Below, piece after piece: positions 1 to 64,000 of a stretch of DNA of 64,000 nt (positions within the stretch are counted from its first letter, which is position 1; each line of letters starts with the position of its first letter). A program made the translations under genes and the position numbers. Under the pieces are notes generated by a model that made no database searches, was not told the origin of the DNA, and saw nothing but the letters and a program-made list of their open reading frames with translations. The stretch comes from a virus. The stretch is from positions 1 through 64,000 of the IMG/VR virus record IMGVR_UViG_3300032073_000003; one strand, 5' to 3'.

Positions 1-3000
1 TTTCTAATAATTCTAAATCTTCTAAGAAACCAGGTTCTGAAAGTAAATCTAAATCTTCTTGTAACTTTGATACATATGCTAACCTAAGTCTTTCAAATTT
101 ATCATATATATCTCTATATAATTCTTTCTTATTATCTTCATCTTTTAAAAGATCATATGCACCACTTGTAGTATTAAAGTCTTGATTATATTGTTCAAAT
201 ATAAGAGCTGCCATACTATCCATAGCATCTACAACTTGCTTAGACTCTTGTATTGAAAAATTATCATTAATCGTCTTAGCTCTATTTAACTCACCAAATA
301 TTACATTATCCATTGAAGGTGTAAGATTTGATAACATATTTGAATTTTCAGATGCTCTATATAATTTATCATATAGTTCTTTAACAGACTCTATATTCAT
401 TAAATCTGTAGTAACTTCATTCTTAGTTGTCTTACCAAATAATCCTTGTAAAAATTTATAAATCTTATCAAATATCTTACCTATAAATCCTTTTACTTTT
501 TTCTTACCTTTTGATTTAGCATATGTTCTAAATCCTTCAGCAAGGTCTTCTTCAACATCAAACCAAGCTTCTTCCTTTGTTTTATAAGATTTACTTGTAT
601 ATTTTGGTAAGGTTAATACTTCTTCATATAAACTTACTTTCTCATCTTTAGTTAAGAATAGTTGTGAGAAACCATGCCATGCTTCATGATAAACATCTAC
701 TGAAGTACCACCGTCTCCTTCAAATAATGTAATACCATAACCAGACCATCTAGCAAATGCATTAGAGTTTGTTATTTCAGTAATTCTTTCTAGGCTAATA
801 TATTTACTTAATGGAGAACTTGCCCACCACTTTTCTGCTGCTTTTCTATCTGCTTTAGATGTAAATACTTTATTAAGATATATATCTTTAGCTCTATCTA
901 ATCCTTTTTTAGTATAATTAGGAGTAAATTTACCTGGTTTTTTAAAAATATCATCAAGCTGAGCTACACGAGTTTGTGGATTATCTTCTATATTTTTCTT
1001 TTTAACTTCAACTTTTTCTTTCTTAGTTGCATTTTTTCTAGCAAATTTAGGTTTAGGTTTAGATTTAGTTGTACGTTTTTTTGGTATAGTCTCTTTATCT
1101 GTTTTTCTTACCCATTTAAATTTTGATTTACTCTTTGCAGAAGTTTTAGGTTTTTCTTCTTTTATAACTTTTTTTCTACCTACTTCTAAATTACTTAAAT
1201 CTTCTTTACTAATTAATCCTTCAGGAATAGTATAGTTTAAATAAGCATTTAAACCTTTCTCAAAGTCTAAAAGATCTTCAGTATATTCTATTTTGATATA
1301 TTTTTTAATAGCATCAAAATGTTTTACATTTTGTGTGTTAATTTTATCACCTTCAATATTATAATCAGTAAAAGTTTTACCTTTTAATGAATTATTATAT
1401 TGTATATCAGCAGGATAATATCCATTAGCTCCTTCTGCTTTTCCTTGTTTTTTTTGTTCTGTAGTTAAGTATTTTGGTTTAGCTTGTAGTAAATGATTTT
1501 TAATAAGTTGCTTATTCTCATCTGTAAATATTTCATCATCAGTAAGTGTAATTCTTTTACCTTCTTTGAGTATAATAATTTGTAAAGATTGTTCTTTTTT
1601 CTTTTTTAATATGTTTACAAGAATATTACTAGAATTTATAGTTTTTCCTTTAGGTATACTATTACTTATATATACTTCAAAAAATGCTTTTCTTTCTTCA
1701 AATGTTAATTCTCTACCTTTAATTTTAGCTTTTGTAGTAAGAACAGAAGATATTTTTTCAGCTAAAACTTCATCAACATCACCTTGTTGTAGTTGGAGTT
1801 TAAATGGTTCAGTATTTTCAGTTCCAGGTATTTTTCTTTGTACAATAATATATTGATATCCTTTTTTAGCACCTACTGTTTCTGCTATATAATTTTTAAC
1901 TTCTTCTTCAGTTACATTTGATTCTTGTAAAGTTTGAGTAATTTTTTTAATTTTAGTTTGACCTAATGTTCCAGACACTATTGGTAAGGTAATTTTAAGA
2001 GTTGAGTCATCCTCAAGCATTTGTCTTAATGTATAAAGAGTGTTTAACTCTAGCTTTTGACGTTCTGCAATATCTTTTGTTAATTTATTTAATTGTTTTT
2101 TAGTAACCTTACCACCATTATTTTCAATTTCTTCTTTTTGTCTTTCTGCAAGTATTTCAGGTTCAACAAGATTATAGTTATACTTACGTGAATTAGACAA
2201 TAATAATTTACCCTTAACATCATTAACTCTTCTTAAGTATTGATATACTATTCTACCATCTTCTGGATTATCTGTTAAACTTCCATCTTCTTTAAAATAA
2301 AGAGTGTTACCTTGTTTATCAGTTATAATACCACTAATTCCATTATCATCAGGATGATCTTCTAAATATTTTCTATCACTTGTAGTTAGTAAATCTTTAT
2401 CAATTGTTTTACTCATTACTGCAGTTAAAGCAATTTCAACATCCTCATACATGATTGGATCTGAACTACTCTCTCTGTTCCTTGCAATAAGTGCTATTGA
2501 TTTTACTACATCAGAAAATAATTTTTTCTCTGGATCTATTATATTTTTTTCTTCTTCTGTAGCAGTTTCTGGATTTACAGCAATAGCAACTTGGTATGAA
2601 GTAGTCCATGCACTAGATACTCTTGCTCCATTAAATTGATTATATGACCATAAAAGTAAATCATCAATAGGAGCATCTGGGTTTACAGAAGTATCTTTTC
2701 CTGTCTTATTAGCATTTTTAATCTCAGCTTCTATTTCTTCCTTAGATTTTTTTTTAGTTGCTAATGCTTTACCTACTTCAGTAAGATCTTCAAATTTTCT
2801 TATTTGTTTTTTAAGCTCTGTAAAATCAAAATCGTTATCTAATAAATAATCACTAACTTCTTTATCTAAAGTTACTAAATTAAAAATTTCTGGAGAAGCT
2901 TGAGCATAATACAAAGCTTTTACTTCATCTTCTGAAGCTTCTTTAACTGCATTATAGATCTCTTTTATAGTTTGATCTAAATCAAACTTAGGTAGTCTGT

Positions 3001-3082
3001 TATCATTAATTCTATCTATTATTTCTCCATATAGAATTTTATATACATCTCCTACTTGTTTTTTATTTAAACTACAAGCCAT
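1..3082 (-). CDS. Giant cargo protein with HExxH metallopeptidase motif (C-terminus outside window)
   Basis: This frame is open from an ATG at 3082 to the window edge, giving about 1027 residues with no stop, so the gene continues past position 1. The N-terminal half is charged and largely helical. A Lys/Arg/Pro-rich linker lies around residues 640-690. It is followed by a likely Zn-metallopeptidase: H799-E-A-W-H803 in the context V-Y-H-E-A-W-H-G-F, with a candidate third ligand E849 in A-E-G-F. The start lies 2 nt after the stop of the 2466-aa gene, so the two are probably co-expressed. Crassvirales commonly encode virion-packaged giant proteins here, including the virion RNA polymerase (characterised for phage phi14:2). 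I saw no polymerase DxDxD motif in the visible part; it could lie beyond the edge. The peptidase call rests on the motif, and the cargo role on position. Confidence 0.75.
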   Translation of the reverse strand, partial: MACSLNKKQVGDVYKILYGEIIDRINDNRLPKFDLDQTIKEIYNAVKEASEDEVKALYYAQASPEIFNLVTLDKEVSDYLLDNDFDFTELKKQIRKFEDLTEVGKALATKKKSKEEIEAEIKNANKTGKDTSVNPDAPIDDLLLWSYNQFNGARVSSAWTTSYQVAIAVNPETATEEEKNIIDPEKKLFSDVVKSIALIARNRESSSDPIMYEDVEIALTAVMSKTIDKDLLTTSDRKYLEDHPDDNGISGIITDKQGNTLYFKEDGSLTDNPEDGRIVYQYLRRVNDVKGKLLLSNSRKYNYNLVEPEILAERQKEEIENNGGKVTKKQLNKLTKDIAERQKLELNTLYTLRQMLEDDSTLKITLPIVSGTLGQTKIKKITQTLQESNVTEEEVKNYIAETVGAKKGYQYIIVQRKIPGTENTEPFKLQLQQGDVDEVLAEKISSVLTTKAKIKGRELTFEERKAFFEVYISNSIPKGKTINSSNILVNILKKKKEQSLQIIILKEGKRITLTDDEIFTDENKQLIKNHLLQAKPKYLTTEQKKQGKAEGANGYYPADIQYNNSLKGKTFTDYNIEGDKINTQNVKHFDAIKKYIKIEYTEDLLDFEKGLNAYLNYTIPEGLISKEDLSNLEVGRKKVIKEEKPKTSAKSKSKFKWVRKTDKETIPKKRTTKSKPKPKFARKNATKKEKVEVKKKNIEDNPQTRVAQLDDIFKKPGKFTPNYTKKGLDRAKDIYLNKVFTSKADRKAAEKWWASSPLSKYISLERITEITNSNAFARWSGYGITLFEGDGGTSVDVYHEAWHGFSQLFLTKDEKVSLYEEVLTLPKYTSKSYKTKEEAWFDVEEDLAEGFRTYAKSKGKKKVKGFIGKIFDKIYKFLQGLFGKTTKNEVTTDLMNIESVKELYDKLYRASENSNMLSNLTPSMDNVIFGELNRAKTINDNFSIQESKQVVDAMDSMAALIFEQYNQDFNTTSGAYDLLKDEDNKKELYRDIYDKFERLRLAYVSKLQEDLDLLSEPGFLEDLELLE

Positions 3083-3083
3083 T

Positions 3084-6000
3084 TTAACATTCTTTAGAGT
3101 TATTTTTTAAATTATCGAATCTAGAATTAACATCAGAGTTTCTAGAGTCCTCTTTAAATTTACTAGTTGATTTAGTATCATTAGCTAAATCTTTTACAAT
3201 ATCCTGTGACTCATTTGAACCTTCTATATCTACTGGATTTATTGGTGTTTCTGATACTGGTTTTGTTGCTTCCATAGTTATTTTTTCTAAATTTGCCAAT
3301 TTCTCTTGACTAATTGTATCTTTAACTTTAGATACTATATTTTCTAAACGTACACTACTTTTATTAATTCTAACAATTTTATATATACTTTCCGCAGCAT
3401 CTTCAAAGATAGGGTTTTTACTAATAAGATACTCACCTATATTTATAGTATCTAAAGATACTAAAGTATTTAATTCAGTAAGTCTAGTATTATAAGCTTC
3501 CTGAAGAGAACTGATTGCTTTTGCTTCTCCATTTTCAAGTGCTTTTAAAACAGCTGCTTCATATACTTCTTGTATATTATTTAATTTAGCATTAGATATT
3601 TTTTGTAGTAATTCATCTATGTTACTTTTAGTACTATCTGTTTGAGTTGGTTTCTCTGCTCCAGGTGTGAATTCAAAATCTGAAGTTTCTCTAGATCGTT
3701 TAATTATTTCTTGGAATGACGTTCCTGAAGATTGTCCAGGAACACTCTCTGATTGTCCACTGACAGTCCCTTCATTCTTAGGTACACTAGTCCTTTTCTG
3801 TACTTTCCTTTTTCCTGTAAATTCTTTTTCGATTTGCTTGTAGTTGTAGATTTTGCCATCTTTTGTTAATTTAATTAATCTTAAGTCATTTTGTAATTGT
3901 AATAAAGCATGAATTTGATTTTCAATATCATCAATCAAATCACCTCTATTTAAAACAGTATATCCTAATTCATATAGTTGCTCTACTGTATCTTCTATCC
4001 ATAATTGAATATTAAGTAAATCCTTTGAATTTAATGATTTACTTTTTCCATCTAATAATCTATTTAGTGCTTCTGGATATTGTTCAGCTAATATTTCAGT
4101 AATAGCTATAGATATATTAGTTGACAAAGATAACCTATCTATTTCTTTTAGATCTTGTATTTCATCCAATTTATTAACCTTACTAGTTAACCTTTGAAAA
4201 TTGTTAGGTAGTCTATTTAATGCAAAAATATAGTTATCAGCATTAACTCCATATACAAATGTTTTTTGATTTGAGTCATACAAAGACTCTCTTCTAGAAC
4301 TTAAATCCTGTATTTCAAATCTTAAATCAGATATTCTAGTAAGTATCAAATTTCTTTTAACTTCATCGGTTTCCGTTTCAAAATTGTTTTTTAATAATCC
4401 AATTTTATTACCTATCTCACCAATTTTTTTATCTATTTTTCCAATTTCTGCATCATTAGACATATAAGATAACGATATAATTTCACCTGATTGAGATCTA
4501 TTAATATCATATCTTACTCCATTTATACTAGCTACAGTTTCATTTTGATTAGAAAATGAAGCGTTAATAACTTCACCCTGAATTATTGATACTTGACCAA
4601 TAGATTCCACTGGAGCTATTACTTGTAAACCTACATCTTCTAATGTAAGTTTTTCATTAACTATATCTGAGGTAGAGTCAAGTCTTCTTATTGGAAAAAC
4701 TTCAATTAAGTTTTGTTGAGAACTGATGGATTCTTCTAATTTTTCTATTTGATCATTTATCTCATTTAAACCTCCTACTACATAAGTACCTTCTTGTGTT
4801 CCTTTTATTAAAAGAGCCCTATTAGCTTTTGCAGTATCTAAACTAATTTGTAATGCTGTTAAATCAGTATTTGTAGATACCTCAATTGCAAACTCTCCAT
4901 TTTTTGTTCTAATAAGTTTACCCTCTTTACCTTTATATATTACAAACTTACCTATATTATCTTCTAATGTAATTTTAGATGGTTCAGTAGCTTGATATCC
5001 AGGTTTAGATGTAGGCTCTGTAGTTGTTCTAACTGTAACGTTTTCAGGTTCAATTTTAATTATTCCAAAATCTTCTATTTCGGGTAAATATTCTAAATCA
5101 ATTGTATCCTGTGCATCAGGAACTATCCCTGCTAAATCTACATCTTCTATATAACCTACTTTAACATTACGATCTTTACTTAATGTAAGACTTAAAGGCA
5201 TTAGTTTTAATTCTGGTAAAATTCCAGTACTATTATAAAACATATATCCATATATAGATTGCTGTGCTCTAAAGTATGTAGACTTCTCATAACCTTTTTC
5301 AGTACCAAACTTTTTCCATTTTGCTTCACTACTAGTCTTAATATCTACAATAGCAACAGACCCATCTTCTTTAATAAGTAATAAATCAAGTTCCCCCGTT
5401 ACACCATTATCTCTAAGATTTTTATCAAACACTTTTACATCTTCAGAAAAAATTGTATAACTACCGTCAACTACACCAAGTCTAAATTTAGTTACAAGAC
5501 CTCCAGAACTATTTACTGTTATGGGTGCAAATAATTTATCAAATGCTTTTTTAGACATTAGATCTGATATCTTAGACATTCTACCTTTTATCTCTACTTC
5601 TGAGTCATACGTAAATTCAGTAAATTTAGATTTAGTAGCTGCATTAGGAGTTAAAAACATTCTTATTAAATCATCAACAACATTACCTGAATCAGATGAT
5701 TCTCTAAAAGCTTCTCTGCTAATTACTTTTTCTAATGCTTCATAACTACCATCAGTTTCTAATGAGTTTCTTACAGCATTCATTTTTTCAACATACTTAA
5801 ATGCAGGAAATCCTGGATTTTCTCTAGTACCTTTATTTTCAACTTTTTGTTTAAAAGCTTCCATAAATTTTTCTACCCTATCTACTGCAGCAACATCTGG
5901 ATTTCCATATGTAAGATCATATAATTCTCTAATAGGAGCTTTTGTAGGTTCACCAGTAACTTTATTAACTCCTGGAGCTAACCCTTGATAAATAAAAGCT

Positions 6001-9000
6001 TTACTTCCTTTAATTTTATTTTCAACTTGTTCTGCTACTTTAGTTGTTCTTTCAGGTACTGTTTCTGAATCTTTAAACTTTCTACCTATTTTATTTCCGT
6101 CTTCATCATATATATCCTCTAACTCATCTTGTTTATTTATAACATTATCTATTATAATATTAACAGTTTCTTCTGCAACAGTTTTAGGTGTTGACGATTC
6201 TACTCTTGCATTTAAGTATCCTTTTAAAGCTACTAAATCATCATTAATATCTTTAATATTTTGATCAGTTAACGGAATAGTTTTTTTAGCATCTCTACTA
6301 GGATACCCTCCTTCTTTTAAAAATTTTTCAAATCTTTTAATAACTTGACCTATTTCATATGTGCTATTATTAATTCCAATTTGCTTATTAATAAATTTTA
6401 ATTTAGGAGGTTCAGCTAATTTTTTTGCTTTTTCTTCTGCGTTTAATTGTGATTTAGTATTAAAATTATTTATTAAATCTGATTGACTTTCTAACCAATT
6501 TTTTCTTAGGTTTTCATATTTTACAGGATCATTAACTTTTAAGTCTATTGATTCTTCTATAGTGTTTACTAAAAAATCATCAAACAGTTTTGTAATTTCA
6601 TTTTGAAATTCTTGATCAAAATTATCAAATTCAGTTTTAGTTGTATAAACTTTAGGAGTATTTTCATTTACACCCTGCTTATCAAATTCAGCTTTTATTT
6701 CAGCAATAAGGACATCATATTTTGCTATTATAGCATCAACTGCTTCTTGAAATTTCTTATACTCATTAGTGTCTTCAACATTAATTTGTGCAGTAGCTGG
6801 TTCTTTACTTAATTCTTCATTAATTTCTTTTAGCTTATTTGTAGACCATTCTCCAAAAACTGTTGTAAGCATGGTTGAATTAGCCATTTGATCTCTATCT
6901 TCAGATTGAAATTTATTAGATAACTCTTGAAATGCTTTTACTTTTTGAGGATCATTACTAATAATTTGTTCTTGTTCAGCTAGATATTTTCTACCATCTA
7001 TATTATCTTTTTTCATTACATCCTCTACAACAACTGATGCAGCGGCTTGTATTTCAACATTATCTATAGACTCTTCAAAAACTTTTATAGCATCTTCTAA
7101 TTTTTTCTTGTCTGCTTCTAATTCTGCTTTCCTATCTTCAGTAAGAGTTTCTCCTGCAACACGTTGTGCCTCTTCAGATTCATACTGACTAGGAGTCATT
7201 CCATACTTATCTTCAAATGCTTTATTATACTTATCTCTTTCTTTTTGTATTAATCCATCTCTTTCTGCTTCTAACTCAGCTATTTTGTTATCAAGTTGTT
7301 CTTTTAATCCTACTGTTTCTCCAGCAGGTTTTTCTTCATCTAATTTAGCAGCACGATTTAAAATATCTACATAGTCCATATATATAAGACTACCTTTGTT
7401 AATCATTCTATTAGTCTTGACATCTATAAAAAATTCAGGTTTATAATTATGATCTTCAACCCATTTATTAAATTCTTCTAAGTCAAGAAATACTCCTTGA
7501 TTAGCTAAAGTATTTAAAAGAGTATTTCTTTCTATAGCTGTTATTTCTTGATTAACAATATCTTTCACAATATTTTCTCTATTGTTATAGAGTTTTCTCA
7601 TGAACTCAAAGTTTTTTACAACATGTTCATAAAAGCCATTTGGACTTGATAATAAATTAGCATATTGATTTAAAATACCATTTTCATTATTTAATGTTAA
7701 TATATCTAATACACCATCAACTAAACTATCAATACCTCCTTGATTATTAATTTCTTTTTCTATTTTAAATCTATCTTCATTTGTATTACCTAATCCTATT
7801 AATAAGTCATTAAAAGTTTTCTTAAAAGATTCTGATCCAGTACTTAAAGTTTTTTCAAAATCTTTTAAAATACTATTTAACATTTCTAGATCTTCTTGTT
7901 CATCTTCAGATAATTCTAATTTATTAATCTCATTAATTTTACTTTCAAGTTTTATTTTATCAATAAATAAATTAAAAGTCTTATCTAAATTAACTTCATA
8001 CCTAGAATATAATTCTAATAATTCTCTTTTTGTAGAAAGTTCAATCTTAGCTTCTTGAGTTGATACAGACTCTAAAGTTTCTATATCAGTTTTTAACATT
8101 TCTATCTGTCTAAATAACTGATTAGGATCTGTTAAAGCACTTATATTATTCATTGGTGTTTTTGAAAGAGATGTTATTTTATTAAATTTATCATATAAAC
8201 CATCTATTCTTTTCAAATTATTATCAAATGAACTACTTAAAAAAGTATATGAATTAAGAGCTAAACTAAATGCTTTATTATATACTTGAGCCATTCTATA
8301 CTCTTCAGTATCTTTTTCATAATCATTAAGATCAAGTCTAAATTCTTTCATTTTATCTTTAGCCTTGTTGTATCTAAAAGCAACTTTTTCCGCATCTTCT
8401 AATGATGTTTCAAATCTTTCTAATGCTTTTTGTCCTTGACCTGGTTCAAGATTCCATGCTTCTTCTATATCTTTTGCTGAAGCTTGCTGATACTTTTTAA
8501 GATGAGTTAAAAACATATCAAAAGTACCTCTTTCTAATGATGCATATAATGCAGATTGAAATGCAGCAAACTTTGTATCTTGTATTTCTTTAGTAGTATG
8601 CTCTTCTGGGTTATCAATTACTTTAGACATTAATCCTTGTTGAGCATGATTACTAACTCTAGGATCAAAAAAGTAATTTGCATCTTTATATAGTGTATTT
8701 AATTCCTTAACTATATCATCTGCCATTTCTTTTCTACCACTTATGTACTCTTCAAACTTTGGACCTTTTTTAAAGTAATCATTATAACCTATAGTAGCAT
8801 AAGTTTTAATTTTACCAGGTGCTTGTAATATAGTACCCATTAAAAATCCTGACATAAATGTCTCTAAACCTTGAGAGCTCCATTGTTTAGCAATAGCATC
8901 ACTTACAATACCTGCACCATATCTAATATTTCTAGCATCGGGGTTTTTAAAAGTTTCTAAATAATAATCTTGAGTAGATTCTTGTAATATATCTTGTGAA

Positions 9001-10484
9001 ACTTCTTGAAAACCTTCCATTACATTTGCTTTAAAGTAGTTTAAACCTACTTTACCATATGATTTAGGTTTTCCTAATGACTTTAATGCATTTATAAGAT
9101 TAATTTTTTCTTTTACAAATTCACCTTGCAATCCTTTTTGACCCGGTTTAAATAAAACTTGATATTCTTTACCAACATTAGTAACTGTTTTTCCAAATGC
9201 AAACTTTGGAACTCCTTTTAAAAAACTTGCTTTTGTTATAGAAGGAAATACTAACTTATTAGTATAATATATTAGCATTGTATTATTATGAGTATTCCAC
9301 CAAGATCCCTTAGAGGCTTCCATCATTAATTCTTCTTGTTGTTCTAAAGTTGGAGATTTACCATTATTTTTAGGATCATTTAAAAATTGATTATATAGTT
9401 TATCATAAAGTTCATTTTTAGTAAAACCACCTTCTAATTTACCTTCTGATAATGCCATATTCATAGCCATAACATCATGCCAAAATGCACCAGCAGTAGT
9501 TGTACTTCTTGCCGCATTAGTTAAATTACTAGTATTTTTTAAAGCAGTAGCTGTATTTTGTAAAGGATTAACAAAATTACCAAAGTTTGTTCCTGCTTTT
9601 TTCCAATATTCTTTTGCTTTAGATAAGTTAGAATAACTATTTACATCATCTAATAGTTTACCTGTACCTTTAGCAAGATTTTTAAATGCTCTTGGTAAGT
9701 TAGATAATTTTCTTAAACCTGTAAGTGCTCCTCCTGCTGCTCCACCAGGACCTCCAAATAAACCTCCAATTAAAGCACCTTCTATTGCACCTTCTGTTAA
9801 GATACCCATAGAATAAGATGCTGAGTTTAATAAGTTTACTGTAAATCCACCTAGTCCACCTTTAGTAGATTGACCTAATGAATTATAATATTGATAGTCT
9901 CTTGCTCCTTCAGGATCTGCGTAAAACAATCCATCACCGTCTACTATACTTTTGTAAGATTTAATAGGATCCATTATACCTTTAGTAAACATTGGCCAAG
10001 CAGAATGTGTTGCCCATCTTTTTAAATCATCACCAAAAGTAGTATTCTGATTATACCAAGTCTCATTATCTATTAAAGGATCAAATCCAAGTTTATTAAA
10101 TGTTTCTTGTCCATATGCTTTATACCTATCTCTAAAGGTACCACTAGGTGTAGCATCATAAGCATAAGGTGTTGCATAATCACTATAGTCAGTAAGACTA
10201 TTAAGTTCTTGATTTAATTTATTAACTACAGCTATACCAGGACTTATTACACCTTTTTGTGCTAATTGATTAATTGCAGAAGGTGGTACATTAGGTGATA
10301 TACCAGCAGTATTATCTTTAATAAAATTAGTAGGATTAACAAAATTATCTTCCCATCTTAAAGTAGGATCAATAGGTTGATCTATTCTAGCAGGATTTAA
10401 AAAATCACTTTGTGCAGCTAATTGATCTAAATCTGCATTTTGATTACTTAAATTTTCAGCATTATTTATTGTTTCTTCTGCCAT
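3084..10484 (-). CDS. Giant virion cargo protein (2466 aa) with PD-(D/E)XK nuclease domain
   Basis: This is a very long acidic, helix-rich protein with extended coiled-coil-like stretches (about residues 600-1450 and 1950-2200). A Gly/Ala-rich hydrophobic stretch near residues 230-255 could insert into a membrane. Around residues 1698-1760 there is a clear PD-(D/E)XK nuclease signature. D1700 sits in G-E-L-D-L-L-L-I, D1714 and K1716 in V-D-I-K-T, and a downstream Q-Q-S-I-Y-G-Y resembles the RecB-type QxxxY motif. Size and position between two other giant genes fit the large cargo proteins stored in crAss-like virions and ejected into the host. The nuclease could act on host DNA, or the fold may be structural only. 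The gene lies 7 nt from the upstream 1057-aa gene. I could not assign the long helical regions. Confidence 0.8.
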   Translation of the reverse strand: MAEETINNAENLSNQNADLDQLAAQSDFLNPARIDQPIDPTLRWEDNFVNPTNFIKDNTAGISPNVPPSAINQLAQKGVISPGIAVVNKLNQELNSLTDYSDYATPYAYDATPSGTFRDRYKAYGQETFNKLGFDPLIDNETWYNQNTTFGDDLKRWATHSAWPMFTKGIMDPIKSYKSIVDGDGLFYADPEGARDYQYYNSLGQSTKGGLGGFTVNLLNSASYSMGILTEGAIEGALIGGLFGGPGGAAGGALTGLRKLSNLPRAFKNLAKGTGKLLDDVNSYSNLSKAKEYWKKAGTNFGNFVNPLQNTATALKNTSNLTNAARSTTTAGAFWHDVMAMNMALSEGKLEGGFTKNELYDKLYNQFLNDPKNNGKSPTLEQQEELMMEASKGSWWNTHNNTMLIYYTNKLVFPSITKASFLKGVPKFAFGKTVTNVGKEYQVLFKPGQKGLQGEFVKEKINLINALKSLGKPKSYGKVGLNYFKANVMEGFQEVSQDILQESTQDYYLETFKNPDARNIRYGAGIVSDAIAKQWSSQGLETFMSGFLMGTILQAPGKIKTYATIGYNDYFKKGPKFEEYISGRKEMADDIVKELNTLYKDANYFFDPRVSNHAQQGLMSKVIDNPEEHTTKEIQDTKFAAFQSALYASLERGTFDMFLTHLKKYQQASAKDIEEAWNLEPGQGQKALERFETSLEDAEKVAFRYNKAKDKMKEFRLDLNDYEKDTEEYRMAQVYNKAFSLALNSYTFLSSSFDNNLKRIDGLYDKFNKITSLSKTPMNNISALTDPNQLFRQIEMLKTDIETLESVSTQEAKIELSTKRELLELYSRYEVNLDKTFNLFIDKIKLESKINEINKLELSEDEQEDLEMLNSILKDFEKTLSTGSESFKKTFNDLLIGLGNTNEDRFKIEKEINNQGGIDSLVDGVLDILTLNNENGILNQYANLLSSPNGFYEHVVKNFEFMRKLYNNRENIVKDIVNQEITAIERNTLLNTLANQGVFLDLEEFNKWVEDHNYKPEFFIDVKTNRMINKGSLIYMDYVDILNRAAKLDEEKPAGETVGLKEQLDNKIAELEAERDGLIQKERDKYNKAFEDKYGMTPSQYESEEAQRVAGETLTEDRKAELEADKKKLEDAIKVFEESIDNVEIQAAASVVVEDVMKKDNIDGRKYLAEQEQIISNDPQKVKAFQELSNKFQSEDRDQMANSTMLTTVFGEWSTNKLKEINEELSKEPATAQINVEDTNEYKKFQEAVDAIIAKYDVLIAEIKAEFDKQGVNENTPKVYTTKTEFDNFDQEFQNEITKLFDDFLVNTIEESIDLKVNDPVKYENLRKNWLESQSDLINNFNTKSQLNAEEKAKKLAEPPKLKFINKQIGINNSTYEIGQVIKRFEKFLKEGGYPSRDAKKTIPLTDQNIKDINDDLVALKGYLNARVESSTPKTVAEETVNIIIDNVINKQDELEDIYDEDGNKIGRKFKDSETVPERTTKVAEQVENKIKGSKAFIYQGLAPGVNKVTGEPTKAPIRELYDLTYGNPDVAAVDRVEKFMEAFKQKVENKGTRENPGFPAFKYVEKMNAVRNSLETDGSYEALEKVISREAFRESSDSGNVVDDLIRMFLTPNAATKSKFTEFTYDSEVEIKGRMSKISDLMSKKAFDKLFAPITVNSSGGLVTKFRLGVVDGSYTIFSEDVKVFDKNLRDNGVTGELDLLLIKEDGSVAIVDIKTSSEAKWKKFGTEKGYEKSTYFRAQQSIYGYMFYNSTGILPELKLMPLSLTLSKDRNVKVGYIEDVDLAGIVPDAQDTIDLEYLPEIEDFGIIKIEPENVTVRTTTEPTSKPGYQATEPSKITLEDNIGKFVIYKGKEGKLIRTKNGEFAIEVSTNTDLTALQISLDTAKANRALLIKGTQEGTYVVGGLNEINDQIEKLEESISSQQNLIEVFPIRRLDSTSDIVNEKLTLEDVGLQVIAPVESIGQVSIIQGEVINASFSNQNETVASINGVRYDINRSQSGEIISLSYMSNDAEIGKIDKKIGEIGNKIGLLKNNFETETDEVKRNLILTRISDLRFEIQDLSSRRESLYDSNQKTFVYGVNADNYIFALNRLPNNFQRLTSKVNKLDEIQDLKEIDRLSLSTNISIAITEILAEQYPEALNRLLDGKSKSLNSKDLLNIQLWIEDTVEQLYELGYTVLNRGDLIDDIENQIHALLQLQNDLRLIKLTKDGKIYNYKQIEKEFTGKRKVQKRTSVPKNEGTVSGQSESVPGQSSGTSFQEIIKRSRETSDFEFTPGAEKPTQTDSTKSNIDELLQKISNAKLNNIQEVYEAAVLKALENGEAKAISSLQEAYNTRLTELNTLVSLDTINIGEYLISKNPIFEDAAESIYKIVRINKSSVRLENIVSKVKDTISQEKLANLEKITMEATKPVSETPINPVDIEGSNESQDIVKDLANDTKSTSKFKEDSRNSDVNSRFDNLKNNSKEC

Positions 10485-10491
10485 TTTAATA

Positions 10492-13400
10492 TTAATTATT
10501 TACAGTCCAAAATGAATTACTTACTGAAGAAAAATTATTTATAGCTTTTTGCACAGCTTCTTCATTACCACTATTTACAATAGCTCTAAACGTTTCAAAA
10601 TTTATTGTTCTTATTTTATTAAATGCGTCAAATATTCTTAATTCTTTTTCGTCAATTAGTTTTCCTGATCTACTATCTATATCATCATTAATTTCCTGAA
10701 TTGTTATACTTCCATCTGGATTTAATATATTATATTCACCATTAATTATATAATCTCCAGAACCTCTAGATTTTTCTATGTTATAAAAACCAGAACCTCC
10801 AGGATCTTCAAACTTTATTGGACCACTATTTAAAACTATTTCTGTAGGTGTTAAGAATTGTTTTGAAAATAAAGGATTAGAACTCCAAGTTTCTTTTGGT
10901 GCAATAAAAGTTATACCATTCATTGCTATATCAGTTTGAACAGCTTTTACAACTTCTGATTTTAAAACTTCTCCACTTTCATTTGTCATACCTTTTAAAA
11001 TATCTTCAAGTAATTCTAGTGGTGGATTAATAGTCATAGAACCAAGGTTGCTATTTCCCATTGATACCGAACTACTTTCTATATTAAATGGCATTATATC
11101 TCCTTTATTAATTCGATTTCCTAACTGTTCAATAAAATATAATGCTTGCTTTTGACTAATTCCAGGATTATCTTCTAAATTACTAGGTTTTATATTACCT
11201 TTTGTTGTAATTCTATAATCAGTAATGTTTCTATTCCAGTTAGTTCTATTTATAATATCCATCATACTTCTCACAGCAATGTTTCCAGGATCCATCCGTA
11301 TAGATGGCGCAACTTTCATAACAGCTGTTTTACTTGCATAATTAAATTTATCTGCATCTATATCTCCAGGTTGACTTTGATTTATTGTATTTACAAAATA
11401 TGATTTTAATGAGCCTTTTTTATTTGGAGTACGTATTAAGCTTTCATATGACATATCAAAAATGTCTTTTGTCCAAGATGCTGTTCCTGTTTTTTGATCT
11501 CTATCATCACCAAAAATTAAATCTGCTGTACCAATTATTGGAAAAACATAATTATACCAACTTCTTTCTTTTGGAATATCTTTTTTCATACCAATATCAA
11601 ATCCAAGAATATTATGAATTTGATTATCTATTTCAGGAGCCATTGCTTCAAAATCTTGTTGCATTCCATTAGCCTTAACTGTATAATAATACATTAATAC
11701 ATCTACAGCTTTATTAATTCTATCTTGACTATAATCAACATTAGGATTATTTTTTGAAACTATTGTGCTAAACTCTTGAATATCTTTAGTTAATTTATTT
11801 TTAATTAAATTATAATTTTCATTTTTAATTTGATCCAAAGACTTATTCATACGATCCCATTGATTAAGAACCATAATTGATTTATCATTAGAGTATTTTA
11901 ATGCAAGATCATCTTTATTATCTTTAGACCATATTTCCATTTGTTTATTAATATTACTAATTCCTTTATTATTAATATTATTTAAAGTAAATTCTTCAGG
12001 ATTATTAGTATAATTTCCCATTATACTTTTCCATGCATCTACAAGTTCGTCCTTACTAACTGTATTTTTATTTTTTTGTATTAATACGTCACGAGCCAAC
12101 TCATTAGTCGGGTCTATATTATTAATAAAAACTGCTAATTGAGCTTTTCTAAATTTTCCTCTATCTACACCTTCATTTACTATTTTCATTATGTGTTCTA
12201 CACTGCTAGATGTTTTCATTAGAATTGCCTTATCTAATGTATTTTTATTCATCTCTTCAAAAGATGTAGTATTCTCACTAGTTTGACCAGCATCACTATT
12301 TCCTTTAGTACTAATTACATTAAAACCATTTACTTGAGGATCTGTGATTAATTTTCCAGTTTGGAGATCATAACTCCAATAACCTTGTTCTACAAGATAA
12401 TCTGTAGCTTTTTGCGAAGCCTTATTATTTTTAATAAGTTCAATTTCTTTTTTCTTATACGCATGTTTTAAATTAGCTAATCCTACTTGATTTACTTTAA
12501 ATGTAGATGATGAATTTATTTCTGCATATTGTTTTGCTGCTGCTAATATATCCTGTTGTGCATAAATACTAGCAAAACCAGCATCTACTTTCATCCTATC
12601 TAAATCTAAATTAGAACCATCATCAATATACCCTTGCTGTGTAGCAGTAGATTGATCATCATTAAGTTGATTATTTAATTTACTAGTATTATCTGCAATA
12701 GTAGATTCTATACGGAGTAAATCCTCTAAAGAATTACCATAGCTACTTTGATATGGATTTAAATTATTATTTTTAACATTCTTTTCTAAGTCACCTTGAA
12801 GATTTTGAGTAGTTTCTAAATCATCTTGTGCTTTATTATTTTCTTTAAAAGCATTTGTTTTTAACCAATCCATTTTACCACGGATGTATTCTTTTTCAGC
12901 TTCTTTAGAATTTCCAAATTTTTCTGCATTTTCATATGCATAACTCATTCTTTCAACAAATGCTCTTTCTCTATACATATCTTGTATATCAGGTCTACCT
13001 GCATACTCAGATTTAAATAATTGCTGGAGAGTTGGTAAAATAACATCTCCATTTTTCTTTCTAATATTATATACTGAATTATAAGGAATATCTACTGTCT
13101 TACTAATATTTAATTTTCTAGCTAAGTCCCCGTATTCTTTTTGAGCTTGTACATAAGGAGTATATTTAGCATTTCTAATATTTAATGTTTCTTCAAGAGT
13201 AGAATCTCTAAACATTTGTTTTCTTAATTCTAATCCTTTTATACCTGTAGGCCAATACTGACTTCTTTGTTTTTCATCTTGAGATTTTGTTAAAGCATTT
13301 GCACTATTAAACTCATTAGCCCAATTTTTAGTCCAAGCCATATCTTTCATAAGATACTTATCTTCATAAAAAGGTCTAAAAACTTGCATAGCTTGATTAA

Positions 13401-13665
13401 CATTTTGTTCTAATGATAAATCTAAACCAGAGACTCTCTTAAGATTAAAATCAATTTGTTTTAATAACTCATCTTTCTTTTCAATATTTTGACCATGAGT
13501 TAAATCTGCACCATATAATTGACCATATAGATTATTTAATTGTTTCCAATTACTATCATATTGTGTTTGCTTTGTTTGTAGAGCATTAGCATAGAAATTA
13601 TAATCAGGTTGAAAAGGCTGATAATCTGGTATAAAATCTGTTACTCCTTGTAAATACGTTGCCAT
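10492..13665 (-). CDS. Conserved crAss-like cargo protein (1057 aa)
   Basis: The N-terminus (M-A-T-Y-L-Q-G-V-T-D-F-I-P-D-Y-Q) and the following aromatic and Asn-rich region look like a conserved crAss-like virion protein that usually sits next to the giant RNA polymerase and cargo genes. The first 150 residues are especially rich in Tyr, Trp, Gln and Asn. The rest is mixed helical with no recognisable enzymatic motif. There is no signal peptide or obvious membrane helix, apart from a short hydrophobic stretch around residues 720-740 (Y-V-F-P-I-I-G-T-A). It lies 7 nt upstream of the 2466-aa gene and 55 nt downstream of the 990-aa gene. I recognise the family by eye; the cargo role follows from the family and its position. 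Confidence 0.7.
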   Translation of the reverse strand: MATYLQGVTDFIPDYQPFQPDYNFYANALQTKQTQYDSNWKQLNNLYGQLYGADLTHGQNIEKKDELLKQIDFNLKRVSGLDLSLEQNVNQAMQVFRPFYEDKYLMKDMAWTKNWANEFNSANALTKSQDEKQRSQYWPTGIKGLELRKQMFRDSTLEETLNIRNAKYTPYVQAQKEYGDLARKLNISKTVDIPYNSVYNIRKKNGDVILPTLQQLFKSEYAGRPDIQDMYRERAFVERMSYAYENAEKFGNSKEAEKEYIRGKMDWLKTNAFKENNKAQDDLETTQNLQGDLEKNVKNNNLNPYQSSYGNSLEDLLRIESTIADNTSKLNNQLNDDQSTATQQGYIDDGSNLDLDRMKVDAGFASIYAQQDILAAAKQYAEINSSSTFKVNQVGLANLKHAYKKKEIELIKNNKASQKATDYLVEQGYWSYDLQTGKLITDPQVNGFNVISTKGNSDAGQTSENTTSFEEMNKNTLDKAILMKTSSSVEHIMKIVNEGVDRGKFRKAQLAVFINNIDPTNELARDVLIQKNKNTVSKDELVDAWKSIMGNYTNNPEEFTLNNINNKGISNINKQMEIWSKDNKDDLALKYSNDKSIMVLNQWDRMNKSLDQIKNENYNLIKNKLTKDIQEFSTIVSKNNPNVDYSQDRINKAVDVLMYYYTVKANGMQQDFEAMAPEIDNQIHNILGFDIGMKKDIPKERSWYNYVFPIIGTADLIFGDDRDQKTGTASWTKDIFDMSYESLIRTPNKKGSLKSYFVNTINQSQPGDIDADKFNYASKTAVMKVAPSIRMDPGNIAVRSMMDIINRTNWNRNITDYRITTKGNIKPSNLEDNPGISQKQALYFIEQLGNRINKGDIMPFNIESSSVSMGNSNLGSMTINPPLELLEDILKGMTNESGEVLKSEVVKAVQTDIAMNGITFIAPKETWSSNPLFSKQFLTPTEIVLNSGPIKFEDPGGSGFYNIEKSRGSGDYIINGEYNILNPDGSITIQEINDDIDSRSGKLIDEKELRIFDAFNKIRTINFETFRAIVNSGNEEAVQKAINNFSSVSNSFWTVNN

Positions 13666-13720
13666 AATATTGTTTCTGTAAAAATATTAAAATTTTTTAA
13701 GTTTAGTAAACTTACTAAGT

Positions 13721-16693
13721 TTATATGCCGTCATCAAACCATGGGTTAAAATATACATAACCTCCTGTATTAAATTCAGGATACATATTTGGAGGTGATG
13801 CTGGTTGAGAGTTATTTTTTAATGTACTCCATTCATACCTGGCATTCTTAGCAGCTTGTTCTGCTGATAGTCCTTCACCTATCCACTTATCATAAAGTGA
13901 TTCATAAGTAGCAGAATTAGTTGGACTAGGGTTTCTTGAATTAGGTATATGTTCCATCGGCCCACCTCTTCCAGGAAATACTTTATAATCTGGATACATC
14001 TGATTCATAGCATCTGTTTGCCATCTATTAGTAATAGCATTAGTATATTGATTTCTTAAGTTATTTCTCATAGCTAATTTAGAGTTATCATACTGTTGAT
14101 TAGCCATTGTAGTTTGATCATATACTCTTTGATTAGTTGCTTGTCTTAACATGCTTTCCTGATTTCTAACATCAGTTGCTTTAAGTTCAAATTGATTTGC
14201 TATGTTAACATTAGAATTATTATACTTAGCTAATATATCTGCAGCATTTTTAGCAGCTTGTCCTTGAATACCTGATGATCTTGCAGACAATGCTTGAGGT
14301 CCAGCAAACTGTGCCATACCTTGTGTTTGTATATTTGCTTGTTCTGCATTAGCTGCCAGTTCTCTAGTAGGATCTAAAAATGTAGGTCTTGGTTCTTCTA
14401 AATCTACACCAGGTGCCCATGGCATATATTTTTTAATACCCATTAAATCTCCAAATGCACCTGCAGTTTTAATTGTATCTTGCAACCACCACTCTGCATT
14501 TCCACCAGGTACTGATACATTTACATCTTCTTGACAAGGAGGACATTCTCCAGATGGAAGACGTGTTGTAGGTATTTCACTTCCATCTGGACGCATGCAT
14601 AAACATTCTTCTAGTGGTTCTCCTGCTTCTTCTTCTATATCTTCAAAACTTAATCCGTGAATATATTCAATTTGTCCTGCATCTGTATTACCTCTATGTC
14701 CATCAATAGGGGTAATGTTTTTTACACCGGCAACTGCTTCATCTTCAAATCCTTGTGATCTACCATATGGTTTAAACCCTTCTATTGGTGAAAAATTTAA
14801 TAATGCTTGTCTTTCTGTTTCAGTAAAATCATTATCCTCTGAATCAAGTTGTTTCATTAAACTATTCATTCCAAGAAATGCTGCTTGTTCAATTTTTACT
14901 TGATTTTGTACACTTGCATCTGTAGGATCATAGTTTATACCTAAATCCTTAAAAGATTTTTGTAAACTTGTATATCCATTAGCTTTAATTTTATCGTACA
15001 TTGCCTGAATCTCAGAGTCAGATAAATCACGTCCCCTAGTAGTACCTTTAACTACATCATAAAATCCTTTATCATCACCTTCTCCTGATCCCGTACTTTC
15101 ATAATCTCTTAACTTATCTCCATTATTAGTAAACATATAAGAACCAAACACTGGAATCTTTAGACGATCTTTAGCAGTTGTTAATTTAAGATTTCTTTTT
15201 TGTTGATCTAAATGAGCTTTAACAACATCATCTTCTGTTAAACTATTAATAACAGAATCTGTAACCATTGGCCAATATCCCGGTTTTCTTGATTTTTTAT
15301 AATTTTCTTTCTCTCTAAGTTGAACTATAGTTTCCTCAAAAAGTTTCTTTCTTGCTATAGGATCTTGTAAACCTTGTTCAATTGATTGATATGTTGCTGC
15401 AGCTACAGCATTATCATTCCAATCAGTTGCTAAATCAGATCCTTCATATTTGTCAAAGCTAGTAGCACTAACTTTTTGTAAATATCTTTTACCATCATGA
15501 ATAACATATATTTTTCCACCACGACCTACTTTAGCATATGCATTCCTTAATGCTTGTTGAAATTTTTCTGGTGTATCATACTCATCTTTATTAATTTCTA
15601 CAGTACCTCCATCTTGCATTACTGATAATTCATCAGGTTGTTGTGCTGCAGCCATAGATTGTTGTATTAAACTAATTACATCTTGTTCAGGCATACCTAA
15701 CTCAATAAATATTTGTGCTATACTTTCAGGTGGAATTTGATCATATAATAAAGCTTGTACAACTTGTTCTGGAGCAGCACCTTGTTCTAATGCAGATTGC
15801 ACTTGTTGCATAAGCTGCATCATTTGTTGTTGAGCTCCTTCTTGCTCTTGCATTTGTTGTCTATATATATCAGAATAACCACCTTGCTGCATCATAGGTT
15901 GTGGTGCAGATTGAAGTTGTTGAGGTGGTTCCTGCATAGGTTGAGGTTGAGCTACTGGTCTTCCCTCATTCATACCCATAGCCTCATTTAAAAAGTTTTC
16001 ATTACCTCCTTGTTCTTCTTTTTCTTTTTGACTTTCAAGTTGAGATTTTAATTGTGCTAATTCTTTACTAGGTAGTATTTGTTCTTCTGTAATTCCTTTA
16101 GCTTCCATACAAGGTCTTGCTACTACAGGTATACCTTGTGGGAATCCTTTCATAGATTCTTGTTTTAAAGCAAGACATCCTAGCTTAACTACGTAATTTT
16201 TAATCATTAACTCAGCAGTTTTCTTTTCTATTGCATTTGAGTTAGGATCTTCTAGCAACACTCTATACTTTTGTATATCATATTGTTTAGCAAGGTTAGC
16301 AGGAGTATATGATTTTTTACCACACGGTTTACCAAACATAGTTAAGATTTCACAATCTTTTATTTTCATTGATCTTGTATCACTAAAAATAAAAGTATCT
16401 TCAGGAAGATTTAAAGGCACACCTCCAGCATTATGTCTAGGTCCTTTAATAATTTGTGTTTCAGGAAAAAAGTCACCATTAACATCTCCATATACAAGTT
16501 CCCCACCTTCAGCTTCTACATTAGATTCTTCTCTAGGATCGGCAGTTATATATCTACTTTCCTTAAGTTTAGGTTTTCTCATTTCTCTATTGTAGTCTCC
16601 ACCACCCATTGGGGCAATATCATTAACTAAGCTACCATCTACTTGGTATCCTGTTTTAGCTTTGGCTTGTTTTTTAATTCTTACTTTTATCAT
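13721..16693 (-). CDS. Large virion protein with KAKxG N-terminus and GA-PE helical repeat (990 aa)
   Basis: The open frame extends upstream to an ATG at 16732. I chose the ATG at 16693 because it lies 5 nt after the stop of the preceding gene and gives the N-terminus M-I-K-V-R-I-K-K, matching the basic starts of the two upstream giants. K-A-K-T-G follows at once, a degenerate form of the tag found through this region. Residues about 50-190 contain a conserved phage-like region (E-G-G-E-L-V-Y-G-D, then G-G-V-P-L-N-L-P-E-D-T). Residues about 280-360 are Gln/Met-rich with a helical motif (A-A-P-E-Q-V, A-Q-I-F-I-E-L-G-M-P-E) shared with the 1391-aa neighbour. A Cys cluster (C-L-C-M ... C-P-P-C) near residues 695-720 may bind metal. 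The C-terminal third is Asn/Gln-rich. Probably virion cargo; exact function unknown. Confidence 0.7.
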   Translation of the reverse strand: MIKVRIKKQAKAKTGYQVDGSLVNDIAPMGGGDYNREMRKPKLKESRYITADPREESNVEAEGGELVYGDVNGDFFPETQIIKGPRHNAGGVPLNLPEDTFIFSDTRSMKIKDCEILTMFGKPCGKKSYTPANLAKQYDIQKYRVLLEDPNSNAIEKKTAELMIKNYVVKLGCLALKQESMKGFPQGIPVVARPCMEAKGITEEQILPSKELAQLKSQLESQKEKEEQGGNENFLNEAMGMNEGRPVAQPQPMQEPPQQLQSAPQPMMQQGGYSDIYRQQMQEQEGAQQQMMQLMQQVQSALEQGAAPEQVVQALLYDQIPPESIAQIFIELGMPEQDVISLIQQSMAAAQQPDELSVMQDGGTVEINKDEYDTPEKFQQALRNAYAKVGRGGKIYVIHDGKRYLQKVSATSFDKYEGSDLATDWNDNAVAAATYQSIEQGLQDPIARKKLFEETIVQLREKENYKKSRKPGYWPMVTDSVINSLTEDDVVKAHLDQQKRNLKLTTAKDRLKIPVFGSYMFTNNGDKLRDYESTGSGEGDDKGFYDVVKGTTRGRDLSDSEIQAMYDKIKANGYTSLQKSFKDLGINYDPTDASVQNQVKIEQAAFLGMNSLMKQLDSEDNDFTETERQALLNFSPIEGFKPYGRSQGFEDEAVAGVKNITPIDGHRGNTDAGQIEYIHGLSFEDIEEEAGEPLEECLCMRPDGSEIPTTRLPSGECPPCQEDVNVSVPGGNAEWWLQDTIKTAGAFGDLMGIKKYMPWAPGVDLEEPRPTFLDPTRELAANAEQANIQTQGMAQFAGPQALSARSSGIQGQAAKNAADILAKYNNSNVNIANQFELKATDVRNQESMLRQATNQRVYDQTTMANQQYDNSKLAMRNNLRNQYTNAITNRWQTDAMNQMYPDYKVFPGRGGPMEHIPNSRNPSPTNSATYESLYDKWIGEGLSAEQAAKNARYEWSTLKNNSQPASPPNMYPEFNTGGYVYFNPWFDDGI

Positions 16694-16697
16694 TGGT

Positions 16698-19600
16698 TTA
16701 GTATAAGTATTCAACTTGTCCTCCTGATGCAAGGTAATTATTTAATTGGTCTTGAGTCATAAAAACTTCTTGACCTTCATCATAATATGGTGAATTAGTT
16801 CCTCCTTGTTCCATTTGATTATCTGGCATTATCATTCCATTTGGCATCATATGGTATCCAGGAGGTACATTTTCATTTTGCATATATCCTCCATCTTCCA
16901 TGTATCTTCCATATTTAGCCATAGTTGATGCCATTCCATAATTATCCTGACCCATTTGATCATATCTAAACATTCCCAAATTTTGTCCAGTAGTTGAACC
17001 ATAATTACCTCTATTTTGAAAATTAGCACTTGCATAATTATTTTCAGGTGCTACAAGATCTAAAGTATTATTATATTCTCTTTTATTACTACCAGCATTT
17101 TCAAAAATATTTGCAACTCCTCTTGCTCCTGCATTAAATAGATTTACATTAGCTTCATAATCTCTTGGAAATTTTTTCATATTAAAATCTGCAGAACCTT
17201 GACCACCATTTTCATCTGGAAATAATAAATCAGCATTTTCTCCAATATTCCCTGCTATCTCATAAGTAGGGTAAGAATCATTTGGATTATACATATTATC
17301 TTCAACACTAGTTTGAAAAGGATTTATCATAGTATTTTCACCAACACCGAAACCTGTAAATTCACTAACACCACCATTCCTATAAGTAGGAATATATCCT
17401 CCATATTCTTGGTTTTTAATAATTTTTGCTGCTGCCCTATCATCTCTTCTCTCAGCTCTCCTAGTCTGTCTTGCTGCTTGTCTAGCATCTTGAAACCTTT
17501 GTCTATCTTCTGATTTATATGATTTATTTAATTGCTTTTGAGATTTTTTTCCTACTACCATATCTCTCATAGAATCTGTATTATAAGCATAAGCATTTTC
17601 ATAAGGATTTGTCACACCTTCATTACCAATTGCATTAATATCTGCTCCAGCCATTCTATTTGGATCTTCCCAGTAATCTTCTCCAAAATTACCTTCACCT
17701 AAATATTTAGAATATCTTCTATTTTTTCTTCCTTGTCCTATATCATCTTTAACACCATTAACACTATTCATTAAATTTTGATATATTCCCTCATCATATC
17801 TAGTATTTTTAATTACATCTTCAGATAAGTTATTATTTCCTCCACCAAAATAAACTGTTCCTTCTTTAGGTCTTCCTAACCAATTATTTTTAAACTCTAC
17901 TCTACTTACAGGTCCTGCTGTATTACCTGTAAAATTTGACATTTGCATGTATCTATTGTTTCTTCTTCTGTTCCATGGTAGTAATGCTCCTAAAACTCCT
18001 CTTGATGTTCCAGGTCCTTGTATATAGTTAGTATTATATTGTACCATTGGCACACATCTTTGTAAACGTTCATTCCACATTTGCCCATATCCACATTGTT
18101 TATTTACTTGCATTCCATCATCTGCTTGAGGCATATCATATGGTTCATAGTATTCTGATTCCATACCACCTGAGATAAACTTAGTAAGAGGATTTTCAGC
18201 ATCCATATCTGTAAACCCTCCTAATTCCATCATTGCTGGTGCTTGCATTTGTTGTTGCTGCATAGCCATCATTTCTTCTTCAGATGGTCCCATACCTTGA
18301 GGTTGTTGCTGACCTTGAGACATTATTTGCTGCATAACTTGAACTACTTGTTCTTCAGGCATTCCTAACTGAACAAATATCTGAGCTACAGCTTCAGGTT
18401 CTAACCCACCTTGTAATAACTGCATCATTACTTCTTCTGGTTGAGCACCACTTTCAAGAGCTCCTTGTACTTGTCCTATAATTTCTTCCATTTGATTTCC
18501 ATTATTTTGCAATCCTCCTCCTTCTTGAGAATATTGCATTTCAGTAGGATTAGCTAAATCTTCTTGTTTTCCATTAGACATTAATGTTTGCATAATTTCA
18601 GGATTTCCCTTTGCTAAATCATATATGTCACTTGTCGTAGCTTTATTTGAACTATTTTTTAAATTACTAATAAACCCATCTTTTATTTTTTGAACATCAC
18701 CTATATTAGTATCTGTTCTATCTCCTCTACCAAAAGCATTAGAATCATTTGTATTTGCACCACCATTTTTATAAAATGCTAAAAGATTTTTAGTAAATTT
18801 CTTTTTACTAATAGTACCACCTTGTTTTTTTGGTTCCGGTAAAGTATCCCAATCTAAATTATACATATCACTTATTGGAGTAACATTAGGTGTAGAATCA
18901 ATAAAAGGAATATAATTAGAAGGATCTATAATATTTTTTCCATCTCCAATTTGAAGTTCTCTTTTGAAACCAGGTATTATAACATCCTCTTCACTTGGAC
19001 GTGTCATATAATATCCTAAACCACCAGCAATTAAACCTGCTCCAATATTAAAATTCCTACCTTTTCTACGAAAGTAATCAGTATAGTTTTTAATATCTTC
19101 TGCTGTATTTACATCATCTAATGGCATTCCACTTTTTTCCTTAGCACCATAATTATAAATATCTTGACTTACATCTATAATATTTTTACCTCTAGTTCTA
19201 ATTGGATTATATCCAAACATTTGAGGAAGCCACTGACCAGTATAAAGACTTTCTCCTACCCTACCTATTTTATTTCCTGTTGATATTTCAGCAAATGTTT
19301 TTGGTGGTGTAGCTGTAAATTCTTTACGGCTTATTAAACTTTTAAGTGGATTTCTATTTAGAGGTAAAAATTTAACATCACCTCTAGTACTTCCCATTAT
19401 ACTTTTATATAATGAAGGTACTAAAGGTCTAGTAACTTCAAACATTGTATTAGTACCATTTTCTATTAAATTTAAATTTTCATCATAAACATTAAATGCT
19501 TTTGTTTCTTCATTAGGTTCATAATAAAATCTATTTCTAAAAGTTGTTTTAGAAGCATTACTAGGAATTCCAAAATAAGGACCCTGATCTCCAGGTTTAT

Positions 19601-20864
19601 ATGTATATGAAATATCAAAAAACTTAAGTCCCGCATCATCTTCACCTAAACTAATTTTAGAATTACCTGGATAAACACCACCTATTGTTTCTCGACCTAC
19701 TGGTATTACCTCTTCTAAAAGAAAAGATGATCTTCCTTCAGTATTACCTTTAACTAAAATATCTTGTATAGCTTTTGAAGGCATTGTTAACCTATCTACA
19801 CTTAAGTCATCTGTAATTTTATTTTTACTAAATGCTGATGAAGCATCAATAACTTTTTCTTTATTGTTTAAAATACTTTGTAGTTCATTAACATTTTGAG
19901 TAAAATAAGATTCTAACTTAGGATCTTTTACTAGCCCTTTACCTTTCCAAGATGATCTAAAAGGTGGACGTGGAATTTTACTTAAACCATATCCTACTGC
20001 AGTATTTATAGGTAATAATTTACCAAAAGCAGATGCTCCTTGCATTTGAGGAACTTTATTATACCAATCATAACCTTTTTTAATACCTGTAGTAATATCT
20101 TTAATAAATTTACCATCTTTAGCTTTAGGTAGTTCTTGTGACATTTCTCCTTCGTTTAACCAATTTTGATTTTCCCAACCATTACTTACAGGACTATAAT
20201 CAGGAAGATAATCACTTATCATACTTGATTGTGGATTTACAAATTGAACACCAGCTTGTTGCTGAACTAAATCTTCTATAGAAAAAGGTTTTTGATTACT
20301 ATTATTAGATTGATTTAAATTTGGATCTTGTTGTGCATATCCTCCTTCATTAAAATAACCACCGTATTTAAAAGCTTGTTGCTGCATTTGTTGTTCATCA
20401 AAACTATCTTCTGTAGCATAATCACTAATATGAGAATTGTCTTCTTCAGATTCAGACATCATAAGCTGTTCTTCTTCTTGTTGTTCAGCCATATCTTCAT
20501 CATTAGATCCTGTTGAATCTGACTGTTCTGAAGTTTCTCCCTGTTGTTGTTCTTCTCCAACTGGTTCAGGATTTATATATCCTTCTTCCATAAGTTGTTT
20601 AATTGCAGATTGTATGACCAACTGAGACATATTTCCGTCAGCTCCATAGTTATTAATTAATTCATAATATACTATATCAGCAGGAGTATCTGCTATTAAA
20701 CTGTTATATGCACTAGTATACATTTGCTGAAACATTTGCTGGTCTTGACCTGAGTTACCTACAGACATTCCTTTTTGTGCTTTTGTTAAAAACTGTTTTG
20801 TTTTATTAAGATAACCTGGAGTTTCTCCTTCTTTTGCTTTTCTTATCCTTACTGTTTTTTTCAT
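16698..20864 (-). CDS. Large modular cargo protein with PKAQ-type tags (about 1388 aa)
   Basis: The first in-frame ATG is at 20873, but ATG 20864 gives M-K-K-T-V-R-I-R-K-A-K, which resembles the starts of the neighbouring giants; I favour it. Tag copies are T-K-A-Q-K-G near residue 25-30, L-P-K-A-K-D-G at 20112-20135, and a weak copy, M-P-Q-A-D-D-G, near 18120. After the second copy there is a module of about 400 residues ending with a Gly/Ala-rich hydrophobic stretch (G-A-G-L-I-A-G-G-L-G). A Gln-rich helical repeat (A-Q-P-E-E-V, A-Q-I-F-V-Q-L-G-M-P-E) matches the downstream gene. A C-G-Y-G...C-V-P motif and several G-G-Y boxes follow. The C-terminus (L-N-N-Y-L-A-S-G-G-Q-V-E) loosely resembles the C-tags of neighbours. 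A promoter-like motif lies just upstream. No enzymatic motif was recognised. Confidence 0.7.
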   Translation of the reverse strand: MKKTVRIRKAKEGETPGYLNKTKQFLTKAQKGMSVGNSGQDQQMFQQMYTSAYNSLIADTPADIVYYELINNYGADGNMSQLVIQSAIKQLMEEGYINPEPVGEEQQQGETSEQSDSTGSNDEDMAEQQEEEQLMMSESEEDNSHISDYATEDSFDEQQMQQQAFKYGGYFNEGGYAQQDPNLNQSNNSNQKPFSIEDLVQQQAGVQFVNPQSSMISDYLPDYSPVSNGWENQNWLNEGEMSQELPKAKDGKFIKDITTGIKKGYDWYNKVPQMQGASAFGKLLPINTAVGYGLSKIPRPPFRSSWKGKGLVKDPKLESYFTQNVNELQSILNNKEKVIDASSAFSKNKITDDLSVDRLTMPSKAIQDILVKGNTEGRSSFLLEEVIPVGRETIGGVYPGNSKISLGEDDAGLKFFDISYTYKPGDQGPYFGIPSNASKTTFRNRFYYEPNEETKAFNVYDENLNLIENGTNTMFEVTRPLVPSLYKSIMGSTRGDVKFLPLNRNPLKSLISRKEFTATPPKTFAEISTGNKIGRVGESLYTGQWLPQMFGYNPIRTRGKNIIDVSQDIYNYGAKEKSGMPLDDVNTAEDIKNYTDYFRRKGRNFNIGAGLIAGGLGYYMTRPSEEDVIIPGFKRELQIGDGKNIIDPSNYIPFIDSTPNVTPISDMYNLDWDTLPEPKKQGGTISKKKFTKNLLAFYKNGGANTNDSNAFGRGDRTDTNIGDVQKIKDGFISNLKNSSNKATTSDIYDLAKGNPEIMQTLMSNGKQEDLANPTEMQYSQEGGGLQNNGNQMEEIIGQVQGALESGAQPEEVMMQLLQGGLEPEAVAQIFVQLGMPEEQVVQVMQQIMSQGQQQPQGMGPSEEEMMAMQQQQMQAPAMMELGGFTDMDAENPLTKFISGGMESEYYEPYDMPQADDGMQVNKQCGYGQMWNERLQRCVPMVQYNTNYIQGPGTSRGVLGALLPWNRRRNNRYMQMSNFTGNTAGPVSRVEFKNNWLGRPKEGTVYFGGGNNNLSEDVIKNTRYDEGIYQNLMNSVNGVKDDIGQGRKNRRYSKYLGEGNFGEDYWEDPNRMAGADINAIGNEGVTNPYENAYAYNTDSMRDMVVGKKSQKQLNKSYKSEDRQRFQDARQAARQTRRAERRDDRAAAKIIKNQEYGGYIPTYRNGGVSEFTGFGVGENTMINPFQTSVEDNMYNPNDSYPTYEIAGNIGENADLLFPDENGGQGSADFNMKKFPRDYEANVNLFNAGARGVANIFENAGSNKREYNNTLDLVAPENNYASANFQNRGNYGSTTGQNLGMFRYDQMGQDNYGMASTMAKYGRYMEDGGYMQNENVPPGYHMMPNGMIMPDNQMEQGGTNSPYYDEGQEVFMTQDQLNNYLASGGQVEYLY

Positions 20865-20877
20865 AAAATACATTGTA

Positions 20878-20894
20878 TATATTAATATACTAAA
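20878..20894 (-). promoter_or_regulatory. Promoter-like TTTAGTATATTAATATA before cargo genes
   Basis: Identical over 17 nt to the element at 49876 and in a gene gap, so probably not chance. It would drive the 1388-aa cargo gene and those behind it. Contains the palindrome TATATTAATATA. Confidence 0.5.
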
Positions 20895-20923
20895 TTTAAA
20901 TTTAATCTATAAACTTATATAGT

Positions 20924-23900
20924 TTAAACATCTTCTATTATCCAACCTTCTTTGGCATATTGGTCTATTTCTTTTTGACTTAAGTTTACCACCATACCAC
21001 CATCTTTTTCTTTTTTAATTGGTTTATCAAAAAGACCTTTAAGTTTTATATAGTTTTCTTTTATAGGATTATTTACATACTCGTCTAAATATTCTTGAGG
21101 TATATTTATACCTGCTAATCCCAAACCTCCTGCTATTCCTGCAGCATAACCATATCTTTCAAGTAAACTTTGTAAATTACCTCCCATTGTTGCAGGGTCA
21201 AATTTATCCCCTCTAAGTTTGTCCATATTAACATCAACATATTTATTAGAAAAAGGAAGTCTTCTATGTATTTTTACACCAGGATCCATTATAGAATTAT
21301 ATGGAACAGTTCCTGTAAAATTATTACCTTCTCTAACTAACACCCCATTTCTATTCAGTTCTCTTCCATTAGTTATATTTATATTAGTACCTGGTACATT
21401 TGTATCAAAACTTGCTGCAAAAACTCCTGGATATTTTTCATTAATATTACCCATCTCAGCCCAATTACCTTCACCTTGTACTTGTTTTTTACCCATTCTA
21501 AATTTTCCACCATGAGCAGGACTTATTATTCCTGTATTTTTAACATAATCTAAATTATCTCCAAATTTTCTATATGCTACACCTGGATTTATATTTTTTG
21601 AAGAAGGTAGTGTTTTTCCATAAAAAGGTATAAAATTTAAAGGACTTCCTGTAAATGGACCAAATTCTTCTACTGAAAGTCCAAATGTTAATGGGTTTAT
21701 CATTACAGGAGCTATAGTTTTTGCTATTGCATTTGCAGTACCTAAAGTACTTGTATTTATATCTCTAAGTATATTTTTTGTAAAATTTGGAGTATACTTA
21801 TAAACATCTTTTCCTAAGTTAAATTTAGAATAATTTTTACCTCCAGTTTTAATTAATTTAGCTAATGATGATAACCCTCTTTGAGCTTCTGGTAATTCAC
21901 CACCTTCTTGATTCATAATCAATGGGTCTCTTAAGTTAATATCTTTACCTGAAAATTTGTCCCATTTATCAAAATGATGATGCTTTTTTCTAGGAAAATT
22001 TTTTATCTTATCTTGTAGACTTAACATGCCAGGTTTATTTGGATCAATTCCCATTTTTATATAACGGTTATATTGATTAACTAATTCATTTAATCTATAG
22101 TTATATTTTAATATAGGAGAACTATCATCTAAGACACCTAGTAAATTAGCACCAATTTCATTTCTTGTAAGAGGTTTAAATTTTCCATAATATCCTTGAG
22201 GTCCTAATCTACGATTTTCTTCCAAGTTATTAACAGCATACTTAAGAACTTTATCTGACCCAAACTTTTTTATCATTCCTTTTCTAATTAAATCCCGCAT
22301 TTCTCCTGAAGGTGCTGAATTATATTGATGAAAAAGTCTTTTATGCTCATCATTCATTGGTGAAGGAAAATCTATAGAACGAGCAAATTTAGGTCCTTTA
22401 ACATCAGCTGCAAGTAACTTAGCTTTTTGCATTTCAATTGCTCCAGGACTCATAGGTTTAAAATCAAAATCATCAATACCATGACCTTTAAATTTAGTAA
22501 GAGAATTTGTGAGCAAAGGTCCTTTTTCTAGATTAAATGTTTTAGCTAACATTTTATCAAGTTCATCTAAATTTTTAATACCTTTTTGATTAATGAGATT
22601 TTGTATTGTTTCTTGTGCAGGACCAAATTCAAATCCTCCTATATCTGACATCTGATTTCTTTTTGTCCATTTAAGATCATCTGCTATTTTTATAGTTCTA
22701 GGTTTTTTTTCTATTTGTGAAATATTTAGTTCATCTTTTGGATTAAGCTTAAGCATAGCTTTATCAACTAAAGCTTTCTTTTCTATATCTGAAAGCTCAT
22801 TATATCGTCTACCTCCAAATTCAGGTATAGGTTTTCCTTTAATAAAATTTTTAAGATAATTTTTTGATTTCCCCAAATATTTTATGAACTTTCCCCATTG
22901 AGCTTCTGGTAATTCACCACCAAATTTATAACCAAGAGGATCTATTTTTTTCCTAAAATCTATTCCAAGACCTGTTTTATCAAATATTTTATCTCTTGTT
23001 TTAGGGAAATAAGATTTACTAAATCCTTTTTCTAAAGATGCGGGATTACCATAAAAGAATCCTTTACCTGTAGATGGATTTGCAGCTGTAAAAGAATAGT
23101 TAATCTTTGGATTAATAGTTGCTAATTTTCCATGTTTAAGACTTTGTCCAACACCTTTAGCAATTGGTAAAGCATTTTTAACATATTTTCCTACAATAGG
23201 TGCGGCAAAAGAAGCACTAAGATAGTCACCTTTAGCTAAATGACCATCAGGTTTAAATGATTCATATGCATAAAAAGGTGCTGCATATTTCCATTCATTA
23301 GCTAACCAATTTTTTCCATACTTACCTAAGCCTCCTTGTCCTCCGCTATATAATGTAGCATATGCAGCAGCAGCATCCATACCTAATTCTGAAGTTCTAT
23401 CTAAACTAAAATCTCTAGATAGTTCATCTCCCCAATGTAAAGGATTAAGTTTATTATATAAACTTGCCATTATAGCCGGTGCATTTCCAGAAAGATCTTT
23501 ATCTCTAAGTCCTTCATTCATTATAATTTCACCTTGTTCATTTTCAAATCCTGAATTTCTTGCTTGTTCTTGTAACTCATTAAAACTTTGAGTTTGACCT
23601 GGTTTCCACATAGTTGCATTTGGTCTTAAGTCCATTGCATAACCAATAGCTTGACCTGGATTAGTTATAACATCCCAAGCTTTAGTTCCAAATCCAATTT
23701 CTTCACCCGCAGGACCTGCTTTAAGTGTATTACGATCAAGATCATATCTATGTTGTCTTAAGTTATATAGATTATTTATTTTATCCATATAAGTTACTGG
23801 AAGAGTTTCTAAATTCTTTGCAATTTTTTTATCTACAAAATCTTCTAAACTTTTTCCTTTTTCTATTATTCCAGTTTGTTTTTTTGCAACTTCTTTTTGT

Positions 23901-25417
23901 TTTAATAAATCTTCATATTCTTTTTCAAGAGATTCTTTTCTAGGTGCATAAAAATCAAAAACACTTTTACCATCTTTAGTAACATTACTATTTAATATGC
24001 TAATTTTATCTTCTAAAGATAAGGCTGGATTACTATAAGCTTGTTCTATTAATTCTCTTTCTTGTCTTGGAATGTCCATATTATCCCTCATATAACTATT
24101 TTCTGCTATATCTTCTCCTGTTAACTTTTGTAAATCTTCAGCAAATTTTCTTTCTACATTTTCATTTCTTACTCCTTCAATACCAGGTAAATTACTATAA
24201 ATTCTATTATAATCCATATTAGAAAATGCATCATAACCTACATTTTGAGCATTTTCTTGTCCTTCACGATATGTTTTTTCACCAAGCTTTCTTTGGTTAA
24301 TAGCTGCATCTAATGCCATTCCATCTGACATTTCATTCTCTTTAGATGGTGTGTAAATTCCTTCTAATACTCTATTTAATTTTTCTCTTCTTATTTTCTT
24401 TTCTGTAGGAGTCTTACCTTGATCTACCCACCAATCTTGATATTTCTTATCTGCATCAACAGCAATTTTCCATATTTCTTTACCATCTATATTTTCAGTT
24501 CCACTAACTCTTCCAAAATCAAAATCTTTTTCTCTATCCCATTTTACTCTATCTTCTTCTATTTTATCATAACTACTTAATATTTCATTTGTATTATAAT
24601 CATAGTCATCTTCAATAGCTTTTGATACTAACTCCTTAAAATGTGATTGCATGTTTTCAGTAACACCATCTTTTGGTGATAACTCATTAATCACTTGTTC
24701 AGGAGTTTTATTCTCTTCTAGTGCAGTACTATATATTTTATTCAGCATTGAATTATCATAGGATTCTTCTCTATAATCTATGAGTTCACCCATTTGTTCT
24801 CGTACCTGTTTACCATCTAATCCCCACTTATTTACAAAATCTCGATCTTTAAAACCATTATTAATTATTTTATGTTGCAATATTTCATATGGCCAAATTG
24901 AATATGCACCATTATTATTTTTTTGTATATAATAGTCACCTTCATTTTTTAGTTCATCAACTTGTTCTTGTGTTAATGTCTTATTTTCAAAAAGAGGTTT
25001 AATTTTATCTGATTTTTTAGACTTAGTAAAATCAGTATAATAATTATTTCTACGTTCTTCTTCTTGTTGTAGCCATTCTTGATATGCTTGTTGTTCTATG
25101 TCATTTAATCTAAGATTTGTCAACCTTCTCATCCTCCCATAAGTATCAAATTTGTCAAAGTTTGGATACGGATTTTCATCATTATCCACTCCAAATATAT
25201 TATTACGAAATGCATCAGCAAAGTTATACTCTAGATTACCACCTTTATAATCAGTCTTTCCATAGTTTGGATCTAAGTCTTTTTGTTTAGATCCAAACTT
25301 CTGCCTCTTCATTTTTAATTTCTTCTGCATTTTTAATCTATTTCTATCATCTATAGACTCACCTGTTTGGGCTTTAGGTAATAATTGAGGGATGCTTGTA
25401 ATTTTATATTTTTTCAT
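20924..25417 (-). CDS. Large modular cargo protein with three PKAQ-type tags (1497 aa)
   Basis: The N-terminus M-K-K-Y-K-I-T-S-I-P-Q carries the tag L-L-P-K-A-Q-T-G at once. Two further copies, G-G-E-L-P-E-A-Q-W-G (22892-22921) and G-G-E-L-P-E-A-Q-R-G (21875-21904), split the protein into an N-terminal part of about 840 residues and two modules of about 340 and 300. The N-terminal part is highly charged, then has a Gly/Ala-rich stretch near residues 690-720. The last module has an A-Y-R-K-F-G ... T-G-I-I-S-P arrangement that could suggest an ADP-ribosyltransferase-like fold, but I would not rely on it. It ends with a Gly/Ala-rich hydrophobic segment and the C-tag L-S-Q-K-E-I-D-Q-Y-A-K-E-G-W-I-I-E-D. 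The stop is 2 nt before the start region of the 2091-aa gene's neighbour on the map. Function unknown; ejected cargo is inferred. Confidence 0.7.
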   Translation of the reverse strand: MKKYKITSIPQLLPKAQTGESIDDRNRLKMQKKLKMKRQKFGSKQKDLDPNYGKTDYKGGNLEYNFADAFRNNIFGVDNDENPYPNFDKFDTYGRMRRLTNLRLNDIEQQAYQEWLQQEEERRNNYYTDFTKSKKSDKIKPLFENKTLTQEQVDELKNEGDYYIQKNNNGAYSIWPYEILQHKIINNGFKDRDFVNKWGLDGKQVREQMGELIDYREESYDNSMLNKIYSTALEENKTPEQVINELSPKDGVTENMQSHFKELVSKAIEDDYDYNTNEILSSYDKIEEDRVKWDREKDFDFGRVSGTENIDGKEIWKIAVDADKKYQDWWVDQGKTPTEKKIRREKLNRVLEGIYTPSKENEMSDGMALDAAINQRKLGEKTYREGQENAQNVGYDAFSNMDYNRIYSNLPGIEGVRNENVERKFAEDLQKLTGEDIAENSYMRDNMDIPRQERELIEQAYSNPALSLEDKISILNSNVTKDGKSVFDFYAPRKESLEKEYEDLLKQKEVAKKQTGIIEKGKSLEDFVDKKIAKNLETLPVTYMDKINNLYNLRQHRYDLDRNTLKAGPAGEEIGFGTKAWDVITNPGQAIGYAMDLRPNATMWKPGQTQSFNELQEQARNSGFENEQGEIIMNEGLRDKDLSGNAPAIMASLYNKLNPLHWGDELSRDFSLDRTSELGMDAAAAYATLYSGGQGGLGKYGKNWLANEWKYAAPFYAYESFKPDGHLAKGDYLSASFAAPIVGKYVKNALPIAKGVGQSLKHGKLATINPKINYSFTAANPSTGKGFFYGNPASLEKGFSKSYFPKTRDKIFDKTGLGIDFRKKIDPLGYKFGGELPEAQWGKFIKYLGKSKNYLKNFIKGKPIPEFGGRRYNELSDIEKKALVDKAMLKLNPKDELNISQIEKKPRTIKIADDLKWTKRNQMSDIGGFEFGPAQETIQNLINQKGIKNLDELDKMLAKTFNLEKGPLLTNSLTKFKGHGIDDFDFKPMSPGAIEMQKAKLLAADVKGPKFARSIDFPSPMNDEHKRLFHQYNSAPSGEMRDLIRKGMIKKFGSDKVLKYAVNNLEENRRLGPQGYYGKFKPLTRNEIGANLLGVLDDSSPILKYNYRLNELVNQYNRYIKMGIDPNKPGMLSLQDKIKNFPRKKHHHFDKWDKFSGKDINLRDPLIMNQEGGELPEAQRGLSSLAKLIKTGGKNYSKFNLGKDVYKYTPNFTKNILRDINTSTLGTANAIAKTIAPVMINPLTFGLSVEEFGPFTGSPLNFIPFYGKTLPSSKNINPGVAYRKFGDNLDYVKNTGIISPAHGGKFRMGKKQVQGEGNWAEMGNINEKYPGVFAASFDTNVPGTNINITNGRELNRNGVLVREGNNFTGTVPYNSIMDPGVKIHRRLPFSNKYVDVNMDKLRGDKFDPATMGGNLQSLLERYGYAAGIAGGLGLAGINIPQEYLDEYVNNPIKENYIKLKGLFDKPIKKEKDGGMVVNLSQKEIDQYAKEGWIIEDV

Positions 25418-25419
25418 AA

Positions 25420-28400
25420 CTATATTTCTTCAAATGTATAACCTTGTGCTTTTAATCTTTTCATAGTAGCTTCATCTACTATATCTCCTAACTCTACACT
25501 ACCACCTTCTTTCCATCTTCCATCTCCCCATTTTTCCATATTTTTGTCTTTTACACCAGTTCCTGGAACTAACATTTCTCTAATTTCTCTTACTAATTCT
25601 TTTGATCCTAATTTATTATTAGTCACGTCAGGTAAAAAGACATCTGGATTAATGTTAAAAACACTATTTCTTTCTCCGGGTTTTCCTATATAAGATAAGT
25701 CTACTAAGCCAAGTTTATCTCCAACTGATCCAATATTATCTAGACCCATATAATCAAGTCCTACACCTAAGTCATTAAGTTCTTTAACAGTATTATATAT
25801 AACATCTGAATCTACTGATAGACCACTAGAATAATCTAATTTAGGCATAAATTGTACAAATCTTTTACTATTTTGCAAATTATCTTCTCCAACCCTAAAA
25901 GCTTCTGTAGGAAAGGCTGCTTCAGCATAAGAACTATTAAATTTTTTACCGGCATTTATAAGATTTTGCATATCATTCTCATCTCCAAAAAACTTTCCAA
26001 ATTTTATATATTCTTTATCATTTAATAAATTATTAAATAGTCTCCCTTGACCACCCGCTAATTGATCTCCATGTTTACCTCGTGCTTGTGTAATAGGTAA
26101 CCCTGAATAATCTAATCTAAATTTACTATATTCATCTTGAATATTAAATAACTTTTTTTGCACCTCATTTTGTGCTTTTACAAGTTCATCAATTTTAGCT
26201 TCTTTAGCAGATTCACTTAATCTTTTATCATATGTTACTCTATCTATTGCCTTATCAAATTGTTTTACTTTATTTGCAAATTTAGCATGATCATATCTAC
26301 TAGTTAATTGTTTTCCAAAATCTCTTAATCCAGATATTTCAGCAGCTCCTCTTCCTAACGAATAATAATTGTTATTCCGCATCATGTTCCAAGCAGCTTC
26401 TGTACGTAATAATTCTTCAGGAGGTGTGAATAAAAATTTTTTACTAGTAGTTATAGAATTAGGTGGGTTTAAATATTTCATCCATTTACCATATTTTGCT
26501 TTAGGTAAATCTCCTCCTTGTTCATATTTACCTTTCCATCCTGTATCAAAATCTAACTTATTTTGTTTTATATATTTGACAAAGTCTAGTTTTTGTTGAG
26601 GATTTAAATTAACCAAATCAGCAAAAGGATAAGTTTCATCAATATCAAACATTTTACTACCTTTAAGACCTACCACAGAACCATCAGATTTGGACGCACT
26701 AAAATGTAAAGGCATATCATAATTGTTACTAGGCATATAGTCATGTACATAATAACCATCCTTTACTCCACCATCAGTTTTCCAAGTCTTATTTGGTTTA
26801 TAATATTTACTGAACCAATCATTATAACTTCCTTCACTGAAGTCTCTTGGTGACTTCATTTTAAATTGATAATTACCATACCGACCGGACATATCTGGAT
26901 AATGTGTTGCAAATAAAGCATCAACATTATGCATAAGATGCATACCCGATCTATAACCATATGTATCCATTGGAACATGAGCAACTTGATATTTTGCTAT
27001 TGATAAAGGATCATTAAAATCAACACCTGCATTTTTCATGTTTTCAAATTCTGAAATACTATTAGGATAATTAGGTACTGACATATCAAATTTATGTCTT
27101 GTATGTTCCTGCATACCTTTACCATCATGAGGAACTTTACCAGTTACAGCTCTATATCTAGTTGCATTGTGATCTAATGCTAATTTAGTTAATTCTTCAG
27201 TTCTTTTAGTTGAACGTGCAGCATAATTTAAATCATTAAAATTCTCACCAATAAGTCCTTCTTTTTGTAGGTTTTTAATAAATTGTCTTCTTCGTAAGAA
27301 TCCTTGTGCTTCTTTAATTTGCTCTTTAGTTATTTTTTTTATATAGTCTGTAGATTTTGGAATTATACTATTTTCAAGTTTTAATGCATAAGGTAATACG
27401 CTGTTACCTGTAACTATTTTATTATAAGTATCAACTGGTTTTATATATTTACTTAAAATTTTACTTCCCTGTTTTATAACCCTACCATCCCATGCCTTTG
27501 GTAATTCTCCTCCTAATTTCTTTTCTTCCAATGTACTTCCCGCAGCTCCTGCTGCTCCTAATCCTAAACCTACTGTAGGTAATCTATTAAGAAGCCATGA
27601 TAAGTTTTGATACATTTCAGGAGATTCTTCCATAAAATCTAATATTCTAGTATTGCTTAAATAGGATTTACTATTATTAGATTTTACTACCCCCATAGGA
27701 TTTCTTTTAAAAAACGTTGAAGCTACTTGTAATTTTTCTGGAGTAATGTTTTCATACCTATGTTTAATTAATCCTTTTAATAACATAGCTTCTCTAAGTT
27801 CATTTAAATAAGCAGAAGGTTCTTTACCTGATTTTTTAAAATAGTCATATGCCTTTTGTTGATTTTCATTAAGTTCTTTTTTTGGTCTAATCATTTTAAG
27901 AGCATCTCTATCAATTTGAAGTTTCCTACCTCTTTGTAAACCATGACCTCTTATTTCATGAGCAAGTATAGGTGTATTAAATGGAGAACTATAATCTACC
28001 CCCATTCTAATAAAACCAGGTAAAGCTTTTTCACCAAGTTGAGTCTTATTTAAATTAAAAAAATCATAATTATTAATATCACCAGCCCATGCATCCAAAT
28101 ATATATTATTAGGGTTTGTATAAGAAGCGTTAGAATATAAATATTTACTATTAAAAAAATCTTTTTCTGGTAATCTATTTTGGTCTAAAAACTTACTTGC
28201 TACAGAAGCACTATTCCTTACATTACCCATTAACTCTAATTCCTGCAATCTTGCTTTATAATTTAATTCAGCTTGTTTGTCAATAAAATTTTTAGGATAT
28301 CCAATATGTTCTAAGTGTTCAGATTCTTGTTTAAGCAATCTTTTTTTTCCTTCAGGACTTTTTAATTCATATAACATGTCACCTACATAATTCTGAATAG

Positions 28401-31400
28401 GTTCTATTCCTGTAGCTAAATGTTTAAGCATCTCTTGTTGTAATAGCGGATCTTTTAAAACATTTGTTTTGAAAAAAGGATGGGAATTTACTACTACATC
28501 ATCAAATTTAGTAGCAAATGGTAATGTTTTTTTAAGAGCTTTAGATATGGTACCTACTTGTGCTTTAGGTAGTTGTCCTCCTTTTTTAAGATCAAAATGA
28601 AGAGGATTAGTTTGTGTTAATATAAAAGGTTTGCCAAATTTGTTAAGTAACCTAGGAGCTAAATCTTTAAAATAAGAATCATCTTGAGCTCCTATTTCAC
28701 TTTTTCCTTCTATCCATTTATCGACATAATCTTTTGGATGAAATCCCCAAACATCTCTTGTTGTAAAATCAAACTTTTTAGGAGTTATTCTTCTAACAAA
28801 TGTCATATGACCCCCTATGTCATCTATAGGTTCAATTGGATTTCCCCATAAACCAAAGTTAGGAAGATATCCATCTTTAAACGAACTTTCAAATGGAAGT
28901 ATTTCTCCAAATTCATCAAATAGTGTATTATATGCTCCTATAAGTCCATCAGGATTTTTTGACTTAACAGCTTGTTCTATAATTTCATCTTTCCATCTAG
29001 TAAACTCATCATATGTTCTATGTGATTTTATTTGAGGATCTGCTACATCCATCCGACCAAAAAGTTTTTTACCACTAAGAGGTTCTTTATTAGCGAAATT
29101 AGAAAGTAATTCATAAGACTTTAAAGGACCGTGATAATCAGTATATTTTTTTAATGCATCTTTACTTTCTAGTTCTGATAACCAACGTGATTCTTTAAAC
29201 TTTGAATCATCTCCAAAGTAAAGATCTACTAAACTTCTATCTTGATGACCTGGAAACCCTGTTTCTTTTCCAGAATAAGTTTCTAATAATTTCTTTTTTG
29301 AATCAAGATCTTCTAAAAATTTAGACACATTATAATGTTCATTTCCTGAACTTAAACCCATAGCATGCTTTGCATACTTCTTCATAATCTCTGGAGCAAG
29401 AATAGCTGAAATATCTATACCCTTATCTATAATACCTCTTGACAATCCTTGTATAATCTTATTACTACTACCTGCTCCTGTTATTAAAGGTTTAGCAAGA
29501 CTAATTAAACCCAATTTAGCTTTAGGCAATTCTTCTACTACATATCCACCCTTTACATATTTATCTATTTCTTCAGGAGTTAATTCAAGTTGAAAACCAC
29601 CTTCTTGTTTATCTTGTAAATGTTCTGGCAATTGATCTTTCCAAGAACCTCTTCCAAATGCTAATGCAGCTTCTTTGTCTTCACCAAAATCATATACCTC
29701 TCCTCTTTTTAAAGCTTCTTGATATATTGGCCACCATCCATTTTCTCCAGATACTTCCTTCCAGTTTTCTTGATCATCAGCATAAGGTTTAGAATCTTGA
29801 AATAAAGTTGGAAATGCTACCCAACCTCTACCATCAACGTATTCTGCAGCCATTAAATGAGATGATACACTTGTAGGAAACTGAAGTCCTGAAGGAGTCC
29901 ATGCTTTATAATCATAATTATCTCTTACACCTCTTCTTTGTTTTACACTATGACCATCTTGAGCTTTAGGAACATCTTTACGTGTAAAATCAGAAGATCT
30001 TTCCATATTTGGAATTTTACTATCATCATAATTAGATAATAATTCTTCTCCAGGTTGTATGTCTCTTATAGCTATTAAAGATATGTGATCTCCATTATCT
30101 ACTTCAGTAACATTAGGTTCTTCGCTATGATTATATCCACCAATCTGTTTAGAAGGAAATGGTGCTTGATACATTTCACCATTTTTTTCAAATTCTTTTC
30201 TTATATGAGATACTCCAATTGATTGTCCTTTAGATATAGGTTCTTTAGAAAACACACCGGTTCCATGAATTGGAGATTCTTTTTCTTCTACTTGTATATA
30301 TACAGGAGTATCTACACCATGTTCTTTTGAATTAACAAAAGTACCTTCAATATTATCTTCTCTTTGAGCTTTAGGTAACTCTTCTTCTACTATATACCCT
30401 CCTTTTACATATTCTTCTATCTCAGCATCAGTAAGTTCTTTTGTTTCATATTCTCCTCCAAATTTATTTTCAGGTAAACCTAGACCAGCTACCCCTAATA
30501 AAGGAATTAAAGCTTTATAAATATTAGGATTAGTCATATCAAACATTCCGTTATTTCCTCTTAGAGATTTAGCATAATTACCAGGCACTTGATTTGCAAT
30601 AGTCACATCTCCAAAAATACCATCTAATACATCATCTATCTGAATGTTTGATAAACCTTGTTTTTCCATATAGGTTGCTAAATCATCAGTTGAAGTAAAC
30701 TCACCTAATTTATCACGAACTGTTTGCAACTCTTTTTCAGTAGTATAGTTGTTACTCTTTATGTTTTGCAATTCATCTTCTAAATCTGCTACACGTTTTT
30801 GATATCTTTCTATTGCCTTTTTTGAATTTGATTTCTTAGCTCTAGTTAGCATATCTTTATAAGCTTTAATATTATACTCCATTTTAGATATTACATCACC
30901 AGGTCCTGTTAAAGGTATTTCTGTCCAATGTTGTTTATTTGCATTAATCTTTAAAGAATTTGAAGATTTAGGTATAGCTAATTCATATAATCCATTAAAA
31001 CGAAGATCTTCAGGTGTATTAGAATTAAAGTAAAAATCATCTGTATAATTTAAAGACCCGTTATAATTCCTTGCTAACTCTTTGTTTCCTGTAAATACTC
31101 CAGTATAACCCTTATCTTTTTTATCTATCAATGTAGGGTTATATTTAGTAGTACCTCTATAAACTGTACTATAACCTTCAGGAAAAGCTTTCTTAAAGTC
31201 TTTACTATTAACTTGCACAAATTGCTCTGGTAATCCAGGAGAACCATCTGGTAATGTAAACGGTGATCCGTCTGCATTTTTCATCCATGTACTATTAGTT
31301 TTAGCAAATTTTTCTATATCTGCATACTCATCCATTAAAGCTTTATTCTTAGGAATATCTTTATTCCAATTACTCCAGTTTATTTCTGATTTAAACTTAT

Positions 31401-31695
31401 TAGATTTATTTATAATTTTACTAGGTACTGTAAAATTTGGTTTAAGATATTTTAAAAATTTACTTAAACCCGTTTGCGCTTTAGGTAGCTCTCCTCCTTG
31501 TTTTAACATAGGATATTCATCCACATAAGATGCTCCTGGAAAAGTATAGCTTTGACCAGGTTGCATCAATACAGGTTCTCCTACATCAGGTACTGCCCAT
31601 ACAGGATAGTCAACTCCTTCCATAGTAATTTGATTACCAGGAATTCTAGTGTTCTTACCGGGGTGAGCCCATTGCCCTCTAGGATCTTCTATCAT
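25420..31695 (-). CDS. Polyvalent modular cargo protein with seven PKAQ-type tags (2091 aa)
   Basis: This looks like a chain of at least seven modules. Residues 1-65 are a small domain (G-Q-W-A-H-P-G-K-N-T-R-I-P). Tag G-G-E-L-P-K-A-Q-T-G opens a module with ADP-ribosyltransferase-like features (V-Y-R-G-T-T near 175, V-F-T-G...A-R-N-Y near 200). After the second tag is a SET-like domain (about 465-555: G-T-G-V-F, N-H-S-E-E-P-N, G-E-E-L-L-S-N-Y). After the third is a Trp-rich domain (about 580-690). After the fourth is an unassigned module of about 310 residues. After the fifth is a domain with H1246-E-I-R-G-H. Two unassigned modules follow tags six and seven. The C-terminus is a tag-like E-A-T-M-K-R-L-K-A-Q-G-Y-T-F-E-E. 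The start overlaps the muzzle stop by 4 nt (ATGA). Domain calls are by eye. Confidence 0.75.
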   Translation of the reverse strand: MIEDPRGQWAHPGKNTRIPGNQITMEGVDYPVWAVPDVGEPVLMQPGQSYTFPGASYVDEYPMLKQGGELPKAQTGLSKFLKYLKPNFTVPSKIINKSNKFKSEINWSNWNKDIPKNKALMDEYADIEKFAKTNSTWMKNADGSPFTLPDGSPGLPEQFVQVNSKDFKKAFPEGYSTVYRGTTKYNPTLIDKKDKGYTGVFTGNKELARNYNGSLNYTDDFYFNSNTPEDLRFNGLYELAIPKSSNSLKINANKQHWTEIPLTGPGDVISKMEYNIKAYKDMLTRAKKSNSKKAIERYQKRVADLEDELQNIKSNNYTTEKELQTVRDKLGEFTSTDDLATYMEKQGLSNIQIDDVLDGIFGDVTIANQVPGNYAKSLRGNNGMFDMTNPNIYKALIPLLGVAGLGLPENKFGGEYETKELTDAEIEEYVKGGYIVEEELPKAQREDNIEGTFVNSKEHGVDTPVYIQVEEKESPIHGTGVFSKEPISKGQSIGVSHIRKEFEKNGEMYQAPFPSKQIGGYNHSEEPNVTEVDNGDHISLIAIRDIQPGEELLSNYDDSKIPNMERSSDFTRKDVPKAQDGHSVKQRRGVRDNYDYKAWTPSGLQFPTSVSSHLMAAEYVDGRGWVAFPTLFQDSKPYADDQENWKEVSGENGWWPIYQEALKRGEVYDFGEDKEAALAFGRGSWKDQLPEHLQDKQEGGFQLELTPEEIDKYVKGGYVVEELPKAKLGLISLAKPLITGAGSSNKIIQGLSRGIIDKGIDISAILAPEIMKKYAKHAMGLSSGNEHYNVSKFLEDLDSKKKLLETYSGKETGFPGHQDRSLVDLYFGDDSKFKESRWLSELESKDALKKYTDYHGPLKSYELLSNFANKEPLSGKKLFGRMDVADPQIKSHRTYDEFTRWKDEIIEQAVKSKNPDGLIGAYNTLFDEFGEILPFESSFKDGYLPNFGLWGNPIEPIDDIGGHMTFVRRITPKKFDFTTRDVWGFHPKDYVDKWIEGKSEIGAQDDSYFKDLAPRLLNKFGKPFILTQTNPLHFDLKKGGQLPKAQVGTISKALKKTLPFATKFDDVVVNSHPFFKTNVLKDPLLQQEMLKHLATGIEPIQNYVGDMLYELKSPEGKKRLLKQESEHLEHIGYPKNFIDKQAELNYKARLQELELMGNVRNSASVASKFLDQNRLPEKDFFNSKYLYSNASYTNPNNIYLDAWAGDINNYDFFNLNKTQLGEKALPGFIRMGVDYSSPFNTPILAHEIRGHGLQRGRKLQIDRDALKMIRPKKELNENQQKAYDYFKKSGKEPSAYLNELREAMLLKGLIKHRYENITPEKLQVASTFFKRNPMGVVKSNNSKSYLSNTRILDFMEESPEMYQNLSWLLNRLPTVGLGLGAAGAAGSTLEEKKLGGELPKAWDGRVIKQGSKILSKYIKPVDTYNKIVTGNSVLPYALKLENSIIPKSTDYIKKITKEQIKEAQGFLRRRQFIKNLQKEGLIGENFNDLNYAARSTKRTEELTKLALDHNATRYRAVTGKVPHDGKGMQEHTRHKFDMSVPNYPNSISEFENMKNAGVDFNDPLSIAKYQVAHVPMDTYGYRSGMHLMHNVDALFATHYPDMSGRYGNYQFKMKSPRDFSEGSYNDWFSKYYKPNKTWKTDGGVKDGYYVHDYMPSNNYDMPLHFSASKSDGSVVGLKGSKMFDIDETYPFADLVNLNPQQKLDFVKYIKQNKLDFDTGWKGKYEQGGDLPKAKYGKWMKYLNPPNSITTSKKFLFTPPEELLRTEAAWNMMRNNNYYSLGRGAAEISGLRDFGKQLTSRYDHAKFANKVKQFDKAIDRVTYDKRLSESAKEAKIDELVKAQNEVQKKLFNIQDEYSKFRLDYSGLPITQARGKHGDQLAGGQGRLFNNLLNDKEYIKFGKFFGDENDMQNLINAGKKFNSSYAEAAFPTEAFRVGEDNLQNSKRFVQFMPKLDYSSGLSVDSDVIYNTVKELNDLGVGLDYMGLDNIGSVGDKLGLVDLSYIGKPGERNSVFNINPDVFLPDVTNNKLGSKELVREIREMLVPGTGVKDKNMEKWGDGRWKEGGSVELGDIVDEATMKRLKAQGYTFEEI

Positions 31696-34600
31696 CTTAT
31701 AGAGATTTGATTTTTACTATTGCTTAATTTAATAATCATATTTACATCATCACATTGTTCCCTCTTTAAAGTTAAGAAATTTAAGTAATGTCTGAACTTT
31801 TTTCTTTCAAGTTCAGATTTATTATAATTTAAATTATCTGGATTAAGAACTCTTGTGTGACCATCTTGAGATGTTACCCAAGTATTTTCCGAAGCATAAT
31901 TACCTTGTAGTATAGTTGTACCTGGAACTAAAGGTCCTGTTGGAGGATAATTAGAACCTTTAGGAAATTCAGCTCTATCTTTAGTTATATCCCAAAATTG
32001 ATTAAATCTATATTTTTGTTCTTCTTTAGAATATAAGATGTCATAAGAATTTAAATTCCCATTTAATTTAGGGTATTGTAAAGAAAGATTAATATCATTT
32101 TTAGGATATATATTTAAATTTAAATATCCTGATACTTGCTCTGAGTTATACACTATAGCTTGATCAAAATTATAATCTAAAACATGATGTTGATCTACAC
32201 AGTTACCACTTTGTCTTCTATAACACTCTAAAATATACTCCATTGACCTAGTAGTCATTACATTTTGACCACTAACTATTGGGAATTCTAATTCAACACC
32301 AAACTGCTCATCATAAAAATTACAAAAACTATCACATAAAAAATTATGTTTCCACAGTCCGTTGTTTTTACTACTTAAGAAAATATCTTTTGTAGGCAAT
32401 AGTAAATCTGGATGCCATTCATGAAAACTAATCCAAAACTTAAATTTAGGATCATAACTAATTGTCCATGAAGCATCTTCAAAAATATATGAATCACCTA
32501 AATTATATATAAGATTTTTATTATCATCTAATAGAAAATAATCACCAGTTCCATCAGAATTTACAGGAATATATTTTACTCTTCCTTTAAATTCATCTTT
32601 TAAATAATAATCTTTCTTACAAAAGTAAAGTACAGAATTAGAGCTGTCATAGGTTGATTGACATCCTATACCTGCAACAGGATTATCTAAATAAGGATAA
32701 TCAGGAAAATCTTTTATTAATCTGTATGGTAGATAAAGTAAAAACCACCACTTCATTCCTGCTTGTGATATTTCTTGAAGACCACTATTATAAGAAAATA
32801 TCCTACCCTGATCTTGAGACATATAAAATACACCTGCTGGTGAAGATATTACAGATAATCTATTTTGAGAAGAACCATATTCATATGATTTATCTGCATT
32901 AGAAACATTTTGAGGAGTAGATGCAAATAACCCTCCATCTCCTATAGTAGCTTTAACACCTAGATAACTTTCTCTTTCATCTACACCACTCATAAGTAAT
33001 GGACTAGAATTTTTAAATGTTATAAACATTCCAGTTTTACCTATTGGTTTAACCCCGCTTATTTGATTTTGAAATTCTTTATAATTATTTACTAAATAAA
33101 TAAACCAACTATCTTTAACAACTTCTATTTGTTGAGGTAAAGAATATATTACTCTATCAGGGTAATAAGTATAACACAACTCTGCTACTTGCGGATCATA
33201 ATATCTACTTTGAGTATTCCCAACAGAAAAATATTGATTAAGAAGTTTAGACACACTTAATGAATAATCATAAAGATATGCACTAAGTCTTCCCATTATA
33301 TTAGGATCCATATTAAACATACTAGGATAATCTGTATAATTATATGGATTATAATATTTTGCACCAAGAGTATCACTTTGTTTTCTAAAATCTATAAGAA
33401 CATCTGACTCAACAAAAAAGTCTCTAATACTAGAATTAGCTAAATAAAAATATGATTCTTTTACACCAAAAGTCCCAGGATAACCTCCAGTTCCTTCTAC
33501 AGTATCATCTGTATAATTATATTTTTGACTAAAATCTTTGAAATAATCCATATTATAAAACGATCTTGGAAAATTACCTGTACCAGGAATTGATGGTATA
33601 GATGTAAAACTAAAATCAATGTCATCTACTAATTTTGCTATATCATATTTTATACTATTAGCTTTGAATCTAGTTTGAGGAATCATACTATGTAAATAAT
33701 AATTATATTCAAAACCATCTGGCTCATCAAATAACCAATTATCAAAGAACATCATATTATTCTTTTCAGTATATCTATTTATATAAGTATCTCCTCCAAA
33801 AATTACAGGGCTTCTAGAAATTTTTGTAAGATCATATTGAGTATTATTTATAGGGCAGTTATAAGTAATTGTCGCAATAGAATTTATTCTACTTAATTGT
33901 TGTTCACATGGGGTTACAGAAACTTGAAATTCACTACCTATTTGACCATATTGATTTCTAGCTTTTTCTTTTAATGCACCATAATGACTTGCTATTGGTA
34001 AGTTAAAAGGAATATCTTTATCGTCTTCATTAAATTTAGGAATAGTACCATTTGTATAAACTTGAGCAATGAGATTTTGATTTAATGTTCCTAATGTTAC
34101 TAAAGATTTATCTTGAACGCCTGATTCAATTAAATTTGGACCTATGTTAACTCCATCAGGATATGAAGCATTAAAATATGGACCTGATTTACTTCTTATA
34201 ACAACTGTATCTGATCTTTTTAAATTATTTATTTTATAACTGTTATAATTTCCTAAGTTAGTTTGATATTTTTTTACATTTTGTATATTATCTCTTATAT
34301 AAAAACTATCATCTACATTAAATCTTTTTAATTCACTATTAGAAATTTTAGACATGTTACTATAATATCCATGTGCTATAGACTGTAATGTATATTGTCT
34401 AAATGGTATTATTGCATAAAATAAATTTACTATAACATCTGCACCTTCTGAAAAATAAAATGCTAATTGATTTGTAGCACCTAAAATTCTAAGAGGAGCT
34501 GGAAGATATGCATAATTAGGAAATTCTATTGTTCCATTTAAAGTTGAAGGAACAGTAATACCTGTTAAACTAGCAGCATTAATAGCAGTTTCTAAACCTT

Positions 34601-37148
34601 TATCTAATAATCCAATTGAGGTTGCGGGATATCCTCCAATTATAGCCAGACCTGCATCTGCAATAGTTGCTCCACCAGAACTATAATAAGTAGTAACTGC
34701 AGTATTATAAGGAGTAGAAACAGCATTTAAAGCAGCCATTGCTGTAATCTGTGCTGCTAATGCGGCATCAGAAGGACCTGGGGTAGCAGCACTAGTGAAC
34801 GCACCTGATAATGCTTTAGGTTGATTAATAGTTCTTTTACCAATTGCAGATACTATAGCTTCAGCTAAACCTCCAAGAACCATAACTAGAGCTACAGTAT
34901 CAGATAAAAATTTAAATTTAGGATGATCACTAGGTTCTTGAAAATTTAAATCAGCATTTCCTTCTAACGTACCATAAAGTTTAAATTCTGTAGTAGATAG
35001 ATAGGGAATTCTGAACATAGTATCCGGAGAATGAAATGTAAATATATCATTTGGCATACTCTGATTAATAACATCACCATTTTCATCGTCATTTTTAATA
35101 TAAGGGTCATTATATTTATAATTATGATCATTAGGATTTGCAGTAGCACCTATAGGGTTAATTGTGTTAAATGGATAGTTAGGATAAAGTCCTGTAAAAT
35201 CTACATTTGAAGATCCTCTTAGTTTATATGTACGCATATTATTAACCATACCTTTGGCAAGTATAGTTTTGTTACCTTCTCTAGAACCTCTAAGTATTTC
35301 ATAACCTACTATACCTGGTATATCATTACCTTCTTGATCTTTTGGTGTAGTTATATTTTCAAACATAACTCCCATAAGTCTAATAAAATCTCCTGAATTA
35401 TTAGCATTAGGTCTAAAATGTACTAGATCATTAGTATTACTATTATTTATATAATTTTCTGGAAATTTATGATGTCTAATTTTTTTTCCACATAAATCAT
35501 ATAAACCACTTTCACCTCCACTAGGTATTTGTGCTTCTGACCCTGTCCAGCAATATGAACTAGGATTCCAAATATCAGGTCTATCATCTGGGTATTGTTC
35601 AGTTGATTCCCAATATCCCATTTCTCCAACAGCTAATAAAACACCTCCATCATCCATTACCCAAGAACCAGAAGAATTTAAAGTTGCCCCATCTAAATAT
35701 GTAGGATAACTTAACTGTCTAGCAGTATTATATATTTCAAATACTTTGTCATTAGTTCTTAATGAATCATCATCATTAACTTGAGAAGTTTCAAAAACAG
35801 TTGATCCACCAGGTATATTAAAATCTTTAGGACTTCTTCCCGGAATATGATAAGAAGATGATTTATCACCTGTATTATATACCCACCTTATATAAAAAGT
35901 ATAAACCTCATCTCTAAGATAATTAGTTTTATTTCCTCCATTTACATAATAGTCTGCAGGATATTCTACTGAAGCCCACTTAGTTTGAATAAGATTTGCT
36001 AAAGGTTGATAATTAAAGTCAAATTTTGATCTTGGACCAACCCGTAATAAATAACCATTTACATCTGTAACTTGATCAGATGTTTCAAATACAGGTGTTT
36101 GTAATGGTAAGTTTTCAATAGGTACTTTAACTAATCTACTATCTATTACATCAATTTCAACAGTAGTCGTTCTTGTAGAATAATATCCAAATTGTGTTGC
36201 TACAGTTTGTTCATTAGTTGAAGATACTATTACTAATTGATATTCATCAAAATTTTCAGAATCTAATTCTAGATTAAGAGTTAATGAACCTTGTAAATCA
36301 TTTGGACTATAAACAAATTGATAATTACTTTGAGAAAAATAATCTGTTACTTTTTGTCCATCAATGCTATAAGCTATTAATGCAAAATAAGTTCCATTAG
36401 CTAACGTTCCTCCAGATTGACCTAAAGATAAAGTAAGACAAGGTGTGTCCACTAATCTTGCTAATCTAGTATCTTCACAATTTAATGAACTAAGTTCTTC
36501 TACAAAAGAACAATCATTAATAATAATTTCTGTTTCATTCCATTGTACATTAGGCCAAAGTATTTTATCCGTTCCATTAAAATAATAATTTAAATCAGGC
36601 TGACCTAACCAAGTATATTCTTTAGCTGGCCATGTTTTAGGGTCTCCTATATTTAAATATCTATCAGGATTAAATCCATCTGACCAATATACTATCCAAC
36701 TACAATCTTGTGCTTCTCTAGAGGCTCCTGATATTAATTGACGTTTATCAAAATTTAAACAAGCATCTTGAACAATCTCTCTATAGCTACAAATATCTTC
36801 TTCTAGTAATCCTATTTCAGAAGAAATCCTTTCTCCAACGTTATTATGACCTGCAGTAAATACAATCCATTTATCAGAATAAAGATATATGGCACCAATT
36901 ATATATTTTTGAGTAACAGTAGTGGGCATTGTTTTACCCGCAGTTATACAAAGAAAATTAGATGATTCATTAGACAATGTACTTACATCACCTTCTCTTG
37001 TATTATTTACAATATTTATAGCATGTGTCCACATACCTGGAGACACAAAAGAAGGATCAGAATCTTTATTTAACCCTTTATTAAAAGAATTACTAATTAT
37101 ATCAGATGTATTTTGAAGTCCTTGATTAACTTTTTTTTTCTTTGCCAT
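31692..37148 (-). CDS. Tail muzzle protein (crAss-like, 1818 aa)
   Basis: A giant protein directly after the ring-protein genes and before the cargo genes, where Crassvirales encode the muzzle that closes the end of the short tail. The N-terminus is basic (M-A-K-K-K-K-V-N-Q-G-L) followed by N-S-F-N-K-G-L-N-K-D, a pattern I recognise from this family. The body is rich in Tyr, Asn, Pro and Gly, with many short beta-type segments, as expected for a large beta-rich tail protein. Around residues 730-900 there is an Ala/Gly/Ile-rich stretch that could be membrane-active or a flexible insertion. It starts 1 nt after the 330-aa ring gene's stop region and overlaps the cargo gene start by 4 nt. In the phicrAss001 structure the muzzle holds back the ejected cargo; I infer the same role here. 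Confidence 0.8.
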   Translation of the reverse strand: MAKKKKVNQGLQNTSDIISNSFNKGLNKDSDPSFVSPGMWTHAINIVNNTREGDVSTLSNESSNFLCITAGKTMPTTVTQKYIIGAIYLYSDKWIVFTAGHNNVGERISSEIGLLEEDICSYREIVQDACLNFDKRQLISGASREAQDCSWIVYWSDGFNPDRYLNIGDPKTWPAKEYTWLGQPDLNYYFNGTDKILWPNVQWNETEIIINDCSFVEELSSLNCEDTRLARLVDTPCLTLSLGQSGGTLANGTYFALIAYSIDGQKVTDYFSQSNYQFVYSPNDLQGSLTLNLELDSENFDEYQLVIVSSTNEQTVATQFGYYSTRTTTVEIDVIDSRLVKVPIENLPLQTPVFETSDQVTDVNGYLLRVGPRSKFDFNYQPLANLIQTKWASVEYPADYYVNGGNKTNYLRDEVYTFYIRWVYNTGDKSSSYHIPGRSPKDFNIPGGSTVFETSQVNDDDSLRTNDKVFEIYNTARQLSYPTYLDGATLNSSGSWVMDDGGVLLAVGEMGYWESTEQYPDDRPDIWNPSSYCWTGSEAQIPSGGESGLYDLCGKKIRHHKFPENYINNSNTNDLVHFRPNANNSGDFIRLMGVMFENITTPKDQEGNDIPGIVGYEILRGSREGNKTILAKGMVNNMRTYKLRGSSNVDFTGLYPNYPFNTINPIGATANPNDHNYKYNDPYIKNDDENGDVINQSMPNDIFTFHSPDTMFRIPYLSTTEFKLYGTLEGNADLNFQEPSDHPKFKFLSDTVALVMVLGGLAEAIVSAIGKRTINQPKALSGAFTSAATPGPSDAALAAQITAMAALNAVSTPYNTAVTTYYSSGGATIADAGLAIIGGYPATSIGLLDKGLETAINAASLTGITVPSTLNGTIEFPNYAYLPAPLRILGATNQLAFYFSEGADVIVNLFYAIIPFRQYTLQSIAHGYYSNMSKISNSELKRFNVDDSFYIRDNIQNVKKYQTNLGNYNSYKINNLKRSDTVVIRSKSGPYFNASYPDGVNIGPNLIESGVQDKSLVTLGTLNQNLIAQVYTNGTIPKFNEDDKDIPFNLPIASHYGALKEKARNQYGQIGSEFQVSVTPCEQQLSRINSIATITYNCPINNTQYDLTKISRSPVIFGGDTYINRYTEKNNMMFFDNWLFDEPDGFEYNYYLHSMIPQTRFKANSIKYDIAKLVDDIDFSFTSIPSIPGTGNFPRSFYNMDYFKDFSQKYNYTDDTVEGTGGYPGTFGVKESYFYLANSSIRDFFVESDVLIDFRKQSDTLGAKYYNPYNYTDYPSMFNMDPNIMGRLSAYLYDYSLSVSKLLNQYFSVGNTQSRYYDPQVAELCYTYYPDRVIYSLPQQIEVVKDSWFIYLVNNYKEFQNQISGVKPIGKTGMFITFKNSSPLLMSGVDERESYLGVKATIGDGGLFASTPQNVSNADKSYEYGSSQNRLSVISSPAGVFYMSQDQGRIFSYNSGLQEISQAGMKWWFLLYLPYRLIKDFPDYPYLDNPVAGIGCQSTYDSSNSVLYFCKKDYYLKDEFKGRVKYIPVNSDGTGDYFLLDDNKNLIYNLGDSYIFEDASWTISYDPKFKFWISFHEWHPDLLLPTKDIFLSSKNNGLWKHNFLCDSFCNFYDEQFGVELEFPIVSGQNVMTTRSMEYILECYRRQSGNCVDQHHVLDYNFDQAIVYNSEQVSGYLNLNIYPKNDINLSLQYPKLNGNLNSYDILYSKEEQKYRFNQFWDITKDRAEFPKGSNYPPTGPLVPGTTILQGNYASENTWVTSQDGHTRVLNPDNLNYNKSELERKKFRHYLNFLTLKREQCDDVNMIIKLSNSKNQISIR

Positions 37149-37149
37149 C

Positions 37150-38142
37150 TTAGAGTACCCTATTATTACTATTTCTTCTACCTAAATTTGGTGAATAACT
37201 CATAAACATGTTATAATATTTACCATACATTGCTTTACGATTTGCTAACCACATATCTTTTAACTCAGCAAAGTTTGGAGTATTTACAAGACTTAATGCA
37301 TTGTTACGAGCTCCTCTTAATCTTTGTTCAACAAGCTGCATTCTTTGTGATACATTTTCTCCATTTAAAAATAAGTTTTCAAATATTCTTGACTTTAATG
37401 CATATTCATAATATTCATTAAGGAGTTCATGATCAGGTACTAATAAATTACCATCATTATCAGATAGGTCACCTTGATAATTTAAATAAACTTTTCCAGT
37501 ATTAAATGATGTAAAAAGAAATCCGTTTTTAATCCATCCCTCATCAGGAGTATTGTAATATAAATTAGGACAATCACAATCTATAGTCTGACTAGTTTTC
37601 ATCTTTAATGGTTTTGTATAACCAGCTTTTCTTACTGTACTAGAGTTAACTACTTGAATGAGTTCATAAGGTTCATTTTTACAATTTAAAAATACCCGAG
37701 GTTTTTGAGAACTATCTCCATAAGGTTGGTCAGGATTGTGTGTAATACATATACCTTCTTTTCCATCTAAACAGCATGTGTTATCTGGAGGACATCCACA
37801 ATGAGTAGGTTGATTTGGCCAATCTGTATAAGGTACTTCTTGAATATTTGTACCACTTGCATAACCATCATATCCAACTACTTCATTAAAATCTCCGCAA
37901 ATCAACCCGTAATTAAATGTATAAAAATCATCTGGTAATTTCACTTTACCATGAGTCACATCTAAAATAATTTCTTTTTGCTGGTTTATTCTTAACCCTA
38001 AATCATAATTAAGTTTCCTTACTAGTTTAATTAACTGTTGAGGCTCAATCATATTTTCTAAAGCAAATGTATGTAGATCTACAGTTACATCTTCTAAAAG
38101 TTGATCAAAAGTTCTGTATTTAAGTGTATAATTAAAATCCAT
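37150..38142 (-). CDS. Tail ring/connector protein (330 aa)
   Basis: It sits directly upstream of the muzzle gene, in the position of a crAss-like ring protein of the neck and tail barrel. The fold pattern resembles P22-type connector proteins: an N-terminal helical region (Q-L-L-E-D-V ... L-I-K-L-V-R-K-L-N-Y-D-L-G), then V-K-L-P-D-D-F-Y, a beta-rich middle, and a long helical C-terminus. The middle (residues about 110-190) has an unusual Cys-rich insertion (C-G-C-P-P-D-N-T-C-C) that might bind metal or form disulfides. The ATG overlaps the stop of the 45-aa basic gene (TAATG), suggesting coupled translation. The family is recognised by eye; the ring assignment follows from gene order. Confidence 0.7.
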   Translation of the reverse strand: MDFNYTLKYRTFDQLLEDVTVDLHTFALENMIEPQQLIKLVRKLNYDLGLRINQQKEIILDVTHGKVKLPDDFYTFNYGLICGDFNEVVGYDGYASGTNIQEVPYTDWPNQPTHCGCPPDNTCCLDGKEGICITHNPDQPYGDSSQKPRVFLNCKNEPYELIQVVNSSTVRKAGYTKPLKMKTSQTIDCDCPNLYYNTPDEGWIKNGFLFTSFNTGKVYLNYQGDLSDNDGNLLVPDHELLNEYYEYALKSRIFENLFLNGENVSQRMQLVEQRLRGARNNALSLVNTPNFAELKDMWLANRKAMYGKYYNMFMSYSPNLGRRNSNNRVL

Positions 38143-38279
38143 TATTTTTTCTTTTTTCTTTTAGGTACACAATTGTTAACCATTTTTACCTTTCCACCTT
38201 TAGTTTTTTTACCACTAGGAGATTTTTTTTTACCTTTAGCTACATAGCCTTTCCAACAAGTATTTTTTTTAACTGCCAT
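38142..38279 (-). CDS. Small basic protein (45 aa)
   Basis: This short gene fits exactly between two ring-protein genes: its ATG overlaps the upstream stop (TAATG) and its stop overlaps the downstream ATG the same way. The product is about half Lys/Arg plus Gly/Ser (M-A-V-K-K-N-T-C-W-K-G-Y-V-A-K-G, ending in K-R-K-K-K-K), with two Cys residues. Such a peptide could bind DNA or coat a virion surface. The gapless fit between two real genes is the best evidence that it is expressed. No family recognised. Confidence 0.65.
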   Translation of the reverse strand: MAVKKNTCWKGYVAKGKKKSPSGKKTKGGKVKMVNNCVPKRKKKK

Positions 38280-38950
38280 TATCTTAAAACATTTTGACTA
38301 TCATCTGGACCATCTGCTGGTACTTTCATAGACATTGTTAATTCTTGTACAACAAATTGTTCTATTTCAGAAAATAAATATTCTGGAAACGGTAAAGGAT
38401 CTTGTTGTCTAACTAAACATTTATCTTCAGTGTCACATGTAAATTCAGAAGTATCTCCTTCAAATATTGCTTCAACTCTAATTGCATCCCAATCTACATT
38501 TGGAATATAAAGGTATCCATTTAAATACCAAAAATAAGGTCTTTTATTATACTTAAAAGTTGTTGATTTAGTCATAGAAACCCAAGTACCAGGATCTGTT
38601 CTAAACATTTCTATACTACCATCAATAGAAGAAACTGTTCTAATTACAGGTCCTAATGCTCCATCAAATATAGTAGGAAGTTTTTCTTTTGTTCTTTTAA
38701 AATAACATCCTGAATAAACACCTACACAATCAGCTTCTACTTTATCAACATCTATTAATTCTACATAAGGAAGTGTTCTAAATATAGAACTTATTTTCAT
38801 TAATCTAAATTGATTATCTTCTCTCTTTAACAGAGATTGTCCATACTTAATTAAAGAATAATAGATTGTTCTATCCGTTAAGAAAGGGTCTTCTTTAACA
38901 GCTTTAAGTGTGTTTCTTACTCTTGATACGGCTTCTCCAATTGTTGTCAT
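38279..38950 (-). CDS. Tail ring/stabilisation protein (223 aa)
   Basis: It has the architecture of P22 gp4-like and crAss-like ring proteins. An N-terminal helical pair (E-A-V-S-R-V-R-N-T-L-K ... I-Y-Y-S-L-I-K-Y-G-Q-S-L-L-K-R-E) is followed by a beta-rich middle with L-Y-I-P-N-V-D-W and a C-terminal helix starting F-P-E-Y-L-F-S-E-I-E-Q-F-V-V. Its ATG overlaps the end of the IHF-like gene by 4 nt, and its stop overlaps the 45-aa gene, so the neck genes form one tightly packed operon. It probably stacks under the portal as one ring of the tail barrel. Assignment is by fold pattern and order. Confidence 0.7.
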   Translation of the reverse strand: MTTIGEAVSRVRNTLKAVKEDPFLTDRTIYYSLIKYGQSLLKREDNQFRLMKISSIFRTLPYVELIDVDKVEADCVGVYSGCYFKRTKEKLPTIFDGALGPVIRTVSSIDGSIEMFRTDPGTWVSMTKSTTFKYNKRPYFWYLNGYLYIPNVDWDAIRVEAIFEGDTSEFTCDTEDKCLVRQQDPLPFPEYLFSEIEQFVVQELTMSMKVPADGPDDSQNVLR

Positions 38951-39528
38951 ATATCAAATTCATTATAATTTTTTAAAGCCTTTTTTTCAGACTTTTTAAG
39001 AAAATTTTTATACATAGCACTATTATAAACTTTATCTATTTTAGCTCCTGGTAATACTTCAACATACATATTCCAATTTTCAGAATATGCTTTTGAAACT
39101 GCTCTTTTAAATTCTCTACATGCAGTAAATCCCCAAAACTCTCTATTTTTCATTTTAAGTTTTGGAGCATAATTTGATAAAAAAATCTTAGCTAGTTTAC
39201 CATCAGTTTCCCAATTTTTATTGCTTACACTTACTCCATATTTATGAGACTTACCGTAATCAATATTTTGTTTTTTGCTTTTTTGACAAGTTCCTATAAA
39301 TACCCAACCTAGCTGTTCAGGTAATTGTACACCGTCTCTTGTGTCAATTACAGCTTGATATAAAATTTGATTAAACCTTTTAATCATTTTTCTAATTATT
39401 TTGTTATCTAAGTCTTTATACCTAGGGTATGCTTGTTTAAAGTTTTCAAAGAACTCTCTATCTAAGATAGTTTTAACTTGAGGTCTATACCTCGAAGCTT
39501 TTACATTTGGTTTGTTAAATTCCTTCAT
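38947..39528 (-). CDS. IHF/HU-like virion-associated protein (193 aa)
   Basis: The N-terminal half resembles the IHF/HU family: helices (N-K-I-I-R-K-M-I-K-R-F-N-Q-I-L-Y-Q-A-V-I), then G-V-Q-L-P-E-Q-L-G-W-V-F-I-G, which matches the usual pattern of hydrophobic beta strands with L-G-x-F. The C-terminal half is basic and specific to this protein. Crassvirales are known to carry IHF homologues among structural genes, and this gene opens the neck operon just upstream of two ring proteins. It may have been recruited as a structural ring component rather than a DNA bender. A promoter-like TATATTTG (39558-39565) and an upstream terminator suggest that it begins a transcript. Confidence 0.6.
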   Translation of the reverse strand: MKEFNKPNVKASRYRPQVKTILDREFFENFKQAYPRYKDLDNKIIRKMIKRFNQILYQAVIDTRDGVQLPEQLGWVFIGTCQKSKKQNIDYGKSHKYGVSVSNKNWETDGKLAKIFLSNYAPKLKMKNREFWGFTACREFKRAVSKAYSENWNMYVEVLPGAKIDKVYNSAMYKNFLKKSEKKALKNYNEFDI

Positions 39529-39557
39529 AATAATATAGTAAAAATTTGTGACTTAAA

Positions 39558-39570
39558 CAAATATACAAAA
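39558..39570 (-). promoter_or_regulatory. TATATTTG element before the neck operon
   Basis: TATATTTG (39558-39565, minus strand), preceded by TTTTTTTG, follows the fibre terminator and is about 30 nt upstream of the IHF-like ATG. Fits a Bacteroidota -7 box. Confidence 0.45.
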
Positions 39571-39581
39571 AAACAAAATAC

Positions 39582-39614
39582 CTAAAAAAACAAAACCCCC
39601 ACTAGTGTGAGGGT
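39582..39614 (-). terminator. Rho-independent terminator after the fibre unit
   Basis: Minus-strand ACCCTCAC and GTGGGGGT pair over 8 positions (one T-G) around loop ACTA, followed by a T-rich tract. It lies after the 602-aa fibre and before the IHF-like gene. Confidence 0.85.
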
Positions 39615-39654
39615 CTCGTCTGTCTGTCACAGAAACCAACAAACCTGTAACATA

Positions 39655-41463
39655 TTATCCTATTACAGTAACTCTAACATTTCCAAGTCCAGCACCAGTA
39701 AGGTCTGTAATATCAACATCATTAGCAGTTGGACTTGATACACTATAATCTACTCCGTGTACAAGATGTGCATATGGAGCTACAGCATCAGTAACTGTTA
39801 CACTAAGACTATTAGTATTTAAAAGATGATTAAATGTTACAGTTGCACTTACACCAATAGCAGTACCTCCAGATTCATATTTAGCAACATCAGCTACAAT
39901 TGAAACAGTATTAGCAACAGTTGCGTCAGTACTAATACCTTTGCCACCTATAATATCTAATGTATCTGTAAGACTACTTGCAGTAGTTGAGCCTGTGTCA
40001 GCTCTAAATGTCTCATATATATTAGCAGTATTGATTAATGGATCTGCAGGAAGACCGGTTCCTGATAAACCTGCGCCAACTGCAACACCTGCCCAATCAA
40101 TTTCTAATGTTGCAACACCAGGAGCACCTGAAATTGCTGTTGAAATTGCAGAACCTGCTGCACCAACAATTTCTAAACTATCAGTAACTGAACCTGCGGC
40201 AACATTACCTGCATCACCAGCTACATTAGAAAAGATTGAAGTAATATCACAATCAACTACTATTGTATTTGGGGAAGGAACACTTACAGAAATTTCAGCA
40301 CCTCCAACTAAAGTTAGAGTGTCTGTATTAGTAGTTGCAACAGCTGTTCCTACAGATGGACCACCATCATTATTACAATCAATAGTTCCAAAGATTAATT
40401 GAGCTGTACCTGGGTCAGTATTAAGTAAGTCATATTGTGCTGCTGTACCTGTACCACTAAGTATTGCACTAATACCACTTCCACCTGCGCCAACATCTGC
40501 TGGATCAGCAAGTATACTTAAACTAGCAGTACCTGTAGTAGGTATAATACTAGTTGCTGCAAAATCAATTAATTCAAACCATCTTTCAGGATCAGAAAAT
40601 AAGTTTTCAATTTGAAGTTGATATGTTGCTGGATTATAATTTAATGCAATACCAGGTCCTTCAATTAAACCTGGACCTACATTTCCTGGAGCGTATATAA
40701 CACTCTCCATAATCCAGTTAGTCATTTCAGTTTCATCAATAGTGATGTCAAATGTTCTAAGGAAGTTAGCTCCTGATCCACCTGGAGATGTTAAAGTTGA
40801 AATCAACCTTACATCTGTTGCATCTACAGTAACTTGATCAACATCTAGTTGCCATGTAGTATCACCTGCATTTGGAGTATTTGGAATTTCTAAAATAGAA
40901 ATATATCCAAATAATGAGTTAAGTTCTGTTTCAGGTAAAAGTGTAGCATCAATACCAATTGTATAAGTAGTCTCATATGGACCTGGTGTTGATGGATCAA
41001 CAATTAAAGTTAAAGCAGAAGCTGCGTCTACAGCTACTATACTTTCATTAGCATTTACTACATAAGGAGTTAATGCAGTACCGTCACCAGTTACAACAAC
41101 ATTATCACCTGCAGTTACCTGAGATGCTGAAGGTAATTCAGCTGGATCTAAGCTTAAGCTATAAGTTGTTACAGAACCTACTACAATAGTATCTACTAAA
41201 ATAGCAGCATCTGTTGATTCTACTACAGTAGTTGGAATAATTAATGAGTCAAATTTACTACAAAAATAATTTATAATTTTAGTGACTATAGTGTCCATAT
41301 AATCATATCGACTAATTACTGTATCATCACCACATGAGATGTCTGTTCCCGTATATACAATGCATTGAGCATTGAAAACCTCCGTACAGGAAGGAGGACA
41401 TGGTGCTGTAACAGTATAACTGTTGCTACATCCACAATTTTGATTACAATTTGAAGTTGCCAT
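39655..41463 (-). CDS. Fibre protein with repeats (602 aa)
   Basis: The short Cys-rich N-terminus (C-N-Q-N-C-G-C, then A-Q-C-I-V-Y-T-G-T-D-I-S-C-G-D-D-T-V) resembles that of the adjacent 553-aa fibre and is likely the attachment end. The rest is low-complexity, rich in Thr, Val, Asp, Gly and Ala. Three repeats of the type T-D-[T/S]-L-x-[L/I]-[V/I]-G-[G/A] lie around residues 360-510. The C-terminus (about 500-602) is a beta-rich knob-like domain. These features are typical of trimeric phage fibres, so host-surface binding is plausible. It is the last gene before a clear terminator. Tail versus head fibre cannot be decided here. Confidence 0.65.
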   Translation of the reverse strand: MATSNCNQNCGCSNSYTVTAPCPPSCTEVFNAQCIVYTGTDISCGDDTVISRYDYMDTIVTKIINYFCSKFDSLIIPTTVVESTDAAILVDTIVVGSVTTYSLSLDPAELPSASQVTAGDNVVVTGDGTALTPYVVNANESIVAVDAASALTLIVDPSTPGPYETTYTIGIDATLLPETELNSLFGYISILEIPNTPNAGDTTWQLDVDQVTVDATDVRLISTLTSPGGSGANFLRTFDITIDETEMTNWIMESVIYAPGNVGPGLIEGPGIALNYNPATYQLQIENLFSDPERWFELIDFAATSIIPTTGTASLSILADPADVGAGGSGISAILSGTGTAAQYDLLNTDPGTAQLIFGTIDCNNDGGPSVGTAVATTNTDTLTLVGGAEISVSVPSPNTIVVDCDITSIFSNVAGDAGNVAAGSVTDSLEIVGAAGSAISTAISGAPGVATLEIDWAGVAVGAGLSGTGLPADPLINTANIYETFRADTGSTTASSLTDTLDIIGGKGISTDATVANTVSIVADVAKYESGGTAIGVSATVTFNHLLNTNSLSVTVTDAVAPYAHLVHGVDYSVSSPTANDVDITDLTGAGLGNVRVTVIG

Positions 41464-41498
41464 TTTTATTTTATTTTAATTTATATATATATACATTT

Positions 41499-43160
41499 TT
41501 ATTCACAGTTAAAAGATTCAATTTCTGTACAAGGATCTAAATAAGCAATAAATCCTTCTAATCTTATATTAAACCCTCCTATTTGATCAGGTTCACCAGC
41601 ATCACAATTAAAAGTGTATTCATCAGTTGTAAATTCTACCTGTAAAGGAGTACTACCAGATGTACCATTATTATGAATATTTGTGCTTGCAGATGTATAA
41701 TAAGGAGCTTTATCACCAGTCCTAACATCACTTATAATATATCTTAAATGAGATTGACCAAAACCAGTACCTACTCCCCCATCTCCTTCTTCTACATCTC
41801 TAATTGTTTGTATTGTTAATACTCCAGTAGTATCTAAATTTGGTCTCAAAACTGTAGATAATGTTAAACTGGTGCTTCCACCTGTAACATCATTTCCAGC
41901 AATCTGTCTTGGGGTAACTATCCAATCAGCAATAAGACTTCCATCTAAAGTAGTTGGTGCAGGTAAAACAGAAGTTGGAATAATAGAATTACTATTATTA
42001 AATTTAATTGCACCAGCTGGAAGTACAGTACAACCTCCTGGACCCGTAAAAACTTGACTACTTTCTGTAGCTACATAATTAGGTTGACTATAATCTACAA
42101 CACCACCTAAACCATCAGCAATAGGAATCATAGCATTTCCTCTAAAATGAATTTGATTACCCATTCTTCTACATTGAGGTTTCTGTACTCCCGGAAGAAA
42201 AAAATCAAAACCTAATAAATCTACCCAACCAGTATCTTGAACTTGTGCTGAAACTTCATATGTAGTTGTATCACCTACTACAGTAGATGTAACATCAATG
42301 CCATCTCCTGCTGTAACAACTGTTATTGGAGTATCTAAAGCACTTAAATAATTATAAGTATCACATATAACTAACCATATATTAGTAATTGCATCTGCTA
42401 CTGTTGATTGTGAATCTACCCAACCTGCTAATGATGAAAATGCTACTCCTCCATTTAATGTTAATTGATCACCAGCTATACATTGTGTAGCAACTGCACT
42501 TAACAAATCAGCAGGTAAACCTGTAGCACCTAACAATGCACAATATCCATAAGTATCATCATTAACTAATGCATCTAATACGGTATCAATAGTATAAGCA
42601 CTACCACCAACTATTAATCCATCTGCTAATGTACAGTTTACTAATATAGAGGGAAGAGTATATATATCTTTTGGTGCATTTTCTAATGCTGTAATTCTAA
42701 TATCTAAATTTGTAATTTGTAATTGTAATTCTGCAATTTCATCTATAATGGCACATACTTTTTCTGCAATTAAATGAACATATTCAATAAGTTGCATTGT
42801 TGTTGTACCATCTTCTTGAAAACATTCTGCTATAGTTACAACACAATCAGGACATCCTGATTCAGATTCTGTATCTTTAGTAGGTATGTTTTGAAGTTCA
42901 CATATTTTTTCAATTAATAATTGAATTAGTGCTTTAAAATCAACAGGTCCACAATCAGCAATATTTAAACAAGAAAGGTCGTAATTACTAACATTTGTTT
43001 GTTCTAAAATTAAACATAAATCAGTAGCAAGTTTTGCTATTACATCAGATACAGTATCACCTGTACATAATTCAATACATTCAATTGTAGGTCCTTGCCA
43101 TACCACACAATTAGATGATACTGGTGAACACGGTTTATTATCTAAATTTAAAGGTTTCAT
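41499..43160 (-). CDS. Fibre protein, crAss-like N-terminal anchor (553 aa)
   Basis: The N-terminus contains S-S-N-C-V-V-W-Q-G-P-T-I-E-C-I-E-L-C-T-G-D-T-V-S in pieces I recognise as the conserved start of crAss-like fibre proteins. Cys-rich helical segments follow to about residue 150 (L-Q-I-T-N-L-D-I-R-I-T-A-L-E near 145-160 is coiled-coil-like). Then come repeats with Leu/Thr/Asp/Gly-rich beta strands, and a C-terminal globular domain from about residue 330 (G-W-V-D-L-L-G-F-D-F-F). It lies 27 nt downstream of the Cys-rich 990-aa gene. Probably a capsid or tail fibre with a C-terminal binding domain. Confidence 0.7.
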   Translation of the reverse strand: MKPLNLDNKPCSPVSSNCVVWQGPTIECIELCTGDTVSDVIAKLATDLCLILEQTNVSNYDLSCLNIADCGPVDFKALIQLLIEKICELQNIPTKDTESESGCPDCVVTIAECFQEDGTTTMQLIEYVHLIAEKVCAIIDEIAELQLQITNLDIRITALENAPKDIYTLPSILVNCTLADGLIVGGSAYTIDTVLDALVNDDTYGYCALLGATGLPADLLSAVATQCIAGDQLTLNGGVAFSSLAGWVDSQSTVADAITNIWLVICDTYNYLSALDTPITVVTAGDGIDVTSTVVGDTTTYEVSAQVQDTGWVDLLGFDFFLPGVQKPQCRRMGNQIHFRGNAMIPIADGLGGVVDYSQPNYVATESSQVFTGPGGCTVLPAGAIKFNNSNSIIPTSVLPAPTTLDGSLIADWIVTPRQIAGNDVTGGSTSLTLSTVLRPNLDTTGVLTIQTIRDVEEGDGGVGTGFGQSHLRYIISDVRTGDKAPYYTSASTNIHNNGTSGSTPLQVEFTTDEYTFNCDAGEPDQIGGFNIRLEGFIAYLDPCTEIESFNCE

Positions 43161-43176
43161 ATGTTTTCTCTATTTA

Positions 43177-43187
43177 TAATATACAAA
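43177..43187 (-). promoter_or_regulatory. Weak promoter-like TTTGTATATTA before the 553-aa fibre
   Basis: Shares GTATATTA with the other elements and lies about 17 nt upstream of the fibre ATG in a 27-nt gap. Weak; may be chance. Confidence 0.25.
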
Positions 43188-46160
43188 TTAATTTTTAGAT
43201 TTGCAAGTTGTACAGTCATTTGTAGAGTTAGAATTACAATTACATTCTGAACATTTGTAATCTGGATCTTTTAAAGCTTGTAAATCAATTAATTCTTTCT
43301 TAACCATCCATTTATGAACTTCTTCTGGACAACAGTTTGTAATACCATATCTTTTTTCTAAAACAATATTATACATTACATCAGCAAAGTTGCATGTAAT
43401 CATATCATATTTTTCTGGTGTACAGATAGGTGTATTGTAACCTGGTGTTATTACTCTTTTGTTAGGGAAAGTTCTGGGAGGACATACTCCATGTTTACAT
43501 TCTCCAAATGTTTCAAAGAAATCTGTATCAATTGTAGGTACAGGATCTAAGCATTCTTCTGTTATTATATTTTCATTGCCATCCCAAGTTCCTATTGGAC
43601 ATTCAGAAGAAGATACTACACCATCTAATTGATAATCTTCATCATTAAAAATAAATTGCCAAACCTTACCATTCCAATATATTTGAACTTCTGTTCCTTC
43701 ATTTCCATATATTGGAATTCCATTTTCATCATAACCAACTATAATAAATATATACGTTATAGGAACTCTTTCTATTTCAACAGTTAATGTAATACATTCA
43801 CACAATCCTGGAAGCCATTCAAGAATACATATTCTACCACTTGACTCACCTGGTCCTAAAGTTATAGTTACTAATTCGTTATCACAATTTAAATACTGAT
43901 AAGGTTTTGTTATAGTTTCTGAATGATTAGTTACCTGTGAACAAGTACAAACAAGATCTCCTTCACATGCTATACAATCAGCATAAGTTTCAGTAACAAC
44001 AACCTCTCCTGCTTCCTGATATATTAGCTCTGAGTTTTCTACTATATTAACTGTCCAACATTCAGTACAGTTTTCAATTTTAATTACATTACCAACTACC
44101 GAGGAAAGCTCGGTATATGTATAAATATTATTAGCCTCACCTTTACAATCTACTAATTCATAATATTTTCTAGTACAATCAATACACTCTTCAAATAAAC
44201 CGCTTATTTGTATTAACTGTGTATTAGGAGGTTTAAAATCAATAAGTTCTACATCATAGCAACCACAATCAGTTTTAATAACTTTTCCTACAAATAATTC
44301 AAGATTAAGTTCTGTATATATTACAGTAGTGTCAGTACATGATGTTAATTTATAATAAACAAATTTTATGCAATCTTCACATTCAACATAAGATCTTACT
44401 ACAACTATATCTATTAAACACTCACAAGCAGGTGATACAGGATCATCTTCTAAATTAACTTCCCAACATCCCTCTTTACCTAAAATTTCTATTACAGTAT
44501 CAGTACCAAATGCATATTGATATAATACATCTGAATTACTATATATTATTTCATCTGACTCACATGATTTTAATTCAAAACATAAATCTGGACAAAATCC
44601 ATCAACACAATCTCCAACAGGAACCGCTTTAAAATTATCTATATTTGACCCTTCTTCAGGAATTGGTGGTATTTTACTACATATTCTTATATAAGGACTT
44701 GCTTCAATACTAGATATGCTAAGAAAATCATTATTTTCATTAACATAAAAGAATCCAGCATTTCCTTGAACAAAGTAACATTTTAAATCACAATCACAAG
44801 ATGCTTCTGGTATAGGAACTGTTGTTGTTGTTGTATCACTACAAAATTCTGTATCTGTAGTAGTTATATATGCACATCCTGAATATTCTGGACCATCTAC
44901 TTGATTAAATGTACCTACATAATCTGCATATAAAGGATCAATTGATATAAAAGATTCTACAGTATCATCACACGGTATAATTAAATAACAATCACATTCT
45001 AATGGTAAAGTTTCAGTTAACTTACATACAGGAATTCCTTGACATATATCTAATACTGAATCACCAGGACAACTATAAATACCTGGGTTATTAGGATCTG
45101 GTACAAATTGTCCAACATAATTTTTTGTACTAAATATAATATAAGGATCTAGTTGAGCTTCTGTACTTCCGCAATTTCCTAAACCTACTGCAGGATATAA
45201 TAAATTTGCTTGAAATTCAGAAAGTGTTATATCATATATCTCTGCGGCAAATGCTGCTGGATTTACACCAGATGAAGGTTTATTTAATCCTGATAATTTT
45301 ATAATATGATTTCCGGGTGATAATGTTAATGGAAAAGTGTGCCAACGTCTAAATGGAGTAGTTTCACCAGCTGGAGAATCTAAAAATACAGCAAGAACAC
45401 CATCAATATAAAACTTAACATAATTATCTCCAGCAATACCAATCATATATTGCTTATCTTCAGTACCGTCTATATCTATACAAAATTCAAAAGATAATTC
45501 TTCATCAACATCAAATCCTGTTGCCCATACACCAGCTATATTTAATCTACCTCCTGTATTTCCACTAATACAACCAGCTACACGAGAACCAAAAACTTCA
45601 TTTTCAACATTATTTGTTGGGTTTACAGGAAGTCCTAATCCGTTATTTTGTTTAACTATATATGTAGTATCATTTTCACCATATAGCGGCCATGTTAAAG
45701 ATGTAATATCAGGATATACTCTTACACCAAAATCACAATAAAATTGAGATTTACTACCTGTTGTTACTGGTAATAATACTCCACTATATTCAGCAACAGT
45801 TTCTGTTTCTCTAACACAATTTTCTCCTATAGGATCGTAAGTAAATCCTTCAGGGCAATTACAAAGAGGTTCTGGATTACAATCAGCACATTGAGTTGAT
45901 GCACAACCGTTTTCAGAAATCCCATCAAATTCACTAGATGTTGGTGATGTTGGATAAGTTATAAGAGAATCTACAACTTCTCTAAAATAAGTATAACAAT
46001 AATTTGGAAGTAGTTGTCCACCAAAACCAGTAGCTGGAGCAGCACCAATGTATTGATATATTTCACCATCTGATAAGGCTATAGAACCTGAAAATAATAT
46101 TTCTGTACCATCACAGCAACTTACAAATTTTGCAATTATATTTGGATCCTCCTTACTCAT
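43188..46160 (-). CDS. Cys-rich repeat appendage protein (990 aa)
   Basis: A long protein with a very high Cys content, unusual for a phage cytoplasmic product. An N-terminal Cys cluster includes C-N-C-P-E-G-F-T-Y-D...N-C. Residues about 170-320 look like a jelly-roll, carbohydrate-binding type domain (V-K-F-Y-I-D-G-V-L-A-V-F, then L-S-P-G-N-H-I-I-K-L-S-G). The central part (about 505-760) has at least three, perhaps four, tandem repeats of about 55-65 residues: [Y/F]-x-L-x-[S/D]-C...I-Y-[S/T]...G-x-[V/I]-I...C-[W/Y]-x-V. The C-terminal tail has C-x-x-C pairs (C-N-C-N-S-N, C-T-T-C). It sits with the fibre genes and is likely a host-recognition or decoration protein. The function is inferred from composition and context. 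Confidence 0.65.
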   Translation of the reverse strand: MSKEDPNIIAKFVSCCDGTEILFSGSIALSDGEIYQYIGAAPATGFGGQLLPNYCYTYFREVVDSLITYPTSPTSSEFDGISENGCASTQCADCNPEPLCNCPEGFTYDPIGENCVRETETVAEYSGVLLPVTTGSKSQFYCDFGVRVYPDITSLTWPLYGENDTTYIVKQNNGLGLPVNPTNNVENEVFGSRVAGCISGNTGGRLNIAGVWATGFDVDEELSFEFCIDIDGTEDKQYMIGIAGDNYVKFYIDGVLAVFLDSPAGETTPFRRWHTFPLTLSPGNHIIKLSGLNKPSSGVNPAAFAAEIYDITLSEFQANLLYPAVGLGNCGSTEAQLDPYIIFSTKNYVGQFVPDPNNPGIYSCPGDSVLDICQGIPVCKLTETLPLECDCYLIIPCDDTVESFISIDPLYADYVGTFNQVDGPEYSGCAYITTTDTEFCSDTTTTTVPIPEASCDCDLKCYFVQGNAGFFYVNENNDFLSISSIEASPYIRICSKIPPIPEEGSNIDNFKAVPVGDCVDGFCPDLCFELKSCESDEIIYSNSDVLYQYAFGTDTVIEILGKEGCWEVNLEDDPVSPACECLIDIVVVRSYVECEDCIKFVYYKLTSCTDTTVIYTELNLELFVGKVIKTDCGCYDVELIDFKPPNTQLIQISGLFEECIDCTRKYYELVDCKGEANNIYTYTELSSVVGNVIKIENCTECWTVNIVENSELIYQEAGEVVVTETYADCIACEGDLVCTCSQVTNHSETITKPYQYLNCDNELVTITLGPGESSGRICILEWLPGLCECITLTVEIERVPITYIFIIVGYDENGIPIYGNEGTEVQIYWNGKVWQFIFNDEDYQLDGVVSSSECPIGTWDGNENIITEECLDPVPTIDTDFFETFGECKHGVCPPRTFPNKRVITPGYNTPICTPEKYDMITCNFADVMYNIVLEKRYGITNCCPEEVHKWMVKKELIDLQALKDPDYKCSECNCNSNSTNDCTTCKSKN
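43900..44650 (-). repeat. Tandem Cys-rich protein repeats in the 990-aa appendage protein
   Basis: Three to four units of about 55-65 residues with pattern C-x-x-C...Y-x-L-x-[S/D]-C...I-Y-[S/T]...G-x-V-I...C-[W/Y]-x-V. Conservation is clearest around the paired Cys, I-Y and C-W/Y positions. Confidence 0.6.
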
Positions 46161-46173
46161 TATTCAGTAGAGT

Positions 46174-46332
46174 TTATAAATTTTTAATATTTGAAGTTGA
46201 ATTAATAGTATTAGCTTTTAATGATTTTTCATAACTGCCTTTACAACTTTTACATACAACTGTACCATTTGATGCTTTTGTTCTTTGACATCCGCAACTT
46301 AATTTTTTTTTACAATTAGGACATGCGCTCAT
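46174..46332 (-). CDS. Zn-ribbon miniprotein (52 aa)
   Basis: A short gene between the 180-aa and 990-aa genes. The product has paired Cys motifs C-P-N-C (residues 4-7), C-G-C (13-15) and C-K-S-C (27-30), with Lys-rich spacing, so it is a plausible zinc ribbon that binds Zn and perhaps nucleic acid or protein. The start codon has the same AAAACCAACAAA leader as two capsid-region genes, which supports it as a real gene. It starts 18 nt after the 180-aa stop. Confidence 0.65.
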   Translation of the reverse strand: MSACPNCKKKLSCGCQRTKASNGTVVCKSCKGSYEKSLKANTINSTSNIKNL

Positions 46333-46350
46333 TTTGTTGGTTTTTTATGA

Positions 46351-46893
46351 TTAGCAATATTTACAATCTAATTTATTTAATAGTTTAACTGCATAATTAA
46401 ATAAAGACATACCAGCTTGATTTTCATGACATGTTTCTACTTTAGCTTTAGCAGCTTCTAAATACATTTTAATTAAATGTAACTCTTTTAATTTATCTTT
46501 TACTTGAGCTGGTGGATCACAATCTGCTGCATCTATATTACAAAGTATTTTTTCATATTGATTTAATGCACAAGTTATTCTTAAATGATTATAAGAAGCA
46601 TAAACTTTACATTCTGGATCTACTATATATTTAATACCATATATACCATCTGGTAAATTAACAAATGAAGAGTCACAATTTTCAATCTGTAAATCTAAGT
46701 CACATGCTGTTAATGTAGGAGATGATTGTGGTACAAATGGTAATTCAGCTGTATTGGTGTATCCAGGAACTACAATTTCTAATCTAGGATTATGAAGTCC
46801 AACTAAAGCTGAATATACAGATGTATCAACAATTTTAAAAATACAGGGATTTGATACTGTTGGAATTTCTAAACTTAATACGTGATTTGCCAT
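46351..46893 (-). CDS. Conserved virion-associated protein (180 aa)
   Basis: A small protein between the 447-aa virion protein and the fibre cluster. The N-terminal 100 residues are beta-rich (V-L-S-L-E-I-P, L-E-I-V-V-P-G, G-I-Y-G-I-K-Y), and the C-terminal part is helical with several Cys residues, ending K-L-D-C-K-Y-C. It could be a small adaptor or decoration protein for fibres. I believe similar proteins occur in other crAss-like phages, but did not search. It is the first gene after a terminator, so it may have its own promoter or depend on read-through. Confidence 0.55.
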   Translation of the reverse strand: MANHVLSLEIPTVSNPCIFKIVDTSVYSALVGLHNPRLEIVVPGYTNTAELPFVPQSSPTLTACDLDLQIENCDSSFVNLPDGIYGIKYIVDPECKVYASYNHLRITCALNQYEKILCNIDAADCDPPAQVKDKLKELHLIKMYLEAAKAKVETCHENQAGMSLFNYAVKLLNKLDCKYC

Positions 46894-46903
46894 AGTTGTT
46901 ATA

Positions 46904-46945
46904 ATAAAAAAAGGAGAGAAGAGTATACACTCAACCCTCCTTTTT
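46904..46945 (-). terminator. Terminator after the 447-aa virion protein gene
   Basis: A hairpin with outer stem AAAAAGGAG/CTCCTTTTT and inner palindrome GAGT-GTAT-ACTC, followed by T residues on the minus strand. It lies 22 nt after the 447-aa stop. Confidence 0.7.
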
Positions 46946-46966
46946 ATGAATTTATAGTTTATTTAA

Positions 46967-48310
46967 TTAAGATAAATCTGGCAGAACTATAATTGGATCT
47001 GCTGGATCACATTCTGTTGCATCACCTAAATTTTCAATTAAACAATCTGAAGCACATGATGTTACCCAAGCAGATAATGCATCAAATACAGTAGTATCAC
47101 CTGCAGGAACAACAATCTCTAATAAATATTGATCATTATCAAATGTTCCAGTTGGATTATACAAACGTGGAATATTATGTTGTAAATAAACTCTATCATA
47201 GATATCGTTTCTATCAATTCCAGCTGCATTTACTAAAGAATCTCCTTGAGTAATCTCACGAATTCTTAAATCAGTTGCAAGGAAGTTTTGTCTGTAAGCC
47301 TCTGACATAATTACATCACGTACTACAGTTTCTCCAACTCCATTTGCTTGAATCCCGTAACATTGTACACCAACACAAAGACCTTCAAACTCACAAGGAG
47401 AACCTGTTAGGTCTACCTCAGAAGCATAAACTCTTACTGGCTCTAATTCATAGAAATCAGAAGGTTGGAAAGTACAGTTATTAAACTTAGTCTCATAGTA
47501 TGCACCTGTAAGTACTAAACCTGCACAAAGACCAGTTCCGTCAGCAGCAGGAGTAAAATTTGAATAGTTATCAAAAGTTACATCAGCTACAGGAACTCCT
47601 CCATTAAGAGTAGCAGTATCTACATTATCTGGATACCAGTAAGTCCAAGTTGCACCATCATCATCAGTTGTTGTTACAACTGGATATACAAATGGATTGA
47701 TAAGAGTATCTTCCAAAATTTGTTGTGCCCAAGCAACCATTACAATTGCTGGATCAACAGAAGTTGGAGCTACATCTTCATCAGGACAACATCCTGTGTA
47801 AGCCTCAAGTGTCAAGTATGAGTTACGATCTAAGTATCTCATTGCAGGAGAACCTTTAACATCTAAACGAAGATAGTAAGTCTCACCACAAAGGAAACTT
47901 TTACAACATTCACCTGCAGTTTCTCCTGGTTTACTTGAGTCAGGTGCATTAGCACTTGTCCAAGGAGTAAATCCTACATGTGTTACATAATTTGAAGGTA
48001 AGTTACCTGGAGCAAGATATAATCTGCTTACATACTTACTCTTAATTGTTTTAGACTTGTTAGACTCAGTGTACCCTCCGTGGAAAGGTCCAATTTTGTC
48101 ATTAGGCATAAAAGCCCCACCTGCAAGAATAAACTCACAACAAGTTGTATCAGGTGTTGTTGCCACTTGAAATGTTTTAGGATCGATGAATGAAATCTCT
48201 CCTGGAGCTAAAACATTTGTTGGTGATGTACCTAGTTGTACACCTGTTAATGCAGAAATACCATTTGTGGCTACAAAGGTTTTCTTAAAAGCATGATTAA
48301 AATAAGCCAT
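46967..48310 (-). CDS. Virion structural protein, probable auxiliary capsid/head protein (447 aa)
   Basis: It lies after the head-accessory genes and is followed directly by a strong terminator, as the MCP gene is, which suggests high expression. The sequence is beta-rich with Tyr, Asp, Gly and Pro, and has several Cys pairs (T-C-C-E-F, E-C-C-K-S-F-L-C, C-C-P-D-E-D), a pattern I associate with a conserved crAss-like virion protein. The codons seem less AT-biased than those of surrounding small genes, which fits high expression, though I did not calculate this. There is no enzymatic motif. Auxiliary capsid protein is the best guess; a tail or ring component is possible. Confidence 0.6.
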   Translation of the reverse strand: MAYFNHAFKKTFVATNGISALTGVQLGTSPTNVLAPGEISFIDPKTFQVATTPDTTCCEFILAGGAFMPNDKIGPFHGGYTESNKSKTIKSKYVSRLYLAPGNLPSNYVTHVGFTPWTSANAPDSSKPGETAGECCKSFLCGETYYLRLDVKGSPAMRYLDRNSYLTLEAYTGCCPDEDVAPTSVDPAIVMVAWAQQILEDTLINPFVYPVVTTTDDDGATWTYWYPDNVDTATLNGGVPVADVTFDNYSNFTPAADGTGLCAGLVLTGAYYETKFNNCTFQPSDFYELEPVRVYASEVDLTGSPCEFEGLCVGVQCYGIQANGVGETVVRDVIMSEAYRQNFLATDLRIREITQGDSLVNAAGIDRNDIYDRVYLQHNIPRLYNPTGTFDNDQYLLEIVVPAGDTTVFDALSAWVTSCASDCLIENLGDATECDPADPIIVLPDLS

Positions 48311-48375
48311 TTTGTTTTGTTTTGATTAATATATAAATATAATATAATATAATGAAAAGATTTTAAATAACAAAG

Positions 48376-48882
48376 TTATTTTAAGAAAAGTAATTTATAT
48401 TTAGTTGAGTTAACTACATCTTTTATTAAATCTAAGTTATTGACAATTTCAGAATACGGAAGCATTGCTTGAAGTTTACATATCATAGCGCACATATCTC
48501 TAAGATAATTTAAACCATCTGATACATCATCTAAAGTTCTACAACCTACTTCTTTGTATGTAAGTAGTTTTTCTGTAGCTCCTTGATATCCTTCTGCTAA
48601 TACATCAGCATGTCCAGGAAGTGCATCATATATATCATTTAAAGCTTTATGAGCTGCATATGAACCTTCACCTGTTACTTTTAAATGTAATTTATGGAAA
48701 CTAGTTGCAGCATTCATAAGCTCTGATACACAAGAAGATACCATATTATCTAAAGAACTACCACCTACTCCTTTATCTTCTGTAGGTTTAGCTGTAGGAG
48801 TTTTATATTCAACAACTGATTTTGGCTTAACAATAGTTTTTGCCATTGTTGTTTTTTTAAGTAATCTAGGTTTTGTTTTCAT
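48376..48882 (-). CDS. Ferritin-like protein (DUF5856-like), probable virion accessory
   Basis: The middle resembles Dps/ferritin-like helices: A-T-S-F-H-K-L-H-L-K-V-T-G-E-G-S, then A-A-H-K-A-L-N-D-I-Y-D-A-L and A-D-V-L-A-E-G-Y-Q-G. The spacing of His and Asp/Glu residues recalls the Dps motif H-W-x-x-x-G...H...Y...D...E. The short ferritin-like phage family DUF5856 is the closest match I know. A basic N-terminal tail of about 40 residues precedes the domain; an alternative start at M13 (48846) would shorten it. Whether all ferroxidase residues are present is unclear. It lies 5 nt after the ring-type gene. It could protect or organise DNA, or be a structural part of the virion. Confidence 0.6.
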   Translation of the reverse strand: MKTKPRLLKKTTMAKTIVKPKSVVEYKTPTAKPTEDKGVGGSSLDNMVSSCVSELMNAATSFHKLHLKVTGEGSYAAHKALNDIYDALPGHADVLAEGYQGATEKLLTYKEVGCRTLDDVSDGLNYLRDMCAMICKLQAMLPYSEIVNNLDLIKDVVNSTKYKLLFLK

Positions 48883-48887
48883 TTTAA

Positions 48888-49586
48888 TTAATTACTACGT
48901 TCGGCAGCTTGTTGTGTTCTAGTAAATTGATTTCCTGATTCTATATCACCAGCTAAAATACTTACTGCTTCATCAATTATTAATTCTACAATATCATCTT
49001 TAAATTCTGATTCTACTTCTTGATTAGACGTTACTCCCGTGTACGGATTTGTACAGTTAGTAATTTGTATTTGAATGGGTTGTCTATAATATGTAAGAGA
49101 AGCTTCTTCTATATCAAACTTATTGTTTGTATATAAATGAACAGTGTCATCTATTAAAGTAGCAAAAGTTTCTCCCCACTCAAAACTAGGTTGTTTAGAC
49201 TTATCTCTTAAAAGTTGATTAAGATTACCTTCTTCTGCAAGATAAACCGTCATTCTTCTACTATCACAACAATCTTTATTTGCATCAATATCTACACGTT
49301 TCCATTGTAGATAATCTTTAGGTATATTACCTTCATAATAAAGATCTTTCTTATTAATCATTAAAGGTTCATTAATTAACAACTTTTGAAGATCATCTTT
49401 TCTTCTTGTAGATTGTTCATCACCTTCCTTAACAATATTTAGTCCGTGAAGCTGTCTTCTAGTCCATTCAACTTGTGCTTTATTAAATGATTCTACAATT
49501 TGCCAACAAGTTACATTGTCATAATCTTGACTATCTAACTTATTAAGACGTTGTTTTACTTTTATAGTAATAGTGCTATTAAGCAT
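48888..49586 (-). CDS. Ring/connector-type structural protein (232 aa)
   Basis: It resembles head-tail connector proteins: N-terminal helices starting T-I-K-V-K-Q-R-L-N-K-L-D, then P-K-D-Y-L-Q-W-K-R-V, a beta-rich middle with A-S-L-T-Y-Y-R-Q-P, and a C-terminal helix with F-K-D-D-I-V-E-L-I-I-D-E-A-V. This order matches P22 gp4-type and crAss-like ring proteins and two other genes near 37-39 kb. It begins 2 nt after the 95-aa gene. It probably binds under the portal. Assigned by pattern and order. Confidence 0.65.
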   Translation of the reverse strand: MLNSTITIKVKQRLNKLDSQDYDNVTCWQIVESFNKAQVEWTRRQLHGLNIVKEGDEQSTRRKDDLQKLLINEPLMINKKDLYYEGNIPKDYLQWKRVDIDANKDCCDSRRMTVYLAEEGNLNQLLRDKSKQPSFEWGETFATLIDDTVHLYTNNKFDIEEASLTYYRQPIQIQITNCTNPYTGVTSNQEVESEFKDDIVELIIDEAVSILAGDIESGNQFTRTQQAAERSN

Positions 49587-49588
49587 GA

Positions 49589-49876
49589 TTATTTATTTTT
49601 TTTTAATACACTATAATCACCTTTTATAGTTTTTTTAGGAAACTCTTTTTTTACCCATCTACCCGTGTTTCCATTCATTCTAACAAAATCATAACCGGGT
49701 CTCTTAATAGGATCATCTAGACTTCCTAAATGCTTTGTTGTTTTTGTTGTTTGTTTTGGAGGGTCAATTTCTCCACCTCGTCTTGCTTCTCTTGCTTCTC
49801 TAAAAAATTTTAATACTTTAGTAGCATCTGTCTTATTATTTTTCATAGTACGCTTCTTTTGTAAATTTTTGTTCAT
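49589..49876 (-). CDS. Small basic protein (95 aa, or 85 aa from ATG 49846)
   Basis: A Lys/Arg-rich protein without hydrophobic segments; the C-terminal half has G-Y-D-F-V-R-M-N-G-N-T-G-R-W-V-K-K. The first ATG at 49876 overlaps a promoter-like motif (49876-49892), so a transcript from that promoter would start at or after it. M11 at 49846 (M-K-N-N-K-T-D) is therefore the more likely start. It leads directly into the ring-type gene 2 nt downstream. Unknown family; perhaps a head completion or DNA-binding protein. Confidence 0.55.
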   Translation of the reverse strand: MNKNLQKKRTMKNNKTDATKVLKFFREAREARRGGEIDPPKQTTKTTKHLGSLDDPIKRPGYDFVRMNGNTGRWVKKEFPKKTIKGDYSVLKKNK

Positions 49877-49892
49877 ATATTAATATACTAAA
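49876..49892 (-). promoter_or_regulatory. Promoter-like TTTAGTATATTAATATA before small head genes
   Basis: Identical over 17 nt to the element at 20878. It overlaps the first ATG of the 95-aa gene, suggesting that the true start of that gene is downstream (49846). Confidence 0.5.
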
Positions 49893-49914
49893 AAATCATT
49901 AGCATTTCCATCTT

Positions 49915-49957
49915 CTCCTTGCTTTTCTCAAACGGCTGTTTGGATAAATACCTTTAT
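49915..49957 (-). other. Two hairpins in the small-gene gap
   Basis: Minus-strand GATAAATA-AAGG-TATTTATC (8-bp stem) and CAAAC-AGCC-GTTTG (5-bp stem) lie between the 49-aa gene stop and the promoter-like motif. There is no long T-run, so they are weak terminators or RNA-processing or stabilising elements. Confidence 0.4.
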
Positions 49958-50107
49958 TTATCTTTTTCTTAAGGATTTAGCAGAAATAACTTTTTTTACA
50001 GGCCCATCACATCTACAACTATGTTTGCGAATAGCACCACCACTTATATATTTAGCACCACCACATTTCATCTTATTAGCACCTCCGTATTTCATATATG
50101 TTTTCAT
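49958..50107 (-). CDS. Gly/Lys-rich miniprotein with KYGGA repeats (49 aa)
   Basis: This very small frame starts 6 nt after the stop of the preceding 40-aa gene. It has three repeats (K-Y-G-G-A, K-C-G-G-A, I-S-G-G-A), then a basic C-terminus with H-S-C-R-C. Three Cys and a His could bind metal. It is followed by two hairpins (49915-49957). The tight fit with neighbours and the repeat structure suggest a real gene. Function unknown. Confidence 0.5.
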   Translation of the reverse strand: MKTYMKYGGANKMKCGGAKYISGGAIRKHSCRCDGPVKKVISAKSLRKR

Positions 50108-50113
50108 AACTAT

Positions 50114-50236
50114 TTATTTTTTAAATTTAAATAAAGACCCCCATTTTTTGGGAGCCTTTTTAGTTGGTTTAACACATTCTTTTTTTAAACAGTTAATAGA
50201 TAAATATATTAAACTGTTACTTAAATTTTCTATCAT
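50114..50236 (-). CDS. Small basic protein (40 aa)
   Basis: It starts immediately after the stop of the 338-aa gene (TAAATG). Its product begins M-I-E-N-L-S-N-S-L-I-Y and ends with basic and aromatic residues (K-K-W-G-S-L-F-K-F-K-K). It might be a small amphipathic or membrane-associated peptide. Supported only by its position and gapless arrangement. Confidence 0.45.
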   Translation of the reverse strand: MIENLSNSLIYLSINCLKKECVKPTKKAPKKWGSLFKFKK

Positions 50237-51253
50237 TTATAAATTCCAATATTTTTCACAAGCTTCAGTAAGATCATTTAAAACATCTTCATGAAGTGGA
50301 TTTTTTAAATGTTCAATGACATCAGATACATTTCTTCCAAGTAAATTTTGCGTTTTCATATGATAGATATAACCATCAGATTTAGGAGCAATATATTTAA
50401 AGAAACTAGAATCTCTAACTATTGATTTAATTTTTAAAGTTTCCATGTCAAGTTTAGTTGCTTCAATAAAAGATTTTGCAGCTCTTTCCTTATTAGACTC
50501 CGCACCATCTCCTGAAATATGTCTATCCATATTTTCATATATAACATCTCTAGGAGTAGATTTTTTATATTGAGCACTTTGAGTATCAACAACTTTAGCA
50601 ATATAAAATAACTTAGTACTATTTTTATCATATAATTTTTGTAATTCAGAGTAAGCTTTATTTCTAAGTTTTTTATACTCAGTTCTTACCATTACAGTTT
50701 CTTCTTCTTTATCTAAATAAAATTTTGGAGGAGTAGCTTGAGATCTTGCATCATCATAACTTTTTGCTATCATAGCAAATCCACCTGCTTCTATTGCATG
50801 TAGTTTAATCCTATCAAATGGTTTTTTAGGATTTAAATACAATGGTTCATTACCGCAAGAAATATCTATTTTATTCCAAAATTCTTTATTATCAGGTTTT
50901 AGTAAAGTAACTTTATTCCAAAAATCTTTATCTTCAGCATCAATAATATTTGATGCTAATTCTTTTTCTAATTCAGCAACTGATTCTCTAATCTGTCTCA
51001 CTCTAGCTTCCTTATCTTCAGAATTCATTGTTTTTATTTCTGGAGCAAATTCATTAAGTCCTGTTACATACCTAATTACTCCATTAATATCTAAACAAGC
51101 TAATTGTTCATTATGAGTTACCCCATCAAATAAACTCATACCATAGTCTTCTAATCCCATGTTTGTAGCTTGTTGATCAAAATACGGTCTTACTGCAATA
51201 GAAGTTTTTCTATTACTAGCCGTTTCTACCATTGTAAAGTGTTCTGTTTCCAT
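50237..51253 (-). CDS. Conserved head protein downstream of MCP (338 aa)
   Basis: It follows the major capsid gene and its terminator, a position that holds a conserved head-associated protein in crAss-like genomes. The product is mixed alpha/beta with a coiled-coil-like stretch near residues 80-105 (E-A-R-V-R-Q-I-R-E-S-V-A-E-L-E-K-E-L) and several Lys/Glu-rich helices. No catalytic motif or membrane segment is visible. The start codon has the leader ATAAAAAACCAACAAAATG, almost identical to that of the Zn-ribbon miniprotein. It may be a capsid accessory or head fibre-binding protein. Confidence 0.6.
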   Translation of the reverse strand: METEHFTMVETASNRKTSIAVRPYFDQQATNMGLEDYGMSLFDGVTHNEQLACLDINGVIRYVTGLNEFAPEIKTMNSEDKEARVRQIRESVAELEKELASNIIDAEDKDFWNKVTLLKPDNKEFWNKIDISCGNEPLYLNPKKPFDRIKLHAIEAGGFAMIAKSYDDARSQATPPKFYLDKEEETVMVRTEYKKLRNKAYSELQKLYDKNSTKLFYIAKVVDTQSAQYKKSTPRDVIYENMDRHISGDGAESNKERAAKSFIEATKLDMETLKIKSIVRDSSFFKYIAPKSDGYIYHMKTQNLLGRNVSDVIEHLKNPLHEDVLNDLTEACEKYWNL

Positions 51254-51270
51254 TTTGTTGGTTTTTTATT
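51254..51270 (-). promoter_or_regulatory. Conserved translation leader AAAAACCAACAAA
   Basis: ATAAAAAACCAACAAA directly precedes ATG here. The same leader lies before the Zn-ribbon miniprotein (46333-46348), and a near copy (AAAACCAACAAC) lies before the scaffold gene (54269-54282). No Shine-Dalgarno sequence is present. Confidence 0.45.
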
Positions 51271-51283
51271 ATTTTTATTTATT

Positions 51284-51318
51284 AAAAAAAAAGGAGGAGT
51301 ACTTTACCCCTCCTTTTT
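51284..51318 (-). terminator. Rho-independent terminator after the MCP gene
   Basis: The minus-strand sequence AAAAAGGAGGGG pairs with CTCCTCCTTTTT (one G-T) around a 7-nt loop, with a T-run behind it. It lies 22 nt after the MCP stop. It is symmetrical enough to work on both strands. Confidence 0.8.
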
Positions 51319-51339
51319 AGATTGTGCTATATTCTATTA

Positions 51340-52956
51340 TTAGAATGAACCTCCCGTTACTGGGTTTCTCATTACAATTTTAAGAACCTTAGTTGGATCT
51401 TTTACCCATATTGCAGGCATTGTTTGAGACATCATTACTCTGTATCCATTAAATTGTCCTGAAGACTGGAATCCTTGAGAACGTCCCATATAATCCATTG
51501 TACCATTTTGATACCACCATTTTAATTGATTATCCCAAGATAGTTTCAATAAGAAAATGTTATCATTAGTATTATCAGTAATATCAAAGATAATAAATGA
51601 ATAAGATGATAATGGGAATCCGTCAATAATAGGATTTTCAATATCATTTGTATGAACATTATCAAATGCTGGGTTTAATACAAACTTAACATTAGCTAAA
51701 AAAGGAATTACATATGAAGTGTAAGAGAATCCAAAGTTTAAATCCATTCCTTTACCAGTAATAGCACCGATATCAGCAGCTTGGATTACAAGACCTGAAG
51801 CAACAGCTTCTCTCTTAATAGCTTCATTTACCATTCTCATTCCTCCCATACCAGTTTGTACAATTAATGATCTGTTTGGATCTGGACCTTGAAATTCAAC
51901 TTTACCATTAAAGAAGTTATAAATTTCTCCACGGAATAATTCAAGAGTAAAGTTATTTTTGTTATATACTCTTTTAAATGAATTGTCTAATTGTCTCCAA
52001 AGACCAACTGATAATCTCATATCATCTGGACCATCTTGACGTAGTCTACCACCTTGACCCCACATTAAGTAAGATTCAATATCAGATGCAACTTTTGACA
52101 AGTGAGCTGATTCCATTGCAGTTAAAAAAGTTCTAGAAAGATCTCCATTATCAAAAGCTTTCTTTACTTTATCTTTACCCATTACCTTAACCATATCTTC
52201 TAAAGAAGAAACAGAAGGATCCATAGTTTCACCAAAATTTCTCCAGATTTCAGTTACAGGAACTGTACCATCTGCATTCATTCCTCCTTTGATCATAAGA
52301 TCAGCTCTAGAAGAAACAGAATAATGAACATGAGCTTCAGCACCACCTACATAGTTGTAGAATTCACGGAAACCAGTTCTTGTTGTAATATCAGAGAATC
52401 TTTCTCCATATTCACCTCTAGCAGAACCTTTACGGAATATTTTTGTACCGTTTTCAAGAAATTTAGCATCTAAAAATCTAAAGTTATCATTGTTTACTAG
52501 TTGAACAGTATAGATAAATCCATCTCCTACTGGAAGGATATCTTCATCTGTTACGTACATTTCAACTCCGTTATATTTGTCATAAGTGATAATATCACCA
52601 TGTCCAAACTCACGTCTGCTTAATTTAATACGAAATGTTGAACCATCTGTACCAAGTACAGCTGTAGGATCTTCAATATTTTCAATAATATAAGGAAGAT
52701 CATTGGTAGTTGGTGTTTGCCATTTATACTCTCCACGAGCATTATCTACCATAATTACGTTCTTTCCACCAAAGCTAGACATTTGATAAAGAGGCATTTC
52801 TACTTTCTGAGCCATTGCCCATAAGTCTACTGGACCTAAGTCCATTGGTTCTGCATCTTTTAACATGTTAACCAAGTGATAAGAATCTACGTGTGAACTT
52901 GCATTGTAAGCTGTATCCCGTAGAAAGATACCATTGTTTAAAACTGGAGTTGCCAT
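51340..52956 (-). CDS. Major capsid protein (538 aa)
   Basis: It occupies the MCP position of crAss-like phages, after an acidic scaffold-like protein and before a strong terminator. The N-terminus (M-A-T-P-V-L-N-N-G-I-F-L-R-D-T-A) and the length fit the Crassvirales MCP family, which has the HK97 fold. The sequence shows mixed alpha/beta content with Gly, Asn and Phe, and the motif D-P-N-R-S-L-I-V-Q-T-G-M-G-G. Codons look comparatively well-balanced for such AT-rich DNA, as expected for a highly expressed gene. Short distance (28 nt) to the scaffold gene. There is no visible processing site, so I cannot say whether the N-terminus is cleaved. Confidence 0.82.
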   Translation of the reverse strand: MATPVLNNGIFLRDTAYNASSHVDSYHLVNMLKDAEPMDLGPVDLWAMAQKVEMPLYQMSSFGGKNVIMVDNARGEYKWQTPTTNDLPYIIENIEDPTAVLGTDGSTFRIKLSRREFGHGDIITYDKYNGVEMYVTDEDILPVGDGFIYTVQLVNNDNFRFLDAKFLENGTKIFRKGSARGEYGERFSDITTRTGFREFYNYVGGAEAHVHYSVSSRADLMIKGGMNADGTVPVTEIWRNFGETMDPSVSSLEDMVKVMGKDKVKKAFDNGDLSRTFLTAMESAHLSKVASDIESYLMWGQGGRLRQDGPDDMRLSVGLWRQLDNSFKRVYNKNNFTLELFRGEIYNFFNGKVEFQGPDPNRSLIVQTGMGGMRMVNEAIKREAVASGLVIQAADIGAITGKGMDLNFGFSYTSYVIPFLANVKFVLNPAFDNVHTNDIENPIIDGFPLSSYSFIIFDITDNTNDNIFLLKLSWDNQLKWWYQNGTMDYMGRSQGFQSSGQFNGYRVMMSQTMPAIWVKDPTKVLKIVMRNPVTGGSF

Positions 52957-52984
52957 TGTTTATTTTGTTTTTATTTGTTACTAA

Positions 52985-54268
52985 TTAAAATCTCTTAAAC
53001 ATATTATTTTTAGAGATTGTTCTTTTATTTGTTTTACTAGATTTTCTAGTAGGAGTTGTTTTCTCATATTCATTACTTATAGAAGAAGAAGTTCTTTTTC
53101 TAGACTGTTCAGTTTTTAATTGTCTTACAGTTTTTTCTACAGCCTGTTTTCCTCCTTGATTTCTTACTTTAGTTTTATATCCATTTGGATCTGCTAATAA
53201 CCAAAGTGCTTCTGCAATAAGATCGTGTCTAGGTTCTACAAATTGATACTTTTCTAATAAATGACCTAACAAGTTTGTATTTTTACCAGATATAGAAGGA
53301 TAATTAGGTTGAACTAATCCTGAAAATAATAATCCTTGAACTTTTTTATCAAGTTTTAAACCTCCAATTGTACCATTAGCTAAAGTACTATAAACATTTT
53401 CTTGATATACTTTTGCTTGCTCTGCTTGTTGTTCTTTTTTATACTCTTGCTCTGCTAATTGTTTACCAATAATTTGCTCTTGCATAGCATCTAATTTAGG
53501 TTTAAATTGATTAGCTTTTTGCTCAAGTCTATCTAAATCTTTCCAATCAACAATTTCTTGTTCAACTTCTTCAGGAGTACCAAATCCTGTTGCATTTAAA
53601 TATTGTCTTGCAATTTCTGCTTGATCATATTCATTAGTTACATCAAGTTGTCTCATTTCTTCAACTTGTGCTAATGTTCTAAATAATCCTTTAAGATCAT
53701 TACCACCATCAGCAACATATTTAGCGGCTACTTGAAGTTCTTCTGGTAATGATTGAAAAAACTCTTGAGGTAAACTTTGTGCTACTTTGTTTTCTCTTTC
53801 TTGAAAATTTGCCTCAAACAACTCTCTAAAGTCTTTAGCAGAATATTCATCAATAGGTTTATCATCATCAAATGCAAACAAAGTACCTTCTTCAATCATT
53901 TTATAAGCTAGATCTACTAAGCCACTTTTATCAGTCTTACGTCTACCAGATTTAGATTCTTCATCTTCTTGTGAAGTAATTGCATCATCTAGTTCATCAA
54001 TAGTATCTTGAACTTCAGATTCAGTAATCACTGGTTTTACTTCTTCTTCCATTTCTGCTGTAGTAGTTTTTACTTCTTCAGCAGGATTGTCAATGAACGT
54101 AGTATCAACAGGCTTTTCAGTATCAAAGACTGTTTTCTTTTCTTCTTCTGGAAGCATTACACTTTCTGCACCTGGCATTCCAAAAATCTCATCAATATTT
54201 ACATCTACTTGTTCTACCGTTGTAGAATCTTGTATTGCCTCTTCTGACATTGTTTCGTTTTCATTCAT
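52985..54268 (-). CDS. Probable scaffold protein (427 aa)
   Basis: A strongly acidic and Glu/Gln-rich protein between portal and MCP, the usual place for a scaffold. The first 110 residues are very acidic and likely disordered. A long Glu/Gln/Lys-rich coiled-coil-like part follows, around residues 240-300 (D-L-D-R-L-E-Q-K-A-N-Q-F, E-Q-Q-A-E-Q-A-K-V). The C-terminus is basic (R-T-S-S-S, K-S-S-K-T-N-K-R-T), which in scaffolds often contacts the capsid protein. The promoter-like motif at 54287-54303 lies 19 nt upstream, so the scaffold and MCP genes form one unit ended by the terminator at 51284-51318. Confidence 0.65.
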   Translation of the reverse strand: MNENETMSEEAIQDSTTVEQVDVNIDEIFGMPGAESVMLPEEEKKTVFDTEKPVDTTFIDNPAEEVKTTTAEMEEEVKPVITESEVQDTIDELDDAITSQEDEESKSGRRKTDKSGLVDLAYKMIEEGTLFAFDDDKPIDEYSAKDFRELFEANFQERENKVAQSLPQEFFQSLPEELQVAAKYVADGGNDLKGLFRTLAQVEEMRQLDVTNEYDQAEIARQYLNATGFGTPEEVEQEIVDWKDLDRLEQKANQFKPKLDAMQEQIIGKQLAEQEYKKEQQAEQAKVYQENVYSTLANGTIGGLKLDKKVQGLLFSGLVQPNYPSISGKNTNLLGHLLEKYQFVEPRHDLIAEALWLLADPNGYKTKVRNQGGKQAVEKTVRQLKTEQSRKRTSSSISNEYEKTTPTRKSSKTNKRTISKNNMFKRF

Positions 54269-54286
54269 GTTGTTGGTTTTATATTA

Positions 54287-54303
54287 TACATTAATATACT
54301 AAA
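54287..54303 (-). promoter_or_regulatory. Promoter-like TTTAGTATATTAATGTA before scaffold-MCP
   Basis: Same core (TTTAGTATATTAAT) as at 20878 and 49876, here 19 nt upstream of the scaffold start. The unit ends with the terminator at 51284-51318. Confidence 0.5.
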
Positions 54304-54380
54304 TAAATATTTATCTAGTACTACAATAAACTTCAAAAATTTAAAATATTTTAAAAAAAAACCGCAATATATAGCTAAGT

Positions 54381-57125
54381 CTAATTATTGTTTTTTGGTT
54401 TGACATCATATTTATTTTTATTCTCTTGTGCAATTTGTAATTGTTTATCTGCAATTTCTTTTTGAGTTTGTAGTTTTTCTCTTTCAAGTTGGTTTTTTTG
54501 AGATTGAATAACCATTCTATTAGACTCTTTATCTCTTTGAAGATTTGCCTGGTCTTCATATTGTTCACTATTTCTAATATCTTGCATAGCATCTTTAAAG
54601 TCAGATTCCATATTTTGATTAATATCTGATGCAGAACCATAACCAGCAGCTCTGATTTCTGCAACTAAGATATCTCTTTGTCTATCTTTTTCATTTTCAG
54701 CCATTTCACTATCAATCTTCATTTGTTCTATCTGCTGTTGTTGCTGTTGTTCTTGCTGCTGCATTTGCTGTTGTTGTTGCATTTGCTGCTGTTGTTGTTG
54801 CTGTTGTTTTTGTTCTGAATCTTTAAGTGCAAGGTTTAAAGAAGCTAATGAATCTGACTGAACAACTTTACCAAGATCATATATACTAGCACCTGTAGTA
54901 TTATTTTGAAGAGCCATTTGTTTTAGTTGCTCTAATACAGCTCTATGATTTGCATTTGTACTAATAGATATATTTAAATCTCTTAGTAAAAGATCTGTAC
55001 CATTTATTTCAAAATTTACTTTTTCATCTGCTGATGTTATATATGTAAGTCTTGCAGATGGTTTTGTAGAATTATAATATTGAGCTAAGTTAGTTCTCAT
55101 TTCGTGAACTCTAGGCATAAGATAATCACAATGTTGTATAAAGAACATTTCTGTTTGAGCATATGATGCTTGCATTGCTTGTTCTACACCAGTAGCTGTT
55201 GTTTGAGATAATTGTTGACCCATTCTTTGTGGATTAACCCCTATTACTTCATATGCTTGACCTTTAAAATAATTAGCTAATTGTATTCTACCCATTAATC
55301 TATTAGTCTGTTCTAAATCTAATTTTTGAAAATGATTAAAGTTTAATGCATTTTCTGTATTTGTAATAGAAGTATCTAAAGGAAGCATTTGAAAATTTTT
55401 CATTGCAACATATGCTTTAGCATAATTACCTTTACCCCAATCTTCTCCTAAAGAATGTCTTGGTAAACTATTTTGATCAAGCATAATTACTGTACCTAAT
55501 TCATCTACTAATATATCTGCAATTTGATTATTTACAATATTGTATCCAATTTGATATGGTTTCATTAAATCAATTAAAGCTGTAGACTTTGTATTTCTAT
55601 CTGAAAATACTGAACCTTCTATAGGTATTTTACATCCATATAAACTACTTTCACCTTTAAATTGAAATTTTAAAGGTCCCATATTATTTTTATTTATACC
55701 AATATAAATTGGAGCAAATCCTCCTGGATTATTCATACCCCAAAAAGATGGAATATTTGGTCCAATTTTTACACCACCCCAAGTTTCATTAATCCAAATC
55801 CAATCTATATGTTCACCAAATAATAAATTATTTTTATCTTTGTTTTTAAATAATCTATTATCATATATTGGTTTATCTGTTATTTTATAATCTTCAGATA
55901 TAATTTCATTTGTTACTTCTCCTTCTTCAGTAATTTTAGTTAAATGTCCTACTTTTCTTTGAGATTTCCAATATGTAGTTGTAACTCTTAATAAATATGC
56001 AGTACCTTCATCTTGATAATCTTCACTTTCACCTAAGATTTGAGTTACTATATCAGAACCATCTAATATATTACCACTCATAAAAGATGTATATTGTCTA
56101 TATGCAAGTGATGGCATATTAGTATTCCATTCATGAGATTTTGTAGCATCATAAAAAGAACCATCATTTTGCTGACCTCCAATGTTATATCCAGCAGATC
56201 TTATTGGATATACTGCCTCTAATGCTTCATGTTGTTCTTCTGTAAGTATATGACCATATTTATCTATTACATCTGATACTGTAAGCATATCAGTTTTACC
56301 AGCCCAATTAGAATCAGATATATATCTAATATCCGGAGACTTATGGTAAAATGTAAGTACTGGGTTCCATAATTCAACATCATAATCATCTTCCATCATG
56401 TGAAAGTGCCAAAATTCTCTATCTGTAATAAGCATGTCACGGAAAGCTCTTTCTTCCAATTCATCCATACGGAATCTTTCTACATCTACTTTATGTTGAT
56501 GATCGGCCCATTGTTCTATCATTGACCTATAATCTTTTTTAAAGAATTGTTCAATTTCAGGTAATGATTTTAAACTTTCAGGTTGTAATTGTTGTTGAGC
56601 TTCTTCTGAATTAGGGTCTAATCCTTGTTCAAGCATTGCCGCTAACATTTTAGTTGCAGCATCTGCCATTAAAGTTTGTTCTACTTGACCTTTTTTTTGC
56701 TCAAGCATTTCATTATAAGAATAATCATCAACAGCTCTGTAACTTAATCTAGAAGATCTTTTAGCAAATTCAGCAGTAAGTACATTAACAACATTAGGAA
56801 TAATTGGATAAAATTTTAGCTCTAATGCAGATTCATCTTCTTTAGTTAAAAGTTCTACTACATCTCTATATTCATTATCTTCTTCAATTATATAATCAGA
56901 TCTATCTATAATACCTTTTGCAAGTTTGTAGTTTTTCATTAACCTTCTTGCATTTCTTCTGATTTGTTTTAATCCTTGCCATTCTAACCAATCCATGTTC
57001 CATGCCGCCCATTCTTCATCTTTACTTTTTTTTGGTAAAAACTGTAAAGGTTGAGTAATACTACCCATTCTATTTTGCTTTACTTTAGCACCTTTTTTAA
57101 GTTGCATTGCATTAAGTACTTGCAT
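54381..57125 (-). CDS. Portal protein (914 aa)
   Basis: Located directly after TerL (5 nt), with the length and N-terminal style of crAss-like portals. The N-terminal core is alpha/beta with many Tyr, Trp and Asp residues (for example A-A-W-N-M-D-W-L-E-W). Residues about 770-820 are almost pure Gln with some Met/Glu (a run coded by CAA/CAG/ATG), followed by a charged coiled-coil C-terminus. In crAss-like portals a long C-terminal helical barrel lines the channel; the Gln-rich part may lie there. It probably forms the dodecameric DNA gate and binds the ring proteins. Confidence 0.82.
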   Translation of the reverse strand: MQVLNAMQLKKGAKVKQNRMGSITQPLQFLPKKSKDEEWAAWNMDWLEWQGLKQIRRNARRLMKNYKLAKGIIDRSDYIIEEDNEYRDVVELLTKEDESALELKFYPIIPNVVNVLTAEFAKRSSRLSYRAVDDYSYNEMLEQKKGQVEQTLMADAATKMLAAMLEQGLDPNSEEAQQQLQPESLKSLPEIEQFFKKDYRSMIEQWADHQHKVDVERFRMDELEERAFRDMLITDREFWHFHMMEDDYDVELWNPVLTFYHKSPDIRYISDSNWAGKTDMLTVSDVIDKYGHILTEEQHEALEAVYPIRSAGYNIGGQQNDGSFYDATKSHEWNTNMPSLAYRQYTSFMSGNILDGSDIVTQILGESEDYQDEGTAYLLRVTTTYWKSQRKVGHLTKITEEGEVTNEIISEDYKITDKPIYDNRLFKNKDKNNLLFGEHIDWIWINETWGGVKIGPNIPSFWGMNNPGGFAPIYIGINKNNMGPLKFQFKGESSLYGCKIPIEGSVFSDRNTKSTALIDLMKPYQIGYNIVNNQIADILVDELGTVIMLDQNSLPRHSLGEDWGKGNYAKAYVAMKNFQMLPLDTSITNTENALNFNHFQKLDLEQTNRLMGRIQLANYFKGQAYEVIGVNPQRMGQQLSQTTATGVEQAMQASYAQTEMFFIQHCDYLMPRVHEMRTNLAQYYNSTKPSARLTYITSADEKVNFEINGTDLLLRDLNISISTNANHRAVLEQLKQMALQNNTTGASIYDLGKVVQSDSLASLNLALKDSEQKQQQQQQQQMQQQQQMQQQEQQQQQQIEQMKIDSEMAENEKDRQRDILVAEIRAAGYGSASDINQNMESDFKDAMQDIRNSEQYEDQANLQRDKESNRMVIQSQKNQLEREKLQTQKEIADKQLQIAQENKNKYDVKPKNNN
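54718..54822 (-). repeat. Gln-rich trinucleotide tract in portal gene
   Basis: A tract of CAA/CAG codons with occasional ATG and GAA (on the plus strand TTG/CTG/CAT), encoding Q-Q-Q-Q-M-Q-Q-Q type sequence in the portal C-terminus. Likely prone to length change. Confidence 0.75.
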
Positions 57126-57130
57126 AATTT

Positions 57131-59338
57131 TTATTTAATATTTTTAAATGCAGATCTTTTAGAAGACCTTCTTTTTATACTTCCTTTACCACCCATATGT
57201 CTAAAAGGACTCTTAGTTAATTTAAACAAATTTTCTGACTTTTGCAAGTTTTTAGCAGCCTCGTCTCTAACTGTTCTTTTGTTATACCCTCTATTAGAGT
57301 GTTGAATTTTCATAAAACCTACTAAAGCTGCAAATGATACTAATCTATCAGTGTTAACTCCTTCTGCATACTCTCTCATTTCTTTGATTAACATTGGATC
57401 AGGTATTCTTTCAATTCCATAAGTAGTTTTTACTACAGTACCATCAGGTTTAGTTTCTTGATCTAATTCTTCTTTAGTATATTCTATAGCATAACTAAGA
57501 AGGTGTCCTTTAAATAGTATTCCTGTATTTTTCCATCCATACTCCTGGAAAACGTTAGCATTAGAACCAAGATCTTTTAAAAACATAATCTGACCTTTTG
57601 GAACAAGATATCTTTGTTTTTTTCTATGTATCATGTATTGTATAAATAATGATATATTATTTTCAACTAATGCCCATGCATTATACCATTCTATAATTAA
57701 TTCTAATCGTTTATGTGTTTGATTTATATCATCATACCTACCACACCAAGCTGCAACAATCTTATCTTGTTCTATATATGTTTCAGTTTCTGTACCATTT
57801 ACATTAGTTACTTCAACAGGTGCTTTCATTATGTAAATAGAACATAAAGATTCTGAAGTAGTTGTTTTTCCTTCTGATACAGGGTCAATAGAAGCATAAT
57901 AAGTTTTAGCAAATACTGGATTTTTTATAGGTCTTTCCCATACTACAAGACACCCTGTTTTATCTTCTGTTTTTTTCTTAATTGGAAATTCTGTTATAGG
58001 ACGTTTATTACTTTTTTTTACGGCAGGTTTTCCATCAGCATCAGCAAAAATATCTAAAAACTCATAACCATATTCTTTTTCTTCTATTCTTCTTTCTTGT
58101 GCAGTAAGTAAATGAGGAGGGAATACAGATACAGTTCTATGTGCAAATGCTTCTTTAATATTTCTTGGATGTTGAGATATTCTTAATTGATAATCTTCTG
58201 GTGCTAATTCTTTTTTCCAATCTTCAAATTGTTTGTTTAATGCTTCAAATGCATCTTTAACTTTAGAATTACCATGATCATCAATATGAGGAGGCATTGA
58301 CCATTGTTCTGGAATAAAAAGTCCTGACAAACCTTCAGTACCTTTATCATCTATTAAATCTGTTTCTATTGCATATATGTCAGATGCTATAGGATTTTGA
58401 ATCATTTCTTTTAACGGATTACATTGAGACAAATCACCTACTGATCCAGCAGCTATAAACATACCAGTTGTAGTAAGACCCGATCTCATTGCAGGTCTCA
58501 TATACTCATATGTTTTATTCATTTTAGGTGCAATACCTGCTTCTTCATGAAAGAAGTATTTTACTGGACCACCTACACCATTTGTTGGATCTTTCTCAAA
58601 TGACATACCTTGTATAGTTCCTTTAAGACCAACTTCAGTTTTACGATCACCCTTTCTAACTTCAATTTTTTGTTGCCACATCATAACTTTATCTGGTGAC
58701 ATTGGTCTATACCAAGCAGTATGTTCATTTAAAAATGCAGAATATTCTTGTAAAAATTTCCAAGATCCTTTTTCATTTATATAATCTTTTAAACTAGCTC
58801 CTATTTTTAATGTAACACCTGGTTCAAACCATTGCTGATTTATTAATTTAGCCATATGATAATAGGATGATGCTATCTGACGTTTCTTTAATATAGCAAC
58901 ATGTTTATAATTTAATTCTGCTAATAATTCATATAATGCCATATGATATTGGGCATCTCTAATATCAGCAAAACCAAATTTTTGTATTTCTTTATTAAAA
59001 ATTGGTAAAAAATTTAACCACATGTAATATTCTCTTGCAAGAAACCAAATGTTATCTTTATCTTTTATAATAACACCTTTTCTACATTTAGCTTTTTCAT
59101 TGTCCCAATATTTTATAAAGTCACTGGATTTAAAGGGAGCTGTACAATATACTCCATCAGTTTCAAATTTTTTAGATTGTTCAATAAATATGTTACTTGT
59201 AAGTTCGTTGAATAAATATTCTCCAGGTTGTTTAAATATATTTTTGATAAACTCAGCGAAGTCTTCTCTGGATTCAAAACTGGTAACTGTCCATTTTTCG
59301 TTTTCATAAGTTGGTATGTTTTGATAAATTTCACTCAT
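57131..59338 (-). CDS. terL: Terminase large subunit (735 aa)
   Basis: The N-terminal ATPase shows a deviant Walker A (K-K-R-Q-I-A-S-S, residues 151-158), a Walker B with catalytic acids (V-K-Y-F-F-H-E-E, 259-266) and a likely coupling motif around A-A-G-S (296-299). The C-terminal nuclease has a first catalytic Asp in Y-Y-A-S-I-D-P (D485) and further acidic residues in F-L-K-D-L-G. The Walker A lacks the usual G-K-T/S but keeps upstream Lys and downstream Ser, as in some phage terminases. It is in the conserved TerL-portal order. It packages DNA into proheads through the portal. Confidence 0.88.
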   Translation of the reverse strand: MSEIYQNIPTYENEKWTVTSFESREDFAEFIKNIFKQPGEYLFNELTSNIFIEQSKKFETDGVYCTAPFKSSDFIKYWDNEKAKCRKGVIIKDKDNIWFLAREYYMWLNFLPIFNKEIQKFGFADIRDAQYHMALYELLAELNYKHVAILKKRQIASSYYHMAKLINQQWFEPGVTLKIGASLKDYINEKGSWKFLQEYSAFLNEHTAWYRPMSPDKVMMWQQKIEVRKGDRKTEVGLKGTIQGMSFEKDPTNGVGGPVKYFFHEEAGIAPKMNKTYEYMRPAMRSGLTTTGMFIAAGSVGDLSQCNPLKEMIQNPIASDIYAIETDLIDDKGTEGLSGLFIPEQWSMPPHIDDHGNSKVKDAFEALNKQFEDWKKELAPEDYQLRISQHPRNIKEAFAHRTVSVFPPHLLTAQERRIEEKEYGYEFLDIFADADGKPAVKKSNKRPITEFPIKKKTEDKTGCLVVWERPIKNPVFAKTYYASIDPVSEGKTTTSESLCSIYIMKAPVEVTNVNGTETETYIEQDKIVAAWCGRYDDINQTHKRLELIIEWYNAWALVENNISLFIQYMIHRKKQRYLVPKGQIMFLKDLGSNANVFQEYGWKNTGILFKGHLLSYAIEYTKEELDQETKPDGTVVKTTYGIERIPDPMLIKEMREYAEGVNTDRLVSFAALVGFMKIQHSNRGYNKRTVRDEAAKNLQKSENLFKLTKSPFRHMGGKGSIKRRSSKRSAFKNIK

Positions 59339-59856
59339 TATGAGTCATATGCTAATCCTAAACCTCCACGTACTCTTGATGATTGCTCATCTTGAAGATC
59401 TTTATAAGCTCCTTTAAATGACGATCTAATTGCTTCAAAGTCTTTTGCAACTGCACGTATTTGAGATATATTACCATCTCTACCATCTGTAATTTGAGTA
59501 TTTTCCATATACTTTGCTAATCTATCTAGCATAGTTGATATACCTTTATATGCTCTTGATGTTGGTGTCTCATACATTCTTTGACAAAATTGTAATGCTG
59601 TAAATATATCTTCATCTTCAGTAGAGAACTCTACATTAAGTTGATCTAATATTAAACTCTCTTTATCCATTTCTGGAGTAAAGAAAAAAGGATTAAGATC
59701 AGGATTTGGACAACACATGTAAAATAAATACTGATATATTTTTAAATATTCTTCAGGATAATTATCCATTATATCTTTTAAAGCTTTTAAAGTAAAGCAA
59801 TGTTCTGTAGGTATTACAGTTCCGTTTTTCACATCAAATAGTCTAGTTAAAATCAT
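59338..59856 (-). CDS. Conserved protein upstream of TerL (172 aa)
   Basis: A helix-rich protein whose stop overlaps the TerL start and whose start overlaps the nuclease gene end by 4 nt, so it is translated with the packaging genes. There is an N-terminal mixed part (T-V-I-P-T-E-H-C-F-T-L), then acidic helices and a C-terminus with basic and Gly residues (S-S-R-V-R-G-G-L-G). The position suggests a small terminase or packaging accessory, but no helix-turn-helix is evident, so I do not name it. Confidence 0.55.
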   Translation of the reverse strand: MILTRLFDVKNGTVIPTEHCFTLKALKDIMDNYPEEYLKIYQYLFYMCCPNPDLNPFFFTPEMDKESLILDQLNVEFSTEDEDIFTALQFCQRMYETPTSRAYKGISTMLDRLAKYMENTQITDGRDGNISQIRAVAKDFEAIRSSFKGAYKDLQDEQSSRVRGGLGLAYDS

Positions 59857-60683
59857 TTCTTTTTTATTTTATTTTTATTATCATTTAAAAAATAAAAAAT
59901 GGATAAAACTTCATCTATTAAATATGGGACAGGTATTATGTCTACAGCTTTAACAATAGGATCTCCATTTTCATCTTTTTTACTTATTGGATAACCCCAT
60001 TTATCTTCACCTTCAACTTCAAAGGAAATATGGTTTAAAAAAATCTTACCAGGTTTTAGTTTAGGATTATGCTTTAATATAATATACATATAAATACTCA
60101 GTTGTAAGGCATAATGATTAAAATTACAATCATCTAAATTTGAAATTGGAGCTAACATTTTTTCAGAAACACCTTCCCAATTTACATATGATTTCATTTT
60201 AATTTGCTTATTAGTCTTATAGTCAATTATATTAACCTTACCATTAACTACTTCAACTAAATCAGATTGACCACAAATTCCTTTTGATCTTAAATAAACC
60301 ATATGTTCAGGATATACACCTGATTCTAATTTTTGTGAAGGTGCAAACTTTGTCCCTTTTTTTGTTTCTATAGGTTTAAATACTGGAACAGTTACCCCTT
60401 CTCTTTCTATTGACGCAAAAGAACATAAATCAGCTTCTCTTTGGTCATGATAAAATGACCCTAAATCAGTAGCACGTTTTGATTCATTATTCCATATTTC
60501 TTTTATAAGCTTTGGTTCAATACCAAACCATTTTGATTTTTTATTTTTACTAACTTTTTTTGCAACAGCATTTGCATCAAATGGGTTTTTAAAATAAGAA
60601 ATTAATGTAGTTACACTTACCCAATCTATTTTATCATCATCAATACTTTTATAACTATGGTCATCTGCATTAAATACTATCAT
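59853..60683 (-). CDS. PD-(D/E)XK family nuclease (276 aa)
   Basis: Clear PD-(D/E)XK motifs: G-Q-S-D-L-V (D141), then I-I-D-Y-K-T (D154, K156), and Y-A-L-Q-L-S-I-Y (Q194, Y198), typical of RecB/Cas4-like nucleases. An upstream H-D near residue 80 (G-S-F-Y-H-D) may provide another active-site group, as in exonucleases of this type. It overlaps the Zn-protein gene by 4 nt and the 172-aa gene by 4 nt. It is probably a DNA exo- or endonuclease used in replication, recombination or packaging. Confidence 0.8.
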   Translation of the reverse strand: MIVFNADDHSYKSIDDDKIDWVSVTTLISYFKNPFDANAVAKKVSKNKKSKWFGIEPKLIKEIWNNESKRATDLGSFYHDQREADLCSFASIEREGVTVPVFKPIETKKGTKFAPSQKLESGVYPEHMVYLRSKGICGQSDLVEVVNGKVNIIDYKTNKQIKMKSYVNWEGVSEKMLAPISNLDDCNFNHYALQLSIYMYIILKHNPKLKPGKIFLNHISFEVEGEDKWGYPISKKDENGDPIVKAVDIIPVPYLIDEVLSIFYFLNDNKNKIKKK

Positions 60684-60973
60684 AATTCTTCTAATTTATC
60701 TTCTTCTTCAACTGTAACAATAGCCTTCCATTTATATAAAGGACAATCTGATGCAAGTGATCTTGTTTTAAATCCTAAAGAACATCCGCATTCATTACAA
60801 CATGGACCTGTACCTTTTACAGCACATTCATCACCCTTACTGGGACAATCATTACATATATTATATCTTAGTGTAGCAATTTCTTCTATTGTTTCATCTC
60901 TTATGACTGAATTAGTCATCCCCTCTAGAATTGCTTTTCTGTTTTGCCAAATTAATTTTAGAGTATTTTTCAT
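60680..60973 (-). CDS. Cys-rich Zn-binding protein (97 aa)
   Basis: The pattern I-C-N-D-C...C-A-V...G-P-C-C-N-E-C-G-C-S-L...D-C-P-L has eight to nine Cys residues and is likely to bind one or two Zn ions. Similar small proteins occur in Bacteroidota phages just upstream of nuclease and terminase genes. I kept the first ATG because the preceding helix (I-W-Q-N-R-K-A-I-L-E-G) looks like part of the family. This makes a 62-nt overlap with the HU-like gene; M19 (60919) would reduce it to 8 nt. Confidence 0.65.
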   Translation of the reverse strand: MKNTLKLIWQNRKAILEGMTNSVIRDETIEEIATLRYNICNDCPSKGDECAVKGTGPCCNECGCSLGFKTRSLASDCPLYKWKAIVTVEEEDKLEEL

Positions 60974-61328
60974 TTTTAAATTCTTGTCTACTTTTTAACT
61001 CTTTTTCTATTTTTACGTTTACCTTTTTTAATCGTTTTAATTTTTCCTCAATACTCTTTTTATTATGATAAGCACCAAATGTAGAAGTATCATGGTTATC
61101 TAAAACTTTTTCATAATGGGGAATTGCATTTTTAACTTTTTTCATTTTAAGTACAAAATGACCAAGACCTTCAACATTTAGTCTTAAATCTTCTATACTT
61201 GACATTCTTTTTTTTAATGTCTTATAATAAAAATGCACTAAATCATCTACAAGTTTTTCTGAACATTCAAACTCATCTGTTATTTCTCTATATAAACTAC
61301 TTGCTTTTTTCGGTATCATTTGAAACAA
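60912..61328 (-). CDS. HU/IHF-like DNA-binding protein (138 aa)
   Basis: The first 80 residues have HU/IHF character: helical Y-R-E-I-T-D-E-F-E-C-S-E-K-L-V-D-D-L-V, then S-S-I-E-D-L-R-L-N-V-E-G-L-G-H-F-V-L-K, matching the typical hydrophobic strand pattern with G-L-G-x-F. The C-terminal 50 residues are basic and coiled-coil-like. This is the second IHF-like gene in the window. It may bend DNA during packaging or replication; which fold face binds DNA is unknown. Confidence 0.55.
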   Translation of the reverse strand: MFQMIPKKASSLYREITDEFECSEKLVDDLVHFYYKTLKKRMSSIEDLRLNVEGLGHFVLKMKKVKNAIPHYEKVLDNHDTSTFGAYHNKKSIEEKLKRLKKVNVKIEKELKSRQEFKNEKYSKINLAKQKSNSRGDD

Positions 61329-61677
61329 GTTTATAGTCTAATAAAATTATACCTTTAGTCTGAATTTTTAAATTTGGATTAAGTGTAATAATTTTTTTAT
61401 TAGATTTATCTTTAATAACTAATTTATTTTTCTCAGCTTTGTTTATACTATTTCTTACAGTTTGAGGTGATTTGAAAATCCAATCCTCTTCTGAAGATGC
61501 GTCTAAACAAAAATTACTAAGTTCTATAGGTTCATTAAAACTTAAAAGAGTTAGGCAATTTAAATCAGATTCACTCATTGTTATACGATTTATATAACAA
61601 TGAGTTAGAATCTGAAATTTTACAATTTCCCATTTAGGCAACTTTACTTTTTTTTGTACTTGATTTACAAGTGCCAT
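61297..61677 (-). CDS. Winged-helix-like protein (126 aa)
   Basis: Residues about 60-110 suggest a winged helix: S-P-Q-T-V-R-N-S-I-N-K-A-E-K-N-K-L-V-I-K, then I-T-L-N-P-N-L-K, resembling the recognition helix and wing of phage replication or transcription regulators. The N-terminus is basic (V-Q-K-K-V-K-L-P-K-W-E-I-V-K-F). It starts at the stop of the 103-aa gene and overlaps the HU-like gene by 32 nt. Possible DNA-binding regulator; no target known. Confidence 0.55.
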   Translation of the reverse strand: MALVNQVQKKVKLPKWEIVKFQILTHCYINRITMSESDLNCLTLLSFNEPIELSNFCLDASSEEDWIFKSPQTVRNSINKAEKNKLVIKDKSNKKIITLNPNLKIQTKGIILLDYKLVSNDTEKSK

Positions 61678-61988
61678 TACTCTTTTCTTAATTTTTTACT
61701 TTTACCAGTTGGTGCTTTAGTTTCTGGTTTAGTTTCGGGTTTAGGGTGTGACGGAGTTAATTGTTCATCAGACTCTTCTGGTCCTTGTACTGCAGCCATC
61801 ATATTTGCATATTGTATCTGCATATTAGCTCTTTTAAATCTTGATTCTTCTACTTCAGTGAGTAATTTTTCATACTCAGCTTGTGACTTTAAATAAGGAA
61901 GAGATTTTTCATAAAATTCTTTCATTTCATCTCTTCTTGACTCTAACTCTTCTGGAGTTAATTGATCTTCTAGTTGTTGGTTATCCAT
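61677..61988 (-). CDS. Acidic coiled-coil protein (103 aa)
   Basis: An acidic helical protein: L-T-P-E-E-L-E-S-R-R-D-E-M-K-E-F near the N-terminus, and then a Pro/Thr/Lys-rich tail (P-K-P-E-T-K-P-E-T-K-A-P). It is the first gene after a promoter-like element (62009-62024) and a terminator. It might be a packaging or assembly accessory. Family not recognised. Confidence 0.55.
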   Translation of the reverse strand: MDNQQLEDQLTPEELESRRDEMKEFYEKSLPYLKSQAEYEKLLTEVEESRFKRANMQIQYANMMAAVQGPEESDEQLTPSHPKPETKPETKAPTGKSKKLRKE

Positions 61989-62008
61989 AATATGTTATTT
62001 TATATTTA

Positions 62009-62024
62009 ACACAAATATACTAAA
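62009..62024 (-). promoter_or_regulatory. Promoter-like element of the packaging unit (TTTAGTATATTTGTGTT)
   Basis: Contains TATATTTG, matching the Bacteroidota -7 element TAnnTTTG, together with TTTAG upstream. It lies about 20 nt before the 103-aa ATG and after a terminator. I did not find a well-spaced -33 TTG. Confidence 0.5.
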
Positions 62025-62050
62025 ATAGTTTAAATATCTAATGTTTAAAC

Positions 62051-62081
62051 AAAAAAAATCTAGATATACAATATACCTAGA
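62051..62081 (-). terminator. Rho-independent terminator after the lysis unit
   Basis: In minus-strand orientation TCTAGGTATA and TATATCTAGA pair over 10 positions (one G-T) around a TTG loop, followed by eight T. It lies right after the 52-aa gene and before the promoter-like element of the packaging unit. Confidence 0.8.
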
Positions 62082-62104
62082 CTTTATTATGAGTTAATAT
62101 TTAA

Positions 62105-62263
62105 TTATCTATTTTTTACAGTAAAATTTAAAATAGTTAATGCATAAAAATCTCTTTGATGGTCAATTTCAATTGATAAAATATCTAATAAAGATATTTT
62201 AATTCTTAAAATAAATGTTTTATAATTTGGTTTATATTTCTTCCAACCATTTCTAAATTTCAT
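62105..62263 (-). CDS. Small basic protein (52 aa)
   Basis: A small gene starting 2 nt after the amidase stop. The product is basic at the start (M-K-F-R-N-G-W-K-K-Y-K-P) and hydrophobic in the middle (I-L-R-I-K-I-S-L-L-D-I-L-S-I). It is followed by the strong terminator at 62051-62081, which fits the last gene of a unit. Could be a lysis accessory peptide; unknown. Confidence 0.5.
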   Translation of the reverse strand: MKFRNGWKKYKPNYKTFILRIKISLLDILSIEIDHQRDFYALTILNFTVKNR

Positions 62264-62265
62264 AA

Positions 62266-62979
62266 TTAAACACTTTTAGTTTTTTCTATTTCTAGTATCA
62301 TCTCAAAATGAATTTTTGCTATTCTATCTCTACCATCTTCTGAAAGTAAATATTTATGACAGTTATCAGAGTTAGTCATAAAGAAGTTTTCAGATAGTAT
62401 TGCAGGCATTACTGTTTTTCTTAATACCCAAAAATTAGATTCCTTATCTGCATCACCATCACGAGTATCTTTTCTCATTTTTTCATCTGGAAATTCAGCT
62501 GCTGCATTCTTTGCTAAAACAGATGCTATTAGGTCTGATTTTGTTTCACCTTCTGATGTATAAACAGACCAACCATTTGCTGATTCGTCACTAAATCCAT
62601 TAGCATGAACAGAAACATAAATACAAGGTTTACCACCCTTATCATATTCTTTTCTCCAAATATCATTAGCTTTATCAGTACGTTCAGATAAAGGTACGTC
62701 TTCTTGTGTATCAACTAAATTAACACACTCAATTCCTGCATCAGTACATAATTTCATTAATCTATCCACAATACCTCTATTAAATTCACCTTCATATAGG
62801 ATTTCTCCATCAGGCCATAAAGGTGATCTTTTACCTGCTGTTTGATATACACCATCTATAATACCACCATGACCATTATCAAATAACCAAATATAGTTTG
62901 ATTCAGATGTAGAAGGTTTAGGGGTTACATTAACCTCATACTTAGCTCCACAATTAGGACATTTTATATCTTTACTCAT
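62266..62979 (-). CDS. N-acetylmuramoyl-L-alanine amidase endolysin (Amidase_3-like, 237 aa)
   Basis: It starts with half of a Zn ribbon (C7-P-N-C10). From about residue 30 an Amidase_3-type catalytic domain follows: D-N-G-H37-G-G, an E63/E65 region, V-S-V-H125-A-N, and S-E197-N-F. These fit the Zn ligands (His, Glu, His) and the catalytic Glu of the family, which cuts the bond between muramic acid and L-Ala in peptidoglycan. No signal peptide is visible, so it probably needs a holin to reach the wall. It lies between the spanin-like gene and the small 52-aa gene. Confidence 0.85.
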   Translation of the reverse strand: MSKDIKCPNCGAKYEVNVTPKPSTSESNYIWLFDNGHGGIIDGVYQTAGKRSPLWPDGEILYEGEFNRGIVDRLMKLCTDAGIECVNLVDTQEDVPLSERTDKANDIWRKEYDKGGKPCIYVSVHANGFSDESANGWSVYTSEGETKSDLIASVLAKNAAAEFPDEKMRKDTRDGDADKESNFWVLRKTVMPAILSENFFMTNSDNCHKYLLSEDGRDRIAKIHFEMILEIEKTKSV

Positions 62980-62988
62980 TATTTTTTT

Positions 62989-63435
62989 TTAAAACGGTAA
63001 GATTTTTTTTATATAAAATCCTACACCTATACCACACATTAATACTAACCACCACATTCTACCAACAAATCTTAAAAAAGGACTAGATTTATTTTCAGCT
63101 TTTGTTTGTTTAGTTTCTTCTTTTTCTATTCTAACCTTAGCTTTTTCTTTTATTCTTATAGTATCTCTAATAAACTTATTTTCTATTCTAATTTCTCTAA
63201 TAGTTTTTGGAATATACACATCCTTATAAAAAACTATAGTATCTTTAGATGTAAAGAATTTTTCATAAACTATAGTATCATGTCTTATTACTGGAATAGA
63301 GTCAATTGTAGTTACTTGAATTGTATCTGATTTAACTGTTTCTTTAAGACCTTTTTTTAATGCTTTAGTGTAATGCCATTTAGCAGAGCAATTAGATAGT
63401 AATATTGATATAATTATTAAATATACTAATTTCAT
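62989..63435 (-). CDS. Unimolecular spanin-like lipoprotein (148 aa)
   Basis: The N-terminus is a lipoprotein signal peptide (hydrophobic to L-L-S-N-C16, a lipobox). The middle is charged and coiled-coil-like (I-R-E-I-R-I-E-N-K-F-I-R-D-T-I-R-I-K-E). A C-terminal transmembrane helix is at about residues 127-146 (W-W-L-V-L-M-C-G-I-G-V-G-F). A lipid anchor plus a C-terminal inner-membrane helix is the u-spanin layout, in which one protein spans the periplasm and fuses the membranes. Its place next to an amidase supports this. The start overlaps the 59-aa gene by 4 nt. Confidence 0.75.
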   Translation of the reverse strand: MKLVYLIIISILLSNCSAKWHYTKALKKGLKETVKSDTIQVTTIDSIPVIRHDTIVYEKFFTSKDTIVFYKDVYIPKTIREIRIENKFIRDTIRIKEKAKVRIEKEETKQTKAENKSSPFLRFVGRMWWLVLMCGIGVGFYIKKILPF

Positions 63436-63611
63436 TTTTTTGGATTAATACCAATCAATGAATCTTTTGAACGTAAAAAAGTTAACCCCCATCCAAACAT
63501 AATAACAACTTCTTCCATTGGTTTTTCCATGAAATAAAGTACACAAGCACCAATACATATTAATGCGCCTAATATAGTAGTTACGAGACCACTTTTAAAT
63601 AATCTTTCCAT
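63432..63611 (-). CDS. Small membrane protein, holin candidate (59 aa)
   Basis: A short frame with two likely hydrophobic segments: residues about 8-28 (G-L-V-T-T-I-L-G-A-L-I-C-I-G-A-C-V-L-Y-F) and 34-46 (V-V-I-M-F-G-W-G-L-T-F). It lies between the coiled-coil membrane protein and the spanin, with a 4-nt overlap (ATGA). Size and location fit a class II-like holin. Confidence 0.65.
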   Translation of the reverse strand: MERLFKSGLVTTILGALICIGACVLYFMEKPMEEVVIMFGWGLTFLRSKDSLIGINPKK

Positions 63612-63612
63612 T

Positions 63613-63942
63613 TTATTTATTTATTAATATATCTAATTTACCGTTTATTGTACTAATGCCAAGTTTTACTTCTGTTATTTCTGCATTAATAGCATCAAGT
63701 TCTGTTTTATTTTTTTCTTCAGTTTTTTCTGTTCGAGTATGAATTGCTGTAAATTTTTTAAACATAATACTTTCATTTTTTTCTAGATCTTTTTTCATCT
63801 GTCTAATCTTTGCATCCATTTCTTTATCATGTACTATCATCTTCCAATAAAAACCAACAGCAGCTCCAACTCCGGTAACAATATATATAACATCTTTTAA
63901 TGCAAATGTTGCATCCATTGCTGTAATCTGTAGTAAATCCAT
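63613..63942 (-). CDS. Membrane-anchored coiled-coil protein, lysis-associated (109 aa)
   Basis: One transmembrane helix at about residues 16-36 (V-I-Y-I-V-T-G-V-G-A-A-V-G-F-Y-W), followed by a long charged helical part (K-I-R-Q-M-K-K-D-L-E-K-N, L-D-A-I-N-A-E-I-T-E-V-K). It is the first gene of the lysis set and its stop is 1 nt from the next ATG. It may be a holin, antiholin or regulator; similar proteins are common near phage lysis genes. An alternative start at M9 is possible. Confidence 0.6.
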   Translation of the reverse strand: MDLLQITAMDATFALKDVIYIVTGVGAAVGFYWKMIVHDKEMDAKIRQMKKDLEKNESIMFKKFTAIHTRTEKTEEKNKTELDAINAEITEVKLGISTINGKLDILINK

Positions 63943-63962
63943 CCCTTCTGTTTTTTATATTT

Positions 63963-63998
63963 TTAAAATTGATAACCGTTTAATACAAATTCTCTTAC
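63963..63998 (-). CDS. Possible C-terminal end of an upstream gene
   Basis: The frame at the window edge reads V-R-E-F-V-L-N-G-Y-Q-F and then stops 20 nt before the lysis genes. This looks like the end of a protein, but only 11 residues are visible and other frames cannot be excluded. Confidence 0.3.
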   Translation of the reverse strand, partial: VREFVLNGYQF

Positions 63999-64000
63999 TA

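What the first reader, a model, noticed from the sequence alone, without database searches (positions are those of the whole stretch)
16650..31497. A recurring PKAQ-type tag punctuates four adjacent giant cargo proteins
At least 13 copies of a short motif near G-G-E-L-P-K-A-Q-x-G occur in four neighbouring genes. Copies lie at the N-termini of the 1388-aa, 1497-aa and 990-aa proteins and inside the 2091-, 1497- and 1388-aa proteins, where they separate dissimilar domains. Codons differ between copies, so protein-level selection is likely. Such a standard tag could be a virion-sorting signal, a maturation-protease site or a fusion linker. I do not know of a described function for it; I could not search.
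Basis: partly seen in the sequence, partly recalled or inferred. Interest (0 to 1): 0.9.

Follow-up and report, generated by a model that had tools for sequence, protein, structure and literature searches.

The report
PKAQ connector in crAss-like phage cargo
Relatives of the gut virus crAssphage that live outside the gut mark the starts and internal joints of their large, probably injected proteins with one standard short peptide, which looks like a shared loading or docking label combined with a building-block connector; its exact job is untested.

Summary
In detail: 13 PKAQ-type copies lie in four adjacent late genes (window 13721-31695) of a 119-kb crAss-like phage.

The tag is one half of a two-part module signature. 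An N-terminal leader (M..[VY][RK]I...P.A[QRK].G) starts three otherwise different protein families. An acidic C-terminal tail (L[TS].EEI..Y..GGY[IV]VE[ED]) ends many of the same proteins. Internal copies in the giant ORFs are joints: module n ends in GG, or in the whole tail, and LPKAQxG opens module n+1.

In an unbiased set of 80 relatives the leader is on 44/47 non-redundant '990-aa' proteins and 36/46 '1391-aa' proteins. It is on 0/46 and 0/42 of the two neighbouring untagged families. Homology blocks start and end at tags four to five times more often than expected. Codon use shows selection on the protein, not the DNA. 257 Gb of prokaryotic genomes hold one credible in-frame copy, on a misbinned crAss-like contig.

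The 990-aa family is related to phi4:1 gp040, found in virions by MS/MS, and its fold resembles 'cargo protein 1' of crAss phages. The leader is predicted disordered. A docking or sorting peptide for virion cargo fits best. No standard prohead protease was found.

The parts
16649..16693 (-). N-terminal leader of the 990-aa protein (MIKVRIKKQAKAKTG)
   Evidence: leader on 44/47 non-redundant orthologs
13721..16693 (-). 990-aa protein, probable crAss 'cargo protein 1' relative
   Evidence: HMM match to phi17:2 gp041; phi4:1 gp040 detected by MS/MS; Foldseek to phi4:1 S0A572 4.4e-8 and to 'Cargo protein 1 compact domain' 6.9e-4; sequence profile match to crAss001 gp45 not significant
20769..20864 (-). 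N-terminal leader of the 1388-aa protein (MKKTVRIRKAKEGETPGYLNKTKQFLTKAQKG)
   Evidence: regex leader on 36/46 non-redundant orthologs
20112..20135 (-). internal tag ELPKAKDG, 1391-aa ORF
16701..16763 (-). C-terminal tail of the 1391-aa ORF (FMTQDQLNNYLASGGQVEYLY)
   Evidence: tail on 43/47 non-redundant orthologs
25361..25417 (-). N-terminal leader of the 1497-aa protein (MKKYKITSIPQLLPKAQTG)
   Evidence: relatives start MAKYRITSIP..LP.AQ.G
22892..22921 (-). internal tag GGELPEAQWG
21875..21904 (-). internal tag GGELPEAQRG
20927..20986 (-). C-terminal tail of the 1497-aa protein (NLSQKEIDQYAKEGWIIEDV)
31489..31689 (-). N-terminal domain of the 2091-aa protein (aa 3-69), directly before the first tag; shared with phi17:2 gp041 and a Leptolyngbya phage protein
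   Evidence: hhalign probability 64% and 86%; hmmsearch alignment to the Leptolyngbya protein
31468..31497 (-). internal tag GGELPKAQTG
30382..30438 (-). internal tail motif ELTDAEIEEYVKGGYIVEE, directly before LPKAQ
30364..30384 (-). tag EELPKAQ, joined to the preceding tail motif
29953..29979 (-). internal tag KDVPKAQDG, after the SET domain
30028..30264 (-). SET domain (aa 478-556 of the 2091-aa protein)
   Evidence: Pfam PF00856 E=2.6e-9
29530..29586 (-). internal tail motif ELTPEEIDKYVKGGYVVEE
29509..29535 (-). tag EELPKAKLG, joined to the preceding tail motif
28552..28581 (-). internal tag GGQLPKAQVG
27484..27513 (-). internal tag GGELPKAWDG
26488..26517 (-). internal tag GGDLPKAKYG; the homologous module in G003 ends its protein with the C-tail instead
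25423..25494 (-). second type of C-terminal tail (ELGDIVDEATMKRLKAQGYTFEEI), 2091-aa protein
31692..37148 (-). crAss muzzle protein; fixes the cargo slot by synteny
   Evidence: orthologs in 12 records; Pfam crAss_MUZ PF25731 hit in this proteome (member not named)

Best explanation
Shown: the PKAQ tag is the N-terminal leader of a cargo module. Modules of the crAss-like cargo locus may carry a basic, disordered leader (M..[VY][RK]I...P.A[QRK].G), a domain, and an acidic tail (L[TS].EEI..Y..GGY[IV]VE[ED], or just GG). Giant ORFs are such modules fused end to end, so that the tag marks each joint. Inferred: the leader is a short docking peptide bound by a virion part (portal tunnel, tail barrel, muzzle or procapsid interior). 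It would load and orient cargo for N-to-C ejection, and internal copies keep each module dockable or add avidity. The tail is probably a second contact. The receptor is unknown.
For: Three different protein families share the leader at their N-terminus: 44/47 and 36/46 non-redundant members of two of them, against 0.3-1.4% of random windows and 0/46 and 0/42 in the untagged neighbours. The leader is conserved but predicted disordered (pLDDT 40-50 over aa 1-40), as expected of a binding motif. The 990-aa family is related to phi4:1 gp040, annotated as found by MS/MS in virions, and resembles crAss cargo protein 1 by fold. In crAss001, parts of cargo protein 1 are resolved bound to the portal and tail barrel, N-terminal parts lie in the tail, and ejection is inferred to be N-to-C (PMC10172136). 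Joint anatomy: 43 internal tails, 32 followed within 24 aa by a tag-like sequence such as GGYIVED|ISVPELNQAQKG. Of 59 distinct places where a tail-ended module is internal in a relative, 16 have the tag instead and 16 keep the tail, against 5% and 3% of random windows. Tags are absent from the muzzle, p1057 and p2466 families. Small tagged Lys-rich proteins sit beside the capsid gene in relatives.
Against: No receptor, co-structure or proteomics of a tagged phage. Probable cargo of the same locus (p1057, p2466) carries no tag, so the tag is not a universal packaging signal. Gut Crassvirales, phi14:2, phi17:2 and Fpv20 lack LPKAQxG, so the function is dispensable or served differently there. 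11 of 43 internal tails have no clear tag-like sequence after them. Homology of the 990-aa protein to crAss001 gp45 is not significant by profile alignment. The p1391 model is too poor to read.
Confidence: 0.42

Rival explanations
1. The tags are proteolytic processing sites: a phage or host protease cuts at GG/VE[ED]|..LPKAQ.G during maturation or after injection, so fused modules regain the same ends as stand-alone proteins.
For: Internal joints keep both the tail and the leader, with the tail in the same form as at true C-termini. T4 and giant phages cut short N-terminal targeting peptides of internal proteins (PMC5694885). Polyvalent proteins such as P1 DdrB can be processed (PMC5512222).
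Against: No S78 prohead protease in 10 records, with 4 control genomes ringing. The S77 search had no working control, so it is uninformative. The crAss001 structure paper has no mention of 'proteoly', 'cleav' or 'protease'.
Confidence: 0.24
2. The tags are passive flexible connectors left by module fusion and shuffling, kept because they tolerate recombination and unfolding, with no binding partner.
For: Homology blocks start and end at tags. The same module ends with a tail in one phage and a tag in another. The sequence is GG- and P-rich.
Against: Conservation is residue-specific (L, P, K, A, Q, G, partly fixed by the search pattern) and is found at true N-termini, where nothing is connected. 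Codon choice is free while the peptide is not.
Confidence: 0.22
3. The motif is a DNA-level recombination hot spot (a short repeated DNA sequence that promotes cassette exchange) rather than a peptide signal.
For: Module shuffling at tags.
Against: Codon entropy at tag positions is close to background for nearly every residue. N-terminal leaders are conserved where no shuffling is seen.
Confidence: 0.04

Closest known systems
crAss-like cargo proteins, cargo protein 1 (gp45) of PhiCrAss001 (PMC10172136)
   Same: Same genomic slot after the muzzle gene. The 990-aa family resembles cargo protein 1 domains by fold. crAss001 gp45 also has [YF]GG.L at both parts resolved in the virion (GG at 209 before 214-245; GG at 427 within 425-552).
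   Different: crAss001 and the other Crassvirales reference genomes tested have no LPKAQxG. Here several further giant, modular proteins share the leader and tail.
Phage T4 capsid targeting sequence (CTS) and giant-phage propeptides (PMC5694885)
   Same: A 10-20-residue N-terminal peptide shared by unrelated internal proteins.
   Different: No sequence likeness looked for or seen; no known prohead protease found here; copies also occur inside proteins and a C-terminal partner exists.
Encapsulin targeting peptides (PMC7925596)
   Same: A short peptide on diverse cargo, loaded into a container of HK97-lineage descent.
   Different: Those are C-terminal and bind the shell; here the receptor is unknown and the best-conserved element is N-terminal.
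Polyvalent proteins of phages and conjugative elements (Iyer et al. 2017, PMC5512222)
   Same: Giant virion-linked proteins with disparate domains; SET here, LysM, SLT, YkuD, amidase and M91 in relatives.
   Different: A search of that paper found no 'linker' and no 'crAss'; a standard leader and tail at module joints was not seen described there.

Membership tests
crAss-like phages (Crassvirales and close relatives) | Crassvirus major capsid, ring and muzzle proteins | tested here: met
   PF23898, PF25731, PF25702 and PF24228 hit in the window's proteome. 34 of 45 tag-bearing records carry PF23898. Assignment to a named family within the order was not tested.
crAss cargo protein 1 (gp45) family, for the 990-aa protein | position after the muzzle gene in the cargo block | tested here: met
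crAss cargo protein 1 (gp45) family, for the 990-aa protein | homology to the compact domain | tested here: inconclusive
   Foldseek E 6.9e-4 to 1.1e-2 to proteins named 'Cargo protein 1 compact domain', with low TM-scores; no PDB match; profile alignment to gp45 not significant
crAss cargo protein 1 (gp45) family, for the 990-aa protein | present in virions | tested here: inconclusive
   Only through a homolog: phi4:1 gp040 annotated from MS/MS. No tagged phage has proteomics at hand.
Polyvalent proteins | several disparate enzymatic domains in one polypeptide of a virion locus | tested here: inconclusive
   Window protein: only SET passes Pfam. Relatives have LysM, SLT, YkuD, amidase and M91.
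T4-type capsid targeting sequence | short N-terminal peptide shared by unrelated internal proteins | tested here: met
T4-type capsid targeting sequence | removal by a phage prohead protease | tested here: inconclusive
   PF04586 absent with working control; PF03420 search without working control; cleavage itself not testable here
Encapsulin-type targeting peptide | binding of the peptide to the shell interior | not testable with these tools
   needs structures or binding assays
Double-glycine leader (C39 peptidase substrates) | N-terminal leader ending in GG cut by a C39 peptidase | tested here: not met
   The L[TS]..EI..Y..GG element sits at C-termini or joints, not in an N-terminal leader; a C39 peptidase was not searched for

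The most novel reading that the evidence does not exclude
Leader and tail are plug and socket: the acidic tail strand (YIVEE) of one cargo module pairs with the basic leader strand (KVRI) of the next, chaining separate cargo proteins into a train that leaves the virion in order. In giant ORFs the coupling has become covalent, which would explain why the fused joint is exactly tail plus leader without its basic start.
Probability: 0.1. Interest if true: 0.88.

Novelty: new variant of a known kind. Interest (0 to 1): 0.62.

Why it matters
How crAss-like phages load some 5 MDa of cargo and thread it through a narrow tail is open. A peptide shared by several cargo families, with a matching C-terminal tail, gives a concrete handle. 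It predicts which uncharacterised giant proteins are cargo, splits them into modules for functional study, and offers a peptide whose receptor in the portal, tail or muzzle can be looked for directly. If sufficient for loading, it could become a packaging tag for phages of Bacteroidota.

Tried and rejected
Direct tblastn of the 2091- and 1497-aa proteins, a 60-aa composite tag and a p1003 ortholog in named phages gave no real match. Chance and cytoplasmic abundance were rejected. DNA-level repeat or recombination signal rejected by codon entropy. S78 protease not found; the S77 search is uninformative. Sortase LPxTG likeness was noted from memory and dropped without a test. Double-glycine leader likeness of the tail dropped because the position is wrong. 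Leader-tail pairing could not be read from the p1391 model (pTM 0.22, no coordinates). No PDB fold match for p1003. No paper with LPKAQ or PKAQ in a phage-protein context was found in the open-access library.

Full report
WHAT WAS CHECKED. The window is part of a 119,466-bp virus record with crAss-type capsid, ring and muzzle proteins. The ATG starts that give 990 and 1388 aa are the ones used by orthologs.

MORE THAN CHANCE. A position matrix trained on motif copies from other contigs finds 46 hits at threshold 12 in 12 phage records, against 0.3 in shuffled proteins. The same pattern in 257 Gb of prokaryotic genomes gave 62 matches. They are scattered over phyla and mostly in short or non-coding frames. 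The one credible copy, L319, lies on a 114.7-kb contig of a Pseudomonadales bin that also encodes a crAss capsid protein. Codon entropies at tag positions are close to those of the rest of the same genes, so selection acts on the peptide. Conservation drops sharply outside positions -6 to +7; part of that logo is fixed by the search pattern, but positions -6 to -4 and -1 are not.

WHO HAS IT. 34 of 45 tag-bearing records carry the Crassvirus capsid family; most of the rest are fragments. LPKAQxG is absent from crAss001, seven other gut or termite-symbiont Crassvirales genomes, phi14:2, phi17:2 and Fpv20, and present once in Leptolyngbya phage Lbo-JY46, at a protein N-terminus. So it marks a largely environmental crAss-like clade rather than all crAss phages.

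ANATOMY FROM AN UNBIASED SET. To avoid selecting on the tag, 80 loci were fetched by a conserved stretch inside the 990-aa protein. Gene order is constant: muzzle, modular giants, the 1391-type gene, the 990-type gene, p1057, p2466. Three families start with the same kind of leader: M..KVRIKKLPQARTGYQV (990 type), M..VRIYKAPDGKGKYINKTxxFLxKAQxG or the short VRLYKAQEGG (1391 type), and MAKYRITSIPQSLPKAQxG (1497 type). By pattern match the leader is on 44/47 and 36/46 non-redundant members of the first two, on 0/46 p1057 and 0/42 p2466, and in 0.3-1.4% of random windows. A C-terminal tail, L[TS].EEI..Y..GG.[IV]E[EYD], ends 43/47 of the 1391 type and 56/72 of the proteins in the giant slot, but none of 45 990-type and 44 p1057 proteins. 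Tag density is 0.32-0.38 per 1000 aa in the three tagged groups and zero in 158,000 residues of muzzle, p1057 and p2466.

WHAT THE INTERNAL COPIES ARE. Internal tails are followed by leader-like sequence..EEYRKGGYIVED|ISVPELNQAQKG.., which is the tail without its stop joined to the ITSIP..LP.AQ.G leader without Met and basic start. 32 of 43 have a tag-like sequence within 24 aa. In the window the joints at aa 438 and 722 of the 2091-aa protein are of this type. Elsewhere the same module ends in a tail in one phage and in GG.LPKAQ.G plus a further module in another. For example, G003 has ..YKKGGVVTNLSKKEIDKYIEDGYIIEDV* where the window has ..YEQGGDLPKAKYGKWMK.. Of 59 distinct such places, 16 carry the tag, 16 keep the tail, 23 have GG only (several of these are tail-leader joints that the pattern misses) and 4 neither; random windows give 5%, 3%, 27% and 65%. 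Homology-block boundaries cluster at tags. Part of that clustering arises because alignments extend through the conserved tag before stopping, but the module change at the tag is real.

WHAT THE PROTEINS ARE. The 990 type matches phi17:2 gp041 by HMM (small database, and two short stretches), and its phi4:1 counterpart gp040 is annotated from MS/MS of virions. The model of a 990-type ortholog has a well-predicted N-terminal domain (aa 45-205) and a long C-terminal helix, with the leader at pLDDT 40-50. Foldseek against predicted viral proteins ranks phi4:1 'structural protein' (4.4e-8), a Flavobacterium phage protein (7.8e-7) and several 'Cargo protein 1 compact domain' proteins (6.9e-4 and weaker). 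Global TM-scores are low, there is no PDB match, and profile alignment to crAss001 gp45 is not significant. So membership in the cargo protein 1 family is likely but not proven. In crAss001 gp45 a [YF]GG.L sequence directly precedes the tail-barrel segment 214-245 and starts the portal-bound domain 425-552 (structures from PMC10172136). That is suggestive only. The N-terminal domain of the window's 2091-aa protein (aa 3-69, just before its first tag) is shared with phi17:2 gp041 and a Leptolyngbya phage protein. Between tags the window protein has a SET domain. Relatives carry LysM, SLT, YkuD, amidase, M91 and lysozyme domains. Other modules have no Pfam match.

MECHANISM. Shown: leader, tail, joints, restriction to cargo-locus and some head-locus proteins of crAss-like phages, selection on the peptide, predicted disorder. 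Inferred: a conserved disordered peptide at the N-terminus of several different cargo proteins is most simply a docking motif for a common virion part. In crAss001 the N-terminal parts of cargo protein 1 lie in the tail and ejection is inferred to run N to C, so a leader in the portal tunnel or tail would fit. Processing would explain why joints keep both ends, but no S78 protease was found and the S77 test had no control. Passive connectors do not explain residue-specific conservation at true N-termini.

LIMITS. Regular expressions undercount variants and were written after seeing the sequences. Family sets come from one viral collection. The literature search covers open-access papers only. 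No experiment on a tagged phage was found.

Noticed in passing
L319 (WLWP01000004.1, 114,697 bp): A contig in a Pseudomonadales genome bin carries the tag and a crAss capsid protein; it is probably a misbinned crAss-like phage.
   Followed up: partly
L210 (PP438436.1, Leptolyngbya phage Lbo-JY46): The nearest named relative by capsid protein (27% over 99%) is reported from a cyanobacterial host; it has the leader on a 484-aa protein and a tail-like end on the next gene.
   Followed up: partly
window 25423-25494; L374, L381, G003 relatives: A second kind of C-terminal tail, ELGDEVDEATMK.L..LGYTFEQI, ends other giant proteins.
   Followed up: partly
G007:63969-65727, G008:19876-20905, G010:71622-72685: Small Lys-rich proteins (some starting MKTKCMSCGG) beside the capsid gene carry single tags; no such tagged gene was seen at this place in the window.
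   Followed up: no
window 27922-27960: HEIRGH, a zincin-like HExxH motif, in the module at aa 1042-1395 of the 2091-aa protein; no Pfam support. phi17:2 gp042 in the neighbouring slot has two HExxH-like motifs.
   Followed up: no
record position 91520-92200 (outside the window): A lone LPKAQGG in an early-region 226-aa ORF, probably chance.
   Followed up: no
window 2-3082 and record 111661-119466: A giant open frame runs off both ends of the record; the two halves may be one gene of a circular genome with an imperfect join.
   Followed up: no
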